Below, piece after piece: positions 1 through 64,000 of a stretch of DNA of 64,000 nt; position 1 is the first letter of the stretch, and each line of letters begins with the position of its first letter. Made by a program: the position numbers and the translations under genes. This DNA is from Sipunculus nudus (lineage: Eukaryota > Annelida > Sipuncula > Golfingiida > Sipunculidae). Under the pieces are notes generated by a model. The model did no database searches, was not told the origin of the DNA, and was given only the letters and a program-made list of their open reading frames with translations. The stretch spans positions 74,074,426-74,138,425 of the forward strand of contig CM049309.1 of assembly GCA_026874595.1 (NCBI GenBank), written 5' to 3'.

Positions 1-1650
1 ATTTTGATCAAGATAGAGTGAATTCCGCTGGGCCCTATATCTGAAAATATTGAGTATGGTCTGGACAACTGTTATGCCAAGTTTCATGCTTCTTTCATTT
101 TTTGCACAATTCTTCTCTCAACAGCTTGACTAATACCCATTATATTATATGCGTTGGATATGTTTCGCATGGATTATTGACAACATCAGGGCATTATAAG
201 CAATAATTATTTATTATATTGGTATATCATATTCTACTGTATATACCGTAGTCCTGATTTTGATTTTCAGTGTCAATACCTGACTAAAGGACGAGGGCTC
301 TTTCAAATAATTTTTTTACTTATTCTTGCCCTTGAGTGGCAGAACGGTAACAAACAAATATAGAAACGGCGGAGACATATACAACAAGGGCACGGGCAGC
401 CTATTATCACGTAGCACAATTTAATTTAAAAAGTAAGATAAACTCCCTTTTATAAGTACTCTACTGTTGTGAATATCTTTACCATTCAATTGGAACGAAT
501 ATCAGTACCTATATAACACTTGATATGTAACACTGCAAACCGGCCGGTATACATTTAAATTTAATTATCAGAGTTTATCGTGAGAGGATATGGAAAAATC
601 AAAATAGATTATCCTCGTATTATGAAAATATGATTAAACTACATGTAAGGCCAATTTGTGTACTCCAAAAAGTGGGCGAGTACTGAGTCCGTCCCGAAAT
701 TAACGGGTGTAATGTTGATTCTGTCAATTTAAATGTCAAGGCTGGTCCGGTCTAGTCATTTCACGTGTCAGACGATAATGATGTAGGTTTCATTGACCTC
801 ATTGACCGACGCCTTTTTAGTTTCACTAAAATAAACATCTATTCACCACTATTTTAAACATTTGGAAACCCTATTCCATCCTTAATGTTCTAATTATTCG
901 ATTATATCGGTGATTGGTCGTTTTCTTCCATAATCGAATAAATCGATTGCATTTTTTGGTTAATCGATCACGAACGATTACGTTTGTGCAAAATATGCCA
1001 AACTGTCCAGAAAAAAATATTATACTCCTGTCATAGATTTAGGAAAGACCTTATGCAGCGAACAACCGGGCTTTTACTTAGAACTTTCAGCGTGATGTAC
1101 AAGTCAGACCGAATTTAATGGGTCAGTAGTTTAGGTATAATCCTATACATAAAATAACCAATTAATCGATCTACAATAAAAATACGGTTTATGTTACCGA
1201 TTAAGATATCTAAATAGGTTCGGTTTCGCGATCGGCTGAAAGTGAAATCCGCTACCGTGTCTGGAGAAATCTTTCGGGCCGATTATTAGGGAATTTTCAA
1301 ATAGACCTGACATCCCATATGGTCAAAGTCCGTCCAAGAGATTTTTACTTCTACTCGATGTCTTATTGGTACAAAGAAAGGAAAGAAATGCCGAAAAAAA
1401 AAGAAAAAGTGCTAACACAGTCAAAGTAATTATTGATTAATATTCCTTCTTTAGATCTTGTGCAAGGAGTCAATGTATTAAGTATCAAGAACAGCATATT
1501 TGCGATAGAGTACAACACTGAGTGAAACCAAAGTTCATAAATTCTATTGTTGCCAAGTTATTTGCACAAGTAAAGCTTAATGAAAACGTATTTAAACAAA
1601 AAAATTACATACTCTGTTCTTCTAGTTCTGTCAACAATAAGTAAGTACTT
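1..1650. other. AT-rich non-coding DNA, no feature recognised
   Basis: I see no convincing coding region, RNA gene or terminal-repeat element here. All six frames are closed by frequent stops and there are no splice-bounded open stretches resembling a known family. Confidence 0.6.
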
Positions 1651-1935
1651 TAAGCAGCCGAGGCGGTGAGATTTTTCACAGTTGGTCCCCGACGTGGGTG
1701 AGCGCTCTGCAGGCTTAATCGGGAGACTCACAAACGAGTGCGCCTTTCGGGGGTTCCTCGGTGTAATGATCCAAAAATTGGGATTACACACACCCAGGAC
1801 CCGCGGGAGTGATACACCGAGTCTGGTTGATGCCACGTTGTCACGTAGTCCGAAACGGGAATGGAATTCTGCAGATGGATATAATAATTAGTTAAGCAAG
1901 CATTAAAAATGGAAGCGGTTAACTCCGCCAATAAT
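1651..1935 (+). repeat. Diverged SINE body, 5' truncated
   Basis: This shares an ordered series of blocks with the better preserved SINE at 12,594-12,934: the GCCGAGGCGGTGAGAT block, the GGTGAGCxCTCTGCAG block, the GAGTGCGCCTTTCGG/GGTTCCTCGGTGTA block and the final AAAAATGxAAGCGGTTA block. The tRNA-like head is missing, so this is a 5'-truncated or decayed copy of the same family. It has no coding function. The short open frames across it are by-products of its higher GC content. Boundaries are approximate because no clear target duplication is visible. Confidence 0.7.
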
Positions 1936-2159
1936 GTACTTTACGCAGTGATTTTGCCATATAAATAAACTGATCTGCATATGATTTCATTGTGTCATTA
2001 TATATAACACGATAAAGAATTAATAATGTGTTTGTTTATACCAGAAAACAGAACTATTTCCAATAAATTGATGCAATGAGAAATATAATATCGCAATAAA
2101 TTGCAATACGAAAATTTTAGGCAATATCGAGACCTAATACATCCATATATATATATATA

Positions 2160-2309
2160 GTTACGAAGACAAATTGCTCAGGGGAAAATACTGGGTCGAT
2201 CCCAGATTCGAACCCATGTCGGTGGCGCACAAGCCCGGCGTTCCAACCGCTTCGCTAGCAAAGCAAGCTAGCGAGACAGTTCGGTCCGCTTTTATGTCAC
2301 CACGTAACA
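2160..2309 (-). repeat. LTR of the TRIM element (3' LTR in minus orientation)
   Basis: This is a 150-bp direct-repeat partner of 2429-2561. It differs by an extra segment near 2266-2283 and scattered substitutions, consistent with an old insertion. It contains tRNA-like A and B boxes on the minus strand. The polypurine tract lies just outside at 2310-2323. Confidence 0.65.
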
Positions 2310-2428
2310 CACCCCCTCTTAAGAGCGTTCTGCTATCAGAACAAGACTAATTATCCCAGGAGTCACACTTTGGTGAGCTTATTCCCTGGGCTACAAAGTT
2401 AACCGTCACGTTAAACGAGCCCCCATTT

Positions 2429-2560
2429 TGTTACGAAGACAAATTGCTCAGGGGGAAAGCATTTGGACGATCCCGAATTCGAACCCATATCGGTGGCGCA
2501 CAAGTCCGGCGTTCCAACCGCTTCGCTAGCAGTTCGGTCCGCTTTTATGTCACCCCGTAA

Positions 2561-2561
<1 letters not shown>
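2429..2561 (-). repeat. LTR of the TRIM element (5' LTR in minus orientation)
   Basis: This is a 133-bp repeat ending on the minus strand in CGTAACA, followed by AAA and then the primer-binding-like TGGGGGCTCGT. The tRNA-like part runs on the minus strand from about 2525 down to 2465, with B box GGTTCGAATTC. Confidence 0.65.
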
Positions 2562-2630
<69 letters not shown>

Positions 2631-2640
2631 TATATATATA
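2562..2640. repeat. (TA)n microsatellite
   Basis: Nearly pure TA dinucleotides over about 79 bp, directly abutting the TRIM element. A shorter TA run precedes it at about 2144-2159, suggesting that the TRIM inserted into a TA array. Confidence 0.95.
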
Positions 2641-5600
2641 CCAGGACATGGATACAAGCAAGTTAAAACTTTATGATATATTCAACAGAAATCTTTCAAT
2701 ATAAGCATGTACATTTCACAACCCACATAAGATGACTGTTGATAAAATCCTCAGTGGTGCTGTAAAGTTTTTTACGCGGAGACTCTGGTGAAGTACTTGT
2801 GAACTGTGGTGTGCTACTCTGACGCGACCCCAGACACGTAGTAAGTCCGTAAACCTACATACAGGTACACGTATCACCGTTATATATCCGTATGCTTGTT
2901 TACTTAATAGTTCACTGAACGTGCACATGTTGTATACACTGGGCTAAATACTCCTACGGCCGGCCTAGGGCGGGGCCCTCCGTATCGAACTATACGTTCT
3001 TATAATTACCACACATCCTGGTGTATGCTTTCATGAATACATTATTATATCCCCTGGAAAAAGTACGCTTGCTGAAACACCGGAGCCTACACGCGATCCA
3101 TTTTACTTGGTAAACACAGCCTCCCCCAAGTGGTACGGCGTCCCACAGAGCTACTCGGCCATAAACCACACGTTAATCTGTCTGGGGCCATAGAACGAAC
3201 GCAATATAAGATCAATGTGTATAAAACATTAATAAATTTCACATTACTATCAAGATGGTCAGACATATCGACCCTAACACGTGATTTATATGTTTGCTCA
3301 ATTATAGTAATGGTTCTGTGAATCAGCGTACGGCCTGCGGAAACAAGCCCATGGAAACGGGGCCTAAAACGTTATAGTATACTATATTTTTCGTAGTCAC
3401 GAGTTGATATTCCTTTCAGCCATTCAACTACCGAGGCTAGGCTCAGTCATGGTATAGTGAAAGTACTATATAAGCTCCCACAACTACATCATTAACATAT
3501 ATATATTTTGAGAAATTATATATTTTGGTCGAAATTGATTGAAGGTCCAGGTCACAGTAAAAACCTAAAACTGTTTTTCCTATATATATGTTTGTCGAAG
3601 ATGGCCACATAAACTGTAGTTCATTCTATTCGAAATTCAATGGATAAGTCTTATGCGCTTAAAGTGCCTCATTCTAATTTTGCTATGGATATGCATTTTT
3701 GGGGGAAATTCATGATATTTGAAATTTTTAGCCTTATGTTTATACCTGTCATTTTTTTGCAGATAGGTTTTCTGCACCAAGTAGCACTTAATTAAGTAAC
3801 ACATCTTTAAAATTTAGTTCTTTGAAGTCGAGTTCTAACACCAATGCTCTTGACGCCGAGCTGTAGATGTAAGGAAAAATTGACTGTTTTCTTAAAAACG
3901 GATTTATTTTATTTCTAAAATAGTAAGCAAGGTACGGTTTCATTGTTCTTTAATAACCTTTGGGCCTGATTTGGCAATTTGTAAATAAAATTGCAAAATA
4001 ACAAGGGACAATGCCAAAATTTTTCGTCAAAGCCAAGAAAATGTTCTCTTATATTCAGTTCCATAGACTTAATTAAGCTGAGTCAGTGTAACGTGTCTGG
4101 TATTTCATAATACTGAATTTCAAGAATGCTACTATGTCATTTGGAATCCTAGTTCCCGGACCTCATTTGCACGCCACATGGCCCGTAATGCGGATGAGAG
4201 ATACGCGGGTGCACCTCTTTCTTCTGGTCTGTTTCCTTGGGTTCGGTTTAAAGAAAAGCGGATGTGTTTTAGGACACAGGAACCAGTCTTATAAAGGAAA
4301 CAGGAACCAGTCTCATTTAAAGCTTATTATGATTTGCCTTGGAGAAAGAGGCTGTATTAAATGATACACACAAAAAAGTCACCTATAAATTGACACTGAT
4401 GCCCTCATTTTGGTTTCAGTCAAAGGTAATATAAGCCAAAACCAATTATCTGATCCCAACTCTATAGCATTGTGTGTTTTTATTTATTTATTTATTTATT
4501 TTTTGGCAGCATTTTACTGACTTTTATCCTAAAAGGCTTGTGTTTTCTAATGTTTAACCTCTGCACTAATGATTATGAATGGAAATATATCATCATGACT
4601 TTAAAAAAAGTCTAGAGCGCCACACCAAAACGATACTCCCTGTTTTTTTTTTCAAATAGACGCTCTATGTTAGTTATCATGTTTGTTTAAACTGAACGGC
4701 CCCTGGAGGGACTGAATCATCAATTTCTCTCTTAACCAAGATGCAGGCGATTCGCAGGCCGGTAAACCTTTTAAGTTCCGTTTTGGTAATTAAATACTTT
4801 ACTCTTTTTCAATTGATTTTCTTCAGTTTTGATAATAAACTAAAATCTGATAAAAATGAATAATCATACAGAGCATGTAGGTAAACAATGTATCATATAT
4901 GTGATTTTGAGAAAGAAATATTATTCAATTATAGAGATCTGCCATCGCCCAACGATCGCCAGGGAGGTCTAGACGGTAAAGACTTTGAAAAATTAGGTCA
5001 AACATTAATATCAGTGCAAATCTGACATATGTGTCATCAGTAATATTGGAAATCAAGCGCAAACAGGGGCAGGCGTCATGATCTTAGTGAATCATAAAAT
5101 AGAAATAAAGAAGAAACACTCTCTAAGAATGTGTTATTTTTGTCATTTAGATATGCATAGGGTTAGCCAGGATTTATGGAATAACTAATGGTTATAACTA
5201 ATATATGACCTGATATGAACATCTGGGAATGGTAACATTGTTAAAAATTTCCAGCAGCCATATTATGATGATAAAATGAAACCTAGAACGACTTTGATTG
5301 ACCTGACGGTTTTAAAGAGCATCCGTAGAATAAACTAGCACGAACACCATTTCAAGACAGCATTGGTGACCAGTAATCGTCCAATGGCGTGTTATTTTAA
5401 GAGTCACGTACATCTCGGAAATACAGCTATGGTTGTCTGAGTCTGTTCAACAAGGATGGCTCATGTTGTAGTGTTGTTTATATTGCTCGTGACCTATCAA
5501 GGCCATCAAGCATGAACTTTGACATTAACATATATCCATGATGGATCGTGACCATTCAGGTCACCTGTTACACTACTGTCGCTCCCCAAATGATATTCGT

Positions 5601-6965
5601 ACTGCATTAATGTTTCTGTGGTGCATAGCCTGCTGGTCTCCTGGGCAACACAAGGCTGGGCTGACAACAATAGAAAGAACTTAATGAATATTCCTTATCT
5701 TGATGGATCTCTCAGAATATTTCAAAATTTTTAAATTGTGTAGCCTCCCATTGATTCTGGATCAAGTCAGGCACAATGATAAGACAATATTAAATAAAAT
5801 ATGGCCTGGTTATAGGTCAGAGATGTAGAAATAAATGTAGGAAATGTCACATGAAATTAAAATGGTTAAAAAGTTATTGTCTAATTTAAAATTTCCAAAT
5901 CGAACCCTCTTTAAACAATCAGAAATTGATATCCAAATTATGCAGTGAATATTGGTCTTCCACAATAGATGAATGTAAAATTGCAACTAGGGAGGGATGT
6001 ATGAAAACTATGAATATCGTAGTTATAATAACTAAACAATAACGTGAACAATGGCCTGGAGTATGTTTTGTAAATATATATTAATGTCGCCCACAACAGA
6101 AAATAAAGAATTTCTAATTACCTGTACATTCACTTCTAGTTCCCGCTCGTGTTTTGAATCTTATATTTTTCTTTTGCGGCATGTGAACAGAGCTATAAAT
6201 ACCTTGGATGCATTTACACTTGATTTCAAATTAGACTGCTTATTGTCCGCCTATACGAATTCAAATGAATGATATAAATAAATGGGAACAGTTATAAGCA
6301 GACCGTTGTCATGTGCTCATATTGTCGAAAATTTTAATCAATACGTTATTACCTTTTGTATCTGTAGTAAGAATGGTTTTTGTTTCCCGCAGAAATGATT
6401 ATTGGTGACCCGCTGAATAAAAGCTGTTTAATATAGGGTACCTGTGGTAAAGGTGTTTAAAAAGAGTCAAAAACATCTATTTTTATATGGATGTTATATA
6501 CAACATGTAAGTTGGACCGAGAGACCTTAAGCTGAGCGTCAGAAAACGGTCGCTTTGAACAAAAGCAAAAAATATAACGGACATTGATTATTAAAGCGCT
6601 TAAAATTAAGGTACAAATGAAAGACAAGAGATTATTAGCTCTGATCTGTGAAATATTGGTAAGGCCGTAAATATCTCGCTTTTTCATAGCCGGATGCCGA
6701 TGGATTTTGCTTGATAAAATAACTTGTACTTGTACGATAAGGCATAATTATCGAACAACAGCAGATAACAGAGTTTCGGGCAGATATACAGAGTATCGGA
6801 CTCAGACCTTCGACAAAAACAAATATTATAAAATTATTTATCACCTCCAGCATAGATTATATCCTGTCAAATTTTATCCGCCTAATCGTGTCGAATGTGT
6901 CACCAGACCTACTGACCAGGAAACTTAAATTATTGCCGGGACTGAAATTATGCGCATAAGCATTG
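2641..6965. other. Non-coding, nothing recognised apart from a short (TTTA)n run
   Basis: No conserved protein segment, RNA gene or paired terminal repeat was found on either strand. A TTTA microsatellite lies at about 4481-4502. Open frames up to 76 codons occur but have no family resemblance and no splice context. Confidence 0.55.
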
Positions 6966-7110
6966 CCATGGGGGGGGGGGGGGGGGCATGGAGAAGTTGA
7001 CCAGTCAAATAAATCCTGTAAACTTGTCCGTTTCTGGTGACCCTGTGGTCTTTCTAGTGTTTCAATTTATCTTTATCTTCCAGGGTGGGGGGGGGGGGGG
7101 GGGGAAGGAG
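6966..7110. repeat. Two long poly-G tracts
   Basis: Uninterrupted G runs of about 18 bases occur near 6970-6987 and about 20 bases near 7084-7103. They are part of a wider pattern in this window in which G or C homopolymers sit in or near dispersed repeats. They could form G-quadruplexes on the plus strand and are also prone to sequencing error. Confidence 0.9.
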
Positions 7111-7171
7111 ATTACACACACAACCTCACACACCAGGTTTTGATATAACATTTCATTGTAAAGTCATAAAT

Positions 7172-7336
7172 GGAACCAAAGTCTATAATTCTAATTATTA
7201 ATGTATTTCATTTGCAAAATATAACTATTATACTGTGGATAGTGGGGGGGGGGGAGGGGTTGATAACATTGACCATCCCCCCTTGCCAAAAATGGGGGGA
7301 ATATATACCCCCATCCCCCCTATATTGACGCCCCTG
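7172..7336 (+). repeat. Dispersed repeat family R1, copy 1
   Basis: Pairs with 18480-18646. Both begin GGAACCAAAGTCTATAATTC, continue through an AT-rich segment to a G-rich stretch, then a C-rich stretch with GGGAATATATACCC, and end with TATATTGACGCCCCTG. Strand is arbitrary. No target duplication or coding capacity is visible. It is probably the end of a larger non-autonomous element. Confidence 0.75.
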
Positions 7337-8149
7337 CTTGTGAACAGTATATTGTTTACATTTTGTTCGTCGCATATGATGGGCAATTTTGATTTCGGCC
7401 CGAACATTTTCAGGCTTGTTCATAATTCATGAAATAGACGCCAGAGTGGCTCGCTGAATAGTCTGTGAAAGCGTAGCTGCCACAAACTTGCTATAGTATG
7501 AAGATGACTATAATTTACCATGATGCAACCATAACCCTGGATAAGGATCTGCAGTTCCTCTCAGTTTTGCGGAAGCTTTATGACGTTGCACACGCAGTCT
7601 CACTTACATAACCTACGACAAAAACAGGCAACTCTATGTCAAAATTTCATTCATTATAAAAACACATCGAAAAAGCGCCTAATTTACAACGATTAATTGT
7701 GACTGAGAACATACATGTAAGCGCATAACAGTTTAGCTCTCATATCTGGGAAAATTCAATAGAACGTTTAATGTTTCTTCGCCCTTAGGATGATTTTATG
7801 CCAAAATTTATGACAGAAATCTAAAGAGTAAAAATTACGCTAGTACCTTCAGAATATAAGTCTCGAACTGGAGCCCATCCAAATGCAGATGGTTGCGATC
7901 TAATTGGTCTAACCAGCCGCAGCGAAAACAACTTTTGTTTAAAGGGTGCAAGATTACACAGCACTTAGCAGAGGCTTAAACCTTACGGATGCATAATAAA
8001 ACGTACACATACTGAAAAACGTTTTAAAAAATTAAGTTTTTAGTATGTAACGTTACTTTTATAAGAGGATCAATATAAATATTCTTATCCTTTTCGAGGT
8101 TGAGATTCATGGCGCAATAAATTATTACAGCCGGATACTTTATCGATCA
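7337..8149. other. Non-coding; possible tRNA-like remnant on the minus strand
   Basis: No gene seen. On the minus strand around 7850-7930 the sequence GGTTAGACCAATTAGATCG followed by AGTTCGAGACTT is vaguely like the A and B boxes of a tRNA-derived SINE, but it does not fold convincingly and has no matching copy in the window. I treat it as unproven. Confidence 0.35.
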
Positions 8150-8310
8150 CGACGGACTCAACGTCCAAATTAGATTAGTTCTTTCATTAAGCAAGCAGGT
8201 GGAATATTTATATAAGAAATTCGCTCTCAAAAACGGAAACCTAATAACATAGATATAACAACTGGCTGACTTCCCGAGGAAGATGACGTTAAAATATCAT
8301 TTCGAAACAA
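8150..8310 (+). repeat. Local duplicate R3, copy 1
   Basis: Shares ACTCAACGTCCAAATTA, AGGCAGGTGGAATA-like, GAAATTCGCTC and ACAACTGGCTGACTTCCC blocks, in order, with about 10235-10415. Divergence with small indels indicates an old duplication. No coding potential is visible. Confidence 0.7.
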
Positions 8311-9091
8311 ATATATTTACTCCCAATTTGTGATCTTATTTATTTTGAACTCACACACTTTCTAATATCATTGTCTGACCGCGAAGCCAGCTGTTCATGC
8401 CGACTAAAACCTTTGATCAGTATATCTATTTATTACTCCTACCTAATTTTAGTCCTAACATTTAGTCGATTTACTATACCTCCGCCCAGAAGTTCCTTGG
8501 TTCGGTGGATGGTCTTCTTCTGCTAAAAACTTATGAACGGATATTGATTATATGTTCTTGAGGTCAGTTGAACTTTTAATTAATACAATTTAATTTCCTT
8601 TTATCAAGGACGGAGGCCGTCCCTTTCATATCTATGAGGGGACAACATCCGTTCGTATTCCCGTCGCATATTTGCCGCTCGGTTCCGGCCTCGATCTGTC
8701 ATCTTCATCACGTCTGTTCAACCTGGAGTCTGGCGGAGTTATCGTATTTATACCAATCCTTAATTAACGGCAAGCACGTTGTCTTTACGCTTTCTGTGCG
8801 TTACTCATAAGGTAAAATTAGTACAATGCGCTGCCCGATCGCCGGACGAATGGTACTAATTTATGCAATACGTCGGCATTCGCTATGTTTTCGTTCAGTG
8901 TGAGTTATATTTGCGCTGCAAGTATGCTAAGAAATTAATATATGCAATATACGCGGCTCATAGGCTGATGGGGTGCATGCCGGGAGGCCAACGTATCCCC
9001 CACGAACACATAGAGAATTCGTGCCGTGCTCGACCGATGCGGGAACAATGCGCTGTGTATTTTATAACTTATGATCTGCGGAACAGCGTAC
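8311..9091. other. Non-coding, nothing recognised
   Basis: No repeat partner in this window and no conserved coding segment were found. Confidence 0.5.
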
Positions 9092-9615
9092 GTACCCTGT
9101 TCTATTATTGCCCTCAGCCTAGCATAGAGACAGGCGTACAACGCCATCTTAAGCACTCCCAGTTGCAACTCATGACATACCTGTAAACTGGTTCCAACTC
9201 CAGTATGCACGCTCATACCGGTTATCATGGACGTTCACGCAATCTTGATTGATTATCCGTGAAGATTTCTTATAAAATAACTTTCTTTAGTTATTTATAG
9301 TTTTCAAATATATGAGAATGGGTTGTTGCACAAAAATTGAATGATGGATGCATAGATAATACGATATACTGAATCTTTGATTTTCCACTGTACGTAGCAG
9401 TGATTTATTATTAATATCTGTTAATCTAATCATTAATGTCACATTTAATATACAGCCAACTTTTGGTAACTTCTTTGGGCAAACGAAATCCTTATTTTTA
9501 TCATATATAATATATACTGGAGTTGGTACCAGTCTGGCAAGAGTACAAAAGATGGCGTTGTACGCCCGTCTCTATGATTGGCCTAGAGCAGCGGTGCCAT
9601 AATAGAGCGGGGTAC
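9092..9615. mobile_element. Foldback/MITE-like element with about 110-bp inverted arms
   Basis: The arm 9092-9206 reappears in reverse complement at 9514-9615. Shared blocks include GTACCxxGTTCTATTAT at the outer ends, CATAGAGACxGGCGTACAAC in the middle and GGTxCCAACTCCAGTAT at the inner ends. The arms flank an AT-rich spacer of about 307 bp with no coding capacity. This is the structure of a non-autonomous DNA element. The outer ends lie in GTAC-rich sequence, so the target duplication is ambiguous and the superfamily is undetermined. Confidence 0.75.
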
Positions 9616-9855
9616 CAGTCTACGTAGCGTAGTGCATATCAAAACTATCCGGCGTACTGGGCCGTATACTGTGCGCATGCCTGCTTACATAAAACTTACA
9701 CAAAACGACTGAGATGCATATGAGGTGCGTTTCATGCATACGACTGCGTATTAAAAATTTGTCAATGCGCAATTCATAAGGAATTAGGATACGCAGAAGT
9801 GTGACAGGGCCTTCTAGGGTCTTCAACTTTAACATGTGATGAATATAGGAACTCT

Positions 9856-9942
9856 CGGCCCCAGAGACACAATCGGCCCCAGAAACACTCCGCCCCAGAA
9901 TCACTCCGCCCAAGAGATACTCGACCCCTGGGCAGTAGGACC
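9856..9942 (+). repeat. Short minisatellite, 16-18 bp period
   Basis: About five imperfect tandem units of the form CGCCCCAGAAxCACTC. Expansion is modest. It lies in otherwise AT-rich DNA and produces overlapping open frames on both strands that I regard as spurious. Confidence 0.8.
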
Positions 9943-10139
9943 CAGAGTATGTGGAGCATTGAACAGGTATCCGTGTAACAAGTCTAGTTTTGTTTGGCTT
10001 GCACGACACGGCTCAGATGTTCAGTCTGTGTTGCAATCTTTACATTTTTTATATAAGCGTGACCTTTTTTTTAAAAAAAATAAGCATGACTTAATCATTC
10101 CATCTACTCAAATGTTATGTCAATCTTATTGGAAGCTAG

Positions 10140-10226
10140 TCCATAATAAAAGGGATAAACTTGGGACTGTATGTAAGGAAGTATTTATTTTCCAGAGTCC
10201 TATGTGAGTGTGATAAAGAAAATTTA
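10140..10226 (+). repeat. Partial copy of local duplicate R4
   Basis: The stretch from AAACTTGGGACTGTATGTAA through GATAAAGAAAATTTACCCAG matches the start of R4 at 10,575-10,650 and 12,100-12,142. This makes it a third, shorter copy, immediately upstream of R3 copy 2. Confidence 0.65.
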
Positions 10227-10234
10227 CCCAGGGA

Positions 10235-10415
10235 TCAAGAACGACTCAACGTCCAAATTAAATTAGTTCCCCCAGAATGAATACAGTTACATGTAGGGAA
10301 GGCAGGCAGGTGGAATAATCACATATGAAATTCGCTCCAAATGACGGAAATCTCTGAACACAGTTATTACAACTGGCTGACTTCCCAAGGAAAATGACGT
10401 AAACATATTATTTGG
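10235..10415 (+). repeat. Local duplicate R3, copy 2
   Basis: Partner of 8150-8310 with the same block order. A roughly 20-bp insertion relative to copy 1 lies around AGAATGAATACAGTTACATG. Confidence 0.7.
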
Positions 10416-10559
10416 TAAAATCCTAAGAACAAAATAAATATGGTGCGACCGAGCTACTTTTTATCTGTCTGTCAAGACACAATTCTTGCAAATTGCATTG
10501 AATCGTTCAACGCTTCTCAGGAAGATACCAAAATTCGCTTCGACTCATGGAATGGTGCA

Positions 10560-11096
10560 TAAAATTAACACAAAAAAACTTGGGACTATATATAAAGAAG
10601 CATTTGTTTTCAAAGAGTCCTATGTGGGTATGATAAAGAAAGTTTACCCAGGAATATATAATAGAACGAAATCTATCCAAGCAGCAGAGATGAACCTAGT
10701 GAAACCAAGAGGCTTATTCTTTACCGTGATATAGATCATTATTATACTCAGCTGGTGATGATTTACCAATGGCATTCAACAAAGAAACAAGTATCCGCAA
10801 TTGAGAATGTCCTCTGATTAGTGTTTACCAAGGCATATATGCCCAACTACTTTAAGGTACAATATATTAGGCCAAACAATAAAAACGATTGTTTTACGGA
10901 CTGTAAAATTATACATTGTGAGCGAATTTATTTTATTCCCTTTTAATTTTCTGGTCGATCCAAGGCGTGGACTTTTGTAATATTGCCAGAAATACTGCAC
11001 ACATTCACTTTAAAACATAAAACGGGGCATGAAATCAACCTAAAACCATACATTTAAGAATTCGTTTAAGCAGCACAAATGAGCAACATTACCTTT
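10560..11096 (+). repeat. Local duplicate R4, copy 1
   Basis: About 540 bp collinear with 12,085-12,585. Shared landmarks include TATGATAAAGAAAGTTTACC, TCCTCTGATTAGTGTTTACC, AATTTTCTGGTCGATxCAA and CAAATGAGCAACATTA. It is moderately diverged, with small indels. No recognisable coding segment is present, so I call it duplicated non-coding DNA. Confidence 0.8.
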
Positions 11097-11224
11097 GACT
11101 TGATCCTCCCCCTCCCACCTGCGGAGCCGTAGAACAACCATTTCGTTTGCGTGGCCTTACGATCATTTGACAGGTGATGATTTACCAATGGTACTCAGGA
11201 GAAATTCTCGGAGAAATAATAAGG

Positions 11225-11895
11225 ACATATACGGATTAAATTCAGCTACTAATGAACCTAGTTAAAGGTTCTCCCTTAGCCGCTGAAATATCTGCTTTTA
11301 TCCGTTCACACACACACACACACACACACATACATATTAAATTCAACAGCTATTGAATCAGCGCCATAAAAAAAAACATGTAAAACGTAACTTGTCGCCC
11401 TTTAAAAGAAATCCACTGATCCTCCCCTTACAAAAATATCCATATTGCAGTTGGTTCTTAATGAAGTAACGAGAAATAAAAAAGCATACTTTAAGGGAGA
11501 TGTCTGTTTAAAACAGGAATCCGAATTTCGCAAAGGCGACAGAAATGGAGAAAACGCGTGGAATAGTGAGCAAAAAAGAGTAAATTTGAGACCTTTGCAG
11601 ATAATCCAGGCTGAGAGCGTCGTCATGTCCGGGCGTGGGCGAAGGTTGTTTTTATTAGATTCCATTCCCTTTCTCTCGCTGATTTATTAGCAATAAACGG
11701 CTTCACCTGAAGGATAGACGGCGACACTTAATTAATGATTTTTCGCATGGTTTCTTCTGACGGTCACATCTGTGATCTTCTTATAAAAAGAACGTCTTAT
11801 AATCCTAAAACTCGTATTTCCCTTGGTTCCCACCTTCTTTGGGGAAGGTCGGGTGTTCTCTGGCATTCTATGAGGCCACACCAAATAGTTAATTG
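11225..11895 (+). repeat. Local duplicate R5, copy 1, including a (CA)n tract
   Basis: Collinear with 15,055-15,715. Shared blocks include GACATATACGGATTAAATTC, GAGACCTTTGCAGATAATCC, GAGAGCGTCGTCATG and ACGGTCACATCTGTGATCTT. A (CA)n microsatellite occupies 11,309-11,330 in this copy only. Several short frames cross both copies, but substitutions and indels disrupt them differently, so there is no evidence of a conserved protein. Confidence 0.8.
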
Positions 11896-12084
11896 TTCTA
11901 TGGATTCGCCGCTACCGATAAATTTCTGCATATCAGAACCAATGAATGTTCCAAATTCGGGTACTAGTCTCGATTCCTTTAACGAATTCTAAAGGTATGG
12001 ACAATTTCCTAAATGCCACATTGATTATATGCATCATTTTTAAGAATTGAGGAGAATTTGATTTTATTTACACTTGCGTGGCGC

Positions 12085-12585
12085 CATGAAGCATTGTTTT
12101 TCAAAAATCCTATGTTGGTATGATAAAGAAAGTTTACCCAGGGAGTGAAGAGCTACTTCTATAAAAGCAGCATAGATAAAACTTGTGTAACAAAGAGACT
12201 TATTCTTTACTGTGTCAGGTGATATAGGTCACTATTATTTGGCCTGAGATGATGTACCAATGGTATTCAACAAAGAAACGTGGATTCCCATATGGAGAAT
12301 ATCCTCTGATTAGTGTTTACCTAAGCACACATGCCTTACTACATTAAGTTAAGCTATATAAACCCAAACAAAAAATGATTGTTTACTGACTGTAAAAAAA
12401 TATGGTTCGAGCGATCGAATTAATTTATTTTATCTTAATTTTCTGGTCGATGCAATGCGTGGAATTTTGTAAAATTGCCGGAAAAAAACTACAAACATTC
12501 ACATTTAAACTTGAAATGGTGCATATATGAAAACTCGGTCAATTTACCATACATTTAACAAAGCAGGACAAATGAGCAACATTAG
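12085..12585 (+). repeat. Local duplicate R4, copy 2
   Basis: Partner of 10,560-11,096. It ends exactly where the SINE at 12,594 begins. Comparison with copy 1, which continues from GAGCAACATTA without a SINE, marks the junction. Confidence 0.8.
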
Positions 12586-12593
12586 CTAAGACC

Positions 12594-12934
12594 GGCTTCT
12601 GTGGCTCAGGGTTTAGAGCACAAGACTCAAAGCAGGGAGACCGAAAATCTGCCGAGGCGGTGAGATTCTTCACGGTCGGTCCCTACCAAGGGTGAGCTCT
12701 CTGCAGACTTTATGGTAAATCTGTGCCTAATGACTCTGTGTCACATACAAAAGAGCGCACCTTCCGGCGGTTCCTCGGTGTATGGCCCAGTAACTGGGAA
12801 GATAACATACCCAAGGAGCGCAGACGCAGTAGTCACTGGGGCTGGTTAACACAAGGATATAAAAATGGGAGGAAGCGTGTGTCACTCATTAAAAATGTAA
12901 GCGGTTACCTCTAAGAAAAAAAAATAAAAATTAT
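12594..12934 (+). mobile_element. tRNA-derived SINE with 8-bp target-site duplication
   Basis: The element starts with a tRNA-like head: GGCTTCTGTGGCTCAGGG followed by TTTAGAGCA forms a good A box. A degraded B-box region follows about 35 bp later. The body contains the GCCGAGGCGGTGAGAT and GGTTCCTCGGTGTA blocks also present at 1651-1935. The 3' end is A-rich (AAGAAAAAAAAATAAAAA). It is flanked by an identical CTAAGACC at 12,586-12,593 and 12,935-12,942, the target-site duplication expected of LINE-dependent retroposition. It is non-coding and was presumably transcribed by RNA polymerase III. The LINE partner is unknown. Confidence 0.85.
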
Positions 12935-12942
12935 CTAAGACC

Positions 12943-15050
12943 TTATCCTAACCCCTCGAGGTGGAGGTAAAATTTGGAGGTAATCTTGGTCACAGCTTAT
13001 GTGTTTTTATATATGGCTTCCTATACATTGTTATATACGGCGTTTTTTTTTGTTGGTGTCGTGGCCTAGAGCTGTTGTTAGAGGGGGATTACCTGTGAAT
13101 CAAGCTGGTTAACCGTACGAACCTCAAACAGCTATTATAATAGTTTTCTGAATGCGTATGAAGGTCACCTGGGTTTCACGTACACGAGACTAGATATTAT
13201 ACACAGAAGTCATAAACTGTTCAGGGTTCCAGTTAATTTGTCATGCATTTGGTTTTAACATTTTTATTTCATTTGGATAGATCAAATAGCCTAATATGAG
13301 TTCTTTCTATTTTTTTAGTTGTGAGTTGCACGATCAAACCTTATCAAAGATATCATACTATATCTTCATTTAATAATAGAATAATCCCAAGTTAGATGAA
13401 TTATTATAACATTCATTTTATCTTTTTATCACTGATGTACGAATTATGTTAGCACTATATATGACTGTATGTATATTAAATATTATCCGATCCATATGCC
13501 AAAAGTTAGCATTGGTTATTCATGAAAGAATAATTATAATATGGAAAGTGTATACTCTCCAGTTTTCAACAAATTTGATTTGATACATTTTTTTAAAAAT
13601 GTATCAATTAATTTTATTTAATTTCTAACAAATAAGAAAACTGGATAACTGAGAACACTTTAGACCTTTCAGTTCAGATGGTCCTGAAATATGAACTTAC
13701 TAGCACATAAAAAACCGTCCGTAAGCTGTGAAGTATAAGCTCAACTACCAAACATGAGCAATGAATACAAAAATTCGAAGACTGGTAAGTGGTGATGAGA
13801 CAAATGAAAGCATATTGCCACATGTTAGTTCCATAATATCTGACGGTAGAGGCACTAATCTTTAATACGCATTTCTTTTGTGGTTAAGTGAAGTTGGTGT
13901 TGAAGTGATGAGAACGATACAAAGTATGTCCCAAGGGGGTCCATTTTCCATATTTTATCATAAATCTGAGGAATTTTACATTATTTCGCAGCTAAATCGA
14001 TCAGAAACTGCGATAATGTAACTATCTTTTCGAATTGAAAATCCAGGCAAGGGTCCAACTCGGACCATTGATATGCTGTCCAGCACGAAGTGCGAAGGCA
14101 AGAACGGTACGTAGTTCGCTACTTTATGTAATATAACCGTATGCTCATTATGCTATACCAAAACAAAAAGGATCTTTTAGTTTTGATTTTAATGAATGAT
14201 AGTTCTTTTATATTGTTTTCTCTGCATTATATTTCTTTGTATTTCACATATGAAGATGGTGTTTACATTTGGTTTTAAAATAAGAAAGAGTGTATCACTT
14301 TGGGATAAACAAAGACAGCGCTATACATGCGGGACAATAATGTACTCTAATTGTCTAACTTAGAGGATGTCTGAAGCTTCTTCCTCTAAGTTGTAGTTCA
14401 GGCGAGAACAAACGTAATTTTGTAACAAAATCTCAGGATTTTTACTAGGTCAAAATATGTCTATTATCCGGGGAATGGTGAGCGCTTCCTATTCCGCTTC
14501 CTGGAAACGCTTACGTATGTCATAAGTAAACATCGATATTACCAACGGCAACGGCATATTTCCAAGTATAGTGCTTTGGCGTTGCGATTTTCTTTCATTT
14601 CTACAGCCATACTGCTTCTAGGCTTAATGTGCTTAACGTCATTATAGGTCCGTAACAATCATGACCCGCGCGACCTTAAAACCATTCTGTCCCTACATAC
14701 GGCCCAGCACCCGCGTCGTTTCGCCTCTTACAATACCACGACTTATCGGTATCTTGCCAGTCAATAAACGGAGCTAACGTGAGATTTATCCAGGCGTCCT
14801 CCGAAGCCACGTATTTAGGAAGAGTCCATTCTCAGCATGGGGTCGTTTATGGCCAAATCTGGATCCGCTTGATATTTCCTGAATAGATATTTCATTTTCC
14901 ATCAAGACTGTATTATGTATTTTGATCAACTTGTCCTTTTACACTTAGCTGATACTATTATAAAATATTTTGCTTATTTCGACGGAGAATTTGTCACCGT
15001 CCCCCCCCCTTCCTAAAATCATGGATCCGCTGCCTTACTCTCTGAGAAGT
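12943..15050. other. Non-coding, nothing recognised
   Basis: No conserved coding segment or paired repeat. A short C run at about 15,001-15,010 is followed by a GGATCCGCTGCC motif that resembles the ends of GGATCCGC-type TIR elements elsewhere in the window (34,459; 50,866), but I found no partner end. Confidence 0.5.
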
Positions 15051-15054
15051 AAAA

Positions 15055-15715
15055 AAGACATATACGGATTAAATTCAGCTACTAATGAACCTAGTAAAAG
15101 GTTCTCTCTAAGCCGCTGATATGTCTTTATTTATCCACTTACACACAAAAAAAATACATATAAGATTCAACAGCTAATAAATCAACGTAAAAAAAAATTT
15201 AAAAGTGCCCCTTGGTCATTTACTGCCGCCCTTCCAAAGAAAATCAATGATCCTCCCCGTCTTCTACGACAAAACAATACAAAAATATGCATATCGAACT
15301 CGGTTGCTAATGAAGCATTCAACGAGGAATGGAAAGCATACTTTAAGTGAGTTATCTTTTAAAAACGCAAGAACAACAGAAATAGAGAAAACGCGTGGGA
15401 TAATGAGCAAAAACACAGTCAATCTGAGACCTTTGCAGATAATCCACGTTGAGAGCGTCGTCATGCTAGGGTGTGGGCGAAGGCTGTTTTATTAGATTCC
15501 ATTCCCCGTCCCTCGCTGATTTATTAGCTATACACGCCTTCACCTGAAGGATAGACGGCGACACTTAATTAACGATTTGTCGCATGGTTTCTTCTGACGG
15601 TCACATCTGTGATCTTCTTTTCAAAAGAACGTCTTATAATCCTAAAACTCGTATTTCCCTTGGTCCTCGCTTCCATGGAGGAAGACCGGGTGTTCCCTGA
15701 CATTTGTGCTATGGG
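15055..15715 (+). repeat. Local duplicate R5, copy 2
   Basis: Partner of 11,225-11,895. It is mostly collinear, lacks the (CA)n expansion and diverges downstream of about 15,715. Confidence 0.8.
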
Positions 15716-16119
15716 CGTAAAAGACGTCAGAGATCTTGATAATACACAGACGTGGACCATGAAGCATTGTTACAATTTTCAAGTAATTCCACAAGCACAA
15801 CGTTTGTTTGAATATATAATCAAAATGTGAACCATGGATATTTTACATTTAGATTTTGTAATATTCTTAAACCAATTTGAATGCAGATGGTGGAAGCTTT
15901 TATCGACCTCTGGTGGAATGTATTGTAAAGATGTGATTTTGGGGAAATACAAACGCAATAGAGGAAAAGCAAAAGCCGCCAAAATAATACAAACACAGTC
16001 AACAAAACAGCTGGCAGCAAGTAAGACGAATTATTGTTTTACAGAGGACGTTTTGCTACCTTCCCCCATATGCAACCAAACAACTTAGGTTACATAGTTT
16101 GTTAGTATTGGCATGTAGC

Positions 16120-16720
16120 ATGTTTAAATCAGCCTGTACATGAAACTAGAGACCCATGGGTCTCGACGCTTAGCTGAATTTGTCTTAAAGGATATGTTTA
16201 TGTGCTTTTTTTTTAAATATGGGTCCTGTGATCAGTTTGGAGCCCACATGTCTACCCAAACTGGATTCATCATCCATAAGCTAATTTGTGAATGGATGGG
16301 CCCTGTGACCCAAAAATCGTTATGATCCTTACTCTATTCGTAGGTGCGCCACATATAAGACGGAAGGTTTGGGATGAAAAGTTTGCCTTAAAATACATAC
16401 ACCTTGACCTCTGTCCTCATGACTCAAAATCAAAAGCGCTTTTACATTATTGGTGGACTATATATCAGTTAGGTTTGAAAACAATGTGTAAATCAAAACT
16501 TGAGTTATCATCTGGAAACAAATATGTGGACAGATGGCCCCTGTGACCTTGATCTTTGACCTTGACATCACGAAATCATGTTCATCCCCTATTGGCAGGT
16601 CAGCTATATATGCAAAAAGAAAAATTTTGGAAGAAAGGTTTGGGTTAAAATGCATCCACACTCTTTCTAAATATGTGGGTCCTGTGAATTATAATTTACT
16701 TTTTTTGTATTATTGAAAAA
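16120..16720 (+). repeat. Diverged tandem repeat, about 240-bp spacing
   Basis: The landmark ATGGxCCCTGTGACC occurs at about 16,298 and 16,535. Each is followed by a similar order of motifs (a CCxTAxT segment, an ATATAxGxxxxAA segment, then GGAAGGTTTGGG or GAAAGGTTTGGG). Weaker versions of the landmark are at about 16,218 and 16,672. The repeated GACCTTGAxCTTTGACCT flavour is characteristic of dispersed non-coding repeats in marine invertebrates, a statement from memory. No coding capacity is visible. Confidence 0.55.
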
Positions 16721-16989
16721 TTCACTTGTTTAAAAATACTAGAGTAACGACAGGAATAGACTGCATGTGAACCGTGCGAAAGGTTATCCCTACTTATTTG
16801 GCAAAAGGACATAAAACCGACTACCATTTTGTAACCCTTTCAGAACTGTATAAGCAATTATAGGAGCCGAATTAAGTACAACATTATAAAGGTAGTTCTG
16901 AAATAATGTGTCGTCAAAGGTTTTAAACATGTGGTAGTCTGATCAGGTTCAGGCCTTAAAGGTGACGCGCACCAACTGCGCAGGATTAT

Positions 16990-17450
16990 ATAGATTCAAC
17001 GGAAGCATAGGATCGATCGGGCTAAAGGGGGAGGGGGTGACTTCTATAAAACATCGGTGCTATGTGCTTGGTGTGAAATGTATATTTTTTGTATTTTATG
17101 ATTGTTTTAAAAAAAACATTGAGACACAGATGCTATGAGCTCGTTTAAGATTGTAATGTGATGACGTAATGGCAGATAAACCGCGTTTTAGAAAGAAGGT
17201 TCTGAATAAAATGAAGAATGATGAGCAGGAATTAGAGAAAAATGCATATAGGCGCTAATAGTATTTCTGAGAGCATGTACAGAAGCAGACGATAGCACAA
17301 ACACAGAAAGAACAAATGAAAGGCGACCTCGCTATGCGGCACTATTGGTTAAACGGAAGTAGAACCTAGTCCCGGGCTGAAGGGGGCAGGACATATGACT
17401 CCGCTATAAAATATCCGTGGCCGACTGTCTGCCTTGAATGTTTACTTATC
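16990..17450 (+). repeat. Weak direct repeat pair
   Basis: Roughly 90-bp segments at 16,995-17,085 and 17,342-17,430 share the order AACGGAAG, GGGCTxAAGGGGG, a GACTxC motif and CTATAAAAxATC. Similarity is low, so this is tentative. The rest of 16,720-18,250 shows nothing recognisable. Confidence 0.35.
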
Positions 17451-18257
17451 TTTCTTCAAGACTGAATGGTCTGCAAGGCGAGGTCTCTACGTGACGTAAA
17501 GACCCAGTGAGGCGATCCGACCGAAGCTACCAGCTCACGGCCCGCTCACTCGCTGATATTAGGGGAAGTGTGGCTTACGCTGGGGAATCGATTAAATTAA
17601 GCTCCGTGTGTCAGGCCTGATCTTGAAATTAACGACAAATGTATATTTGCGCTGTGGCTCGTGGGTTAAGTCCGTAATTTACAATATTGAACGGGGCCGT
17701 TGGGTTTCGTCAAATGAATGTAAGGAATTCGTGTTGAATTTCTAAATTAATTCTGTGACAAATCTATAAATATATATAACTGTGAACACGATATTATCGC
17801 TTCTTTATTATACTAATATTGGTCATGTGTAGCGTTTGAACGATAATTATGAAAATCGTTATACTGGTACCTGTCGTACCAAATATAAAACACCTATGTA
17901 TATATGACTATGTTATTTTATCATATTTGTGAAAACGCCTAGTCTAACCTCAAATTAGGATGTTCGAGATGTTTCAATATAACCTTAATTTACAAAGAGG
18001 TCTCATGGCAGAGCGGCCATGGCTGAAATATATTTTATTACATCGCTTTATATCATTAAACTGGCCTCTGATCCGAGATTGTGACCTCGTATGACATTGG
18101 CTGTCCTTAAGGGAATTATCTTCTTATATTGATAGTGTACTGAATAATATACTTTAAAGATTATGGCTATCCATGCTATGGATGTTTTCCTGAATGGAGA
18201 GTATATAAGGCGTAAAGCCGTCGGAATATCAGGCAATTTATATATTGGCGTCAATTT

Positions 18258-18258
18258 A

Positions 18259-18331
<73 letters not shown>
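18258..18331. repeat. (TC)n(TA)n compound microsatellite
   Basis: About 28 bp of TC dinucleotides pass directly into about 46 bp of TA dinucleotides. Confidence 0.95.
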
Positions 18332-18339
<8 letters not shown>

Positions 18340-18479
18340 GTTTAACGTCTGTATTGCTCATTTCAAATATTTTAGCGTCTGCATGACACATTTGAAATAT
18401 ATATACTTATTCACATTTCAAATATATTACAAGGTATACTAGGTTTAGATATAGTTTTACATAGTAAACAATTAACCAA

Positions 18480-18646
18480 GGAACCAAAGTCTATAATTCT
18501 AATAAATAATATAATTCAAAATATTAATATATTTATGCAAAGTGTAGGGGGGGGGGAGGTGATTACATTACTATCCCCACCCCCTATTGCAAAAAAATGT
18601 GGGAATATATACCCATACCTCCCTCCCCTTTATATTGACGCCCCTG
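18480..18646 (+). repeat. Dispersed repeat family R1, copy 2
   Basis: Partner of 7172-7336 with the same start, G-rich and C-rich middle and the same TATATTGACGCCCCTG end. Having two copies about 11 kb apart with similar boundaries supports an insertion family over chance. Confidence 0.75.
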
Positions 18647-18649
18647 ATT

Positions 18650-19594
18650 ATATTGCAATCCTCATGCAGCGGTTGCATTCCATTCCTAGTAATACATTTT
18701 ATTCTTCCTACGATTCCCAAGGCGAGCCTCTCCCGTAGACAGACAGTCATGCTCGGTATGGCGTCAATTTAAACGGCTCCCCCGGTGGTATTCTACGGAA
18801 AAAGCCCCCGCGGCAGCAGTGTTTGAATGAAATGAACCAGTAGGAATGTATCGAGGCCAATGCGTATGGAGTTTAACATTATATAAATACTTTCAATACT
18901 TCAGACTGCAACCTATGTCATTTATCCTCAGTCAATTATTAGTTGAGCTAAAGTATAGCTGCACAAATTCAAATTGTTAACTCCATTGAATTAACTATTT
19001 TTTGTTAAATTGTACGATTTGTGCAGCATTACAATAATAAAATAACCGGCATTCAATTGGCATATAAAAAGAGCCATAGGTGTGACTTTGTTAAATAACT
19101 AAAATGTAGAGAATTCTGCTCACTTGGAAGGAACATGCATCCATTAAAATAAGAATATTTTGCATTGCTAATACTTAAAGAACTGCTTCTGAGCTTTGTA
19201 AACATTAACATTATATATGTTTTTGGACTGAGTATTTGTTTGTGTAAAAATCCTGCTTTATAATCATATGTCGATTACATCAGGAACTATTTTTCAATAA
19301 AAAACAATTCATTGTTGTGTGAAATCCCTTTACACTCATTAACTATTGTTAATAAATGATCCGTATGTCAAATTAAAAACATTTCATGCTGTTGTTGCCA
19401 AGATGCTTGCTGAGATCTTGACAGGCTATCGAGAAAGCATAGCTAGGTTAGCTAGCCTGACCATTTGCGCACTGTGTGATGTCTCTGCATACAAGATCGA
19501 ACTTAAATAATGGCATGGTCTCCTTTAAACTGTAATAACTTAATACTTTTTGTTCAAATTTCACAATGGGCTAACCAGTAGATTGGATAAAATC
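18650..19594. other. Non-coding, nothing recognised
   Basis: No conserved coding segment or repeat partner was seen on either strand. Confidence 0.5.
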
Positions 19595-19596
19595 TA

Positions 19597-19771
19597 CAGT
19601 AGAATCTCTGAATTACGGACACTGACGGGACCGGATATTTGCCCCAATAGAGAGATGCCCTCAGTAGGGAGGTTATAGAATTCAGGACCTGCTTTCACGG
19701 GACTGCCCGTAAGTGGCCGTAAATAGGAGAAGCCCTTAGTACAGGAGTGCCTGTAAGGAGAGTCTCTACTG
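19597..19771. mobile_element. Pogo/Tigger-like MITE with TA target duplication
   Basis: The left end reads CAGTAGAATCTCTGAATTAC and the right end, reverse complemented, reads CAGTAGAGACTCTCC, giving imperfect terminal inverted repeats. TA dinucleotides flank both ends (19,595-19,596 and 19,772-19,773). The interior carries the GGACACTxxxGGGACCGG and GTAGGGAGGTTATAGAATTC motifs typical of internally deleted pogo-like elements in many animals, as far as I recall. It is 175 bp long and encodes nothing. Confidence 0.8.
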
Positions 19772-19773
19772 TA

Positions 19774-20770
19774 TATAGAAAACCCAAAGGATAATTTGGA
19801 AAGATGAATTCGTGAAAAAGGTTCAATTGTTTTCAATAAAAAAGAAAGCGTTACCTTCTTTTTTTCCAAAGAAATGAGGTCACAGTGAACTAGTTTTAAG
19901 TTTGGTAGAATTCCCATACGTTTCACTGTAGATTGGATTTTTTAACTATGTAGTATCAACGAATTGGTTAATGGACTTAAGGACAGAAGACAGTTGTCAG
20001 GTCATCGCTAAAGCGATATAAGTGAGCGGAGAAGACCTAAAACTTTCATGCTTGAGATCTCGTCAGGACCCAGTGAAAGCTCCTCAGACTCCTGGAATTC
20101 ACTGGGACCTGTATTCTGCGAGCCAAGACATGCTTTTGAGCACATTGAGAGTTAAAATCTTCTGGTTTAAGGCTGTTTCACAAAGATTTAAGATGATCTC
20201 TAAACAAAATAAGGTAGTTCATTGCCACATAAATTTCTGTCATCCTGCAAAGTAAAAGAAACGCTTTGGAATGTCACAGATTAGATGATTTCACTGTAAT
20301 CAGTCAATGTTATATTATAGGTCATATAAAAGCTTTTATTTCTCAACGCTAAGTGGATGGATTAATGCGTATTAGATGGATATATTTAAGATTTACTATC
20401 CTAGTTTTTGTAATGTTGCGGAAGATGTTGAAAATTGTGAAAATTGCACCAAACCTTGATATTTGACATTGACCTTTTTGAGAAAAAATAGCAATACATT
20501 TTTTTTTAATTTCCATGTCTTGAGCAACAATATGTGTTGTCTCCTCCCTTCAAGGAAATCGCAGGGCGGTTTATAATGGTAAGTACGAATAGTAGAAAAC
20601 ACAAGAGAATTTATCATAAAGGCAATTAATAGCAAATATTCATATCATTTTTAGATTATTAATTAGATATGATAGCATGATAATGGCCGGGGCGGTTAAA
20701 TGTATAAAAATTCTTTAAAAACGTATCCAGTATAAAACAATGTGCATTTAAAATCCTGTTAACATTGCTC
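19774..20770. other. Non-coding, nothing recognised
   Basis: No family-like coding segment. A poly-G run of about 13 bases at 20,806-20,819 lies at the beginning of the segmental duplication. Confidence 0.5.
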
Positions 20771-22842
20771 ATTTACGGCCCGATAACAGATATAAATAGA
20801 GCAATGGGGGGGGGGGGGGAGGTTGGAAAAAACTGATGCTCATAATGGTAAAACGGAAGACGTACTTGATTAAAAACAAGGTAAAGCGCATGGTAAACCC
20901 GCATGATGGAAAAGGGCAAAGGCGTATGAATGAAAAAGATTACGTGCATAATGGGGAAAATCCCATGTGTACCCATGATAGCGAGCAAGATGGGAAAAAA
21001 ATAGATGACGCACATGAGTGAAAGAATGATGTGCATTATGGGATAAAATATGGTGTTCATGTTTCCTTTATGAAAAAAATTTATGGTGTAAACGTCACTG
21101 GCCAGAAAAAGCCAAAAGCCTCATAAACTGTGGGACCATATATACTTTGTACCTCTAACTCTCTAAAAAGAATCTTGTATCGACCGAAAGCAACGAGAAC
21201 TTTAAAGTGCTGCAAAACTTAAAGGCTTCGTTCTATAAATAATTTCGTGCCAGACAACCTTTCTCGAGAAATCATTACCAATATAGTATGTAATTTAGTA
21301 ACAGGAGGGGATTATATCTCATATTTCTCGGAAAAGGTGTCAGTTGGGCTTTCAGCAACACCTGTATGATAATAAGATTTTACCCTATTGATCGAACTTT
21401 TTTTTTAATTTTCGGCAAAGTGTGTTTTCGTGCCTACCTTGGGACCAACCTGACCAAACAACAGAAGATCTTTCTTAGGAACCAGAGATTCAAGGTGAAG
21501 GTAATTTGTCGTATAGGTCGATGAATAGAATAACCTGAACCCCATATGCTTCATAACTAAATTTCAGTCTTAAAGTATAATTTTCAAACCAATTGTAGTA
21601 CCAACTGATGATTTGAAGCTTTACGAAAGTGCCAGAAATTTAGACCGACCGTCAAGCTATCTGGACCAAACAAATCTAAATTAATTTTCAATGATTCTTC
21701 AAACATCTTAAAAATCAATTTAAGTAATCATTAATATAAACAAGATAATAATGAAATACAAATGAGACGTAAACTAAAATACTATTTAATCAGATTAATA
21801 TCACTTACAATAAAATTAAATATCCGTGTTAAAATGAAAATTAAAAGACGCTTGAATAAAGACAGAAATACAATATCATTAAATTCACAAGTTATTTCAT
21901 AAAAAAATTAATTTACAAAATATTAAGTAAAAGGAAATTAAAAATAAAGGTAAATTGAGAGCGAGGAGAAAGCAATTCCCTGTATGCACCTGTATCTAAA
22001 TCAAGGTTCACAGAAAAAATAAACATTGAGTTAAAAATACACAAGATATTTTTGTTCTCTTGCAGGAACGTTGCATGGTGCCGGCCAATTTTTCAAACCT
22101 GGCTTCAATATCGATTTAAGGAGGATTTTATTTACGGCCGAAGTATCAGTAGAAAAATAGCAGCCGAATTTTAGCAAGGTATTCCAAATTCCTTCTTTCA
22201 TGCAATTCAAGAGACAATTCAGTAGTAAACAAAAAGGCCGGAGAAATCTGGTGATGTGCACGCATATCACCTTTCTCGGTTTATAAAAGAATAAAAGAGG
22301 TTAATGTTGTATTCACCATTTAAAGACTATCTGATAAACGATACCCTGAAAACCTTTCGAGTCAGATATACAGGACAACAACTTGAATCCTCTCTTGAAT
22401 ACTTAAAGGTCACGCGTCTGAAAAATCTGTACTCGAGGGAAAAAGTTCATATGTATTTCATATTCCTGTATCAGACAGCAGAAAGTTTAGCATTTTGCCT
22501 CAAAAGCACATAGTAAGATGGTCATGGAACTCTTCACTATCACTGCCAAAATACGATATTTATCTTCAGTTTGCATATGTAATCAGATGTATTAGCCTAT
22601 AAGTGGAACAGGATAAGACTATAAGGTACATGCACCGGATCAGAAAGCAAATGCGACCGGTACAACCAAAATCGTAACCTCAGACTGTTACGGAACCTAA
22701 TATAAACAGATCACGTATGCGTGATGAACACAAATTTTGTAATGGAGATAACAAAAATCAGATTCTGTAACACTAGGCAGCGTGCAATGTCTAGGGGAAT
22801 GAATAAAGAAGTCAGTGGTGTTTTGTTAACAAATAACCATAA

Positions 22843-22848
22843 TTTATT
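22843..22848 (-). terminator. Polyadenylation signal of the solo LTR
   Basis: AATAAA on the minus strand at the expected distance downstream of the LTR TATA box. Confidence 0.5.
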
Positions 22849-23215
22849 CTTAAAACAACCCTAACATTACAATACACTAAATCAATACAATTATACAGTA
22901 AAACAGCGGAATAACAACAAATCAATACAATCACACAGTAAAATACACAAAGTGCACAGTACCTGGATACCACCACCGTCACAACGTCACAAGTTCTTTA
23001 AATGTATACTCTCGGAGAATGACAGTCCAGTGTAAAGCTCTTGTAACAATCCAGAAAGTAAACTGAAGTCCAAATGCACAAAATCCAGGAGAAAGTCTGA
23101 AGAAAATCTATAATTGCCGCACTCGTCGGATAAGGTCCCAGAAACTGACACACACGCTTCTGCGTCCGCTGGAAATCTTCTCTGCTGCTCTCTCTTGGCT
23201 CTAAAACACAGCCCC

Positions 23216-23223
23216 TTTATATA
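23216..23223 (-). promoter_or_regulatory. TATA box of the solo LTR
   Basis: TATATAAAG read on the minus strand, inside the solo LTR and upstream (in minus orientation) of the AATAAA signal at 22,843-22,848. Confidence 0.6.
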
Positions 23224-23682
23224 CCTTCACCCCAAGCCGAGAATTTTCCACTTCTCGAACAATCTAAAAGATCTTACACAACACAGTAAACACGCGTTAC
23301 AGGAATCATCTAGAAGAACATCGCTGTGTGTGTCTCCACATACCACGGTCCACATGTGACCTCGGCCAGGCGAGAAAGCCCCTAGCTAGAATGACAATGA
23401 GAGTTCAACCAGTACGGATTTAACTGAGAATGTAACAAACGGCCCGGCGAGGGTGTCACAACACGAGTTACGCCCGTGTCACACAATAAAAGAGCACCTT
23501 AACAAGACACATTCACTGGCATTCTGATTAACTTTGAGAATTTTTGGTGGCATTGTCCGTAGAACAATTTATTTTTTGACGTTGCCCAGTTCACAATTTT
23601 GTGTGTGTACATTTTCAGGTCCTGAGAACTGTACGGATATTTAGGTAGTACTATAATTGACATATAAAACACCAACGTATAA

Positions 23683-23748
23683 TGCCCTTCTCACACTGGC
23701 GTGAAATGACGCGGGCTTAGTGGCCCTAACTTCAACGCCGGTTATCCC
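23683..23748 (+). repeat. Left terminal inverted repeat of the Harbinger element
   Basis: Matches the reverse complement of 30,577-30,642, with differences mainly in the GGGCTTAGTGGCCC segment (GCGCCTAGTGGCGC in the right end). Confidence 0.9.
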
Positions 23749-23919
23749 AAGGGGCAAACCCGGGTCACCGCCAGTAACCTGACTACTCTCCCGGTCTCCG
23801 GGAATGTTAAAAAATTTTCACTTTTAGCGCCTATAGGCGCATATTAACGCCAATCATTTTGTGTCAACGCCTATCATCGCAGGCCAACGCCTTAAAAATT
23901 TGTATGTATTCCCTGTTGC

Positions 23920-24288
23920 CAAGTACCTCAAAGTTAGCGCCAACCTGGTCCCCGGTGACATTGCTTGGCGCATCTGTGTATCCATGTGGGCCCATCTTCG
24001 CTAGCAGATCTCCAAACAACTCTAGGTCCATCCGTTGGAAGGCAATGCAATCCTCGGTTGATTCATCGGCTAGCTCTACCATCAAGCCATCGTATGCTCC
24101 AAGCTGATGCCGACGGGTGAGCCAGGTCTTTGGACGCAGCAGGTCTTGGGACGACGTTTGACTCGCGCCTTGCGCTTCCTGAAGCACCTCAGCATGACCA
24201 AAATAGCTAAATCCTCCAACGTGTCATCGTCCAACGTGTTAAAGGACTCCTCCCACCCAACAGGCAAAACAGATGACATCGCAAGCAA
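23920..24288 (-). pseudogene. Harbinger transposase N-terminal remnant, frameshifted
   Basis: On the minus strand one frame starts near 24,288 and carries a basic segment (KARVKRRPKTC). A second frame, overlapping from about 24,187, carries RPKTWLTRRHQLGAYDGLM, VELADES and MDLELFGDLLAKMGP. These are the motifs that open the Harbinger/HARBI1-type transposase: an arginine-rich stretch, a W-L-x-R-R-x-x-L-G-x-Y segment and an R-M-D-x-x-L-F-x-x-L-L box. The frames are joined by a single-base-type shift near 24,140. After KMGP the similarity ends and the frame runs into subterminal repeat sequence. The helix-turn-helix and DDE catalytic parts, normally another 200 residues or more, are missing. It cannot encode an active enzyme. 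Confidence 0.8.
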
Positions 24289-24661
24289 TACTACTCGAGA
24301 TGGCGCTGTTCGAGTAAAACGCAGATGAGACCGGCTCCGTAGAAATATTAGGAATGTGAGTTAAAACTATGTTTGTTTGTAGAATTTATAAGGCTATACC
24401 ATGTTTAAAGCTCTTTTACATACATGTTAAAAAGGCTAAAGGCTAAATAATTATATCATTGCCAATATTGTACATTTTCAGAGGTGTTAAATGTACTCTG
24501 TAACTGATCGTATTATGTAGGTCAAGGTCTCCATTATGGATACACTGTGTAAACAAACTAATGGCAACACAGATAGCAGGAAAGTCTGTCCAAAAGAAAA
24601 GATTTCTCAGTGACTCTTCTGGCGGCGGAGGTTTGAACACTCTTACAATAAACGCTCTAAT

Positions 24662-25484
24662 ATGGCTAATTTTGACTCTTCTGAAGATTATCCATTGGCA
24701 AATCTGAATGTTAAAGACAAAAAGCAGGATATTGAACCTGCCCTCTTCCCTGATGATGTTGAGAGGTTCACAAAACTACTGAGTGCTGCCCTGAGCTCTG
24801 AAACTATTAGGTCATCCTTGAAAGGCATTGTTGATGCCGCGGTGGAACATAGGCTTAGAAACTATGAAAGTAAGATAGATGGACTCTTGGAAACGGTGTG
24901 TCAGTTAGAGAAAAAGATAAATGAGTTGGAAGAAGGACTTGAGAAACATGAACAATATTCTAGACGGAACTCTATCAGAATTATAAATCCTTGGCCAGAA
25001 AATAAGGATGAGGACACAGATAGTTTTATTATAGACTTGGCCAGAAACCACTTGAATGTTGATATTCAGCCGGGGGACATCGAGAGGTCTCACCGAGTCG
25101 GTCGCCCTGCGCCTACAGGTGAATCCCGTCAAATCCTGGTCAAGTTTGTGTCGCACAGGACAAAACGCGTCATAATGAAAGCAAAGTCACGCTTAAAAAA
25201 TGGCAGGTGATACGACAAAAGGGGTTTACATAAATGAAGACTTAACCAAAATAAGGTTTGCCATGTTTAATAACGCTTTGAGTCTGAAACGAGAAAACGT
25301 TATTTCGGATTGTTGGGCAGCTGACGGAACAGTGTGTGTCAAAGACGGGCGAAACAAGGTTCACAAGTTCATTAGGGCGGGGGATTACTATTCTTTGGCA
25401 GAGGCGACAAAACAAAACGCACCAAGATCGTACTCTGACACAACTGCGATGACGCCACCTATGACGTCTACACCAAAAACGTAA
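24662..25484 (+). pseudogene. LINE ORF1 protein (L1-type RNA-binding chaperone), frameshifted
   Basis: ORF1p of L1-type elements trimerises by a coiled coil and binds the element RNA. Here the first frame (24,662-25,210, 182 codons) has an acidic N-terminus, a heptad-rich stretch at about residues 70-100 (ETVCQLEKKINELEEGLEKH), an RRM-like segment beginning RRNSIRIINPWP, and the conserved DIERSHRVG motif near residue 140. The C-terminal domain continues in another frame (25,200-25,484) with YINEDLTKIRFAMFNNA. The switch lies in an A-run at about 25,194-25,199 (TTAAAAAATGG), so one base gained or lost explains it. Combined length would be near 275 residues, normal for this family. A programmed frameshift at this A-run cannot be excluded but is less likely than decay. 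Confidence 0.85.
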
Positions 25485-26140
25485 AAAAAAATAAATAAAT
25501 ATTACTGAAGTATGTTTATTCCTTTGACAGGATTTTTTTCACATTGTTTAAAAATGTGTATAATGTGGTTAACATTTTCAATTAACTTTATTTGTTGATG
25601 AATAAATAGGTTTATTATTGATATATGACAAAAGCACTTCGCTAGTATTACTGGGAGACTGATACATTATGCGGAGCCGGTCTAGTCTGTTCTGTTTCTT
25701 TTTTTCTGCGATTTTCAAAAAATACTACGAGTATAAAATTCTTTATATCATTTTTGGTTATAACTCAAACGAATACAATTTTTTGGCTATAAATCGAATA
25801 TCCGCAAGCATTTAGCATATATTTAATTTACTGCTAAAAACTTGCATTTCTCGAACAGCGCCAAAAAGCTTCCTTTTTTTCGGTTCATATATGAATTTTA
25901 TTTTAATTTTCTTTTATTGTTATGTTGTCAAGCCGTATGATTTAGTTAGCATGTCAGGTTCGGGGTATATGTGTCGGGATAAGCTCAGTTTAAGCATAGT
26001 TATAGTTTATATAGAGTCATTTGATAAAAGTGGCGACGTGTATGTTGTTATAACTTGGTTTAAAGTAAAGATCAGGAACAAAGTCTATCGGATGAAATAT
26101 ACATGCACGAGGAGAAACAATCGACTACCTATATTCAATT
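25485..26140 (+). other. Long spacer between LINE ORF1 and ORF2
   Basis: About 650 bp without LINE coding similarity, longer than usual for L1/Tx1 elements. It contains, in inverted orientation, motifs also found at the 5' end of the LINE region: CTCGAACAGCGCCA (25,852-25,865) against TGGCGCTGTTCGAG (24,302-24,315), and GGAGCCGGTCT (25,672-25,682) against AGACCGGCTCC (24,329-24,339). A second insertion or an internal rearrangement is likely. Confidence 0.5.
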
Positions 26141-26149
26141 CAATTTTTC

Positions 26150-29100
26150 GGTAATAACAATAAATGTAAGAGGCTTTGGTAAAAGTAAGAAAAGAAATCA
26201 AATATACAATTGGTTATCAAATGAAAAAATTGCCAATAGTATTATATTTTTGCAGGAAACACACAGTACAGAAAATGTGGAAACGCAATGGAGGAAAGAA
26301 TGGCCAGGAGCTATTTTCTTTTCTTACGGCACCAATTTAGCGAGAGGGGTCATGATTCTTGTCGGGATAAATATTGACTTGGAGGCGATAACTTAACATA
26401 CCGATACAAATGGCCGATATATTTTAATAAAAGCAGTGATAAATGGTAAAAAATCTCTTTTTTTAAACACGTACGCTCCAAATACTGAGAAAATCTCGAG
26501 TATACTAGAAATACTTACTCTTGATCCGGACACTAATATAATGTGGGGAGGAGATTTTAACCTATGTTTAAGTCATATTGATGCAGACGAAGCTAATTTT
26601 AAGTCAAAACCTAAATCAGTAAACCTATTAAAACCTATTTTATCTATATATGGATTAATCGATCTTTGGAGAATAAGACACCCAGGAATGTCACAGTATA
26701 CATGGTCAAAAACGCCTATAAGACAACGTAGACTGGATTATCTCTTTGTTGGAGCTAAGCTAAATGCACATATAAACAATATTTCGATAAAACCAGTAAT
26801 CTTAACTGACCATTCGGCCGTCATCTGCTCGGTAGGTTCAGTGTCGAGCCAAACCCACGGTCCTTCCTATTGGAAACTAAATGTTACATTACTGAATGAC
26901 CCATTAATATTACTAATAAAAAACAATGTAAAGCACCTGAGGACAAAGCAAAAGAAATATTTAAACGATCAGCAATGGTGGGAATATTTAAAATTCAAAA
27001 TTAGAGAAATTTCTATTAAATATTCAAAGGAAAAAAAGAGGAAAAAAAGATCGGATATCATTTATCTCGAAGGAAATTAGCGGGAGCCGAAAACAATCTA
27101 AATAGAAATGACCAGTCTAGCCAAAGTTTATATGATATATCTAAACAAAAACTTGAAGAATATTATGCAAGTGTCACAGACGGACAAATTATTAGATCAA
27201 GAGTCCAATGGTTTGAAGAAGGAGAACGTTGTACTAAATATTTCTTCAATTTAGAAAAAAGAAACAAAAATAAATCAATTATAAAGAAATTAATTGCAAA
27301 GGGAAAAGAGTTAAGCTCACCGAAAGAAATTATGGATGAGATCAAATCCTTTTACCAAACGAAATATTCACGGACGACTAACATAAGTGATTTAGATTGC
27401 TCAAATGTTTTGTCCAAACTAAAGATTCCGACATTATCAGATACGGAGGCTCGTATTTGCGATGCCGCAATTGATAAAAAGGATATACTAGAAGCGTAAA
27501 AGGAAATGAAAAGTAATAAAACACCAGGAAACGATGGTCTACCTAAAGAATTCTACATAACCTTTTTTGATCTTCTGGTTGATGACTTATTATCCTGTTT
27601 GAACAGCAGTATTTCTAACGGATCATTAACAGCCAGTCAAAGACACGCTGTAATTAAACTCATAGAAAAAAGGGAAAAGATGACAGATATATGTCGTCAT
27701 GGAGACCAATAAGTTTGGTTAATGTCGATGTTAAAATTGTAAGTAAAATATTAGTTAAGAGATTACAGAAAATTTTACCAAAACTAATTGGCGAGGAACA
27801 GACTGCATTTATAAAAAACAGGAAAATATCAGATACCTCTCATCTTATTAATGATATATTAGATTACTCTTTGAATTTTAGGTATAAAGCAATTATGTTA
27901 GCCATTGATTTTGCAGCGGCTTTCGATTCGATTGATTATGTGTCTTATATACCACCCTTAAAAGTTTTGGATTTGGTGATGGTTTTCTCTCCTGGATACG
28001 AATATTACACACAAATTTGGAAAGCTGTGTCATTAATAATGGATATACAACGGGTTATTTTAACTTAGAAAGAGGTACCCGTCAGGGAGACCCTTTAGCT
28101 CCATACCTTTTCTTGCTTGTTATTGAAGTCCTTGCCATAGCAGTTCGTCAATCAGATAAAGTGAGGGGAATTCGTATTAACAACTGCGAAATTAAATTGA
28201 GTTTATTTGCTGATGATACCACTTTTTTTCTGAAAGACCTTGATTCTATGAGTGCTGTTCTTGAATTATTGGAGGAGTTCGGCAATGTGTCCTCAGTTAA
28301 AATAAATTATGAGAAAAGTGAGTATGCACACATTGGCAGCAGACAGACCAAACAAAATAAAACCATTGGTATTAAATATGTGGATCTATATAATGAGGCA
28401 ATAAAAATACTTGGAATATATTATACATATAACGAGAAATTGTCATATGAATTAAATCTTGAAAGTGTGTATGAGAAGATGAAAACGGTATTAAACTCCT
28501 GGAGAAAGAGAACCCTAACAATTTTTGGAAGAAACACACTGTTAAAATCAGTGGGTATAACCAAGATTTTGTACGTTCTTAATATTATAGAGCCACCGAA
28601 AGAATTCATTAAAAAAATCAAAAGTTGCATCGTTGAATTTATATGGTATGGAAGAAAACCAAAAATTAAATACGAAGTATTAATCAGTGATATGGAAAGT
28701 GGAGGTTTAAAATTACCTGATATAGAAACAATATTAGATAGTCAGAGAATTATGTGGATTTGCAGATTAAAGAATGTAACAAACACAAAATTTGCTACGA
28801 TCCCAAACTTGTATTTCAGAAATATCGGGGGCATAGATAATATTGGTGCAAATTTCGATCCGGGATTAATTGAAGGAAAAATGACAAAATTTTATTGTCA
28901 TTATTTGAAGTCATGGGCTTATTTTACTTCAAAAAGCCCAAAAGGAGTTGTAGATATATGTTTACAGCAGCTATGGAACAATAAATATATTCAGGTTGGA
29001 GGTAAGACGGTTTATAATAAGTTTCTGAATGACCTTGGTATAAAATATATATTCCAATTGTTTAAAAAAAATGGAACTAAACGACGATTAGCAGATATTT

Positions 29101-29888
29101 TACCGCCTGGCTCAAAATATTACAATAAATGTTATATTCACTATCTTTCTATTATGCATGCGATACCGACGGAATGGAAATGTGTGATAAAGAATAACAA
29201 AATACCAGACAAAGCGGATGAAATTGATGTTATGGGAAGTTTTCTTTCCTTAGAAGAAGTGGTTTTAGATGCCTGTAATTTGGATTTTAAATGGCTGTAT
29301 GGAAAACTGTGCCAAAAAAAGGTGTGTGATCCACCAAATAAAGAAAAAGTAGAAACTATGTTGAACCAAAACACCACGTGGAAACAAGCAGTAAATCATA
29401 TTTATTATGTCTCGCTTGATATGTATTTAAGGCAATTCCAGTACAGGATTCTTCATAACATTTTATCGGTAAACGAAAAATTGTATAAATGGAAAATAAT
29501 AGACACAAATAAATGCTCGTATTGTTCAAATGAAGAAGAAACTATTACACATATATTTTGTGAATGCACTGTGAGTCTTTAGTTCTATAAACAGATATCT
29601 GAATGGGCTGTAGATACTGGAGTTGTGATGCCAGATATGTGCAAGTCGTTAATTTATACAGGTTGTGCAGAACATTATGAGATTAAAAGCCTTATTGACA
29701 CGTTGCTATTAATCTATAAGTTTGTAATATTCAACTATCGAAATGACATGAACACTCCAACCTTACAATTGTTTCAGAAGCATGTGCAAAAAATGGAACT
29801 GTTTGAGCGTAAGGTGGCAGAGAACAATAATGTTATGCAAAATCATCTGTATAAATGGAACAAAATCCTTTTAAACCAAATCACTTGA
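26150..29888 (+). pseudogene. LINE ORF2: endonuclease-reverse transcriptase, multiply broken
   Basis: ORF2 nicks the target DNA and reverse transcribes the element RNA. All endonuclease motifs are visible: NVRG, LQETH, YAPN, GGDFN, RLDYLF and DHSAV (26,165-26,825). The reverse transcriptase follows with TPGNDGLPKEFY, SWRPISLVN, DFAAAFDS (motif A), GTRQGDPLAPYLF (motif B) and FADD (motif C, about 28,210). A C-terminal Cys/His cluster is CSYC...HIFCEC (about 29,515-29,570). Inactivating lesions: an in-frame TAA at 26,394, a frame change near 27,065, TAA at 27,497, frame changes near 27,685 and 27,965, and TAG at 29,580. Beyond the last stop the same frame stays open to 29,888. Length without lesions would be near 1,245 residues, normal for L1-type ORF2. 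No RNase H domain is visible. Confidence 0.92.
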
Positions 29889-30245
29889 ATACCTTCCAAC
29901 TGCTTAATGTTCAAGGTTTAATTACCCGTTTTTGTTTTATTGTGTTCATATTCGCTGGAAATATGTTAGCATCCGGTTGAAGTTGAGTTGAAGTTGTGTT
30001 GCATATTCTATTATCTTCTTAGACATTAAGGTTTAATGTTAATTTTTACTAAATATATATTGAATGTAAATTGTGAGTTTATTCTATTACATGTCACTGA
30101 TATCATAATACGTACCAAACACTGCATGTATGACTTTTTGTTACATTATATATTCATTAGTTCATGTGATGTCGATGATGAAAAGAAAATTATTGGAAAT
30201 AAGAGAAAATATTCTGAGGCATCCAAGAAAGAGAGAGAAAAAAAA
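29889..30245 (+). other. LINE 3' untranslated region and A-rich end
   Basis: Follows the last ORF2-frame stop, is AT-rich, and ends in a purine-rich AAAGAGAGAGAAAAAAAAAA segment at about 30,226-30,248, after which Harbinger subterminal motifs resume. The end point is an estimate. Confidence 0.55.
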
Positions 30246-30576
30246 AAGCAATAGGAAACAGCCAAAAAGACACTATGTAGTATAAGCACCAGACGCTGAC
30301 CTGAACCCGCGCAGACGATCGCGCATGCACGAGCGCTAATATTTACCCCTGCCAACGCCTATAAACGCGAGTCATAGCCTGTCACCTTATGGTATGCGTT
30401 GACAGGTGTTGGCTGACGTTAAAAAACATCGCGAGTCAACGTGGATCAATGCCATATTATGCGATGACTGGCGCAAATTTTGGCTTTGACCCACGTTGAC
30501 TCACGTAAATTAGCGCCAGTCATCCCCAACCAACGCCATCACTACTTTGCATGGCGTAAAAAACGGCGCTAACTTT

Positions 30577-30642
30577 GAGATAACCGGCGTTGAAGTTAGC
30601 GCCACTAGGCGCGCGTCATTTCACGCCAGTGTGAGAAGGGCA
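30577..30642 (-). repeat. Right terminal inverted repeat of the Harbinger element
   Basis: Inverted partner of 23,683-23,748. Adjacent sequence 30,300-30,576 holds subterminal motifs such as CCAACGCC, GCGTTGAC and GAGTCAACG in both orientations. Confidence 0.9.
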
Positions 30643-30689
30643 TAAGAAATCATACAGAATAAAAATGTAAATCATTGTACCTCAGAATA

Positions 30690-30870
30690 CGCTCCTCAAC
30701 CAGGGTTTGGACAGAACAAAGAATTGTAATATGGCCAATGGGTGAATGATTGCATTGTGCATCCAGCTCCAAATTTTTAGCATACGACATCCGCTCTCAT
30801 TGGTCCGATTCTGAGCCCTCGGTGTTATCAAACCAATGAGAACGGCTATCTTCCGCCAGAGGCCGTTTCT
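30690..30870. other. Segment rich in CCAAT/ATTGG motifs
   Basis: Contains CCAATGGG, CTCATTGGTCC and ACCAATGAG within about 110 bp, including an imperfect inverted pair CTCATTGGT / ACCAATGAG. Part of an insertion absent from duplication copy 2. Promoter-like by composition only. Confidence 0.35.
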
Positions 30871-30944
30871 ACTCAAAATAAACTCTTGCTGTTAGGCACT
30901 GTGGGACTGCCGGAACTACTTATCTCAACCCTCAAACTTTAAAA

Positions 30945-31415
30945 TACGCTCTTTAAACAGCGCTTAACCCATAGGTCAACTACCTATATCGTAAGCTCTG
31001 TTTGTTTTGACCTTGTATCCTGAATCTCTTCACCAGAGGGGAGCACTGAATTTTGGTCCAATCAGATGAGACCCTGTGCTGGAAGACAAAACGGTTTACC
31101 AACCAAGCGAGGAATACACGAAGCCAATATTGTTCACTTCGTTTTGAGTGACAGCTCATCGCCTCGGCGACCGTTTTAACAGGCCACAGGCTCAGAGGAA
31201 ATGGCCCCGTACGTAGTTTCTGGGCGGAGCCTGATGCCTGTCGAGTGTTGACTTGCATTTGGTTGGCTGCTTTTCACATCAGCAGTTTTTTATTTCAGCA
31301 GACAGGCCGATGTGCACCACCTAGTGTTTAAGTGCATCATAAACGGTCAAAGCAGGCAGCGGGAAAATCAGTAGCTTCTTTAGAAGCGAATGATTTCTGC
31401 TGCCTCGGGAGCGTA
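30945..31415 (+). repeat. Promoter-like dispersed repeat, copy 1
   Basis: Collinear with 42,885-43,558. Shared blocks include CACCAGAGGGGAGCACTG, GTCCAATCAGATGAGACC, TTTTGAGTGACAGCTCATCG, GGGCGGAGCCTGA, ATCATAAACGGTCAAAGC and GCTGCCTCGGGAGCGTA. A CCAAT box, a GGGCGG GC box and ATTTGGTTGGCTG motifs are preserved in both. No coding region is visible. It may be an element end or LTR carrying a Pol II promoter. Confidence 0.75.
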
Positions 31416-34400
31416 ACTTAAAAATAAAAATTTGTTACATTTCAAATAAACACGTTCTATTTACATTTCGAATGCGCATGCTTGAAAAATATTAATAATT
31501 CATACCACAAAAACATGTTAATTTGCCTTGAAACAATTCTTAATGTATTGGCCTACATTATCCTCTTCAATACATTTATACATACGCCTTCTGTGAATGA
31601 ATAAGCCTCGGTGGATTGTGAGGGGGAGATTGTTACGGCCACAAACCCAAAACAACAGAGGCGTACTCTTGTGAGTCCAATCCTGCGCAGTGTGGGAGAG
31701 CGGGTGATGCATGTTTGAAATTTAGAGGTGGATGTGTTATATGTCAATCACTGAATGATACAGGTGATTGATACATTGTTAGGGAAACGTTTTACCTTTA
31801 TAATTAATCTTGGACCGAAAGGAGACGGGATGCAGACTAACATGAGAATGCCGTTATTGCGGATATTTTAAATATGGCACGGACGCAGTCATTTATAAAT
31901 TCAATTTCAACTCCACCTATAGTTTCCGTTTTGACATCTTGTTTTCAAAAGCGACGTTTTAAAATGAATTAATAAGAGCTAATTGCCTGGTTTTACACTG
32001 TCTTTTACGAGGAATTAATTTTTCGATATTATCATGGTTTCAGGTCACATGTAAGACTTGTTTCATTAGTGTTTCTTTCGAGTACGATTTGTTGATGTGG
32101 TCAGATCAACCAATAAGCCATTTCCCCAAGAATATGTTATAGAACCTGGGGCCTGTTGTTATTCCATTGAGCAGGTGTTAAATGGATATTTGTCTCGCTA
32201 TTATTGGATCAGTTTCTGAAACAAATACCCGAGGGAGTGGTGTGCCGCAATGGTTGCCAAGTATTACTCGACACATAAACAGGGCGCTATAGAAAGACAA
32301 AATATGCTTCAGATTCTATGGTGATAATTACACATAGGCTGATGACAGGATCCCTTTAAATTACAATTTTAATCAGATTTGATTATTTCAAGACACTATT
32401 CTCATTTTACTCGAGACTGAAAACACACGAGTTTTCTTTATTTGTTTTTTAATAACCTGGCATTAAACAATGCAGTACTAGTATAAAACTATTTTTAGCT
32501 TGATTTCTATGCCTAATACGATACATCAGATTGTTCAAAGACAACATTTCAATGACTATAAATGGCATTTACAGTTAACATGCGAATAATCAAAAATTAG
32601 TATAGAATAACAAGCAAGAGAAAAAATGCATTTTGAGCGAAAAAGATGATCGTGGCTTTCACATTATCTTAGAAATGTCAACGCAGACCGTAAAAAAGGG
32701 ATTTATTAGATTTTGAGTAAAACATCATACAGGTCTGTGACAGTTATCGCAAATTTTAAATTTCTGGATTTTTTTTAGTAAATCTAGCACACAGAGGTTA
32801 AAAACTTAAAAATTCGTTTTCCCTTCCTGTTACTTCAATTACTTGTTTAATTGCATACATATATTGATTGATGTGCCTTTCTTTAATGTCGACCCATCCC
32901 TTTAGCAGTTTTACTTAAATTTCACAATTTACAAACTTCTCATTAGTCCGTCTCTGTTGAAGGCCGGCAAAAACGTAGTAAATAATTGCATTTATTAAAC
33001 GCATGTGTTCTTTGTGTACAGAGTTTGCCTGCCAATCACTGTGGACTAGCAAGCATGAAATTACATACTCAGTTGTATGTTTCCCCTGAAGTTTGAGATA
33101 AGCAGGTTTGCCCTTTCTTCATCAGAATAAAGTGATTAATTTTTTAATTTGAAAAAATTGGAAAACTAGAGAACATAACTGATTTCAAATTACAATTTAC
33201 CCCGATCGCTTCCATAAATTTATTCATATTTGTATGACAATTAAATAGAGTGTTAAATTTTAAGGCTCTTTTATACTATCATAACTGTTTTCAAACGGGT
33301 TAATGGGGATGAAGTAAAGTAACATGAAAATCAGTATACAACTAGATGATTAAGATGAAAAGATAGTGCAGTTCAGAAAAAGTTATAAGAATAAATACTT
33401 TTGCAAAATTGGATCTTTTGGCAATATGAGCTAACACCAAAATATCCCAGTAAACAGCTAAGGCGGTAATGTGTCGCCATACGCCTTATACGTTTAAATA
33501 GAAACTGAACATGATATGGAAAAAAATGACGCGCAGTGTTGACAAAATGAATGACGCGCATAATGAAATAACGATGACATACATGATAAGAAAAACATAG
33601 GCGAATGATGGTTAAAAGGATATCTAGTATGATGGCAAAATGCAGAGACGTATGAAGAAATATTTGTCGCTCATAATGGGGAAAAATCCCATGTGTACCC
33701 ATGATACTGCGCGAGATGGACAAAAACTGGATGACGCGTAGATGGAAGAGAACGACATGCATAATTGGGAAAATATGGTGCTCAGTAATTTTTTCTTAAA
33801 TTTTTGTTCAAGTGGTGTAAACATCGTTGGCTAGTAAAAAAGCCAAAAGCCTAAGAAACTACGGGACTGAATACTCGGTACCTCTATGTACAAAGATATT
33901 TGTATTGACCGAAAGCAACGAGAACTTTAAAATGCTAAAAAAATTAAAGGCTTCTTTCTAAAAATAATTTCGTGCCAGACAACCTTTCTCGTGAAACCAC
34001 TATGGTTACAGTAAATATAATTTAATAACAGCATACGAGTATGATGGTGTCAGTTGGACTTACAGCAACACTTGCATGATATTGAGAATATACACTTTTA
34101 TCGATCTCCGAGGAATTACGTATAAATATCCTCCAGGCAGAAATCCAAAATGTCATGCATTAGATGATCAGTCGCTTCAATGATTACCTTAAGAACGTTG
34201 GCAGGGAATATAAGGCACACCTCAGTTAGGAATATAGGAATTGAGATGAAAAAAAGGGAGTGCTCAACACCCTGACACAGTTAAACACGTGTGCCGGGAA
34301 TGCTAGTGGACCTTGTACATAATTCATGCAGACGCACAGCGGAGAAAACAGCACCATACAGCTCCCCAACTAAATCCGGCCCAACAGCCTTGCCGGGTCT

Positions 34401-34458
34401 ACAAGCACATGCATTAGCATGACTATAACTCCCTTTTATATTCCTTGTCAAGATAACT

Positions 34459-34559
34459 CAGGCGCGGATCCAGGGGGCGGGGTTGGGATTGCTAACAATA
34501 ATCACCCAATGACACCCGTTGACCAACCCACCCAGGAATAAAAATCCTCGATCCGCCTG
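34459..34559. mobile_element. Miniature TIR element with TAACT target duplication
   Basis: Left end CAGGCGCGGATCCAGG and right end (reverse complemented) CAGGCGGATCGAGGA form short inverted repeats around a 101-bp element. It is flanked by identical TAACT at 34,454-34,458 and 34,560-34,564. The ends resemble the CAGTGGCGGATCCAG element at 50,866. Non-coding. Confidence 0.75.
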
Positions 34560-35840
34560 TAACTGTGACTGAAGGCTATTATGGGGTATTATTTCGAGGC
34601 AGTAAACAAATTTAAAACGAGACAAACCGCTTGGTTCAAACAAGGTCGGTACTGGAATAAGACACATGCTAACTTGCCAGATCAAACCACTACAATACCA
34701 GGTGACAAAATAGCCATTAGTTTCATGCCAGTTTTATGACGGACAGGTGTCACGCTCTTAAACCTGATTACTGCGGACAACATAGAGACATGCTAAATAA
34801 CAACACCAGTGATATCATATCATTTCCTTAAACGGGTAAATTGCCAGCAAGGGAGGTTTCCTATTACATGAAATATACCTGTTGGCAAAGATTGATACTT
34901 GGGTGTTCCGGTCTAGGTATATCTGCCTAAAGATAAGTTTTAAATTTCAGATAAGTAAATGTAATACACTCAGGTTAACTTAAAATGAGATCTTTACTAA
35001 CTCAGTTATAGTGGCAATTAAGTTCTTGTATATTCTCTTACCTTATTTTTTTTTAATATTCGGCCCAGTGTGTTCTCGTGCGACCCCCTTGACCAAACAA
35101 CACCAGCCCTTCCACGGAAACTAGAGGGTCAAGTGTAAGGTTTCTTTTATACATCACATGTCAAAATGATGTTTAGTCCAATGCATGGATAGAAAAACTT
35201 GAAACCCGTAAGCTTAATAACAACATATCAATCTTGAAATTTTGTTTTTGGAATTTATATTCAACAAAAGTTCATTGCAGCCCACTTGCCGTTCATGCAA
35301 ATTTATAGATAATTTAAAAATGCTACAATACACATGAACTTGAAAAAAATGAGTAGTAAGCTTTTTCTAAGTAAACTGGTAGATTGGCCCAGTCGTTGCA
35401 ATGGTTAAGACCTAGTTCCTCCCACTAACAGCGCCATCAAAATTGCTTTTGTTTTGTCGCAACGCTTACAGCAGGTACTGCCACCTCGTGTTGGCTCTCT
35501 GGCCGACTAAGAGTTACGTCTATCGGTTCATATAATCACGTTTTATTTGACACACTTTTGTAACAAACGTAAATACTAAAGGCCAGGCGGGGCTAAGTTA
35601 GGCGGGTGAAACGTCTTTCTTCTCTTGATGACCTGATGTATTTATTTACTTTTATATTATCTATAATATTCAGTACTGTAGGAGGCACGTGTGAATTCTC
35701 ACATCATAGGGACTGTTTGAAAGAAAACTGGGAGGAAAATTGTCTTTCGAGTATATATTATACTAATTTCAGAGAAATATCATTCGTTTGGGGTATATTA
35801 ACGGTCCTGGGAAAATGCGACATACAACCTCATGAAACTT

Positions 35841-35841
<1 letters not shown>

Positions 35842-35887
<46 letters not shown>

Positions 35888-35937
35888 TGTGTATATATAT
35901 ATATATATAAACTAGGTCTATATATATATATATATAT
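35842..35937. repeat. (TA)n microsatellite, interrupted
   Basis: Three adjacent TA runs separated by short unique bases. Further TA arrays are at 36,087-36,140 and 36,434-36,470, all inside duplication copy 2 and lacking equivalents in copy 1. Confidence 0.9.
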
Positions 35938-36081
35938 GTGGGATTTTCTTTGCCAGAGGCGTCCTAACTGGTGTTGTATGTCCATGTTTCAGTGATCATT
36001 GAAGATTAAGTACTACAAATATTAAACATTTCAAACTGACGATGATTACAGGTTATTCCGTAAAGGGCAGTCATATAACGG

Positions 36082-36086
<5 letters not shown>

Positions 36087-36140
<54 letters not shown>
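36087..36140. repeat. (TA)n microsatellite
   Basis: Nearly pure TA dinucleotides. Confidence 0.95.
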
Positions 36141-36144
<4 letters not shown>

Positions 36145-36429
36145 ATGAGCTTTATTCTGCATGTAATAATGTGTACATTAATACCAACAACCATATAAAA
36201 ATTGTTATTTTCTAAAATATAAACTTCATTGATAGAGTAATAAAAACATTACCTGCAACATAATATTCAGACCAAATGTACTACCGAATGGTGCTTAGAG
36301 GTTTAAAAAAGCGCGAGAAATATGGCCAGATGTTTGAAAACCAACTCTCGTGCTATAGACCGTCACGGTGTCAATTGGACCAAATACACGTCGAAGAAAT
36401 CTCTTTTCTCTAATATATTTAATAATTTA

Positions 36430-36433
<4 letters not shown>

Positions 36434-36470
<37 letters not shown>
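36434..36470. repeat. (TA)n microsatellite
   Basis: Nearly pure TA dinucleotides. Confidence 0.95.
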
Positions 36471-36471
<1 letters not shown>

Positions 36472-38570
36472 CTTATTATAAAATAGAAATGAGACATACT
36501 GAAATACAAGTTTATCAGATTAACCGGCCCGAAAGTCGTTTGGAAAATATTTCAATGTCAAGGATTTTTTCTGCCGTTTTTTTAGCTGGTAATATATCAT
36601 TAGATGTGCTGACGAGACCCAAACATTTCGACCGATTTTAGCAAGGTTTTCGTCACATTTCCTTCTTTCGTCATTCATGACAACAATAGCAGTCCTGGAG
36701 ACGAACCAGAAGTGATCAAAATGGCCGAAGAGATATGCACGCATATCATGTTCCTCGGGTAATAAAAGAGTAAAAGAAGTCAATGTCAGGATACAGGAGA
36801 CCAGTAACAGACGGTCTGATAAATGATACCCTGAAAAAGCTGTCGACGCGCGTAGGTTGAAGCTGTACGCAAGGAATTGTTACGAAAAAACTTGCATATG
36901 TATTTCACGCTCCTGTATAAGATATCAAGATAAATAGTTTGCCTTAAAAGCACATAGTAAGATGATCATGCACTCTTTGTTAAATTCATTGCCAACATAC
37001 AATATGGCTTTTCAATCCGAGGCAGGTCTCACAATAAAAATATAGATGATTTACTTCAATTTGAAGAAGGAATCAGATATATTTGCCATGTTATCCAAGG
37101 ATATAGTTGAACATGATAGGATTATAGGATACACGCGACGTGATCTCCGAATCGGACAAAGAATTCGCCGTTCCTTTTTCTCATGGAAAGTTTTTTTTCT
37201 GCCGCTAAGCTCTATTTAGTATTGCTGCTCAGTGTTGCACTTGGCTCAATCCCTTGAAAGAAACCATTATGTGTATCATACGATGCACAATCTTCACTGA
37301 TAAACATGTCATAAAAATTCGATTATACTGCATGTGGTTCATCTTCACCATCCAATGTTTCAACAGATAAATTAAAATAAAAAAACGCAGTGGTCACATT
37401 CGCGCGCTTTGATTTTTCAGGCTCCATTTTCCGCGGAACAATTTAGTCATTTTTGCGTGCGCTTATTTACAATGTTTTCTCCTGTATCGTATACGGTGGG
37501 TTCATTTCAAGGTCCTGAGAGCGGATATTTTAGGTAGGGGAAATATAAAACAACAACCTATGACCAAAAATATCATACATTTGAATTTCTAATGTAAATT
37601 CATCACACCTCAGTACACCACTAAGTTTTGTCCAAATGTGCTGACACAGCATTTTATTTAAACATTAATGACTGGGCTGTGTGTTACATTAACAGCGCAA
37701 GGGACAGGTTACCGATAATTTGTTTGGGAAACGTGATTTTCACAGTTAATCTTGGACCCAAATTAGGATACTGGATGTGGATTAGCAGGAAAATACAGTT
37801 GTTACAACAGGCAATTTCGATTTTCAACTTCAGCTATAATTTCCGGTTTGAACTATCTTGTTTCCAAAAGCAAATTTTTAAAATCAATTATTAAGACCTA
37901 ATTGCTTAGTTTAATACTGACTTTTACAAAGCTATTTTTTTTCAAAAATTTCCATGGTTTTCAGGTCACATGTGAGTGTAGATTCACGGGTGTTTCTTTC
38001 GAGTACGATATGATGATATAGTCAAATCAACCAATAAGCCATTTACCCAAGAACATATTATAGAACTTGGGGTCTTTTGTTAATCCATTGAGCAGGTGTT
38101 AAATGGATATTCGTCTCGCTATTGGATCAGTTTCTTAAAGAAATACCCGAGGGAAAGGAGTGACGCAGTGGTTGTTCACACTATTACTTCCTACATGAAC
38201 AGGCGCCAGAGAAAGACAAAATATGCATCAGTTTCTATGGTGACAAGTACACAAAGACTGATGACCGGATTCCGTTAATTTACGAGTATTAATTAAATTT
38301 AATTATTTCAAGACACTATTCTCTTTTTATTTATTCTTCTTTATTTGTTTCTAATAAACAAGTATAGCAGAAGAAGTACAAGTTAAAGCTATTTCGAGCG
38401 TGATTCGCGCCGCCTACTTGGATACATAAGACTGTTCAAAGACAATATTTCAATGACTAGGCTACGTGCATTTATAGTATACATGCGAATAATAAAAAAT
38501 TTCAACGGAATTCTTCTTAATTTTTTCTGGAATTTCATAAGTTACATGAAAACAAGTATACAACTAGATA

Positions 38571-39798
38571 CCCCTTCCCACTTCCAAGAATTTATATTGA
38601 CATCATAATAATTTGCAGGGAAGTCGTGGGGGTGTCGTAGATGATGTCTTGGACATTCGGCGATGTTCGTAGCGATGTCTTGAGCACTCCGAATTCGAGG
38701 CGCTTTTTGGAATGTTCAAAATTAAGCCTTGTCGTCACAAGTCGTAGCAAAGTTGTAACAGTTTCTAGGCAAGTCGTGTCAGAGTCTTCATAAGTCTTCA
38801 GGAGGTGTGAGTGAGGCCTTTTGTTTTGACTTTGCCGAACTGATTTTAAAAGGCCGAAGCGTAGTGAATAGCCGGGGCCACCTGTGACACTGAAATTGAC
38901 AAAAATAACATCCGTCGAGGTATTTGAGGACTCGGGTCTGCTTTGAAAAGCACACATGCTGTCATACATACACTTAAATCTTAATCCGAAATTACCTTGA
39001 AATTTCAGGTAAAGCCTCGCATATACGACTTTTTTTAGAGCATCTTCCTTCACGCTGTGAAAATTACTTTATTATTATTTACTGGTAAAGCTCGTAAAGA
39101 CAAAAGTCCTGGCTTATTTGTTTGTAAAGATTTTCGACGAGAATAGAGTGTAGTTTTTTTTTAAACCATATATTCCACATGCAAGGAGCGTATGATATTT
39201 TCCCTGAGTCTTATGGAAATTTCTTAAAGTTTTGATTAAGTGGCTCAAACGTCACGCGCCAGACAGGCTTTTGGTCTCAGAACCTGTTTAAACGGCCTGT
39301 ATCGATTGAAAACAGGGCGAGCCTTTAAGACTGCTCGAAGACTCCAAGGTTTCACTCCATTAATACGTCTGAGCCAAAAAGCGTTTCCCGCGAAACAATT
39401 ATCGTCACCGCATGCAATATAGTAACAACAGTTGATTAAAACTCGTGTTTTCTGAGGAATGGCGTCAGTGGCATGGGCTTTTAAAGACATTTGCATGATA
39501 TAAAGTTAATATCCCATTGATTAGACTCAGAGGTATTAAATGTCTTCCACGCAGCTCACTAGAAGTGTTACAGGCCGAGTCACTCGAGGGGATACGACCA
39601 GTCACGGCTACTTCTGACCTGCAAACGTGGGAAGTCACGGAAAATCGGTCGTAAAGAGGTCTTGGATCTTGTACAGAAACCCGCTGACGACTGGTCTGGT
39701 TGTGGGTAGAAGTGGTAAATCTTAAGTTGTCTAACATTGTACCGTCTACAATGGTCTCATATGATTTTGTAGATGGGGTGTTTCCATGTGTCCCTCAG
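38571..39798. other. Non-coding; degenerate GTCGT/GTCTT-rich stretch at its start
   Basis: Between about 38,620 and 38,810 the motifs AAGTCGT and GTCTT recur irregularly, giving a long minus-strand open frame (153 codons to 38,592) that I consider repeat-driven because it has no family resemblance. Nothing else was recognised. Confidence 0.4.
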
Positions 39799-40027
39799 CG
39801 TATATGCGTATGTGCGTATGTGCGTGAAAATCGCTACAGGAGCCATTTTCACGTATAGGGTCTGCGTGAACGTAGCCATTCAAGGAAAAATGACATCATT
39901 TCACCATCTTTTTGTGAAAGGCCTGCTTTATCCACTGTACGAATATATTAGTCTGCCAGTTCACGCATATACGTGTATATACGCGCACATTGGAACACCT
40001 ACTTTTTCACGCATATACGCACATACG
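39799..40027. mobile_element. MITE-like element with ACGCATA-type inverted ends
   Basis: The left end CGTATATGCGTATGTGCG...TGCGTGAAAA is the reverse complement of the right end TTTTTCACGCATATACGC...ACATACG. The interior (about 170 bp) is AT-rich and non-coding, with further CACGCATATACG copies near the right end. The target duplication is obscured by the repetitive ends. Confidence 0.65.
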
Positions 40028-40284
40028 TTTCTGTATTTTAAGAACATTTCTACTGGAGTCCTGTGTGATATCTTTCATGTAAACGCGACAGAAACATACT
40101 TACACACTGACAAAAATAAGACATAAATTACATCTCAATTAACATGATTTCTACATATTCCATTAATGCAGATACTGTAGTATGTGTAAATTTACAACAG
40201 AATATACAAAACGATAAAAAAAATGAGTGAGACTATCGACAGGGGTTAAGCTATCCTATATCTGCATGACAGTGATGTCCACAC

Positions 40285-40738
40285 CATCCGAGTCCGAGTG
40301 CTAGTCCGAGTCCAGGCCACTCGAATTCAAGTCCAAGTCCGAGTCTTTGAGGTTTGAGTAAAAGTCAACCATCTTCGAGTCCGAGTCATTTCGAACCCGA
40401 ATCCAAGTCCGAGTACGATTCCAGTACAAATATCCTAAAAAAAAACAATTTAAAATATAAATTTCAGATCATGTAATTTTTTAAGTTACTTCCCACAAGT
40501 TTTTACTATAATGATTAATTACATTACAAGTTCACGCTGCCGAGCAAAGCTTGGTATATATAGTGTTATTATTTTGTAATATTCTGATTGCAGCTCGCAC
40601 AAATCTTTAAAATAAGTGACAGATTTGTTTCCTGTTGGACTCGAAATGGACTCGATCTGAATTTTCGAATCCTTACCTCCGTGTCCGAGTGCAAGTCCGA
40701 GTCCAGGACCCTCGAGTCCAAGTAAGAGTCCTGAAAAA
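40285..40738 (+). repeat. Degenerate GAGTCC hexamer repeat, two clusters
   Basis: Clusters at 40,285-40,434 and 40,625-40,738 consist of irregular GAGTCC/AAGTCC/GAGTACG words in the same orientation, separated by about 190 bp of AT-rich sequence. Such hexamer-based repeats occur in many invertebrate genomes. I do not know their mobility class. Confidence 0.7.
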
Positions 40739-40829
40739 GTGGACTTGAGATATTTCATTAGTATAACGTCCCTGAGAAATTATCTAATAAATTTCGCGGA
40801 ATTTCCGTGAAACCTGTTATATGAGGCTA

Positions 40830-41110
40830 TATGCTAAAGATTTGTTACGTGAGAAGAACCTCTAATTCCAGGTCCTGTGTCACATGTCAGAGACATGATA
40901 GTTTTCTTTCATAAACACACAGTAAGATGGTCAGGCAAGGCACTGTCAGCAAAGGAAATGGGTTTATATGTTATATAATGTCGATGTTTCTCTTTAATTT
41001 CATCATTCAATCATATATGTTTGCCAGAAATAGGTTATCTGATTAGAATAGGTTTTATGGTCACACATGTTGTAATCATCGATTCTGGAACTAATGCGGT
41101 CAGCATATCC
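40830..41110 (+). repeat. Third partial copy of part of the segmental duplication
   Basis: The block CACACAGTAAGATGGTCA and the following sequence ending near a TATxTTTGCCA motif resemble 22,500-22,660 and 36,945-37,140. It is strongly diverged and short. It suggests that the 20.8-38.6 kb unit was once present at least three times. Confidence 0.5.
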
Positions 41111-41690
41111 ATCTACGATCGTGCTTTCCGACAATTCCACTGGTTTATTCCCTTTACTTAAATTCTGCGTTTGTTTTTTTTTTTTTTCCGAATATTCGCC
41201 TGTCGGTAGTTAATTATCTTGGATGGGCACCATAAAACCAAGCGTTCGGAGATTATAATCTGAATGCAAAACGATTATTTCATTGTAATTTCATAAAGAA
41301 ATTTTATAATTTCCCAAGCAATTCATTGTACCTTACTGCCATCCAGTTTTGTCAATTAGTGCTAATTCAGCATTTTAACAAGCATCCAGAAATGAGCCAT
41401 CTTTTACAGTTTCTTGTTGAAGATGACCGGATTTGTCTGCGAAAACTTCTTTTATGTCTAAAATTAGGCTTTTGTCAAACGTATTCAACATGTGGAGAGA
41501 GAAGAGAAAATGCACCCCCCCCCGCTCCACCCATAGTCCAATTTTCCTTAGGCCATTTTAAATTTTCAGCTACCTTCTCAAAGTGTAAGAAAAATTTATC
41601 AACCTCTTTTTCTTGAAAAGGTTGGATAAGTCAAATGTGTTTAGTAACATCAAAACTGTGAGTTGAGGCAGCACGTAGACCATGTTATAG
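41111..41690. other. Non-coding, nothing recognised
   Basis: T-rich run at about 41,172-41,188 and a C run at 41,515-41,524. No coding family or repeat partner was seen. Confidence 0.5.
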
Positions 41691-41699
41691 TTTAAGTCT

Positions 41700-42154
41700 T
41701 CTAACTCCAGTCATTTTAACTCAATTTCTTTTTCTTTTTGTTTTTCTAAATCTAACTCTTTTAACCTTTCATCTTCTTCCCTCTGTTCTCTTTGTCTGTG
41801 TAACTCTAATTGTTTTAATGCTAGTTCATGTTGCATGGCTAACTTTTTTAAAATCCAACTGATTAGCAAGGCTGTCATTTTTTTATGTTTACACTTCGGC
41901 CGCTTCAGTTAAACTTTTGCTAACCAGATCTTGCATGATTTTAGCAATGATATCAGGCTTCCTCGAAGCTTTATTTTCACACCTAACTTTAAGAGTTGCC
42001 TCAAACTCAACAAATGATCTTTTGTCAACTGTTCACGTTTATCCGGGTCGGGATCGTCAACAAATGTCTCAGGTTTCATTTCTGCCTTGTTAAGATGTGA
42101 AAACAAAAACAAAAAACCCTGAGATAAATCTTGTAAACAATGTAATGTAAACAA
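41700..42154 (-). pseudogene. Gypsy-like retrotransposon gag remnant
   Basis: On the minus strand an ATG at 42,154, about 77 bp inside the primer-binding site, opens a frame to 41,909 with acidic start ETFVDDPDPDKREQL and a helix-rich LLSLRQLLKLGVK segment resembling the SAP-like start of invertebrate Gypsy gag proteins. After a frame change near 42,015 and further stops, another frame at about 41,710-41,830 encodes a charged heptad-like stretch (ELHRQREQREEDERLKEL), as in the coiled-coil part of such gags. Everything further into the element is missing. The call rests mainly on position relative to the PBS and LTR. It is clearly non-functional. Confidence 0.65.
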
Positions 42155-42231
42155 TGTTTAATCTTGTAAACAATGTATGATAAAACAATGTGTCTAGCTC
42201 AAGGCCTAATAAATTTTCAAAACTACTAAAC

Positions 42232-42248
42232 ATCCCGGACGAGCCCCC
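42232..42248 (-). promoter_or_regulatory. Primer-binding site, tRNA-Pro type
   Basis: On the minus strand GGGGGCTCGTCCGGGATG follows the LTR end after seven bases. This matches the 3'-end complement of tRNA-Pro used as primer by many retroelements. The TRIM at 2.16-2.56 kb has the first 11 bases of the same site. Confidence 0.75.
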
Positions 42249-42255
42249 TATTTTA

Positions 42256-42350
42256 TGTTACGGAAACTAATATCAACAGATCACGTAGTTGTGACGAGCA
42301 TAAATTTTGTCATGGAGATTAAAAACCGCTGTGTTTACACGTCAGAACCC
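42256..42350 (-). repeat. 5' LTR remnant (minus orientation) of the Gypsy-like element
   Basis: TGTTACGGAAACTAATAT and the next 75 bp match the left end of the solo LTR at 22,686. The rest of the LTR is missing. Similarity stops at a long C-rich tract starting at about 42,348. Confidence 0.75.
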
Positions 42351-42406
42351 CCCCCTCCCCCCCCCCCCCCACTCCCAACACCTCCCACCCCCCCCCCCCC
42401 CCCCCC
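42348..42406. repeat. Poly-C rich low-complexity tract
   Basis: Two long C runs interrupted by short CT/CA words. It marks the truncation point of the LTR remnant. Confidence 0.9.
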
Positions 42407-42884
42407 GAGTGGGCCGGGCCATGCTGCCACAGCAACGGACAACGCCAGCGCTGCACATACATATGTAAGACTGCTGCATACAATAAAAGAGACATCTGTA
42501 ACATCGTTGAATGAGAAGATTTGTCGTGCGAAACTATCGAAAGTCGTGGTAACGAAATATTCCTCGGCCCTTCTGCAAGCGTCATGTGAAAAACGCAGTA
42601 CAGTGAATCTTAATCGATTCTCCGAATTCGGTTATCTTGTCCTATTTACAACACGACCATCGGATAGCATATAGAGAGTAACATGAAAATAAATAATTAG
42701 ATTATTAAATTAATTAAATTATAATTTAGATAATTATTTACGAGAAAGAAAGTCGTGATGTTAATCGTCATTATAAAAATTGAAAGGAAAACACATCCAA
42801 AAGCGCCTTCCAAAAGTGAGGTATTCTAGATTTATTTAAGACTAAAACTGATGGACAATTCCCGATTGGGTGAAATTCTGTACG

Positions 42885-43558
42885 CTTTTTACACAGCGCT
42901 TTACAACTATAGGCCTATTACCTATATCGTAATAGCTGTTTGTTATGACCTCGTATCCTGAATTGCTACACCAGAGGGGAGCACTGTATTTTTGTCCAAT
43001 CAGATGAGACCTTGTGCTGGATGACACTGCTGAGGGAGGAATACAGGGAGCCAATCATGTTCATTTCGTTTTGAGTGACAGCTCATCGCCCTGGTAACCG
43101 TCTGAACGGGCCACAGGCTCAGAGAGAATTGCTCCAGACGTGGTTTGCTTAGGGCCTTGGGCACATAGGATGCCCGGCCGGTGAGCTGTAGTTCAAACGA
43201 AACGTAACAACAAAGGCTGCGTGCACAGCTCGCTGGCTGGTTTCAGTTCTGCAGACAACAGATACAAGGCTACGCTAACACAGTCATAATGTCATAATCG
43301 AATCGGTCGATAATGCGAGAATGCAGAGGGAGCAATTGAAATTCGACCGTAAACTGTCACAGCGGCGCTTGAAGCGCAGCTGTGGGCGGAGCCTGAATGC
43401 CTGTCGAGTGTTTGTTTATTGGCATCTGGTTGGCTGCTTGTCACATCATACGCACGTTTTTTTCAGCGGACAACGAACCGCTATCTGGTGTCTAAATATA
43501 TCATAAACGGTCAAAGCTGGCAGCGTGAAATCAGATTTCCGCTGCCTCGGGAGCGTAG
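42885..43558 (+). repeat. Promoter-like dispersed repeat, copy 2, with an insertion
   Basis: Partner of 30,945-31,415 with the same landmark order. An additional segment of about 230 bp at about 43,147-43,378 lies between the CACAGGCTCAGAG block and the GGGCGGAGCCTGA block. Confidence 0.75.
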
Positions 43559-45754
43559 AAATTCTGCTGCTATTAAGTAAAAGATAATAAATGCTCGCTA
43601 TGATGACAGAGTCCAGCCGAAATCATAACAAACTTATTTATATATTCCATCCGTACGTTGCTCTTCACCAGTTCCACCTTCACTAGCTCCATTGTTTTAC
43701 GGCTTCGACTCTCACATATTTCTTCAATTTTTTTTTTTTGGGGGGGGGGGGGATGGGGATGGTGGGTAAATGAAGTCCTTGATAATACTGCTAATTTGTC
43801 CTATGGCACAAAGTCTTTGAAAGATTCATAAATAGTACGGAAAACGGACTAAATCTTGTGTTGAGCTTAAACGCCATAACAATAAGTGAAGCATTGTTTG
43901 CATTTTCTACTCAAGCGGACAGAATTCCACGTATTGTGTATCAACCAGTAAAGAAAACGAAAAAAAATTCGAACAATAAAAATAATTTTCTCGAGTCCGG
44001 GGAACAATCATTATTATACGTGTGGCCTTAATGCTCGACGAGGTGAGAGAATCCATTTCTTCCGCACGTTGCTCTTCACTGTAGTGCCATTCCTCTCGAG
44101 GTCGGAAGCCGATAACCGGTAAATGTAAACAATAAAACCATGTCGGATCAATAAACATTTCCCGTGATCTTCAATAATAACCCGTGGACCAGATTGTCAT
44201 GACGTGACCTCGCCCAGACTATTAGTTTTAATATCAGCAGAGATAAATACATTCCATTCGTATAAAATTCATGAATAATTTCATAAAGATATCAATACAA
44301 CGCGGCCACCGAAATAAAAATATAGTTTTAAAAGGATAACGGCCGGCAACAGGCAATATTCATGTGAGTGCTGAAAACAATGGTTCAATGTGTATTTATA
44401 TTGCGGCGCTGGGATATTAGAAAACGTATTGTATTAGCGGGGAATTATCCGGAAGTCATTTCATACATCTTTCACATCCGATTTCATAATGCTACATTTT
44501 CACTCTTAGAATTCTCAGTAAGTGGGTTTTAAGCTTAAGCCATATCTTTAAAAATCATCAAAATTCCATTTTCAGTATTTATTCATAGGTTCGTCAACAT
44601 TTTATAAATAGGGATTTAAAATAAATTGAAGTTGCAATAAAATTTACTAACAAAATCATATTAACTTTTGTTAATGTATTATTTTCATATTTCATTGATA
44701 TAATTGGTACATGACCTTAGATGTGTGAATAAATCGGGAAAAATGAGGAAGTCCATCATGTATAATCACAATGCTATGTATATGAATGGTTAACTATGGT
44801 AACATGTCAAACATATTGATATTTGATATTTCTGTCCAGTTTTGCACAGTTTTGTTTTGTGGCCTAGCATTTAAAATTTTCCTGCAAATAGATGTGTTAA
44901 AAACACTACATAAACATACATCAAATAGAAAAATGCACAGAACGTGTCTTGTTCGTGCAAATTTAACATATTCGCTGAAGAGCAAACTTCCGGATTCAGG
45001 CCACCCTTTTAGAACAATTGATTTTCTTGTATGGGTTTCTTGCATGAAGCTCCCGCGTTATCAGTCGGGAATACTTTTTCAGGATAGGAGATGTTTTTCC
45101 CATTCCAAATCTTATACCGTCTGTATGTGTGGGAAGGTCTATATTGATTTCTGTCAATATCTCTAAAAAACTGGTAATCTGGGTTTTTTTTTCAGCTGAA
45201 GTTAGTCAGGTAAAGAAACTAGGTCAAATGGAAAAACGACTCTTAATGGAGAATGCAGTGCTAACAGTTTTACTGTCCAAACCGGTCGTGGCAAGTCTCG
45301 TTTGTTTAATTTAGATAAAGTCATGGTGACCTATACTCGATGAGCTAGGTGGATTTTAAACTCCATGACATCCATACTCATATAAGTGTTTATAGCTGCT
45401 GAACAAAAATTTACGATGAGATAACAAAATTAAAATAATTCTCCCATACATATTCATATTTTCCTGTAGAGGTGGAGTACGGCTGTCATGGATCCCCATT
45501 GCTGTACTTTTGCAGGGGCCCTTTCATCAAATGGACAACGTGTGTACATGTTAGAAAGAAAATCTGTTAAACCAAATTGTATTTTTTAGGACTTTCAATC
45601 ACATTATATCATACTTAGTGTGCGGATTATTATGTTGACATACTAATCATTACAACATTATATGGCACGTTTAAATCATAGACATTCAGCGAACTTACAA
45701 ATTCAGTAGAAATAACGTTTGGCTGATGAAGTTTATTAAGACGTCGAGACTAAC
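43559..45754. other. Non-coding, nothing recognised
   Basis: A T run followed by a G run of about 14 bases lies at 43,728-43,752. One plus-strand frame of 126 codons (44,786-45,166) shows no family resemblance and atypical composition, so I do not call it a gene. Confidence 0.5.
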
Positions 45755-45756
45755 AA

Positions 45757-45839
45757 ACATTACTGGACTAATTTGATGAGGACGGAGAATACTGAATATC
45801 AGCAATGCGAGATGTATTGTAATTAGAGAAGTGTAAACC

Positions 45840-45915
<76 letters not shown>

Positions 45916-45938
45916 TCATCAAATTAGTCCGGCAATGA
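45757..45938. repeat. (TA)n array inside an inverted repeat
   Basis: About 75 bp of TA dinucleotides (45,841-45,915) are flanked by CATTACTGGACTAATTTGATGA on the left and by its near-perfect reverse complement (TCATCAAATTAGTCCGGCAATG) on the right. The structure resembles a small TA-expanded MITE or a large hairpin. Confidence 0.7.
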
Positions 45939-46767
45939 AATCGTTTTTGTTATCTTATATTTCGGCGGGGGGGTGTTAAATATTGGGAGCCCTTGGCTGC
46001 AGCCCAGTCAGCCACCCCCTTAACCCGCCTCTGTAATTTCCTGTCCTATATAAAACGGATAGGTTTCAGATTATTTAAGAATCGCAGTTAAAGTGACCGT
46101 TTGAATGTGACTGTTGATGCGAGATATGATTTTACAACCTATTAATTGCTTCAGCTAACACTATATACGCCTGAGACATATTAAAGTACTTCATAACACT
46201 AATGTGCACTGGGAGACGCAAGCTCATATTATTTTTTAAAAATGTGTACACTATACCATCTGATATACATATGACCTTAATCAAAACACCATCGAATATT
46301 CAAACATTTGCGTTAACAAACATACTGATTAACAGCAAATTGTAGACTTAAAATTAATGGCTATCCAGGAATTTGGAAAATAATAATAATTGTAAGTGAT
46401 TTATACTTGTGTTTATTTCAATATTTGTTTTGACACAAACTGGTGTGAGTGAAACGTATAAGCAGTTAAAATAAAAAGAAATAAAAGCCAGAGCATTGAC
46501 AACCTTAACCTAATAATCAGAGAGAAACTTGATGTCTGATATGGAATAATTAGTATTGCTGTTTGTTCTGTGAATACTTGTATTATATTTGTAGGTGCTG
46601 TATATGATGTTTAAAGAAGTGTCTGAGTGATATCAATAGTTTACAGTATCTGTACGTATCTATGTACACATCTTTGTGACTTTTGAATTTCACTAGTTTT
46701 AAATTGTGTCTTTGGCAAATTTATTCAATAAACATATCACGGATTTTATGCAAAAATTATTTTTATA
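45939..46767. other. Non-coding, nothing recognised
   Basis: No coding family or repeat partner was seen on either strand. Confidence 0.5.
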
Positions 46768-47800
46768 TCCGGCTGAACCCCAAGGGATTTTTATAATCGT
46801 CAGCGCAGCGTGCTCTTCGCTCATTTTCGAAATCCGGCCGACATTTTAAGATCGTGATCACGGGCCGGCCGAGTGCAAAATTTATTTCTGCGCCAGAAAT
46901 GTGCAGCGGTCCGAGAGGACGAAATTCTTCCGACCCTAGTCCAATACTCTTTAATTCGACTGAGGCTCCTCAGTGGTCCGCCATGAATTCCACACGATGT
47001 TCATTCGATGCCACGATTGTCGGCCGAGATACGCTCATTAATCTTGGGACGCACGTCCGAGTGCCAAACGGTCATCGTTTGGTCCCAGTTCGCATCCAGG
47101 GCCTCAAAACGACGATCACAAATTCTCTAGGAATCTGGCGAGCTTTTCCCCGAGCTGCTTACGAGCAAAGATCTCACCCAACCTCTAAGGAGGCCTCGTC
47201 GTCTTTAACTCCGCTAGAGCCCCAGTCACATCACGTCAACGAGCCCCTACCGAGCTGGGTTTTTTTTGCCAAAAAGTGGACCTTTCCAGCGAGCTTTTGA
47301 CGGATATTGTTTACTCGGACGAGCCTCGTCAGTACTGTAACAGCTCGTTGGGGTGCTAATCGCTCTTTAGCGCGGAGTTCAAGAGCGACGAGGACTCGCT
47401 GGAATTTCGGCGAAAGTTTTGCTCGGTAGCAGCTCGGGAAGAGATCGCCTGGGCTCCCAGCGAGCACCGCTGGGGGTCTTTGGGATCGTCCGAAGTACCT
47501 AGTTGCGGGAACATCGCCTAGACGCCGCTGAAAGGTGGAGCCTCGGTCGAGTTGAAGAGCGTCGAACGAGTTCCGAACGATGTTCGTAGGAGGCTCGGAT
47601 GTGCTTCTATCGACGTCCTTTCGGGCCCTACATATTTCAGGCGCAGAAATAAATCATTGGACTCGGCAGCGCCTCGATACTAATGTGACTACAATCTGTA
47701 AAAGCGACTGATGTCGGCCTGATTTTTAAAATTGGCGAGGAGCTCGCTGCTAGGCCGATTTTATAAATCCACGGGAGCTCGGCCGGTAATGTGACTTAGG
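46768..47800. mobile_element. GC-rich foldback element, about 1 kb
   Basis: The left half matches the reverse complement of the right half over its whole length with moderate divergence. Pairs include ATTTATTTCTGCGCC (46,878-46,892 against 47,638-47,655), CCCGAGCTGCT-ACGAGCAAA (47,150-47,170 against 47,420-47,440), CTCGTCGxCTTxAACTCCGC (about 47,197 against 47,375) and ATCxGGCCGACAT near the outer ends (46,831 against about 47,712). The arms are about 500 bp with almost no loop, centred near 47,285. GC and CpG content are far above the surroundings, with recurrent GAGCTCG words. There is no credible coding sequence. Outer limits and target duplication are uncertain. Confidence 0.75.
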
Positions 47801-47897
47801 CCTAAAGACCGACGAGCACCCCTAATGAGCTATAAACTACCGACAAAGCTCGACCGAGTGAAACCTATGCACACTCTTTTGTCAAAATGCAACTGGT

Positions 47898-48010
47898 AAA
47901 GCGGCCCACACACGGTCAATTTTATTGTCACTTATATTGACTTTATTTTATTGAGCGATTTTCTCTCGGCCACATACGGTCCAAAATTATTGCGCGATAA
48001 AAGAGTCATT
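47898..48010. repeat. Possible end of a CGGCCCACACACGGTCAA-type element
   Basis: CGGCCCACACACGGTCAATT and CGGCCACATACGGTCCAAAA occur about 68 bp apart in direct orientation. Such motifs resemble ends of common invertebrate DNA elements, but no partner end was found. Confidence 0.35.
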
Positions 48011-48214
48011 TCGGTGACTTTGGCTTAAGCGTTTATCTTTTTTTGTATCAGCAAGAGGGGTAGTCTGGACAGCTTATGGTATAAATCAGGCTCAAACTAC
48101 CTCTGGAAATGGTACGAAATAGTATTAAGATTTTATCCGGAGTATCAGCTGCTATTGTTTGTGAAAACGTCAAGACGATATATAGATCATTTTTTAAACT
48201 TATCTGTGCATAAT

Positions 48215-48711
48215 CTTAAATTATGGTATTCTTAAACTAATAAGAATATTAAGTATACCAGAGGGAGGAGAAAGGGAGTGTAACTTATGTCATAGAATAT
48301 TTAGTGATATAGTAGAACATTTATTCATCAGTTGTCAGAGCTTGGTTAATTTGAGAGTACAGTTGTGGCGAAATATGGAAGAGATAATAGGGTATGAACT
48401 AAGATGTATTTTGGGTAGTATGGACAACAGAGACATTTTAGACATTCTACTTGGAGCAGAATGGCAAGAATTAGAGAGAAATGATGTGAAAGTATTGTGA
48501 AATTGCAAGTTATGTAACAGCGGGATGGGAAATTTTAGATCCATATGGATAATGAGTTTGTATTGTCAGTATAATTAATTATGTTTATGCATCGTGCATC
48601 TGGCTTATGTTTCGTTTGGTTTCACAAAACTGTATTTTGTTAATTTTTCATTATTACAAGCATGTATTGAACTCCTTCTATGTGAAGGGAAATAAAGATC
48701 AATCAATCAAA
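48215..48711 (+). mobile_element. 3' end of a second LINE type
   Basis: An open stretch at about 48,235-48,499 encodes the C-terminal zinc cluster of a LINE ORF2, ECNLCHRIF...EHLFISCQSL (C-x2-C-x9-H-x4-C), followed by a leucine-rich segment ending at a TGA near 48,498. About 200 bp of 3' region follow, ending in AATAAAGATCAATCAATCAAAT, a short tandem 3' tail typical of some LINE clades. The reverse transcriptase itself is absent, so this is a strongly 5'-truncated insertion. The tail and sequence differ from the L1/Tx1-type LINE at 24-30 kb. Confidence 0.75.
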
Positions 48712-49830
48712 TAGGCTGTGGGAGGATTAAAGTTACAAAACTTCATCTTTTAAAGGTACAGAAACATTTACCAAAATATGCATTTTATACCACGCTATTG
48801 GTTTATTCGGGCTGAATACAAAAGTTTCTCAGTAAGAAAAAACCCCGGAACACGGACTTTCTGTCTATAATTAATCTGGGTTTTTTTTCCGTTGTTATGA
48901 TTTTTGGTGTGAGTGAACATAGTCCACGTGTGTCTGTTTACAATACCTGGTCTGCGTGACCAGAGTACGATCTGCGCAGGCGCGACAACTCCCAAACAAG
49001 GAGAAGAAGCATGAAAGAAGAAACAGCCGTCGGGAGATTGTAAAATCTTGTATGTGAAGTTACGCGGTGGCGCACTCGCTATGATGTATGTGTGTTGTGC
49101 CACAGATACCGCCCGCTGCAGGCTTCCTTCCATTTCTGCACAGTATTACCGTTTTTAACTTAATATTGACAGGTACCATTATATTTTATGGAGGGCACAC
49201 GTTATTTAATGTATATCTAACATATACCTGGTATGTAATTCGGTCCCTATAATGGGAATGGTTTTACTGGATACAGATATTTGACTCTGTGTAACAATGG
49301 TAACATCAGGCCAGTTTTACAGATTATATAACAATAACTCTTTTCTCAAAGTTGAATAACCTTTCTGTAATTTCAAGAGGTAGTAATCAATCCAAACATC
49401 ATTGAAATCTGCTGCATTTTCTGCATGAATTCTTATTTTACACGATATCGACACTCACACCATTTTTCGTGATATTCTAGACTAGATGGTGTGTGATTTG
49501 TGCGCGGCGGTGTTATATCATGTCACAGAGCCAGCTGAGTACTGTTCCGGGAAGAATTTCGGCCTCGTGGCAATTAATTTTGCCCAGTCCAGGCTGGTTG
49601 GAAATCTTAAAGGTGCCCATTACCTACCTTAAGAAAAAGAATTTATGTGATTTCTGGCTTCCTCTGTGTATATATTAATGATCTAAGGGTCATACTGGTT
49701 GTGAAAAGTTCTTATAAGGCCTTCTGGAAGGATGTATGAACTTGTTTATCAACAACATGTTTGTAAACAAAGCAATGTTGACAAAAGGGAAAAACATGTA
49801 ACCTAGGGTGGTAGGTTGCATGTATGGGAA
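48712..49830. other. Non-coding flank of the large TIR element
   Basis: No coding family or repeat partner was seen. It ends in the TA dinucleotide at 49,831-49,832 that precedes the terminal inverted repeat. Confidence 0.5.
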
Positions 49831-49832
49831 TA

Positions 49833-50512
49833 AACCGTCAGCCCAGGGCCTTGAGTGTAGACGAATGAGGTACCGATATTTACATACTGGAGCATATTCG
49901 GGGTCCCCTAAGACTTACAGAAATGGTAGTCTGCCGAGTAACCCCAGTTGCGTATGTCCGGGGGGACCCCCAAAGGCACCTAAAAATAGGTCTAAAATAG
50001 ATGGCAACGGTACCAATTAATTTTAACACCATGGTGTCTTCACTGATGAATGAGAACCAAAAACGCAAAACGACAGACATTTTCACCGCTGTTATAGCCC
50101 CGCCAGACCCCCCAAAGGGGCCTAAAAAATTTGGCCTAGAGTAGATGAGACAGGTACCAGGAAAAAAATTATGCCAACTGATCAGGCTCAGTCCACGGTG
50201 CATAAAATGGGTTACTTCAGAATTTTTTTCTGTTGTATAAGGGGTACCAGACGACCCCAAAAATATGTATCCCAACTGCCCCTAGGCCATGTGATACAGC
50301 TATGCCAGCCTAAATGTAACAGCTACCAGTTGAAACCAGGTTTACATGACAGTGTAACTCTTTCGAAATACAAAATGGCTAATAACAGATCCCCCCCCCC
50401 CCCCCATTGTATTTGCTCTGCCACCCCCCCCCCCCCCCCCCCCCCCCGAAAATGACCTTGTGATGCATTTAGACTAGCTCAGATATTCCAGGTACCAAAT
50501 GAAATAAGCCTT
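49833..50512 (+). repeat. Left long terminal inverted repeat
   Basis: About 680 bp matching the reverse complement of 61,086-61,734 with substitutions and indels, including the two C tracts at 50,391-50,405 and 50,425-50,447. Internally it consists of related segments: GGTACC occurs at 49,869, 50,009, 50,153, 50,243 and 50,491, and the block ACCCCC-AAAGG-CCTAAAA...TAGATG...GGTACC appears twice (49,966-50,014 and 50,108-50,158). Confidence 0.88.
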
Positions 50513-50823
50513 TGATATGTAAATGTTTTCATAATTATTGTCATCATTACTGTCCGATTTTGTGCAGTGTTAACAACGAATAAGCAAAAGAAAGGAAGGA
50601 GACAAAAGCAGCAATGGGGGAGGGGGGGGGCAGATTTTTGGTGTGTCCACCATAGCAGCTGATGAGGCGTTTATCGATGTAAATAGATGGTGTTTGGTTT
50701 CGTCATAAATACATGGAGCAGACTTATCATATGGCCTAAAGTTCGTTAATTTAACAGTGTAACATTAATTGCATAATAATAATGTAAAGTTGCTCTGTGT
50801 TCTGTTATTTTATCGAGGTCTTC

Positions 50824-51808
50824 CAGGGGCGTAGCCAGGATTGAGTGAGGGGAGGGGGCCATGATCAGTGGCGGATCCAGAATTTCGAAAACGGGGGGGG
50901 GGCACTAATATGCATGTATGGGTACTATGAAAACTGTTATATATACGTGTATCTGTATGTATATATATTATTATTATTAGTATAACTATACGTTATATAT
51001 TTTAGTGTATGAAAATGTTTATTTTATTCAATTATGAACCATGATTTATTAAGGTTAGTTTCAGGTACATGGGGAGGGTATGGGAGGGGGTGTCCCCCTC
51101 CCATATTGGGAAATTTTTTTAATATGTAATGTAAAGATGACATTTGAGGCAATTTTTACAAAAAACTGAGGATTTCCTTTACCCGAAAAAACAGTTCCCT
51201 CATGTCTTTGCGTAAGAATCAAACTGTAGAGAGGTTCAATATGTAATATTTATATTTCTTCAAAATTATGATATAAAAATAAAACATGTTAAAATCAATT
51301 GATCAAAGGCGCATTTACGTTTATAACTTGCAAAATATTATATTTTAAATGTAATCTCGGAGTGAAATAACTGATATGTTGATGTCTTATGTTAAATTTT
51401 GTTAAACTAAATTTTACCGGGATCTCGAGCACACATCGCGAGTAAGGTACCAACAGAGGATCGAGCCATGAGATTGTCCACGTCCACGGTCAACCCAAAC
51501 TAGGGCCTGGTGCTCTGCAGTTGTTCTGCAGCTGTTAATAAATATCCTCATCCTCAACTAATGAATTTGCAGAGTAATAAAATGCATATAACTTAAATAA
51601 AAATCTTAGAATCTCAAAATCTAATTGCTAATTAATAAAAAGAAATATGAAAAACGAAAATAAACCACGAAAATTGGGAAATTAGATTAAATGAAAGATA
51701 TTGCAGCTCAACGGGGGTCCGCGCGTCCAAGGCGCCCTCTCTGGACCCGCTACTGATACAACGGGGTGGGGCATGGCCCCCTGCGGCCCCCCTCTGGCTA
51801 CGCCCCTG
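50824..51808. mobile_element. CAGGGGCGTAGCCAG-type TIR element, 5-bp target duplication
   Basis: The ends CAGGGGCGTAGCCAG and CTGGCTACGCCCCTG are perfect 15-bp inverted repeats. TCTTC flanks both sides (50,819-50,823 and 51,809-51,813). It contains a second TIR element. Non-coding. The ends resemble widespread non-autonomous animal DNA transposons, but the 5-bp duplication does not fit the 8 bp of hAT. Confidence 0.85.
50866..51755. mobile_element. CAGTGGCGGATCCAG-type TIR element nested in the previous one
   Basis: Left end CAGTGGCGGATCCAG and right end (reverse complemented) CAGTAGCGGGTCCAG lie inside the outer element. The flanks do not form an obvious target duplication. A G-rich and a C-rich segment follow the left end. 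The interior is AT-rich with no coding capacity. Confidence 0.7.
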
Positions 51809-51813
51809 TCTTC

Positions 51814-53020
51814 AGTGTTAAAATACATCAGCGGACGGGATGTTATTTTTTCAGCCATAAATTACCGGCACTGTGAATTTACAGGGAAAGTTGTTAAAAT
51901 ACAGCCAAAATTTATACACCACTGATATTATTGCATGTTAGATGCATTATCTTGCAAGTCATGCCAGTTTTTTTCAGCTTCTGCAATGTGTTTTTCATCA
52001 TGTTGCAACTTTGTACCTATGAAAATCATCAGGTAAGCTACATGTAAGGAATATTTAACCCTGCGTGAAGCGAGGGTTAGCCTATTGTTTTCCCTCGATT
52101 CTGTATGTGTGTGAGGGTGTGTGCGTGTGTGTTTCGGACGGTATCTAGAGACGGTATAACGGGTGCTATTATATAGGCTAGTATTGTGAAAGCATTTACG
52201 AAGTTCGAATTTGGTGTAAATCCAAGCATAAATAACCCCCGAATGAGTGTTTTCATTGGTTTTTATAGCACATTTTGGCCACTTGCGCTGGTGCGCGTGA
52301 CCATACGACCACCTGTGGTGTGGGATCCGCTACGTCATAGTCGACAAGGACGTCACGCTATGCGACTAGTCATTTCTTATACAAGTATTTCGCTATGTGC
52401 TGTTCTTATAAATGCCAAGTGTAGGCCTGTCCCTAACTTGTTACTGCCGTCTTCCATTAAAACAGAATCGCGCTGGCCTACTGTTTTATTTCAAGCACAG
52501 CTTAATATTGTGTGTTTCTTCTGGATGTTGGAATTGACAAGTTTCTGAATGCTGCCGAGGTTATACTTAATTGAAAATGGAAATTAAATCAAGGCATTCC
52601 ATCCCAAATGGTAAGCAAATACAATAATAAAATGTCAGAATTGCGTACTGTTTATTGCAATTACATTTCAAATGTTTAAAAGTAATTCAAGGCTCCGATA
52701 TGCATGTTAATATCAGGTATTCCTCATCCTTGTAACGGACAGTAATACCAACAAAGAAAGAAAACAGATTCATGATGAGCATAGCAGCTCGAGGTATGGT
52801 TAGGTGGGACTATCGGTTGGGGCCGGGCCCCTCCTGCAAAGAGCTCTTGGATATACGTCCATGTACAAATTAGTCAACATATTCTCATCGTGGGGGGGAG
52901 ATGACTTGGGGGACGCCCCCACCCCCACATGTTTGAATTCCCCTCACCTATAAGGCCCGAAGCCTTAAGTTTCTACGCACCTGTGTTTTAATCTTTGGAC
53001 CGAATGCAGGTCATATTGTT
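51814..53020. other. 5' flank of the nuclease gene inside the large element
   Basis: AT-rich sequence with a (TG)n-like stretch at 52,105-52,135 and C/G-rich words at 52,890-52,925. Upstream exons or a promoter should lie here, but I cannot identify them. A 120-codon frame (52,186-52,548) shows no family resemblance. Confidence 0.45.
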
Positions 53021-53024
53021 GCAG

Positions 53025-53085
53025 GAATCTGATGCTGGAAGTAGCAGTGCTAAAGGCAGAGGGATCATGCAACCTGCATCAACTG
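53025..53085 (+). pseudogene. Small putative exon (ESDAGSSA-type)
   Basis: It is preceded by TTGTTGCAG and followed by GTGAGT. It encodes ESDAGSSAKGRG..., closely similar to the start of the next exon (ETDDTGSSAQ at 53,309), so the two look like an exon duplication. Function unknown. Inferred from splice-like borders only. Confidence 0.5.
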
Positions 53086-56000
53086 GTGAGTAGGGCTATA
53101 TCAGGTGGTCAGTATCAGGAGTTTCATAGCTTCGTCAATTGCTTCACAAGCATAGCCTCAGATCCCAGATTATGAAAAAAATTAAGAGAGTTTGTGAAAT
53201 TTGAACAATATTTTAGTTTATTCATGGTTCAGCTCCTCGTTGGATCCGACACCGAAACACTACTAGGCCTCTTGAATCTGGGAAAAAATATATGCCTTAT
53301 TGTTTCAGGAAACTGATGACACGGGTAGCAGTGCCCAGACCCCACAAGGCGAACCTGTGAGATCATGCATCATTTGCAACACCAGTGATGGGGCCAATCT
53401 GAGGCAATTTGACAATAAAACTTGGGCATCTGTGAAAAAAGCAGCAGTTTAGACTGCATGCAGCTAAAGACTGATAAATATCAAAAGGTGACCTCGGAGA
53501 TCAATTTGCAGACAGGCCATTGTGAAGCTTTTTACAATTCCAAACCGTGCTACAAGAATTCACTGCAGTTGAACGACAAACCGGTCACAGCAAGGATGAA
53601 CCTCCACTGAAAAAGCCAGAGACAAGACGAAGGAGTTCGATTCCTCAAGATGATGACAGGGGTCTGCTGAAAGGTTCCAGTATTTTCTGTGGAAAACCAG
53701 GAAAACTATTAGTCAGAAACCAGAGACCTTATCAGAGTGTCTCACTATTGTAGGTTGTCGTAGAATCATAGCAGGGGCACCTCACAGTTCAAATGAGCGG
53801 ATAAAAGGTTTAGTTGATATTGATATAATCGCAAAGGAGGCTCAATATCACAAGTCATTTCGGCGTGTCTATTTTAAAGAGATTGAGCATGTTGAGCAAC
53901 CCCAAAGAAAGCACAGGCTACCAACAGGCAGTTACATACAGACTGCTTCAGCACATTTGCTACATTTATTGAAGCAGAGGTGATTAAAAATGGTCAGGTA
54001 ATGCTGGTGTCATCTTTCTTTGAGATGTACAAGGCAAGGTTTATTGCCAATGGTGGTACAGAAGAGGACATCGAGAGCTTCACGTCGCAGGCTTAGATGA
54101 GAAAAGTGCAGGAAAGATTTAATGAAAAAATATCTACCACCCTTTTTGACATCCGCAAAGGCAATTTTTTGTACAGTTCAGCATTATCTGAGGATACTGC
54201 AAGACAGCGCCTGCAGGGTGAAAAAGAGAAGCACCAAACTGTCATACAATGTGCTGCACTGTATCTAAGGAACCAAATCATACAGATGCCCCAATGGCAA
54301 ACACCGACTCCAACCTCTGCTGAGACTTTGAAAGCCTGCTCACCTGAACTCCCTGACGACCTACAGTTGTTTTTTCAGGACTCTTCTTTGTAGCCTACAC
54401 AGGCCAACTGGTGATACTTACAAGGATGGCGTGGAAAGGAGAGTGAAGGCAATGGCATCAGATGCAGTGTTTAATGCATCACGAGGGTCAGTGCTTCCAA
54501 GGAAGCAAACGGTCCTTGGCTGGGGGATTGGAACACTCACTGGATCCAGCCTCATTCCGCCTATTCTGAATCGTATGGGATATACCCTTAGTTACGACGA
54601 AGTGAGGGCATAAGAAACAGAATTTGCCTTTACGACTCAGGAGTCTGAAAAGGATGCCCCCGATGGTATCGATTTGAGCCCTGATCTTGGAACAGGACTC
54701 GCTTGGATTAATTATGACGTAAACCTAGATACCTTGGATGGCAAAAATACTCTGCATGCCACAGTTGGGATTTGCTACCAAAACAAGACCGAAGCAAATG
54801 AGAATAGTCTCCACAGATGGAGCAGAGGGAGAAACAGGCGACAATTCGACGGACAAGCTCGAAAGATTGCCCCTATGCACCGTCAGCTTAGCAGAGCAAA
54901 GTTTGATGTTCCAGCATCACACATCACCCATTTGCAGCTGTTACTCAACGCATTATTGATTTCTATTGGTTACTGCCATCGCGGGAAATGCCACAGCCAC
55001 TATATGTTGGGTTTATCTCACAATTCGTCCAAGATGACCTTCCAATTCAGAAGATAACATATATGGATCCGATTCCAGCTTCTCTACTAGTAACGATGCA
55101 GGTTGCCTGTGAAACAAATCAGGATTTCATAGTTGTTACATACGACCACGCAGTTGCCCTGAAGGCCTACTCCATTCAGTCACTTGAAGCTCCTTTGTTT
55201 GATCGTCTGTTGATACTGTTGGGGAACTTCCATCTGGAGCTGGCCTTTTATGGAGCTGTTGGAACATACCTCAATGAGTCAGGGGCTGATCACCTTCTCA
55301 CTGAATGCGAAATACTTGCAGAAGGCTCACTGAATGGGTTCATACGAGGGAAACACTATAATCGCTGTTGCAGAGTTCACGAAATTCTGGCTCTTGTGAT
55401 GGAGCGGAAGCTGTATGACAGCTTCTTGACAACGCTTCCACGGGAGAGGCAAGATGTACTTACAACATGGATGAAAGATGTACCATAAGAACGCAGTGAA
55501 ATAGAACCATTCCTAGAAAGCCATCCGATATTCAGAGAGCACATGGAACAATATGAAAAGTTTTTCGCTAATGCTCTTCAGGGTAAATGGGTCCAACAGC
55601 ACAATACTGGTGTGGATACATCTATATGATCAATCGGGTACACCGAAGTCTTATGCGAGCTTTGAGGATGAATGATATTGAGAGTTACATCACCCTTCTT
55701 CCAACAGTAATTGATGTATTCTTTGGGCTCAACCAACCAAATTACGCTCGTTGGGGTGTACTGTTCCTTACAAAACTTGAAACTGCGCACCCGAGGATTC
55801 GTTCGGTACTAGAGAAAGCCCTGGCATTTTCAATTCGAAGAACGCCAAAGGCCTTTTCTAGGACAGCAATTGACCTAACACTGGAGCAAAGCGTAAATAG
55901 AGATGTGGCCTCACCAATGAAGGGAATTGTGGGATTCCAGAACTCCCCCAATGCAATCCGTCGCTGGTGTATGACATCAACCTAGCGAGGAATGTCAGTG

Positions 56001-56720
56001 ACCGAGCTGCGACACATAACAGGACTCTCAGCTGAGGAGCAGCAAAGAGCGCAGCTTCGACCATGGCAAATCAAGAAAGATAACCACCAAATTCAGACTC
56101 TGCTAAAAGCTGTGAGTGAATTATGCGACCCATTCTCTGAACCTGCCATCTCGTCATCCTGCCTGTTGAAAATTGCCACAGGAAAAGGAGCCGCCTCCAA
56201 CACACAGGAGTACCTCAATGATTCTCTATGTACTGGTCATGAGCTGCAGATGGAGTGCGCTGAGGACAGCTCCAGGCTACTAAAGCCAATAAAACGGAGA
56301 AAAGTGGACAAATTTCACTAGCTACACCATTACACAGATGTTCCTCTATCCATCGCACATCCTGATGGTTCAATCATGAAAACCGAAAAGAGCAAGCTTT
56401 TGCAGAAGCTCGAGTCAATGCAAGACGGGATGGAAAACTTGTCTCATATTGATGCAAGTTTGATTGATGATGGACTACTGCTTCATTCCTATCTTTCAGC
56501 GATTGGCCAAATATCCTACGTATATCTTGCAAGAGACCTTTTGAACCTATTTGTGCAACACCTTTGGCAACGGAAAGGTGAGTGGCAGAAAGACCATTAT
56601 GGTCCTATCCTTCGGAAAACGACACTTATTTTATCACATGGCGGCAACTGCCTTCGCATTTCTTTTGATGAAGTTGGCAAGAAGATGACTGTTGATCACC
56701 CATACGTGTTGCAAGGAATC

Positions 56721-57000
56721 CACGAAGAGGCAGATACCTTTCTGGCATTCCATGCTGCTTCTGAGACTGGACGCCTGCTCATCCGAGCCTCAGACACGGA
56801 TGTAATAGTCATAATCATAGGTATGCTTTGGCGGAACAAGCTGGACGGAATACCATTGAAGCCTATAATAAGGAATATGGGTCTGGCAACAGAAAAAGAT
56901 ATATTGATGTAACCCGCATTGTCTTGGTTTAGAGACAAAACAAGTTGGCTTAGCTGCGGCATTGCCAGGCTTATATGCTTTCACCGGCTGTGACTTCACA
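56721..57000 (+). other. XPG/FEN1-like nuclease core motifs, copy A
   Basis: E-E-A-D at 56,724-56,735, D-T-D at 56,793-56,801 and G-C-D at 56,986-56,994 correspond to the EAEA, DxD and GxD acidic clusters that bind metal ions in XPG-I/FEN1-type (PIN-like) nucleases. The motifs lie on either side of a frameshift near 56,880. Confidence 0.7.
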
Positions 57001-57222
57001 GCGTCGTTCTACAGAAAAGGAAAAATCAAACCGTATGAACTCCTAGAAAATGACAGCGATGGAACCTTCGTCAATTTCTTTCGAAGCATGTCATCGCGGG
57101 ACGAACTCAAACAAGAGATTGCCGAGATCTACATATGTTCCTTGTATGGGATGAATGGAGTTAAGGATGTTAATGAGGCAAGGTTCAAGAAACTTCAAGA
57201 ACTGACAGGAAAAATCAGAAAG

Positions 57223-57389
57223 GTGAGATTATAAAAAGAAATAAGTAGTGACAAGAAATATATTGTATAATACGGAATAATTCATGAAGCAATGAAATAT
57301 AAGCAGTGAAATATAAAAATCATTCTTCACATGATTAACATTCAAGTAATTGTACTTACTGTTGCAGCCGATTTGTTCTGTCATTTCAG
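57223..57389 (+). other. Intron in the last part of the nuclease gene, copy A
   Basis: 167 bp with GTGAGA donor after ATCAGAAAG and TTTCAG acceptor before GATAACCAG. The reading frame continues in phase 0 across it. An identical intron is in copy B (about 60,155-60,321). Confidence 0.75.
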
Positions 57390-58049
57390 GATAACCAGAT
57401 GGCCAACATAAAGAAAGTTGACTGCGCGCTACTTCCCCCCTGTGGGAAGACCTTGAAGAATAAGATCCAACGGGCTCATTACGTGAGCATTATCTGGGGT
57501 AATGCAGACACCTCAGAGCAAACTCAAGAGCTAGACCCACTCAAGTATGGATGGAAGGCAGAAAACGGTAATTATGTACCAGATTGGTTTCCTTGGCCTG
57601 CTGAACCAGAAAAACTTTTCCCTGATAATCATGAGAAGGAAACTGTCCCAGATGACACTGACAGCGGGTCCGATTCCGAACCCGAATGGAGCGATGATTC
57701 TGATAGCATGGATAGTGACAGCGAGGCCTGAAATCACTTGACTAACAAGGACAGTGCCTACTTATTGCAATATGAAAGGTTAGATCCAAACAACACTTTC
57801 ACCATTCGGCTAAAATAAAAGATTTTTTCCATGCTTCTCGCTCAAATTTTCATTTTCTGTGTGATGACATGGATGACACATTGATACATTATTAGCATAT
57901 GATAGGGAGTTTGCAGTTACTTACCGACTACAACTTCAACTCCGGTACAAGGTTTATCATACTCTTCAGTCAACACCGTCCTCAGCCGTCTGTGAATTCA
58001 GTTCCATAATTGAAGTGTAAGTCGGAAAGTTCCGCAAACTGCCTTAACC

Positions 58050-60982
58050 AGGTTTAGTTGATATTGATATAATCGCAAAGGAGGCTCAATATCACAAGTC
58101 ATTTCGGCGTGTCTATTTTAAAGAGATTGAGCATGTTGAGCAACCCCAAAGAAATCACAGGCTACCAACAGGCAGTTACATACAGACTGCTTCAGCACAT
58201 TTGCTACATTTATTGAAGCAGAGGTGATTAAAAATGGTCAGGTAATGCTGGTGTCATCTTTCTTTGAGATGTACAAGGCAAGGTTTATTGCCAATTTGAA
58301 ATTCTGTTTATTGAAATTCTGGCTCTTGTGATGGAGCGGAAGCTGTATGACAGCTTCTTGACAACGCTTCCACGGGAGAGGCAAGATGTACTTACAACAT
58401 GGATGAAAGATGTACCATAAGAACGCAGTGAAATAGAACCATTCCTAGAAAGCCATCCGATATTCAGAGAGCACATGGAACAATATGAAAAGTTTTTCGC
58501 TAATGCTCTTCAGGGTAAATGGGTCCAACAGCACAATACTGGTGTGGATACATCTATATGATCAATCGGGTACACCGAAGTCTTATGCGAGCTTTGAGGA
58601 TGAATGATATTGAGAGTTACATCACCCTTCTTCCAACAGTAATTGATGTATTCTTTGGGCTCAACCAACCAAATTACGCTCGTTGGGGTGTACTGTTCCT
58701 TACAAAACTTGAAACTGCGCACCCGAGGATTCGTTCGGTACTAGAGAAAGCCCTGGCATTTTCAATTCGAAGAACGCCAAAGGCCTTTTCTAGGACAGCA
58801 ATTGACCTAACACTGGAGCAAAGCGTAAATAGAGATGTGGCCTCACCAATGAAGGGAATTGTGGGATTCCAGAACTCCCCCAATGCAATCCGTCGCTGGT
58901 GTATGACATCAACCTAGCGAGGAATGTCAGTGACCGAGCTGCGACACATAACAGGACTCTCAGCTGAGGAGCAGCAAAGAGCGCAGCTTCGACCATGGCA
59001 AATCAAGAAAGATAACCACCAAATTCAGACTCTGCTAAAAGCTGTGAGTGAATTATGCGACCCATTCTCTGAACCTGCCATCTCGTCATCCTGCCTGTTG
59101 AAAATTGCCACAGGAAAAGGAGCCGCCTCCAACACACAGGAGTACCTCAATGATTCTCTATGTACTGGTCATGAGCTGCAGATGGAGTGCGCTGAGGACA
59201 GCTCCAGGCTACTAAAGCCAATAAAACGGAGAAAAGTGGACAAATTTCACTAGCTACACCATTACACAGATGTTCCTCTATCCATCGCACATCCTGATGG
59301 TTCAATCATGAAAACCGAAAAGAGCAAGCTTTTGCAGAAGCTCGAGTCAATGCAAGACGGGATGGAAAACTTGTCTCATATTGATGCAAGTTTGATTGAT
59401 GATGGACTACTGCTTCATTCCTATCTTTCAGCGATTGGCCAAATATCCTACGTATATCTTGCAAGAGACCTTTTGAACCTATTTGTGCAACACCTTTGGC
59501 AACGGAAAGGTGAGTGGCAGAAAGACCATTATGGTCCTATCCTTCGGAAAACGACACTTATTTTATCACATGGCGGCAACTGCCTTCGCATTTCTTTTGA
59601 TGAAGTTGGCAAGAAGATGACTGTTGATCACCCATACGTGTTGCAAGGAATCCACGAAGAGGCAGATACCTTTCTGGCATTCCATGCTGCTTCTGAGACT
59701 GGACGCCTGCTCATCCGAGCCTCAGACACGGATGTAATAGTCATAATCATAGGTATGCTTTGGCGGAACAAGCTGGACGGAATACCATTGAAGCCTATAA
59801 TAAGGAATATGGGTCTGGCAACAGAAAAAGATATATTGATGTAACCCGCATTGTCTTGGTTTAGAGACAAAACAAGTTGGCTTAGCTGCGGCATTGCCAG
59901 GCTTATATGCTTTCACCGGCTGTGACTTCACAGCGTCGTTCTACAGAAAAGGAAAAATCAAACCGTATGAACTCCTAGAAAATGACAGCGATGGAACCTT
60001 CGTCAATTTCTTTCGAAGCATGTCATCGCGGGACGAACTCAAACAAGAGATTGCCGAGATCTACATATGTTCCTTGTATGGGATGAATGGAGTTAAGGAT
60101 GTTAATGTGGCAAGGTTCAAGAAACTTCAAGAACTGACAGGAAAAATCAGAAAGGTGAGATTATAAAAAGAAATAAGTAGTGACAAGAAATATATTGTAT
60201 AATACGGAATAATTCATGAAGCAATGAAATATAAGCAGTGAAATATAAAAATCATTCTTCACATGATTAACATTCAAGTAATTGTACTTACTGTTGCAGC
60301 CGATTTGTTCTGTCATTTCAGGATAACCAGATGGCCAACATAAAGAAAGTTGACTGCGCGCTACTTCCCCCTGTGGGAAGACCTTGAAGAATAAGATCCA
60401 ACGGGCTCATTACGTGAGCATTATCTGGGGTAATGCAGACACCTCAGAGCAAACTCAGGAGCTAGACCCACTCAAGTATGGATGGAAGGCAGAAAACGGT
60501 AATTATGTACCAGATTGGTTTCCTTGGCCTGCTGAACCAGAAAAACTTTTCCCTGATAATCATGAGAAGGAAACTGTCCCAGATGACACTGACAGCGGGT
60601 CCCATTCCGAACCCGAATGGAGCGATGATTCTGATAGCATGGATAGTGACAGCGAGGCCTGAAATCACTTGACTAACAAGGACAGTGCCTACTTATTGCA
60701 ATATGAAAGGTTAGATCCAAACAACACTTTCACCATTCGGCTAAAATAAAAGATTTTTTCCATGCTTCTCGCTCAAATTTTCATTTTCTGTGTGATGACA
60801 TGGATGACACATTGATACATTATTAGCATATGATAGGGAGTTTGCAGTTACTTACCGACTACAACTTCAACTCCGGTACAAGGTTTATCATACTCTTCAG
60901 TCAACACCGTCCTCAGCCGTCTGTGAATTCAGTTCCATAATTGAAGTGTAAGTCGGAAAGTTCCGCAAACTGCCTTAACCAG
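58050..60982 (+). repeat. Tandem duplication unit B (internally deleted)
   Basis: Nearly identical to unit A except for a 1,329-bp deletion (A positions 54,052-55,380) replaced by a 17-bp filler at 58,296-58,312, and few point differences: G/T at 53,914/58,155, A/T at 57,177/60,109, A/G at about 57,527/60,458, G/C at 57,671/60,602, and loss of one C in the run at 57,435/60,366. Confidence 0.93.
58313..60662 (+). pseudogene. XPG/FEN1-like nuclease gene, copy B (5' truncated)
   Basis: Corresponds to copy A from 55,381 to the end, with the same motifs: NYARWGVLFLTKL, DLTLEQSVN, HEEAD (59,653), SDTDV (59,722), GCDFT (59,918), intron and acidic tail. It carries the same stops at 58,418, 58,915 and 59,251 and the same frame change near 59,810. 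One additional C lost near 60,366 shifts the last exon. Substitutions change E to V at 60,109 and D to H at 60,602. AATAAA is at 60,745. It has no N-terminal zinc-binding part and cannot encode the full protein. Confidence 0.8.
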
Positions 60983-61085
60983 AATGCAGGATCTACTTTA
61001 GGCGGTCATGTCCGGTAGGACCAATGTAATGGGGAAATATTATGTCTCTAGCATTTCGCATATCCCAAGGTGTGCTTTGTTATTT
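60983..61085. other. Unique spacer between unit B and the right inverted repeat
   Basis: About 100 bp, starting AATGCAGGATC, shared with no other part of the window. Confidence 0.5.
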
Positions 61086-61734
61086 AAGGCTTATTTCATT
61101 TGGTACCTGGAATATCTGAGCTAGTCTAATTGCACCACAAGGTCATTTTCGGGGGGTCTGGCAGAGCAAATACAATGGAGGAAATCTGTCATTAGCCATT
61201 TTGAATTTCGAAAGAGTTACACTGTCATGTAAACCTGGTTTTAACTGGTATCTGTTATATTTAGGCTGGCAAAGCTGTACCAAATGGCCTAGGGGCAGTT
61301 GGGATACATATTTTCGGGGTCGTCTGGCACCCCTTATACAACAGAATAAAATTCTGAAGTAACCCGTTTTATGCACCGTGGATTGAGCCTGATCAGTTGG
61401 CATAATTTTTTCTTGGTACCTGTATCATCTACTCTAGGCCAAATTTTAGGCCCCTTTGGGGGGTCTGGCGGGGCCATAACAACGGTGAAAATATCTGTCG
61501 TTTGCGTTTTTGTTCCCATTCATCAGTGAAGACACCATTTTGACAAAATTAATTGGCACCATTGCCATCTATTTTAGACCTTTTTGTAGGGGGTCCCCCG
61601 GATATACGAAATGGGGGGGGGGGGGGTACTCGGCAGACTACCATTTCTGTAAGTCTTAGGGGACCCCGAATATGTTCCAGTATGCAAATATTGGTACCTC
61701 GTTCGTCTACACTCAAGGCCCTGGGCTGACGGTC
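61086..61734 (-). repeat. Right long terminal inverted repeat
   Basis: Inverted partner of 49,833-50,512. GGTACC is intact at 61,102, 61,415 and 61,693, and present with one change (GGCACC) at about 61,330 and 61,555. A G run lies at about 61,612-61,626, at a place without such a run in the left repeat. Confidence 0.88.
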
Positions 61735-61736
61735 TA

Positions 61737-63452
61737 GAAGGTAGAAAAATCACTTGTTGCAAAATACCATTTGCAAAACTCTAGCTTATCTGGCTTATCT
61801 GCCAGATGACCTTGTTGAATTTGTTTTGATTATTTTAACGGGCCCCTACATTTTATAAACACGTTGATATTAACAAAACAAGCAGCCTGTGTACGGTAAT
61901 ATCCACGTAATATCCTATTTTTATAAAAGCTCCAAGGGATTACCTTAAGTTATCAAGGTCAGATAGCTGATTGGGCCCCTTTAAGAAAACGCTAGAATTG
62001 TCAGGTATTATTGTTGTCTTACATTATTTATATTACGACGGACATAATACGTTCACAATCGCTAGATTTATAAAGGTAACTAAAATCTAAAACAAAAAGG
62101 TCTGACTAATCATGAAAAACTGGACGACGTGTCGTTTTTATATCTGAAATAAATAAGGCTTGCAAGGTTGCGTGCTGCAAGGCTTGAAATGCTATGCATA
62201 TATGCATGTATTTCTTCTCTAGAGATATATTTAAACACAGGATCTTCTTGTATATATGAAATATATTCGATCTACTATCCTATAAATATACTAATGTGAA
62301 TATGTATTTATGTATACATCCAATTTAAAGGGTTTATTCTGTACATCTGTTTGTAGGATATACGACGCACTTTTTCTGACGTTACTTTGTATATCTCAAT
62401 ACATTTCTGTACCATAAATAAATGGATACATGTTCTTTGTAATCATCATACTGACATGTACATCCGTTTAGGACACGTTTAAACTGGCATATTTCCTTTT
62501 AATTACATTGCATCCTTTCACTGCAGGGTGATATTTTTACAATATTTCCCTAAACAGTCACAAGAGAAAACAAATATCACAGACATATCATTTTTAAATT
62601 AGACATTTAGGGCATACAAAAATTTATAGTTACACTGATCCTTTTTTTTCTTAATTGGATGGGAAATGGACTCAATTTAGTGTTGAGTATATACACCATT
62701 TCAGTCACTGAAGCACATTTTTGTATTTCCGCGGGAAGCTGGCAAAATTCTATGTAATGTGTCTCGGCCGGTAAAGAAAAATAAGAAGATAAAAATAAAT
62801 AAATCGCCCGCTTGCACCATATCCCCCTACCCCCAGAGTCCGTAGAACAATAATGGTTTTGAATGCCTTAAATATCCAGTCGGGCCGAACTTAAGACGTG
62901 TATTAACGTGACGTGACGGTATATTGAACTTATATGGACATGTCCAAATTACCAAAATAATGAGAAACACACGTTAGAGGAAAAGGATATAGCTTGATGT
63001 CGGTATATACTTAAATATTAAGCCCAAAACACACAGCAGCTGTTTCATAACTGCGTCTGCTAGCAGGTATTTATAAGGCGGTATATATGTTTATAAATCG
63101 TCTGGATCTCTGATTAAGCTCGCTTTTGGGGCTCCCACGGGACATCCGTAACGCAAGAGCGGCAGTGTTTGTCGTGTTTATCTCTATTAATAATACAGTA
63201 TACAATCCAGGGATATATTCGTATATTCAGGTCATCCGCATGACATCGCGCACCGTCCGCTGTAGTCTGCATATGCTGATTGTGATATTAGCCATTCAGT
63301 TTGATGGAGGTCATGTTTTCACAGTGCATGTCTGTTCATCCCATCATCTGTCAGCCCGTTTATATTTTTTTTGTTAGATCGTGTTATACTAAAGCTGACT
63401 GAAGCTTCGATGCACCATTAATTGTTCTGGTTATACATCTAGAAAACTAATC
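61737..63452. other. Non-coding right flank, nothing recognised
   Basis: No coding family, RNA gene or repeat partner was seen on either strand. Confidence 0.5.
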
Positions 63453-63824
63453 GGCTGTTCAGTGATACTAGATCACACGGTTGTCTAGTGATACTAGAAC
63501 ACACGGTTGTTTAGTGATACTAGAACACACGGCTGTTAAGTGATACTAGAACACATGGCAGTTGAGTGATACTAGAACACACGGCTGCTCAGTAAAACTA
63601 GAACACACGGACGCCCAGTAATACTAGAACACACGGTTACTCAGTGATATTAGAACACCCGGCTGTTAAGTAATACTGGGACACACGGCTGTTAAGTGAT
63701 ACTGGGACACACGGCTGTTAAGTGATACTAGAACACACGACTGTTAAGTGACACAAGAACACACGGCTGTTTAGTGATACTAGAACGCACGGGTGTTAAG
63801 TGATACTGGAAACACGGCTGTGTA
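63453..63824 (+). repeat. 26-bp minisatellite, about 14 copies
   Basis: The unit is GGCTGTTAAGTGATACTAGAACACAC with scattered substitutions. Units are contiguous, with no unique spacers between them. The array gives a long minus-strand frame that is a repeat artefact. Confidence 0.95.
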
Positions 63825-64000
63825 GAGCGAGATTTCTGGTTTCTGCACATTTTCGAATTTATATTAATTATTTCTAATGGGTTACAAACAATAATGTAGC
63901 ATTTGCGAAATAATGAGCTTAACATAATACAAATTAATTCAGAGATAAGTTCCGGCAAACCAGACGATATAAACTGTATTAGGCTCATTAGATAATTACT
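63825..64000. other. Non-coding end of window
   Basis: Nothing recognised. Confidence 0.5.

Follow-up and report, generated by a model that had tools for sequence, protein, structure and literature searches.

The window, a 64-kb stretch of DNA, contains a transposon at 49831-61736, very probably the degenerate remnant of an Academ-type DNA transposon, most like AcademX, that was once autonomous. It can be filed as AcademX-like with high but not full confidence, because the features of AcademX that are comparable by description were all found; the assignment is one of described features and not of sequence kinship. The element seems to represent a new family within a group of transposons that had been described before, and not a system hitherto unknown. 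The original prediction had been of a system not yet described, with an XPG-like nuclease as its hallmark, an idea that is not supported: a DDE transposase domain lies in the same protein, and AcademX has already been described with a nuclease.

The element is bounded by long terminal inverted repeats. The left arm (49831..50512, + strand) starts TAAACCGTCAGCCCAGG and pairs with the right arm (61086..61736, - strand), which ends CTGACGGTCTA, and the ends of the element read TAAACCGTCAGCCCAGG and TAGACCGTCAGCCCAGG. The two arms are 86.8% identical in a gapped alignment, whilst an ungapped comparison gave 597 matches and 46 mismatches (92.8% identity). This pairing agrees with the inverted repeats of ~650-680 bp that had been predicted; the sharp matching outer ends are real and had been placed to within 2 bp, the true ends being 49831 and 61736, not 49833 and 61734. 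Two perfect sites of the 17-bp end are found in the window and no further site at ≤3 mismatches; in 100 shuffles scored at the same threshold the mean was 0.07 sites, with one shuffle giving 2.

Directly outside the left and right arms lies a target-site duplication, GAA (49828..49830 and 61737..61739). Empty sites were sought by joining the window flanks (140 + 140 bp), and 40 places were scored of 4,009 first-look candidates; all 40 scored rows cross the flank junction, at 87-89% identity. All six of the empty sites that were read run uninterrupted through the junction with a single G[A/G]A (GAA in two, GGA in four) and no TA, from which it follows that the host target is a repeat, that the duplication is 3 bp and that TA belongs to the element. 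The host repeat around the element (49690-49830 and 61740-61880) is abundant, as the 4,009 first-look candidates attest.

When the window's own genome (1.43 Gb, 153 contigs) was searched with the left arm, eight matches from seven candidates, all scored, fell into three loci (the window, C8 and C4), a copy count that is a lower bound. The C8 copy is 12,034 bp long with GTG/GTG flanks; that of C4 (72.57 Mb) is 5,947 bp long, rearranged and flanked by TAT/TAT. Their divergence from the window copy amounts to 5.6% and 5.9% of the sites aligned, respectively. Each is an independent insertion, placed on a different contig or at a distance of 1.5 Mb, and the flanks differ. A long inverted repeat around a gene with kinship to repair nucleases could also arise if a host repair gene had become flanked by a local inverted duplication, but this reading is refuted by the dispersed copies with their different flanks and by the existence of empty sites, and retains next to no probability. 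The element had been predicted to be mobile, and the independent insertions, 3-bp duplications and empty sites bear this out. The original prediction had also proposed asking whether the gene lies consistently inside other copies and whether empty sites with a short duplication exist: the nuclease gene is present, at least partly, in 3/3 copies of the window family found, and the empty sites carry a 3-bp duplication. The outcomes named as refuting it, namely copies without the gene and with a different transposase inside, or repeats that occur only locally, were not seen in the three copies found. The terminal inverted repeat of the C8 copy carries a foreign, foldback-type insertion of 6.45 kb (L009 and L010 joined, 9322-15777), with ends GGTWTAGGGACATATCGGCCGC, a 9-bp duplication CTCATTCAT and an interior built from two arrays, inverted relative to each other, of tandem repeats ~305 bp long.

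A large share of the 11.9 kb is secondary, consisting of a tandem copy and a nested insertion. The tandem duplication of 53806-58049 (unit ~4.24 kb) lies at 58050..60982 on the + strand, and its second copy lacks 54052-55380. It is either a recent event or an assembly effect, because the 2.67-kb shared part holds only four differences. The deletion carries short, templated-looking filler in which GAAATTCTG is repeated; by analogy, tandem duplication followed by internal deletion with filler may resemble error-prone gap repair. The nested, MITE-like insertion (50824..51808) has ends CAGGGGCGTAGCCAG and a 5-bp duplication, TCTTC, and is absent from the C8 and C4 copies, both of which show the empty site; by eye, an apparent second pair of inverted ends lies inside it, at ~50867 and ~51757. 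Elsewhere in the window are a broken non-LTR retrotransposon (24614-29582), in which a coiled-coil ORF1-like frame and then endonuclease and reverse-transcriptase-like frames were recognized by eye, and a minisatellite-like array of GTGATACTAGAACACACGG-type units (63439-63821).

The gene inside the window element (~53300-57731, + strand) is broken. Its main coding part (53300..57222, + strand) spans zinc motifs, a winged-helix-like region, the DDE domain and the nuclease domain; there follow a predicted intron (57223..57389, + strand; GTGAG...TTTCAG), across which matches to the relative P0003 continue, and a last coding exon (57390..57731, + strand) with an acidic C-terminal tail and then a stop. 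Protein-match rows of the relatives P0010 and P0002 reveal eight frame changes between 53300 and 57225 and six in-frame stops inside the matched stretches, and ~58 residues around the FDxY motif, near 56580, are absent, a segment that bears the second Asp of the nuclease motifs. The window copy cannot make the full transposase-nuclease protein. The C4 copy retains this segment, with frame breaks and one stop, and is missing the gene's 5' part; the C8 copy has only the last part of the segment, no FDxY motif, and has also lost much of the DDE part. In the window copy the DDE transposase core lies at approximately 54707..55889 (+ strand), from INYD (DNYD in relatives) to an LEQ motif, its fold being taken from the relative P0021, and the FEN1/XPG/XRN-type nuclease core, with its fold from the relative P0012, occupies 56460..56994 (+ strand) and includes LIDDG. 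The motifs HEEADT (56721-56738), DTD (56793-56801) and GCD (56986-56994) were read from the sequence on the + strand, in the order E-E-A-D / D-T-D / G-C-D that had been predicted. The zinc-binding N-terminal motifs of the same prediction were recovered too, as zinc-type Cys/His motifs that are conserved among relatives and partly kept in the window copy.

The longer relatives are single proteins of ~1,400-1,700 residues, with the domain order zinc motifs, winged-helix-like region, transposase of DDE/RNase H fold interrupted by a large helical insertion, and C-terminal FEN1/XPG/XRN-fold 5' nuclease. Both folds are predicted ones, assigned from structure-alignment rows alone (VIA-align). For the domain upstream of the nuclease in the same chain, the first seven structure rows of P0021 are DDE transposases, the closest solved folds being hAT (Hermes), RAG1/Transib and ISCth4 at moderate Z; in the alignment of relatives D333 is invariant and D487 and E733 are nearly so. 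The C-terminal domain of P0012 is predicted to have a FEN1/XPG/XRN-type fold, as the original prediction of an XPG/PIN-like fold anticipated, with ordered acidic motifs in the relatives; it ranks closer to XRN1/XRN2 than to XPG, and sequence identity to XRN1/XRN2, FEN1, EXO1, XPG and GEN1 is 8-15% among the rows listed. Fold and ordered motifs together mark it as a probable nuclease domain of the FEN1/XPG/XRN superfamily, with predicted nuclease activity. The clear fold, and nuclease motifs in every family read, would suit the earlier idea that the nuclease is itself the transposase, in an element defined by XPG and devoid of any DDE enzyme; against this stands the DDE domain in the same protein, with its conserved D, D and E, and the idea is rated very unlikely.

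Pfam gave only weak matches to DUF6589; in 25 relatives (some of them partial), 11 of its families matched at E<=0.1, none of them a helicase. NCBIfam, searched with P0003, P0013 and P0026, returned one chance-level match and did not name the protein, and a profile search of PDB sequences gave two matches (best E 0.2). The search for relatives returned 180 protein matches, mostly uncharacterised among the 120 listed, and the named relatives occur across many invertebrates, as had been foreseen. Protein searches of viral contigs and of a genome-contig collection gave 61 and 82 pattern matches, respectively, none of them confirmed, and a pattern search for the inverted repeats in viral contigs gave none.

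A search of the same genome with P0002 gave at least 44 matches (33 of 559 candidates scored), including the three window-family copies and other families at 25-36% identity. The ends of these families read TAGTCCATGGGCC (A), TAGTCTATCAGCC (B), TAGACTAGCGGCC on the left and TAGACCTGCGGC on the right (C), and TAGTACATCAGCC on the left and TAGTACTTCAGC on the right (D). Every end listed, in the window family and in A-D, begins with TA, which favours an element that targets TA and duplicates it in the manner of Tc1/mariner; flanking TA dinucleotides had indeed been predicted. They prove to be part of the repeat, with GAA as the duplication. The empty sites without TA refute a Tc1/mariner duplication for the window copy, and the triplets outside TA, counted with the three window-family copies, match exactly at 3 bp in seven of nine copies (chance ~1 in 64 per copy), leaving TA targeting with hardly any credence. 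Exact triplets are TTT in A_C16, AAT in A_C13, TAT in C_C15 and TAC in D_C6, and inexact ones ATA/ACA in A_C11 and TTT/TAT in A_C9; no copy of the nine has an exact 4-bp duplication. Copies with one end or one clear end only (four of family B, C_C1, C_C16 and D_C17) were excluded from this count, and for L032, L033, L034 and L038 the analysis covered a screen for inverted ends. EEADT, DTD and TGCD occur in order in at least one copy of each of families A-D; A_C16 lacks the stretch that carries these motifs in A_C11. In a divergent family B copy (L045, 3042-6728; C14:48.7 Mb) there is an open frame of 1,229 codons, stop to stop, and a protein of this type may have been recently active in the genome. 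L037, L043 and L044 are near-identical segments; L043 (C10:68.73 Mb) and L044 (C10:69.20 Mb), both with a divergent relative of the gene, share 99.8% identity across almost the whole of 10 kb and represent a recent segmental duplication, not two transpositions.

In the working model of the AcademX-like element, binding of the inverted repeats would fall to the N-terminal domains, and the cutting and joining of the ends, with a stagger of 3 bp, to the DDE domain; at the site of excision or insertion the nuclease might trim or resolve flaps, hairpins or 5' ends. If this is right, a large number of proteins, most of them uncharacterised (judged on the 120 listed of 180 matches), would be transposases with a fused 5' nuclease, and the weak DUF6589 matches suggest that this family marks the DDE transposase domain. 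The clean ends, duplications and empty sites provide material for testing the role of the nuclease in transposition.

The Academ superfamily and AcademX are reportedly due to Kapitonov and Jurka in 2010 and Kojima in 2020, the latter being said to give the AcademX nuclease as XPG type. The transposases of hAT (Hermes), RAG1/Transib and ISCth4, which the DDE half resembles in fold, are not known to have a fused 5' nuclease. The hAT target duplication is 8 bp, and membership of hAT was rejected on the duplication found here, of 3 bp only with no 4-bp match in nine copies. XRN1/XRN2, FEN1, EXO1, XPG and GEN1 are like the C-terminal domain in fold and acidic motifs, but are host enzymes of RNA decay or repair, not transposon proteins. 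Among the papers searched, none treats Academ and XPG together, and none combines at least four of the five terms XPG, FEN1, transposase, TIRs and invertebrates.

Academ is listed as a DNA transposon superfamily (PMC4455052) and among the DDD/E superfamilies (PMC9587614); duplications of 3 or 4 bp are ascribed to AcademX and of 9-10 bp to AcademH, a difference linked to their nuclease and helicase (PMC10045372). The window family shares with AcademX a predicted DDD/E transposase, a nuclease predicted from fold and motifs, and 3-bp duplications, observed in the copies and at the empty sites. A separate, undescribed superfamily, the product of a fusion between a DDE transposase and an XRN/FEN-type nuclease that took place apart from Academ, is improbable. 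In its favour, the likeness to Academ is by description, the nuclease lies nearer XRN1/XRN2 than XPG, the Pfam matches are weak and NCBIfam does not name the protein; against it, the combination of a nuclease, 3- or 4-bp duplications and a DDD/E superfamily is the one published for AcademX (PMC10045372; PMC9587614). It is likewise improbable that a hAT/RAG-like DDE domain and an XRN-type 5' nuclease in one chain form their own lineage outside Academ, in which every jump would involve the nuclease, for example to clear hairpins or 5' ends, so that it would help to set the 3-bp duplication and the conserved 5'-TAG ends. The AcademX-like element differs from described Academ elements in size, with inverted repeats of ~650-680 bp and a copy of 11.9 kb against a mean of 5,565 bp for curated bivalve Academ elements (PMC10294476). 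AcademH, of the same superfamily by description, has a helicase and longer duplications (PMC10045372), in contrast to the 3 bp and the lack of a helicase match in 25 relatives here. KolobokE, KolobokD and KolobokP are also DDD/E transposons with an added nuclease, but of other folds, namely lambda-exonuclease type, DEDDh and His-Me (PMC9587614).
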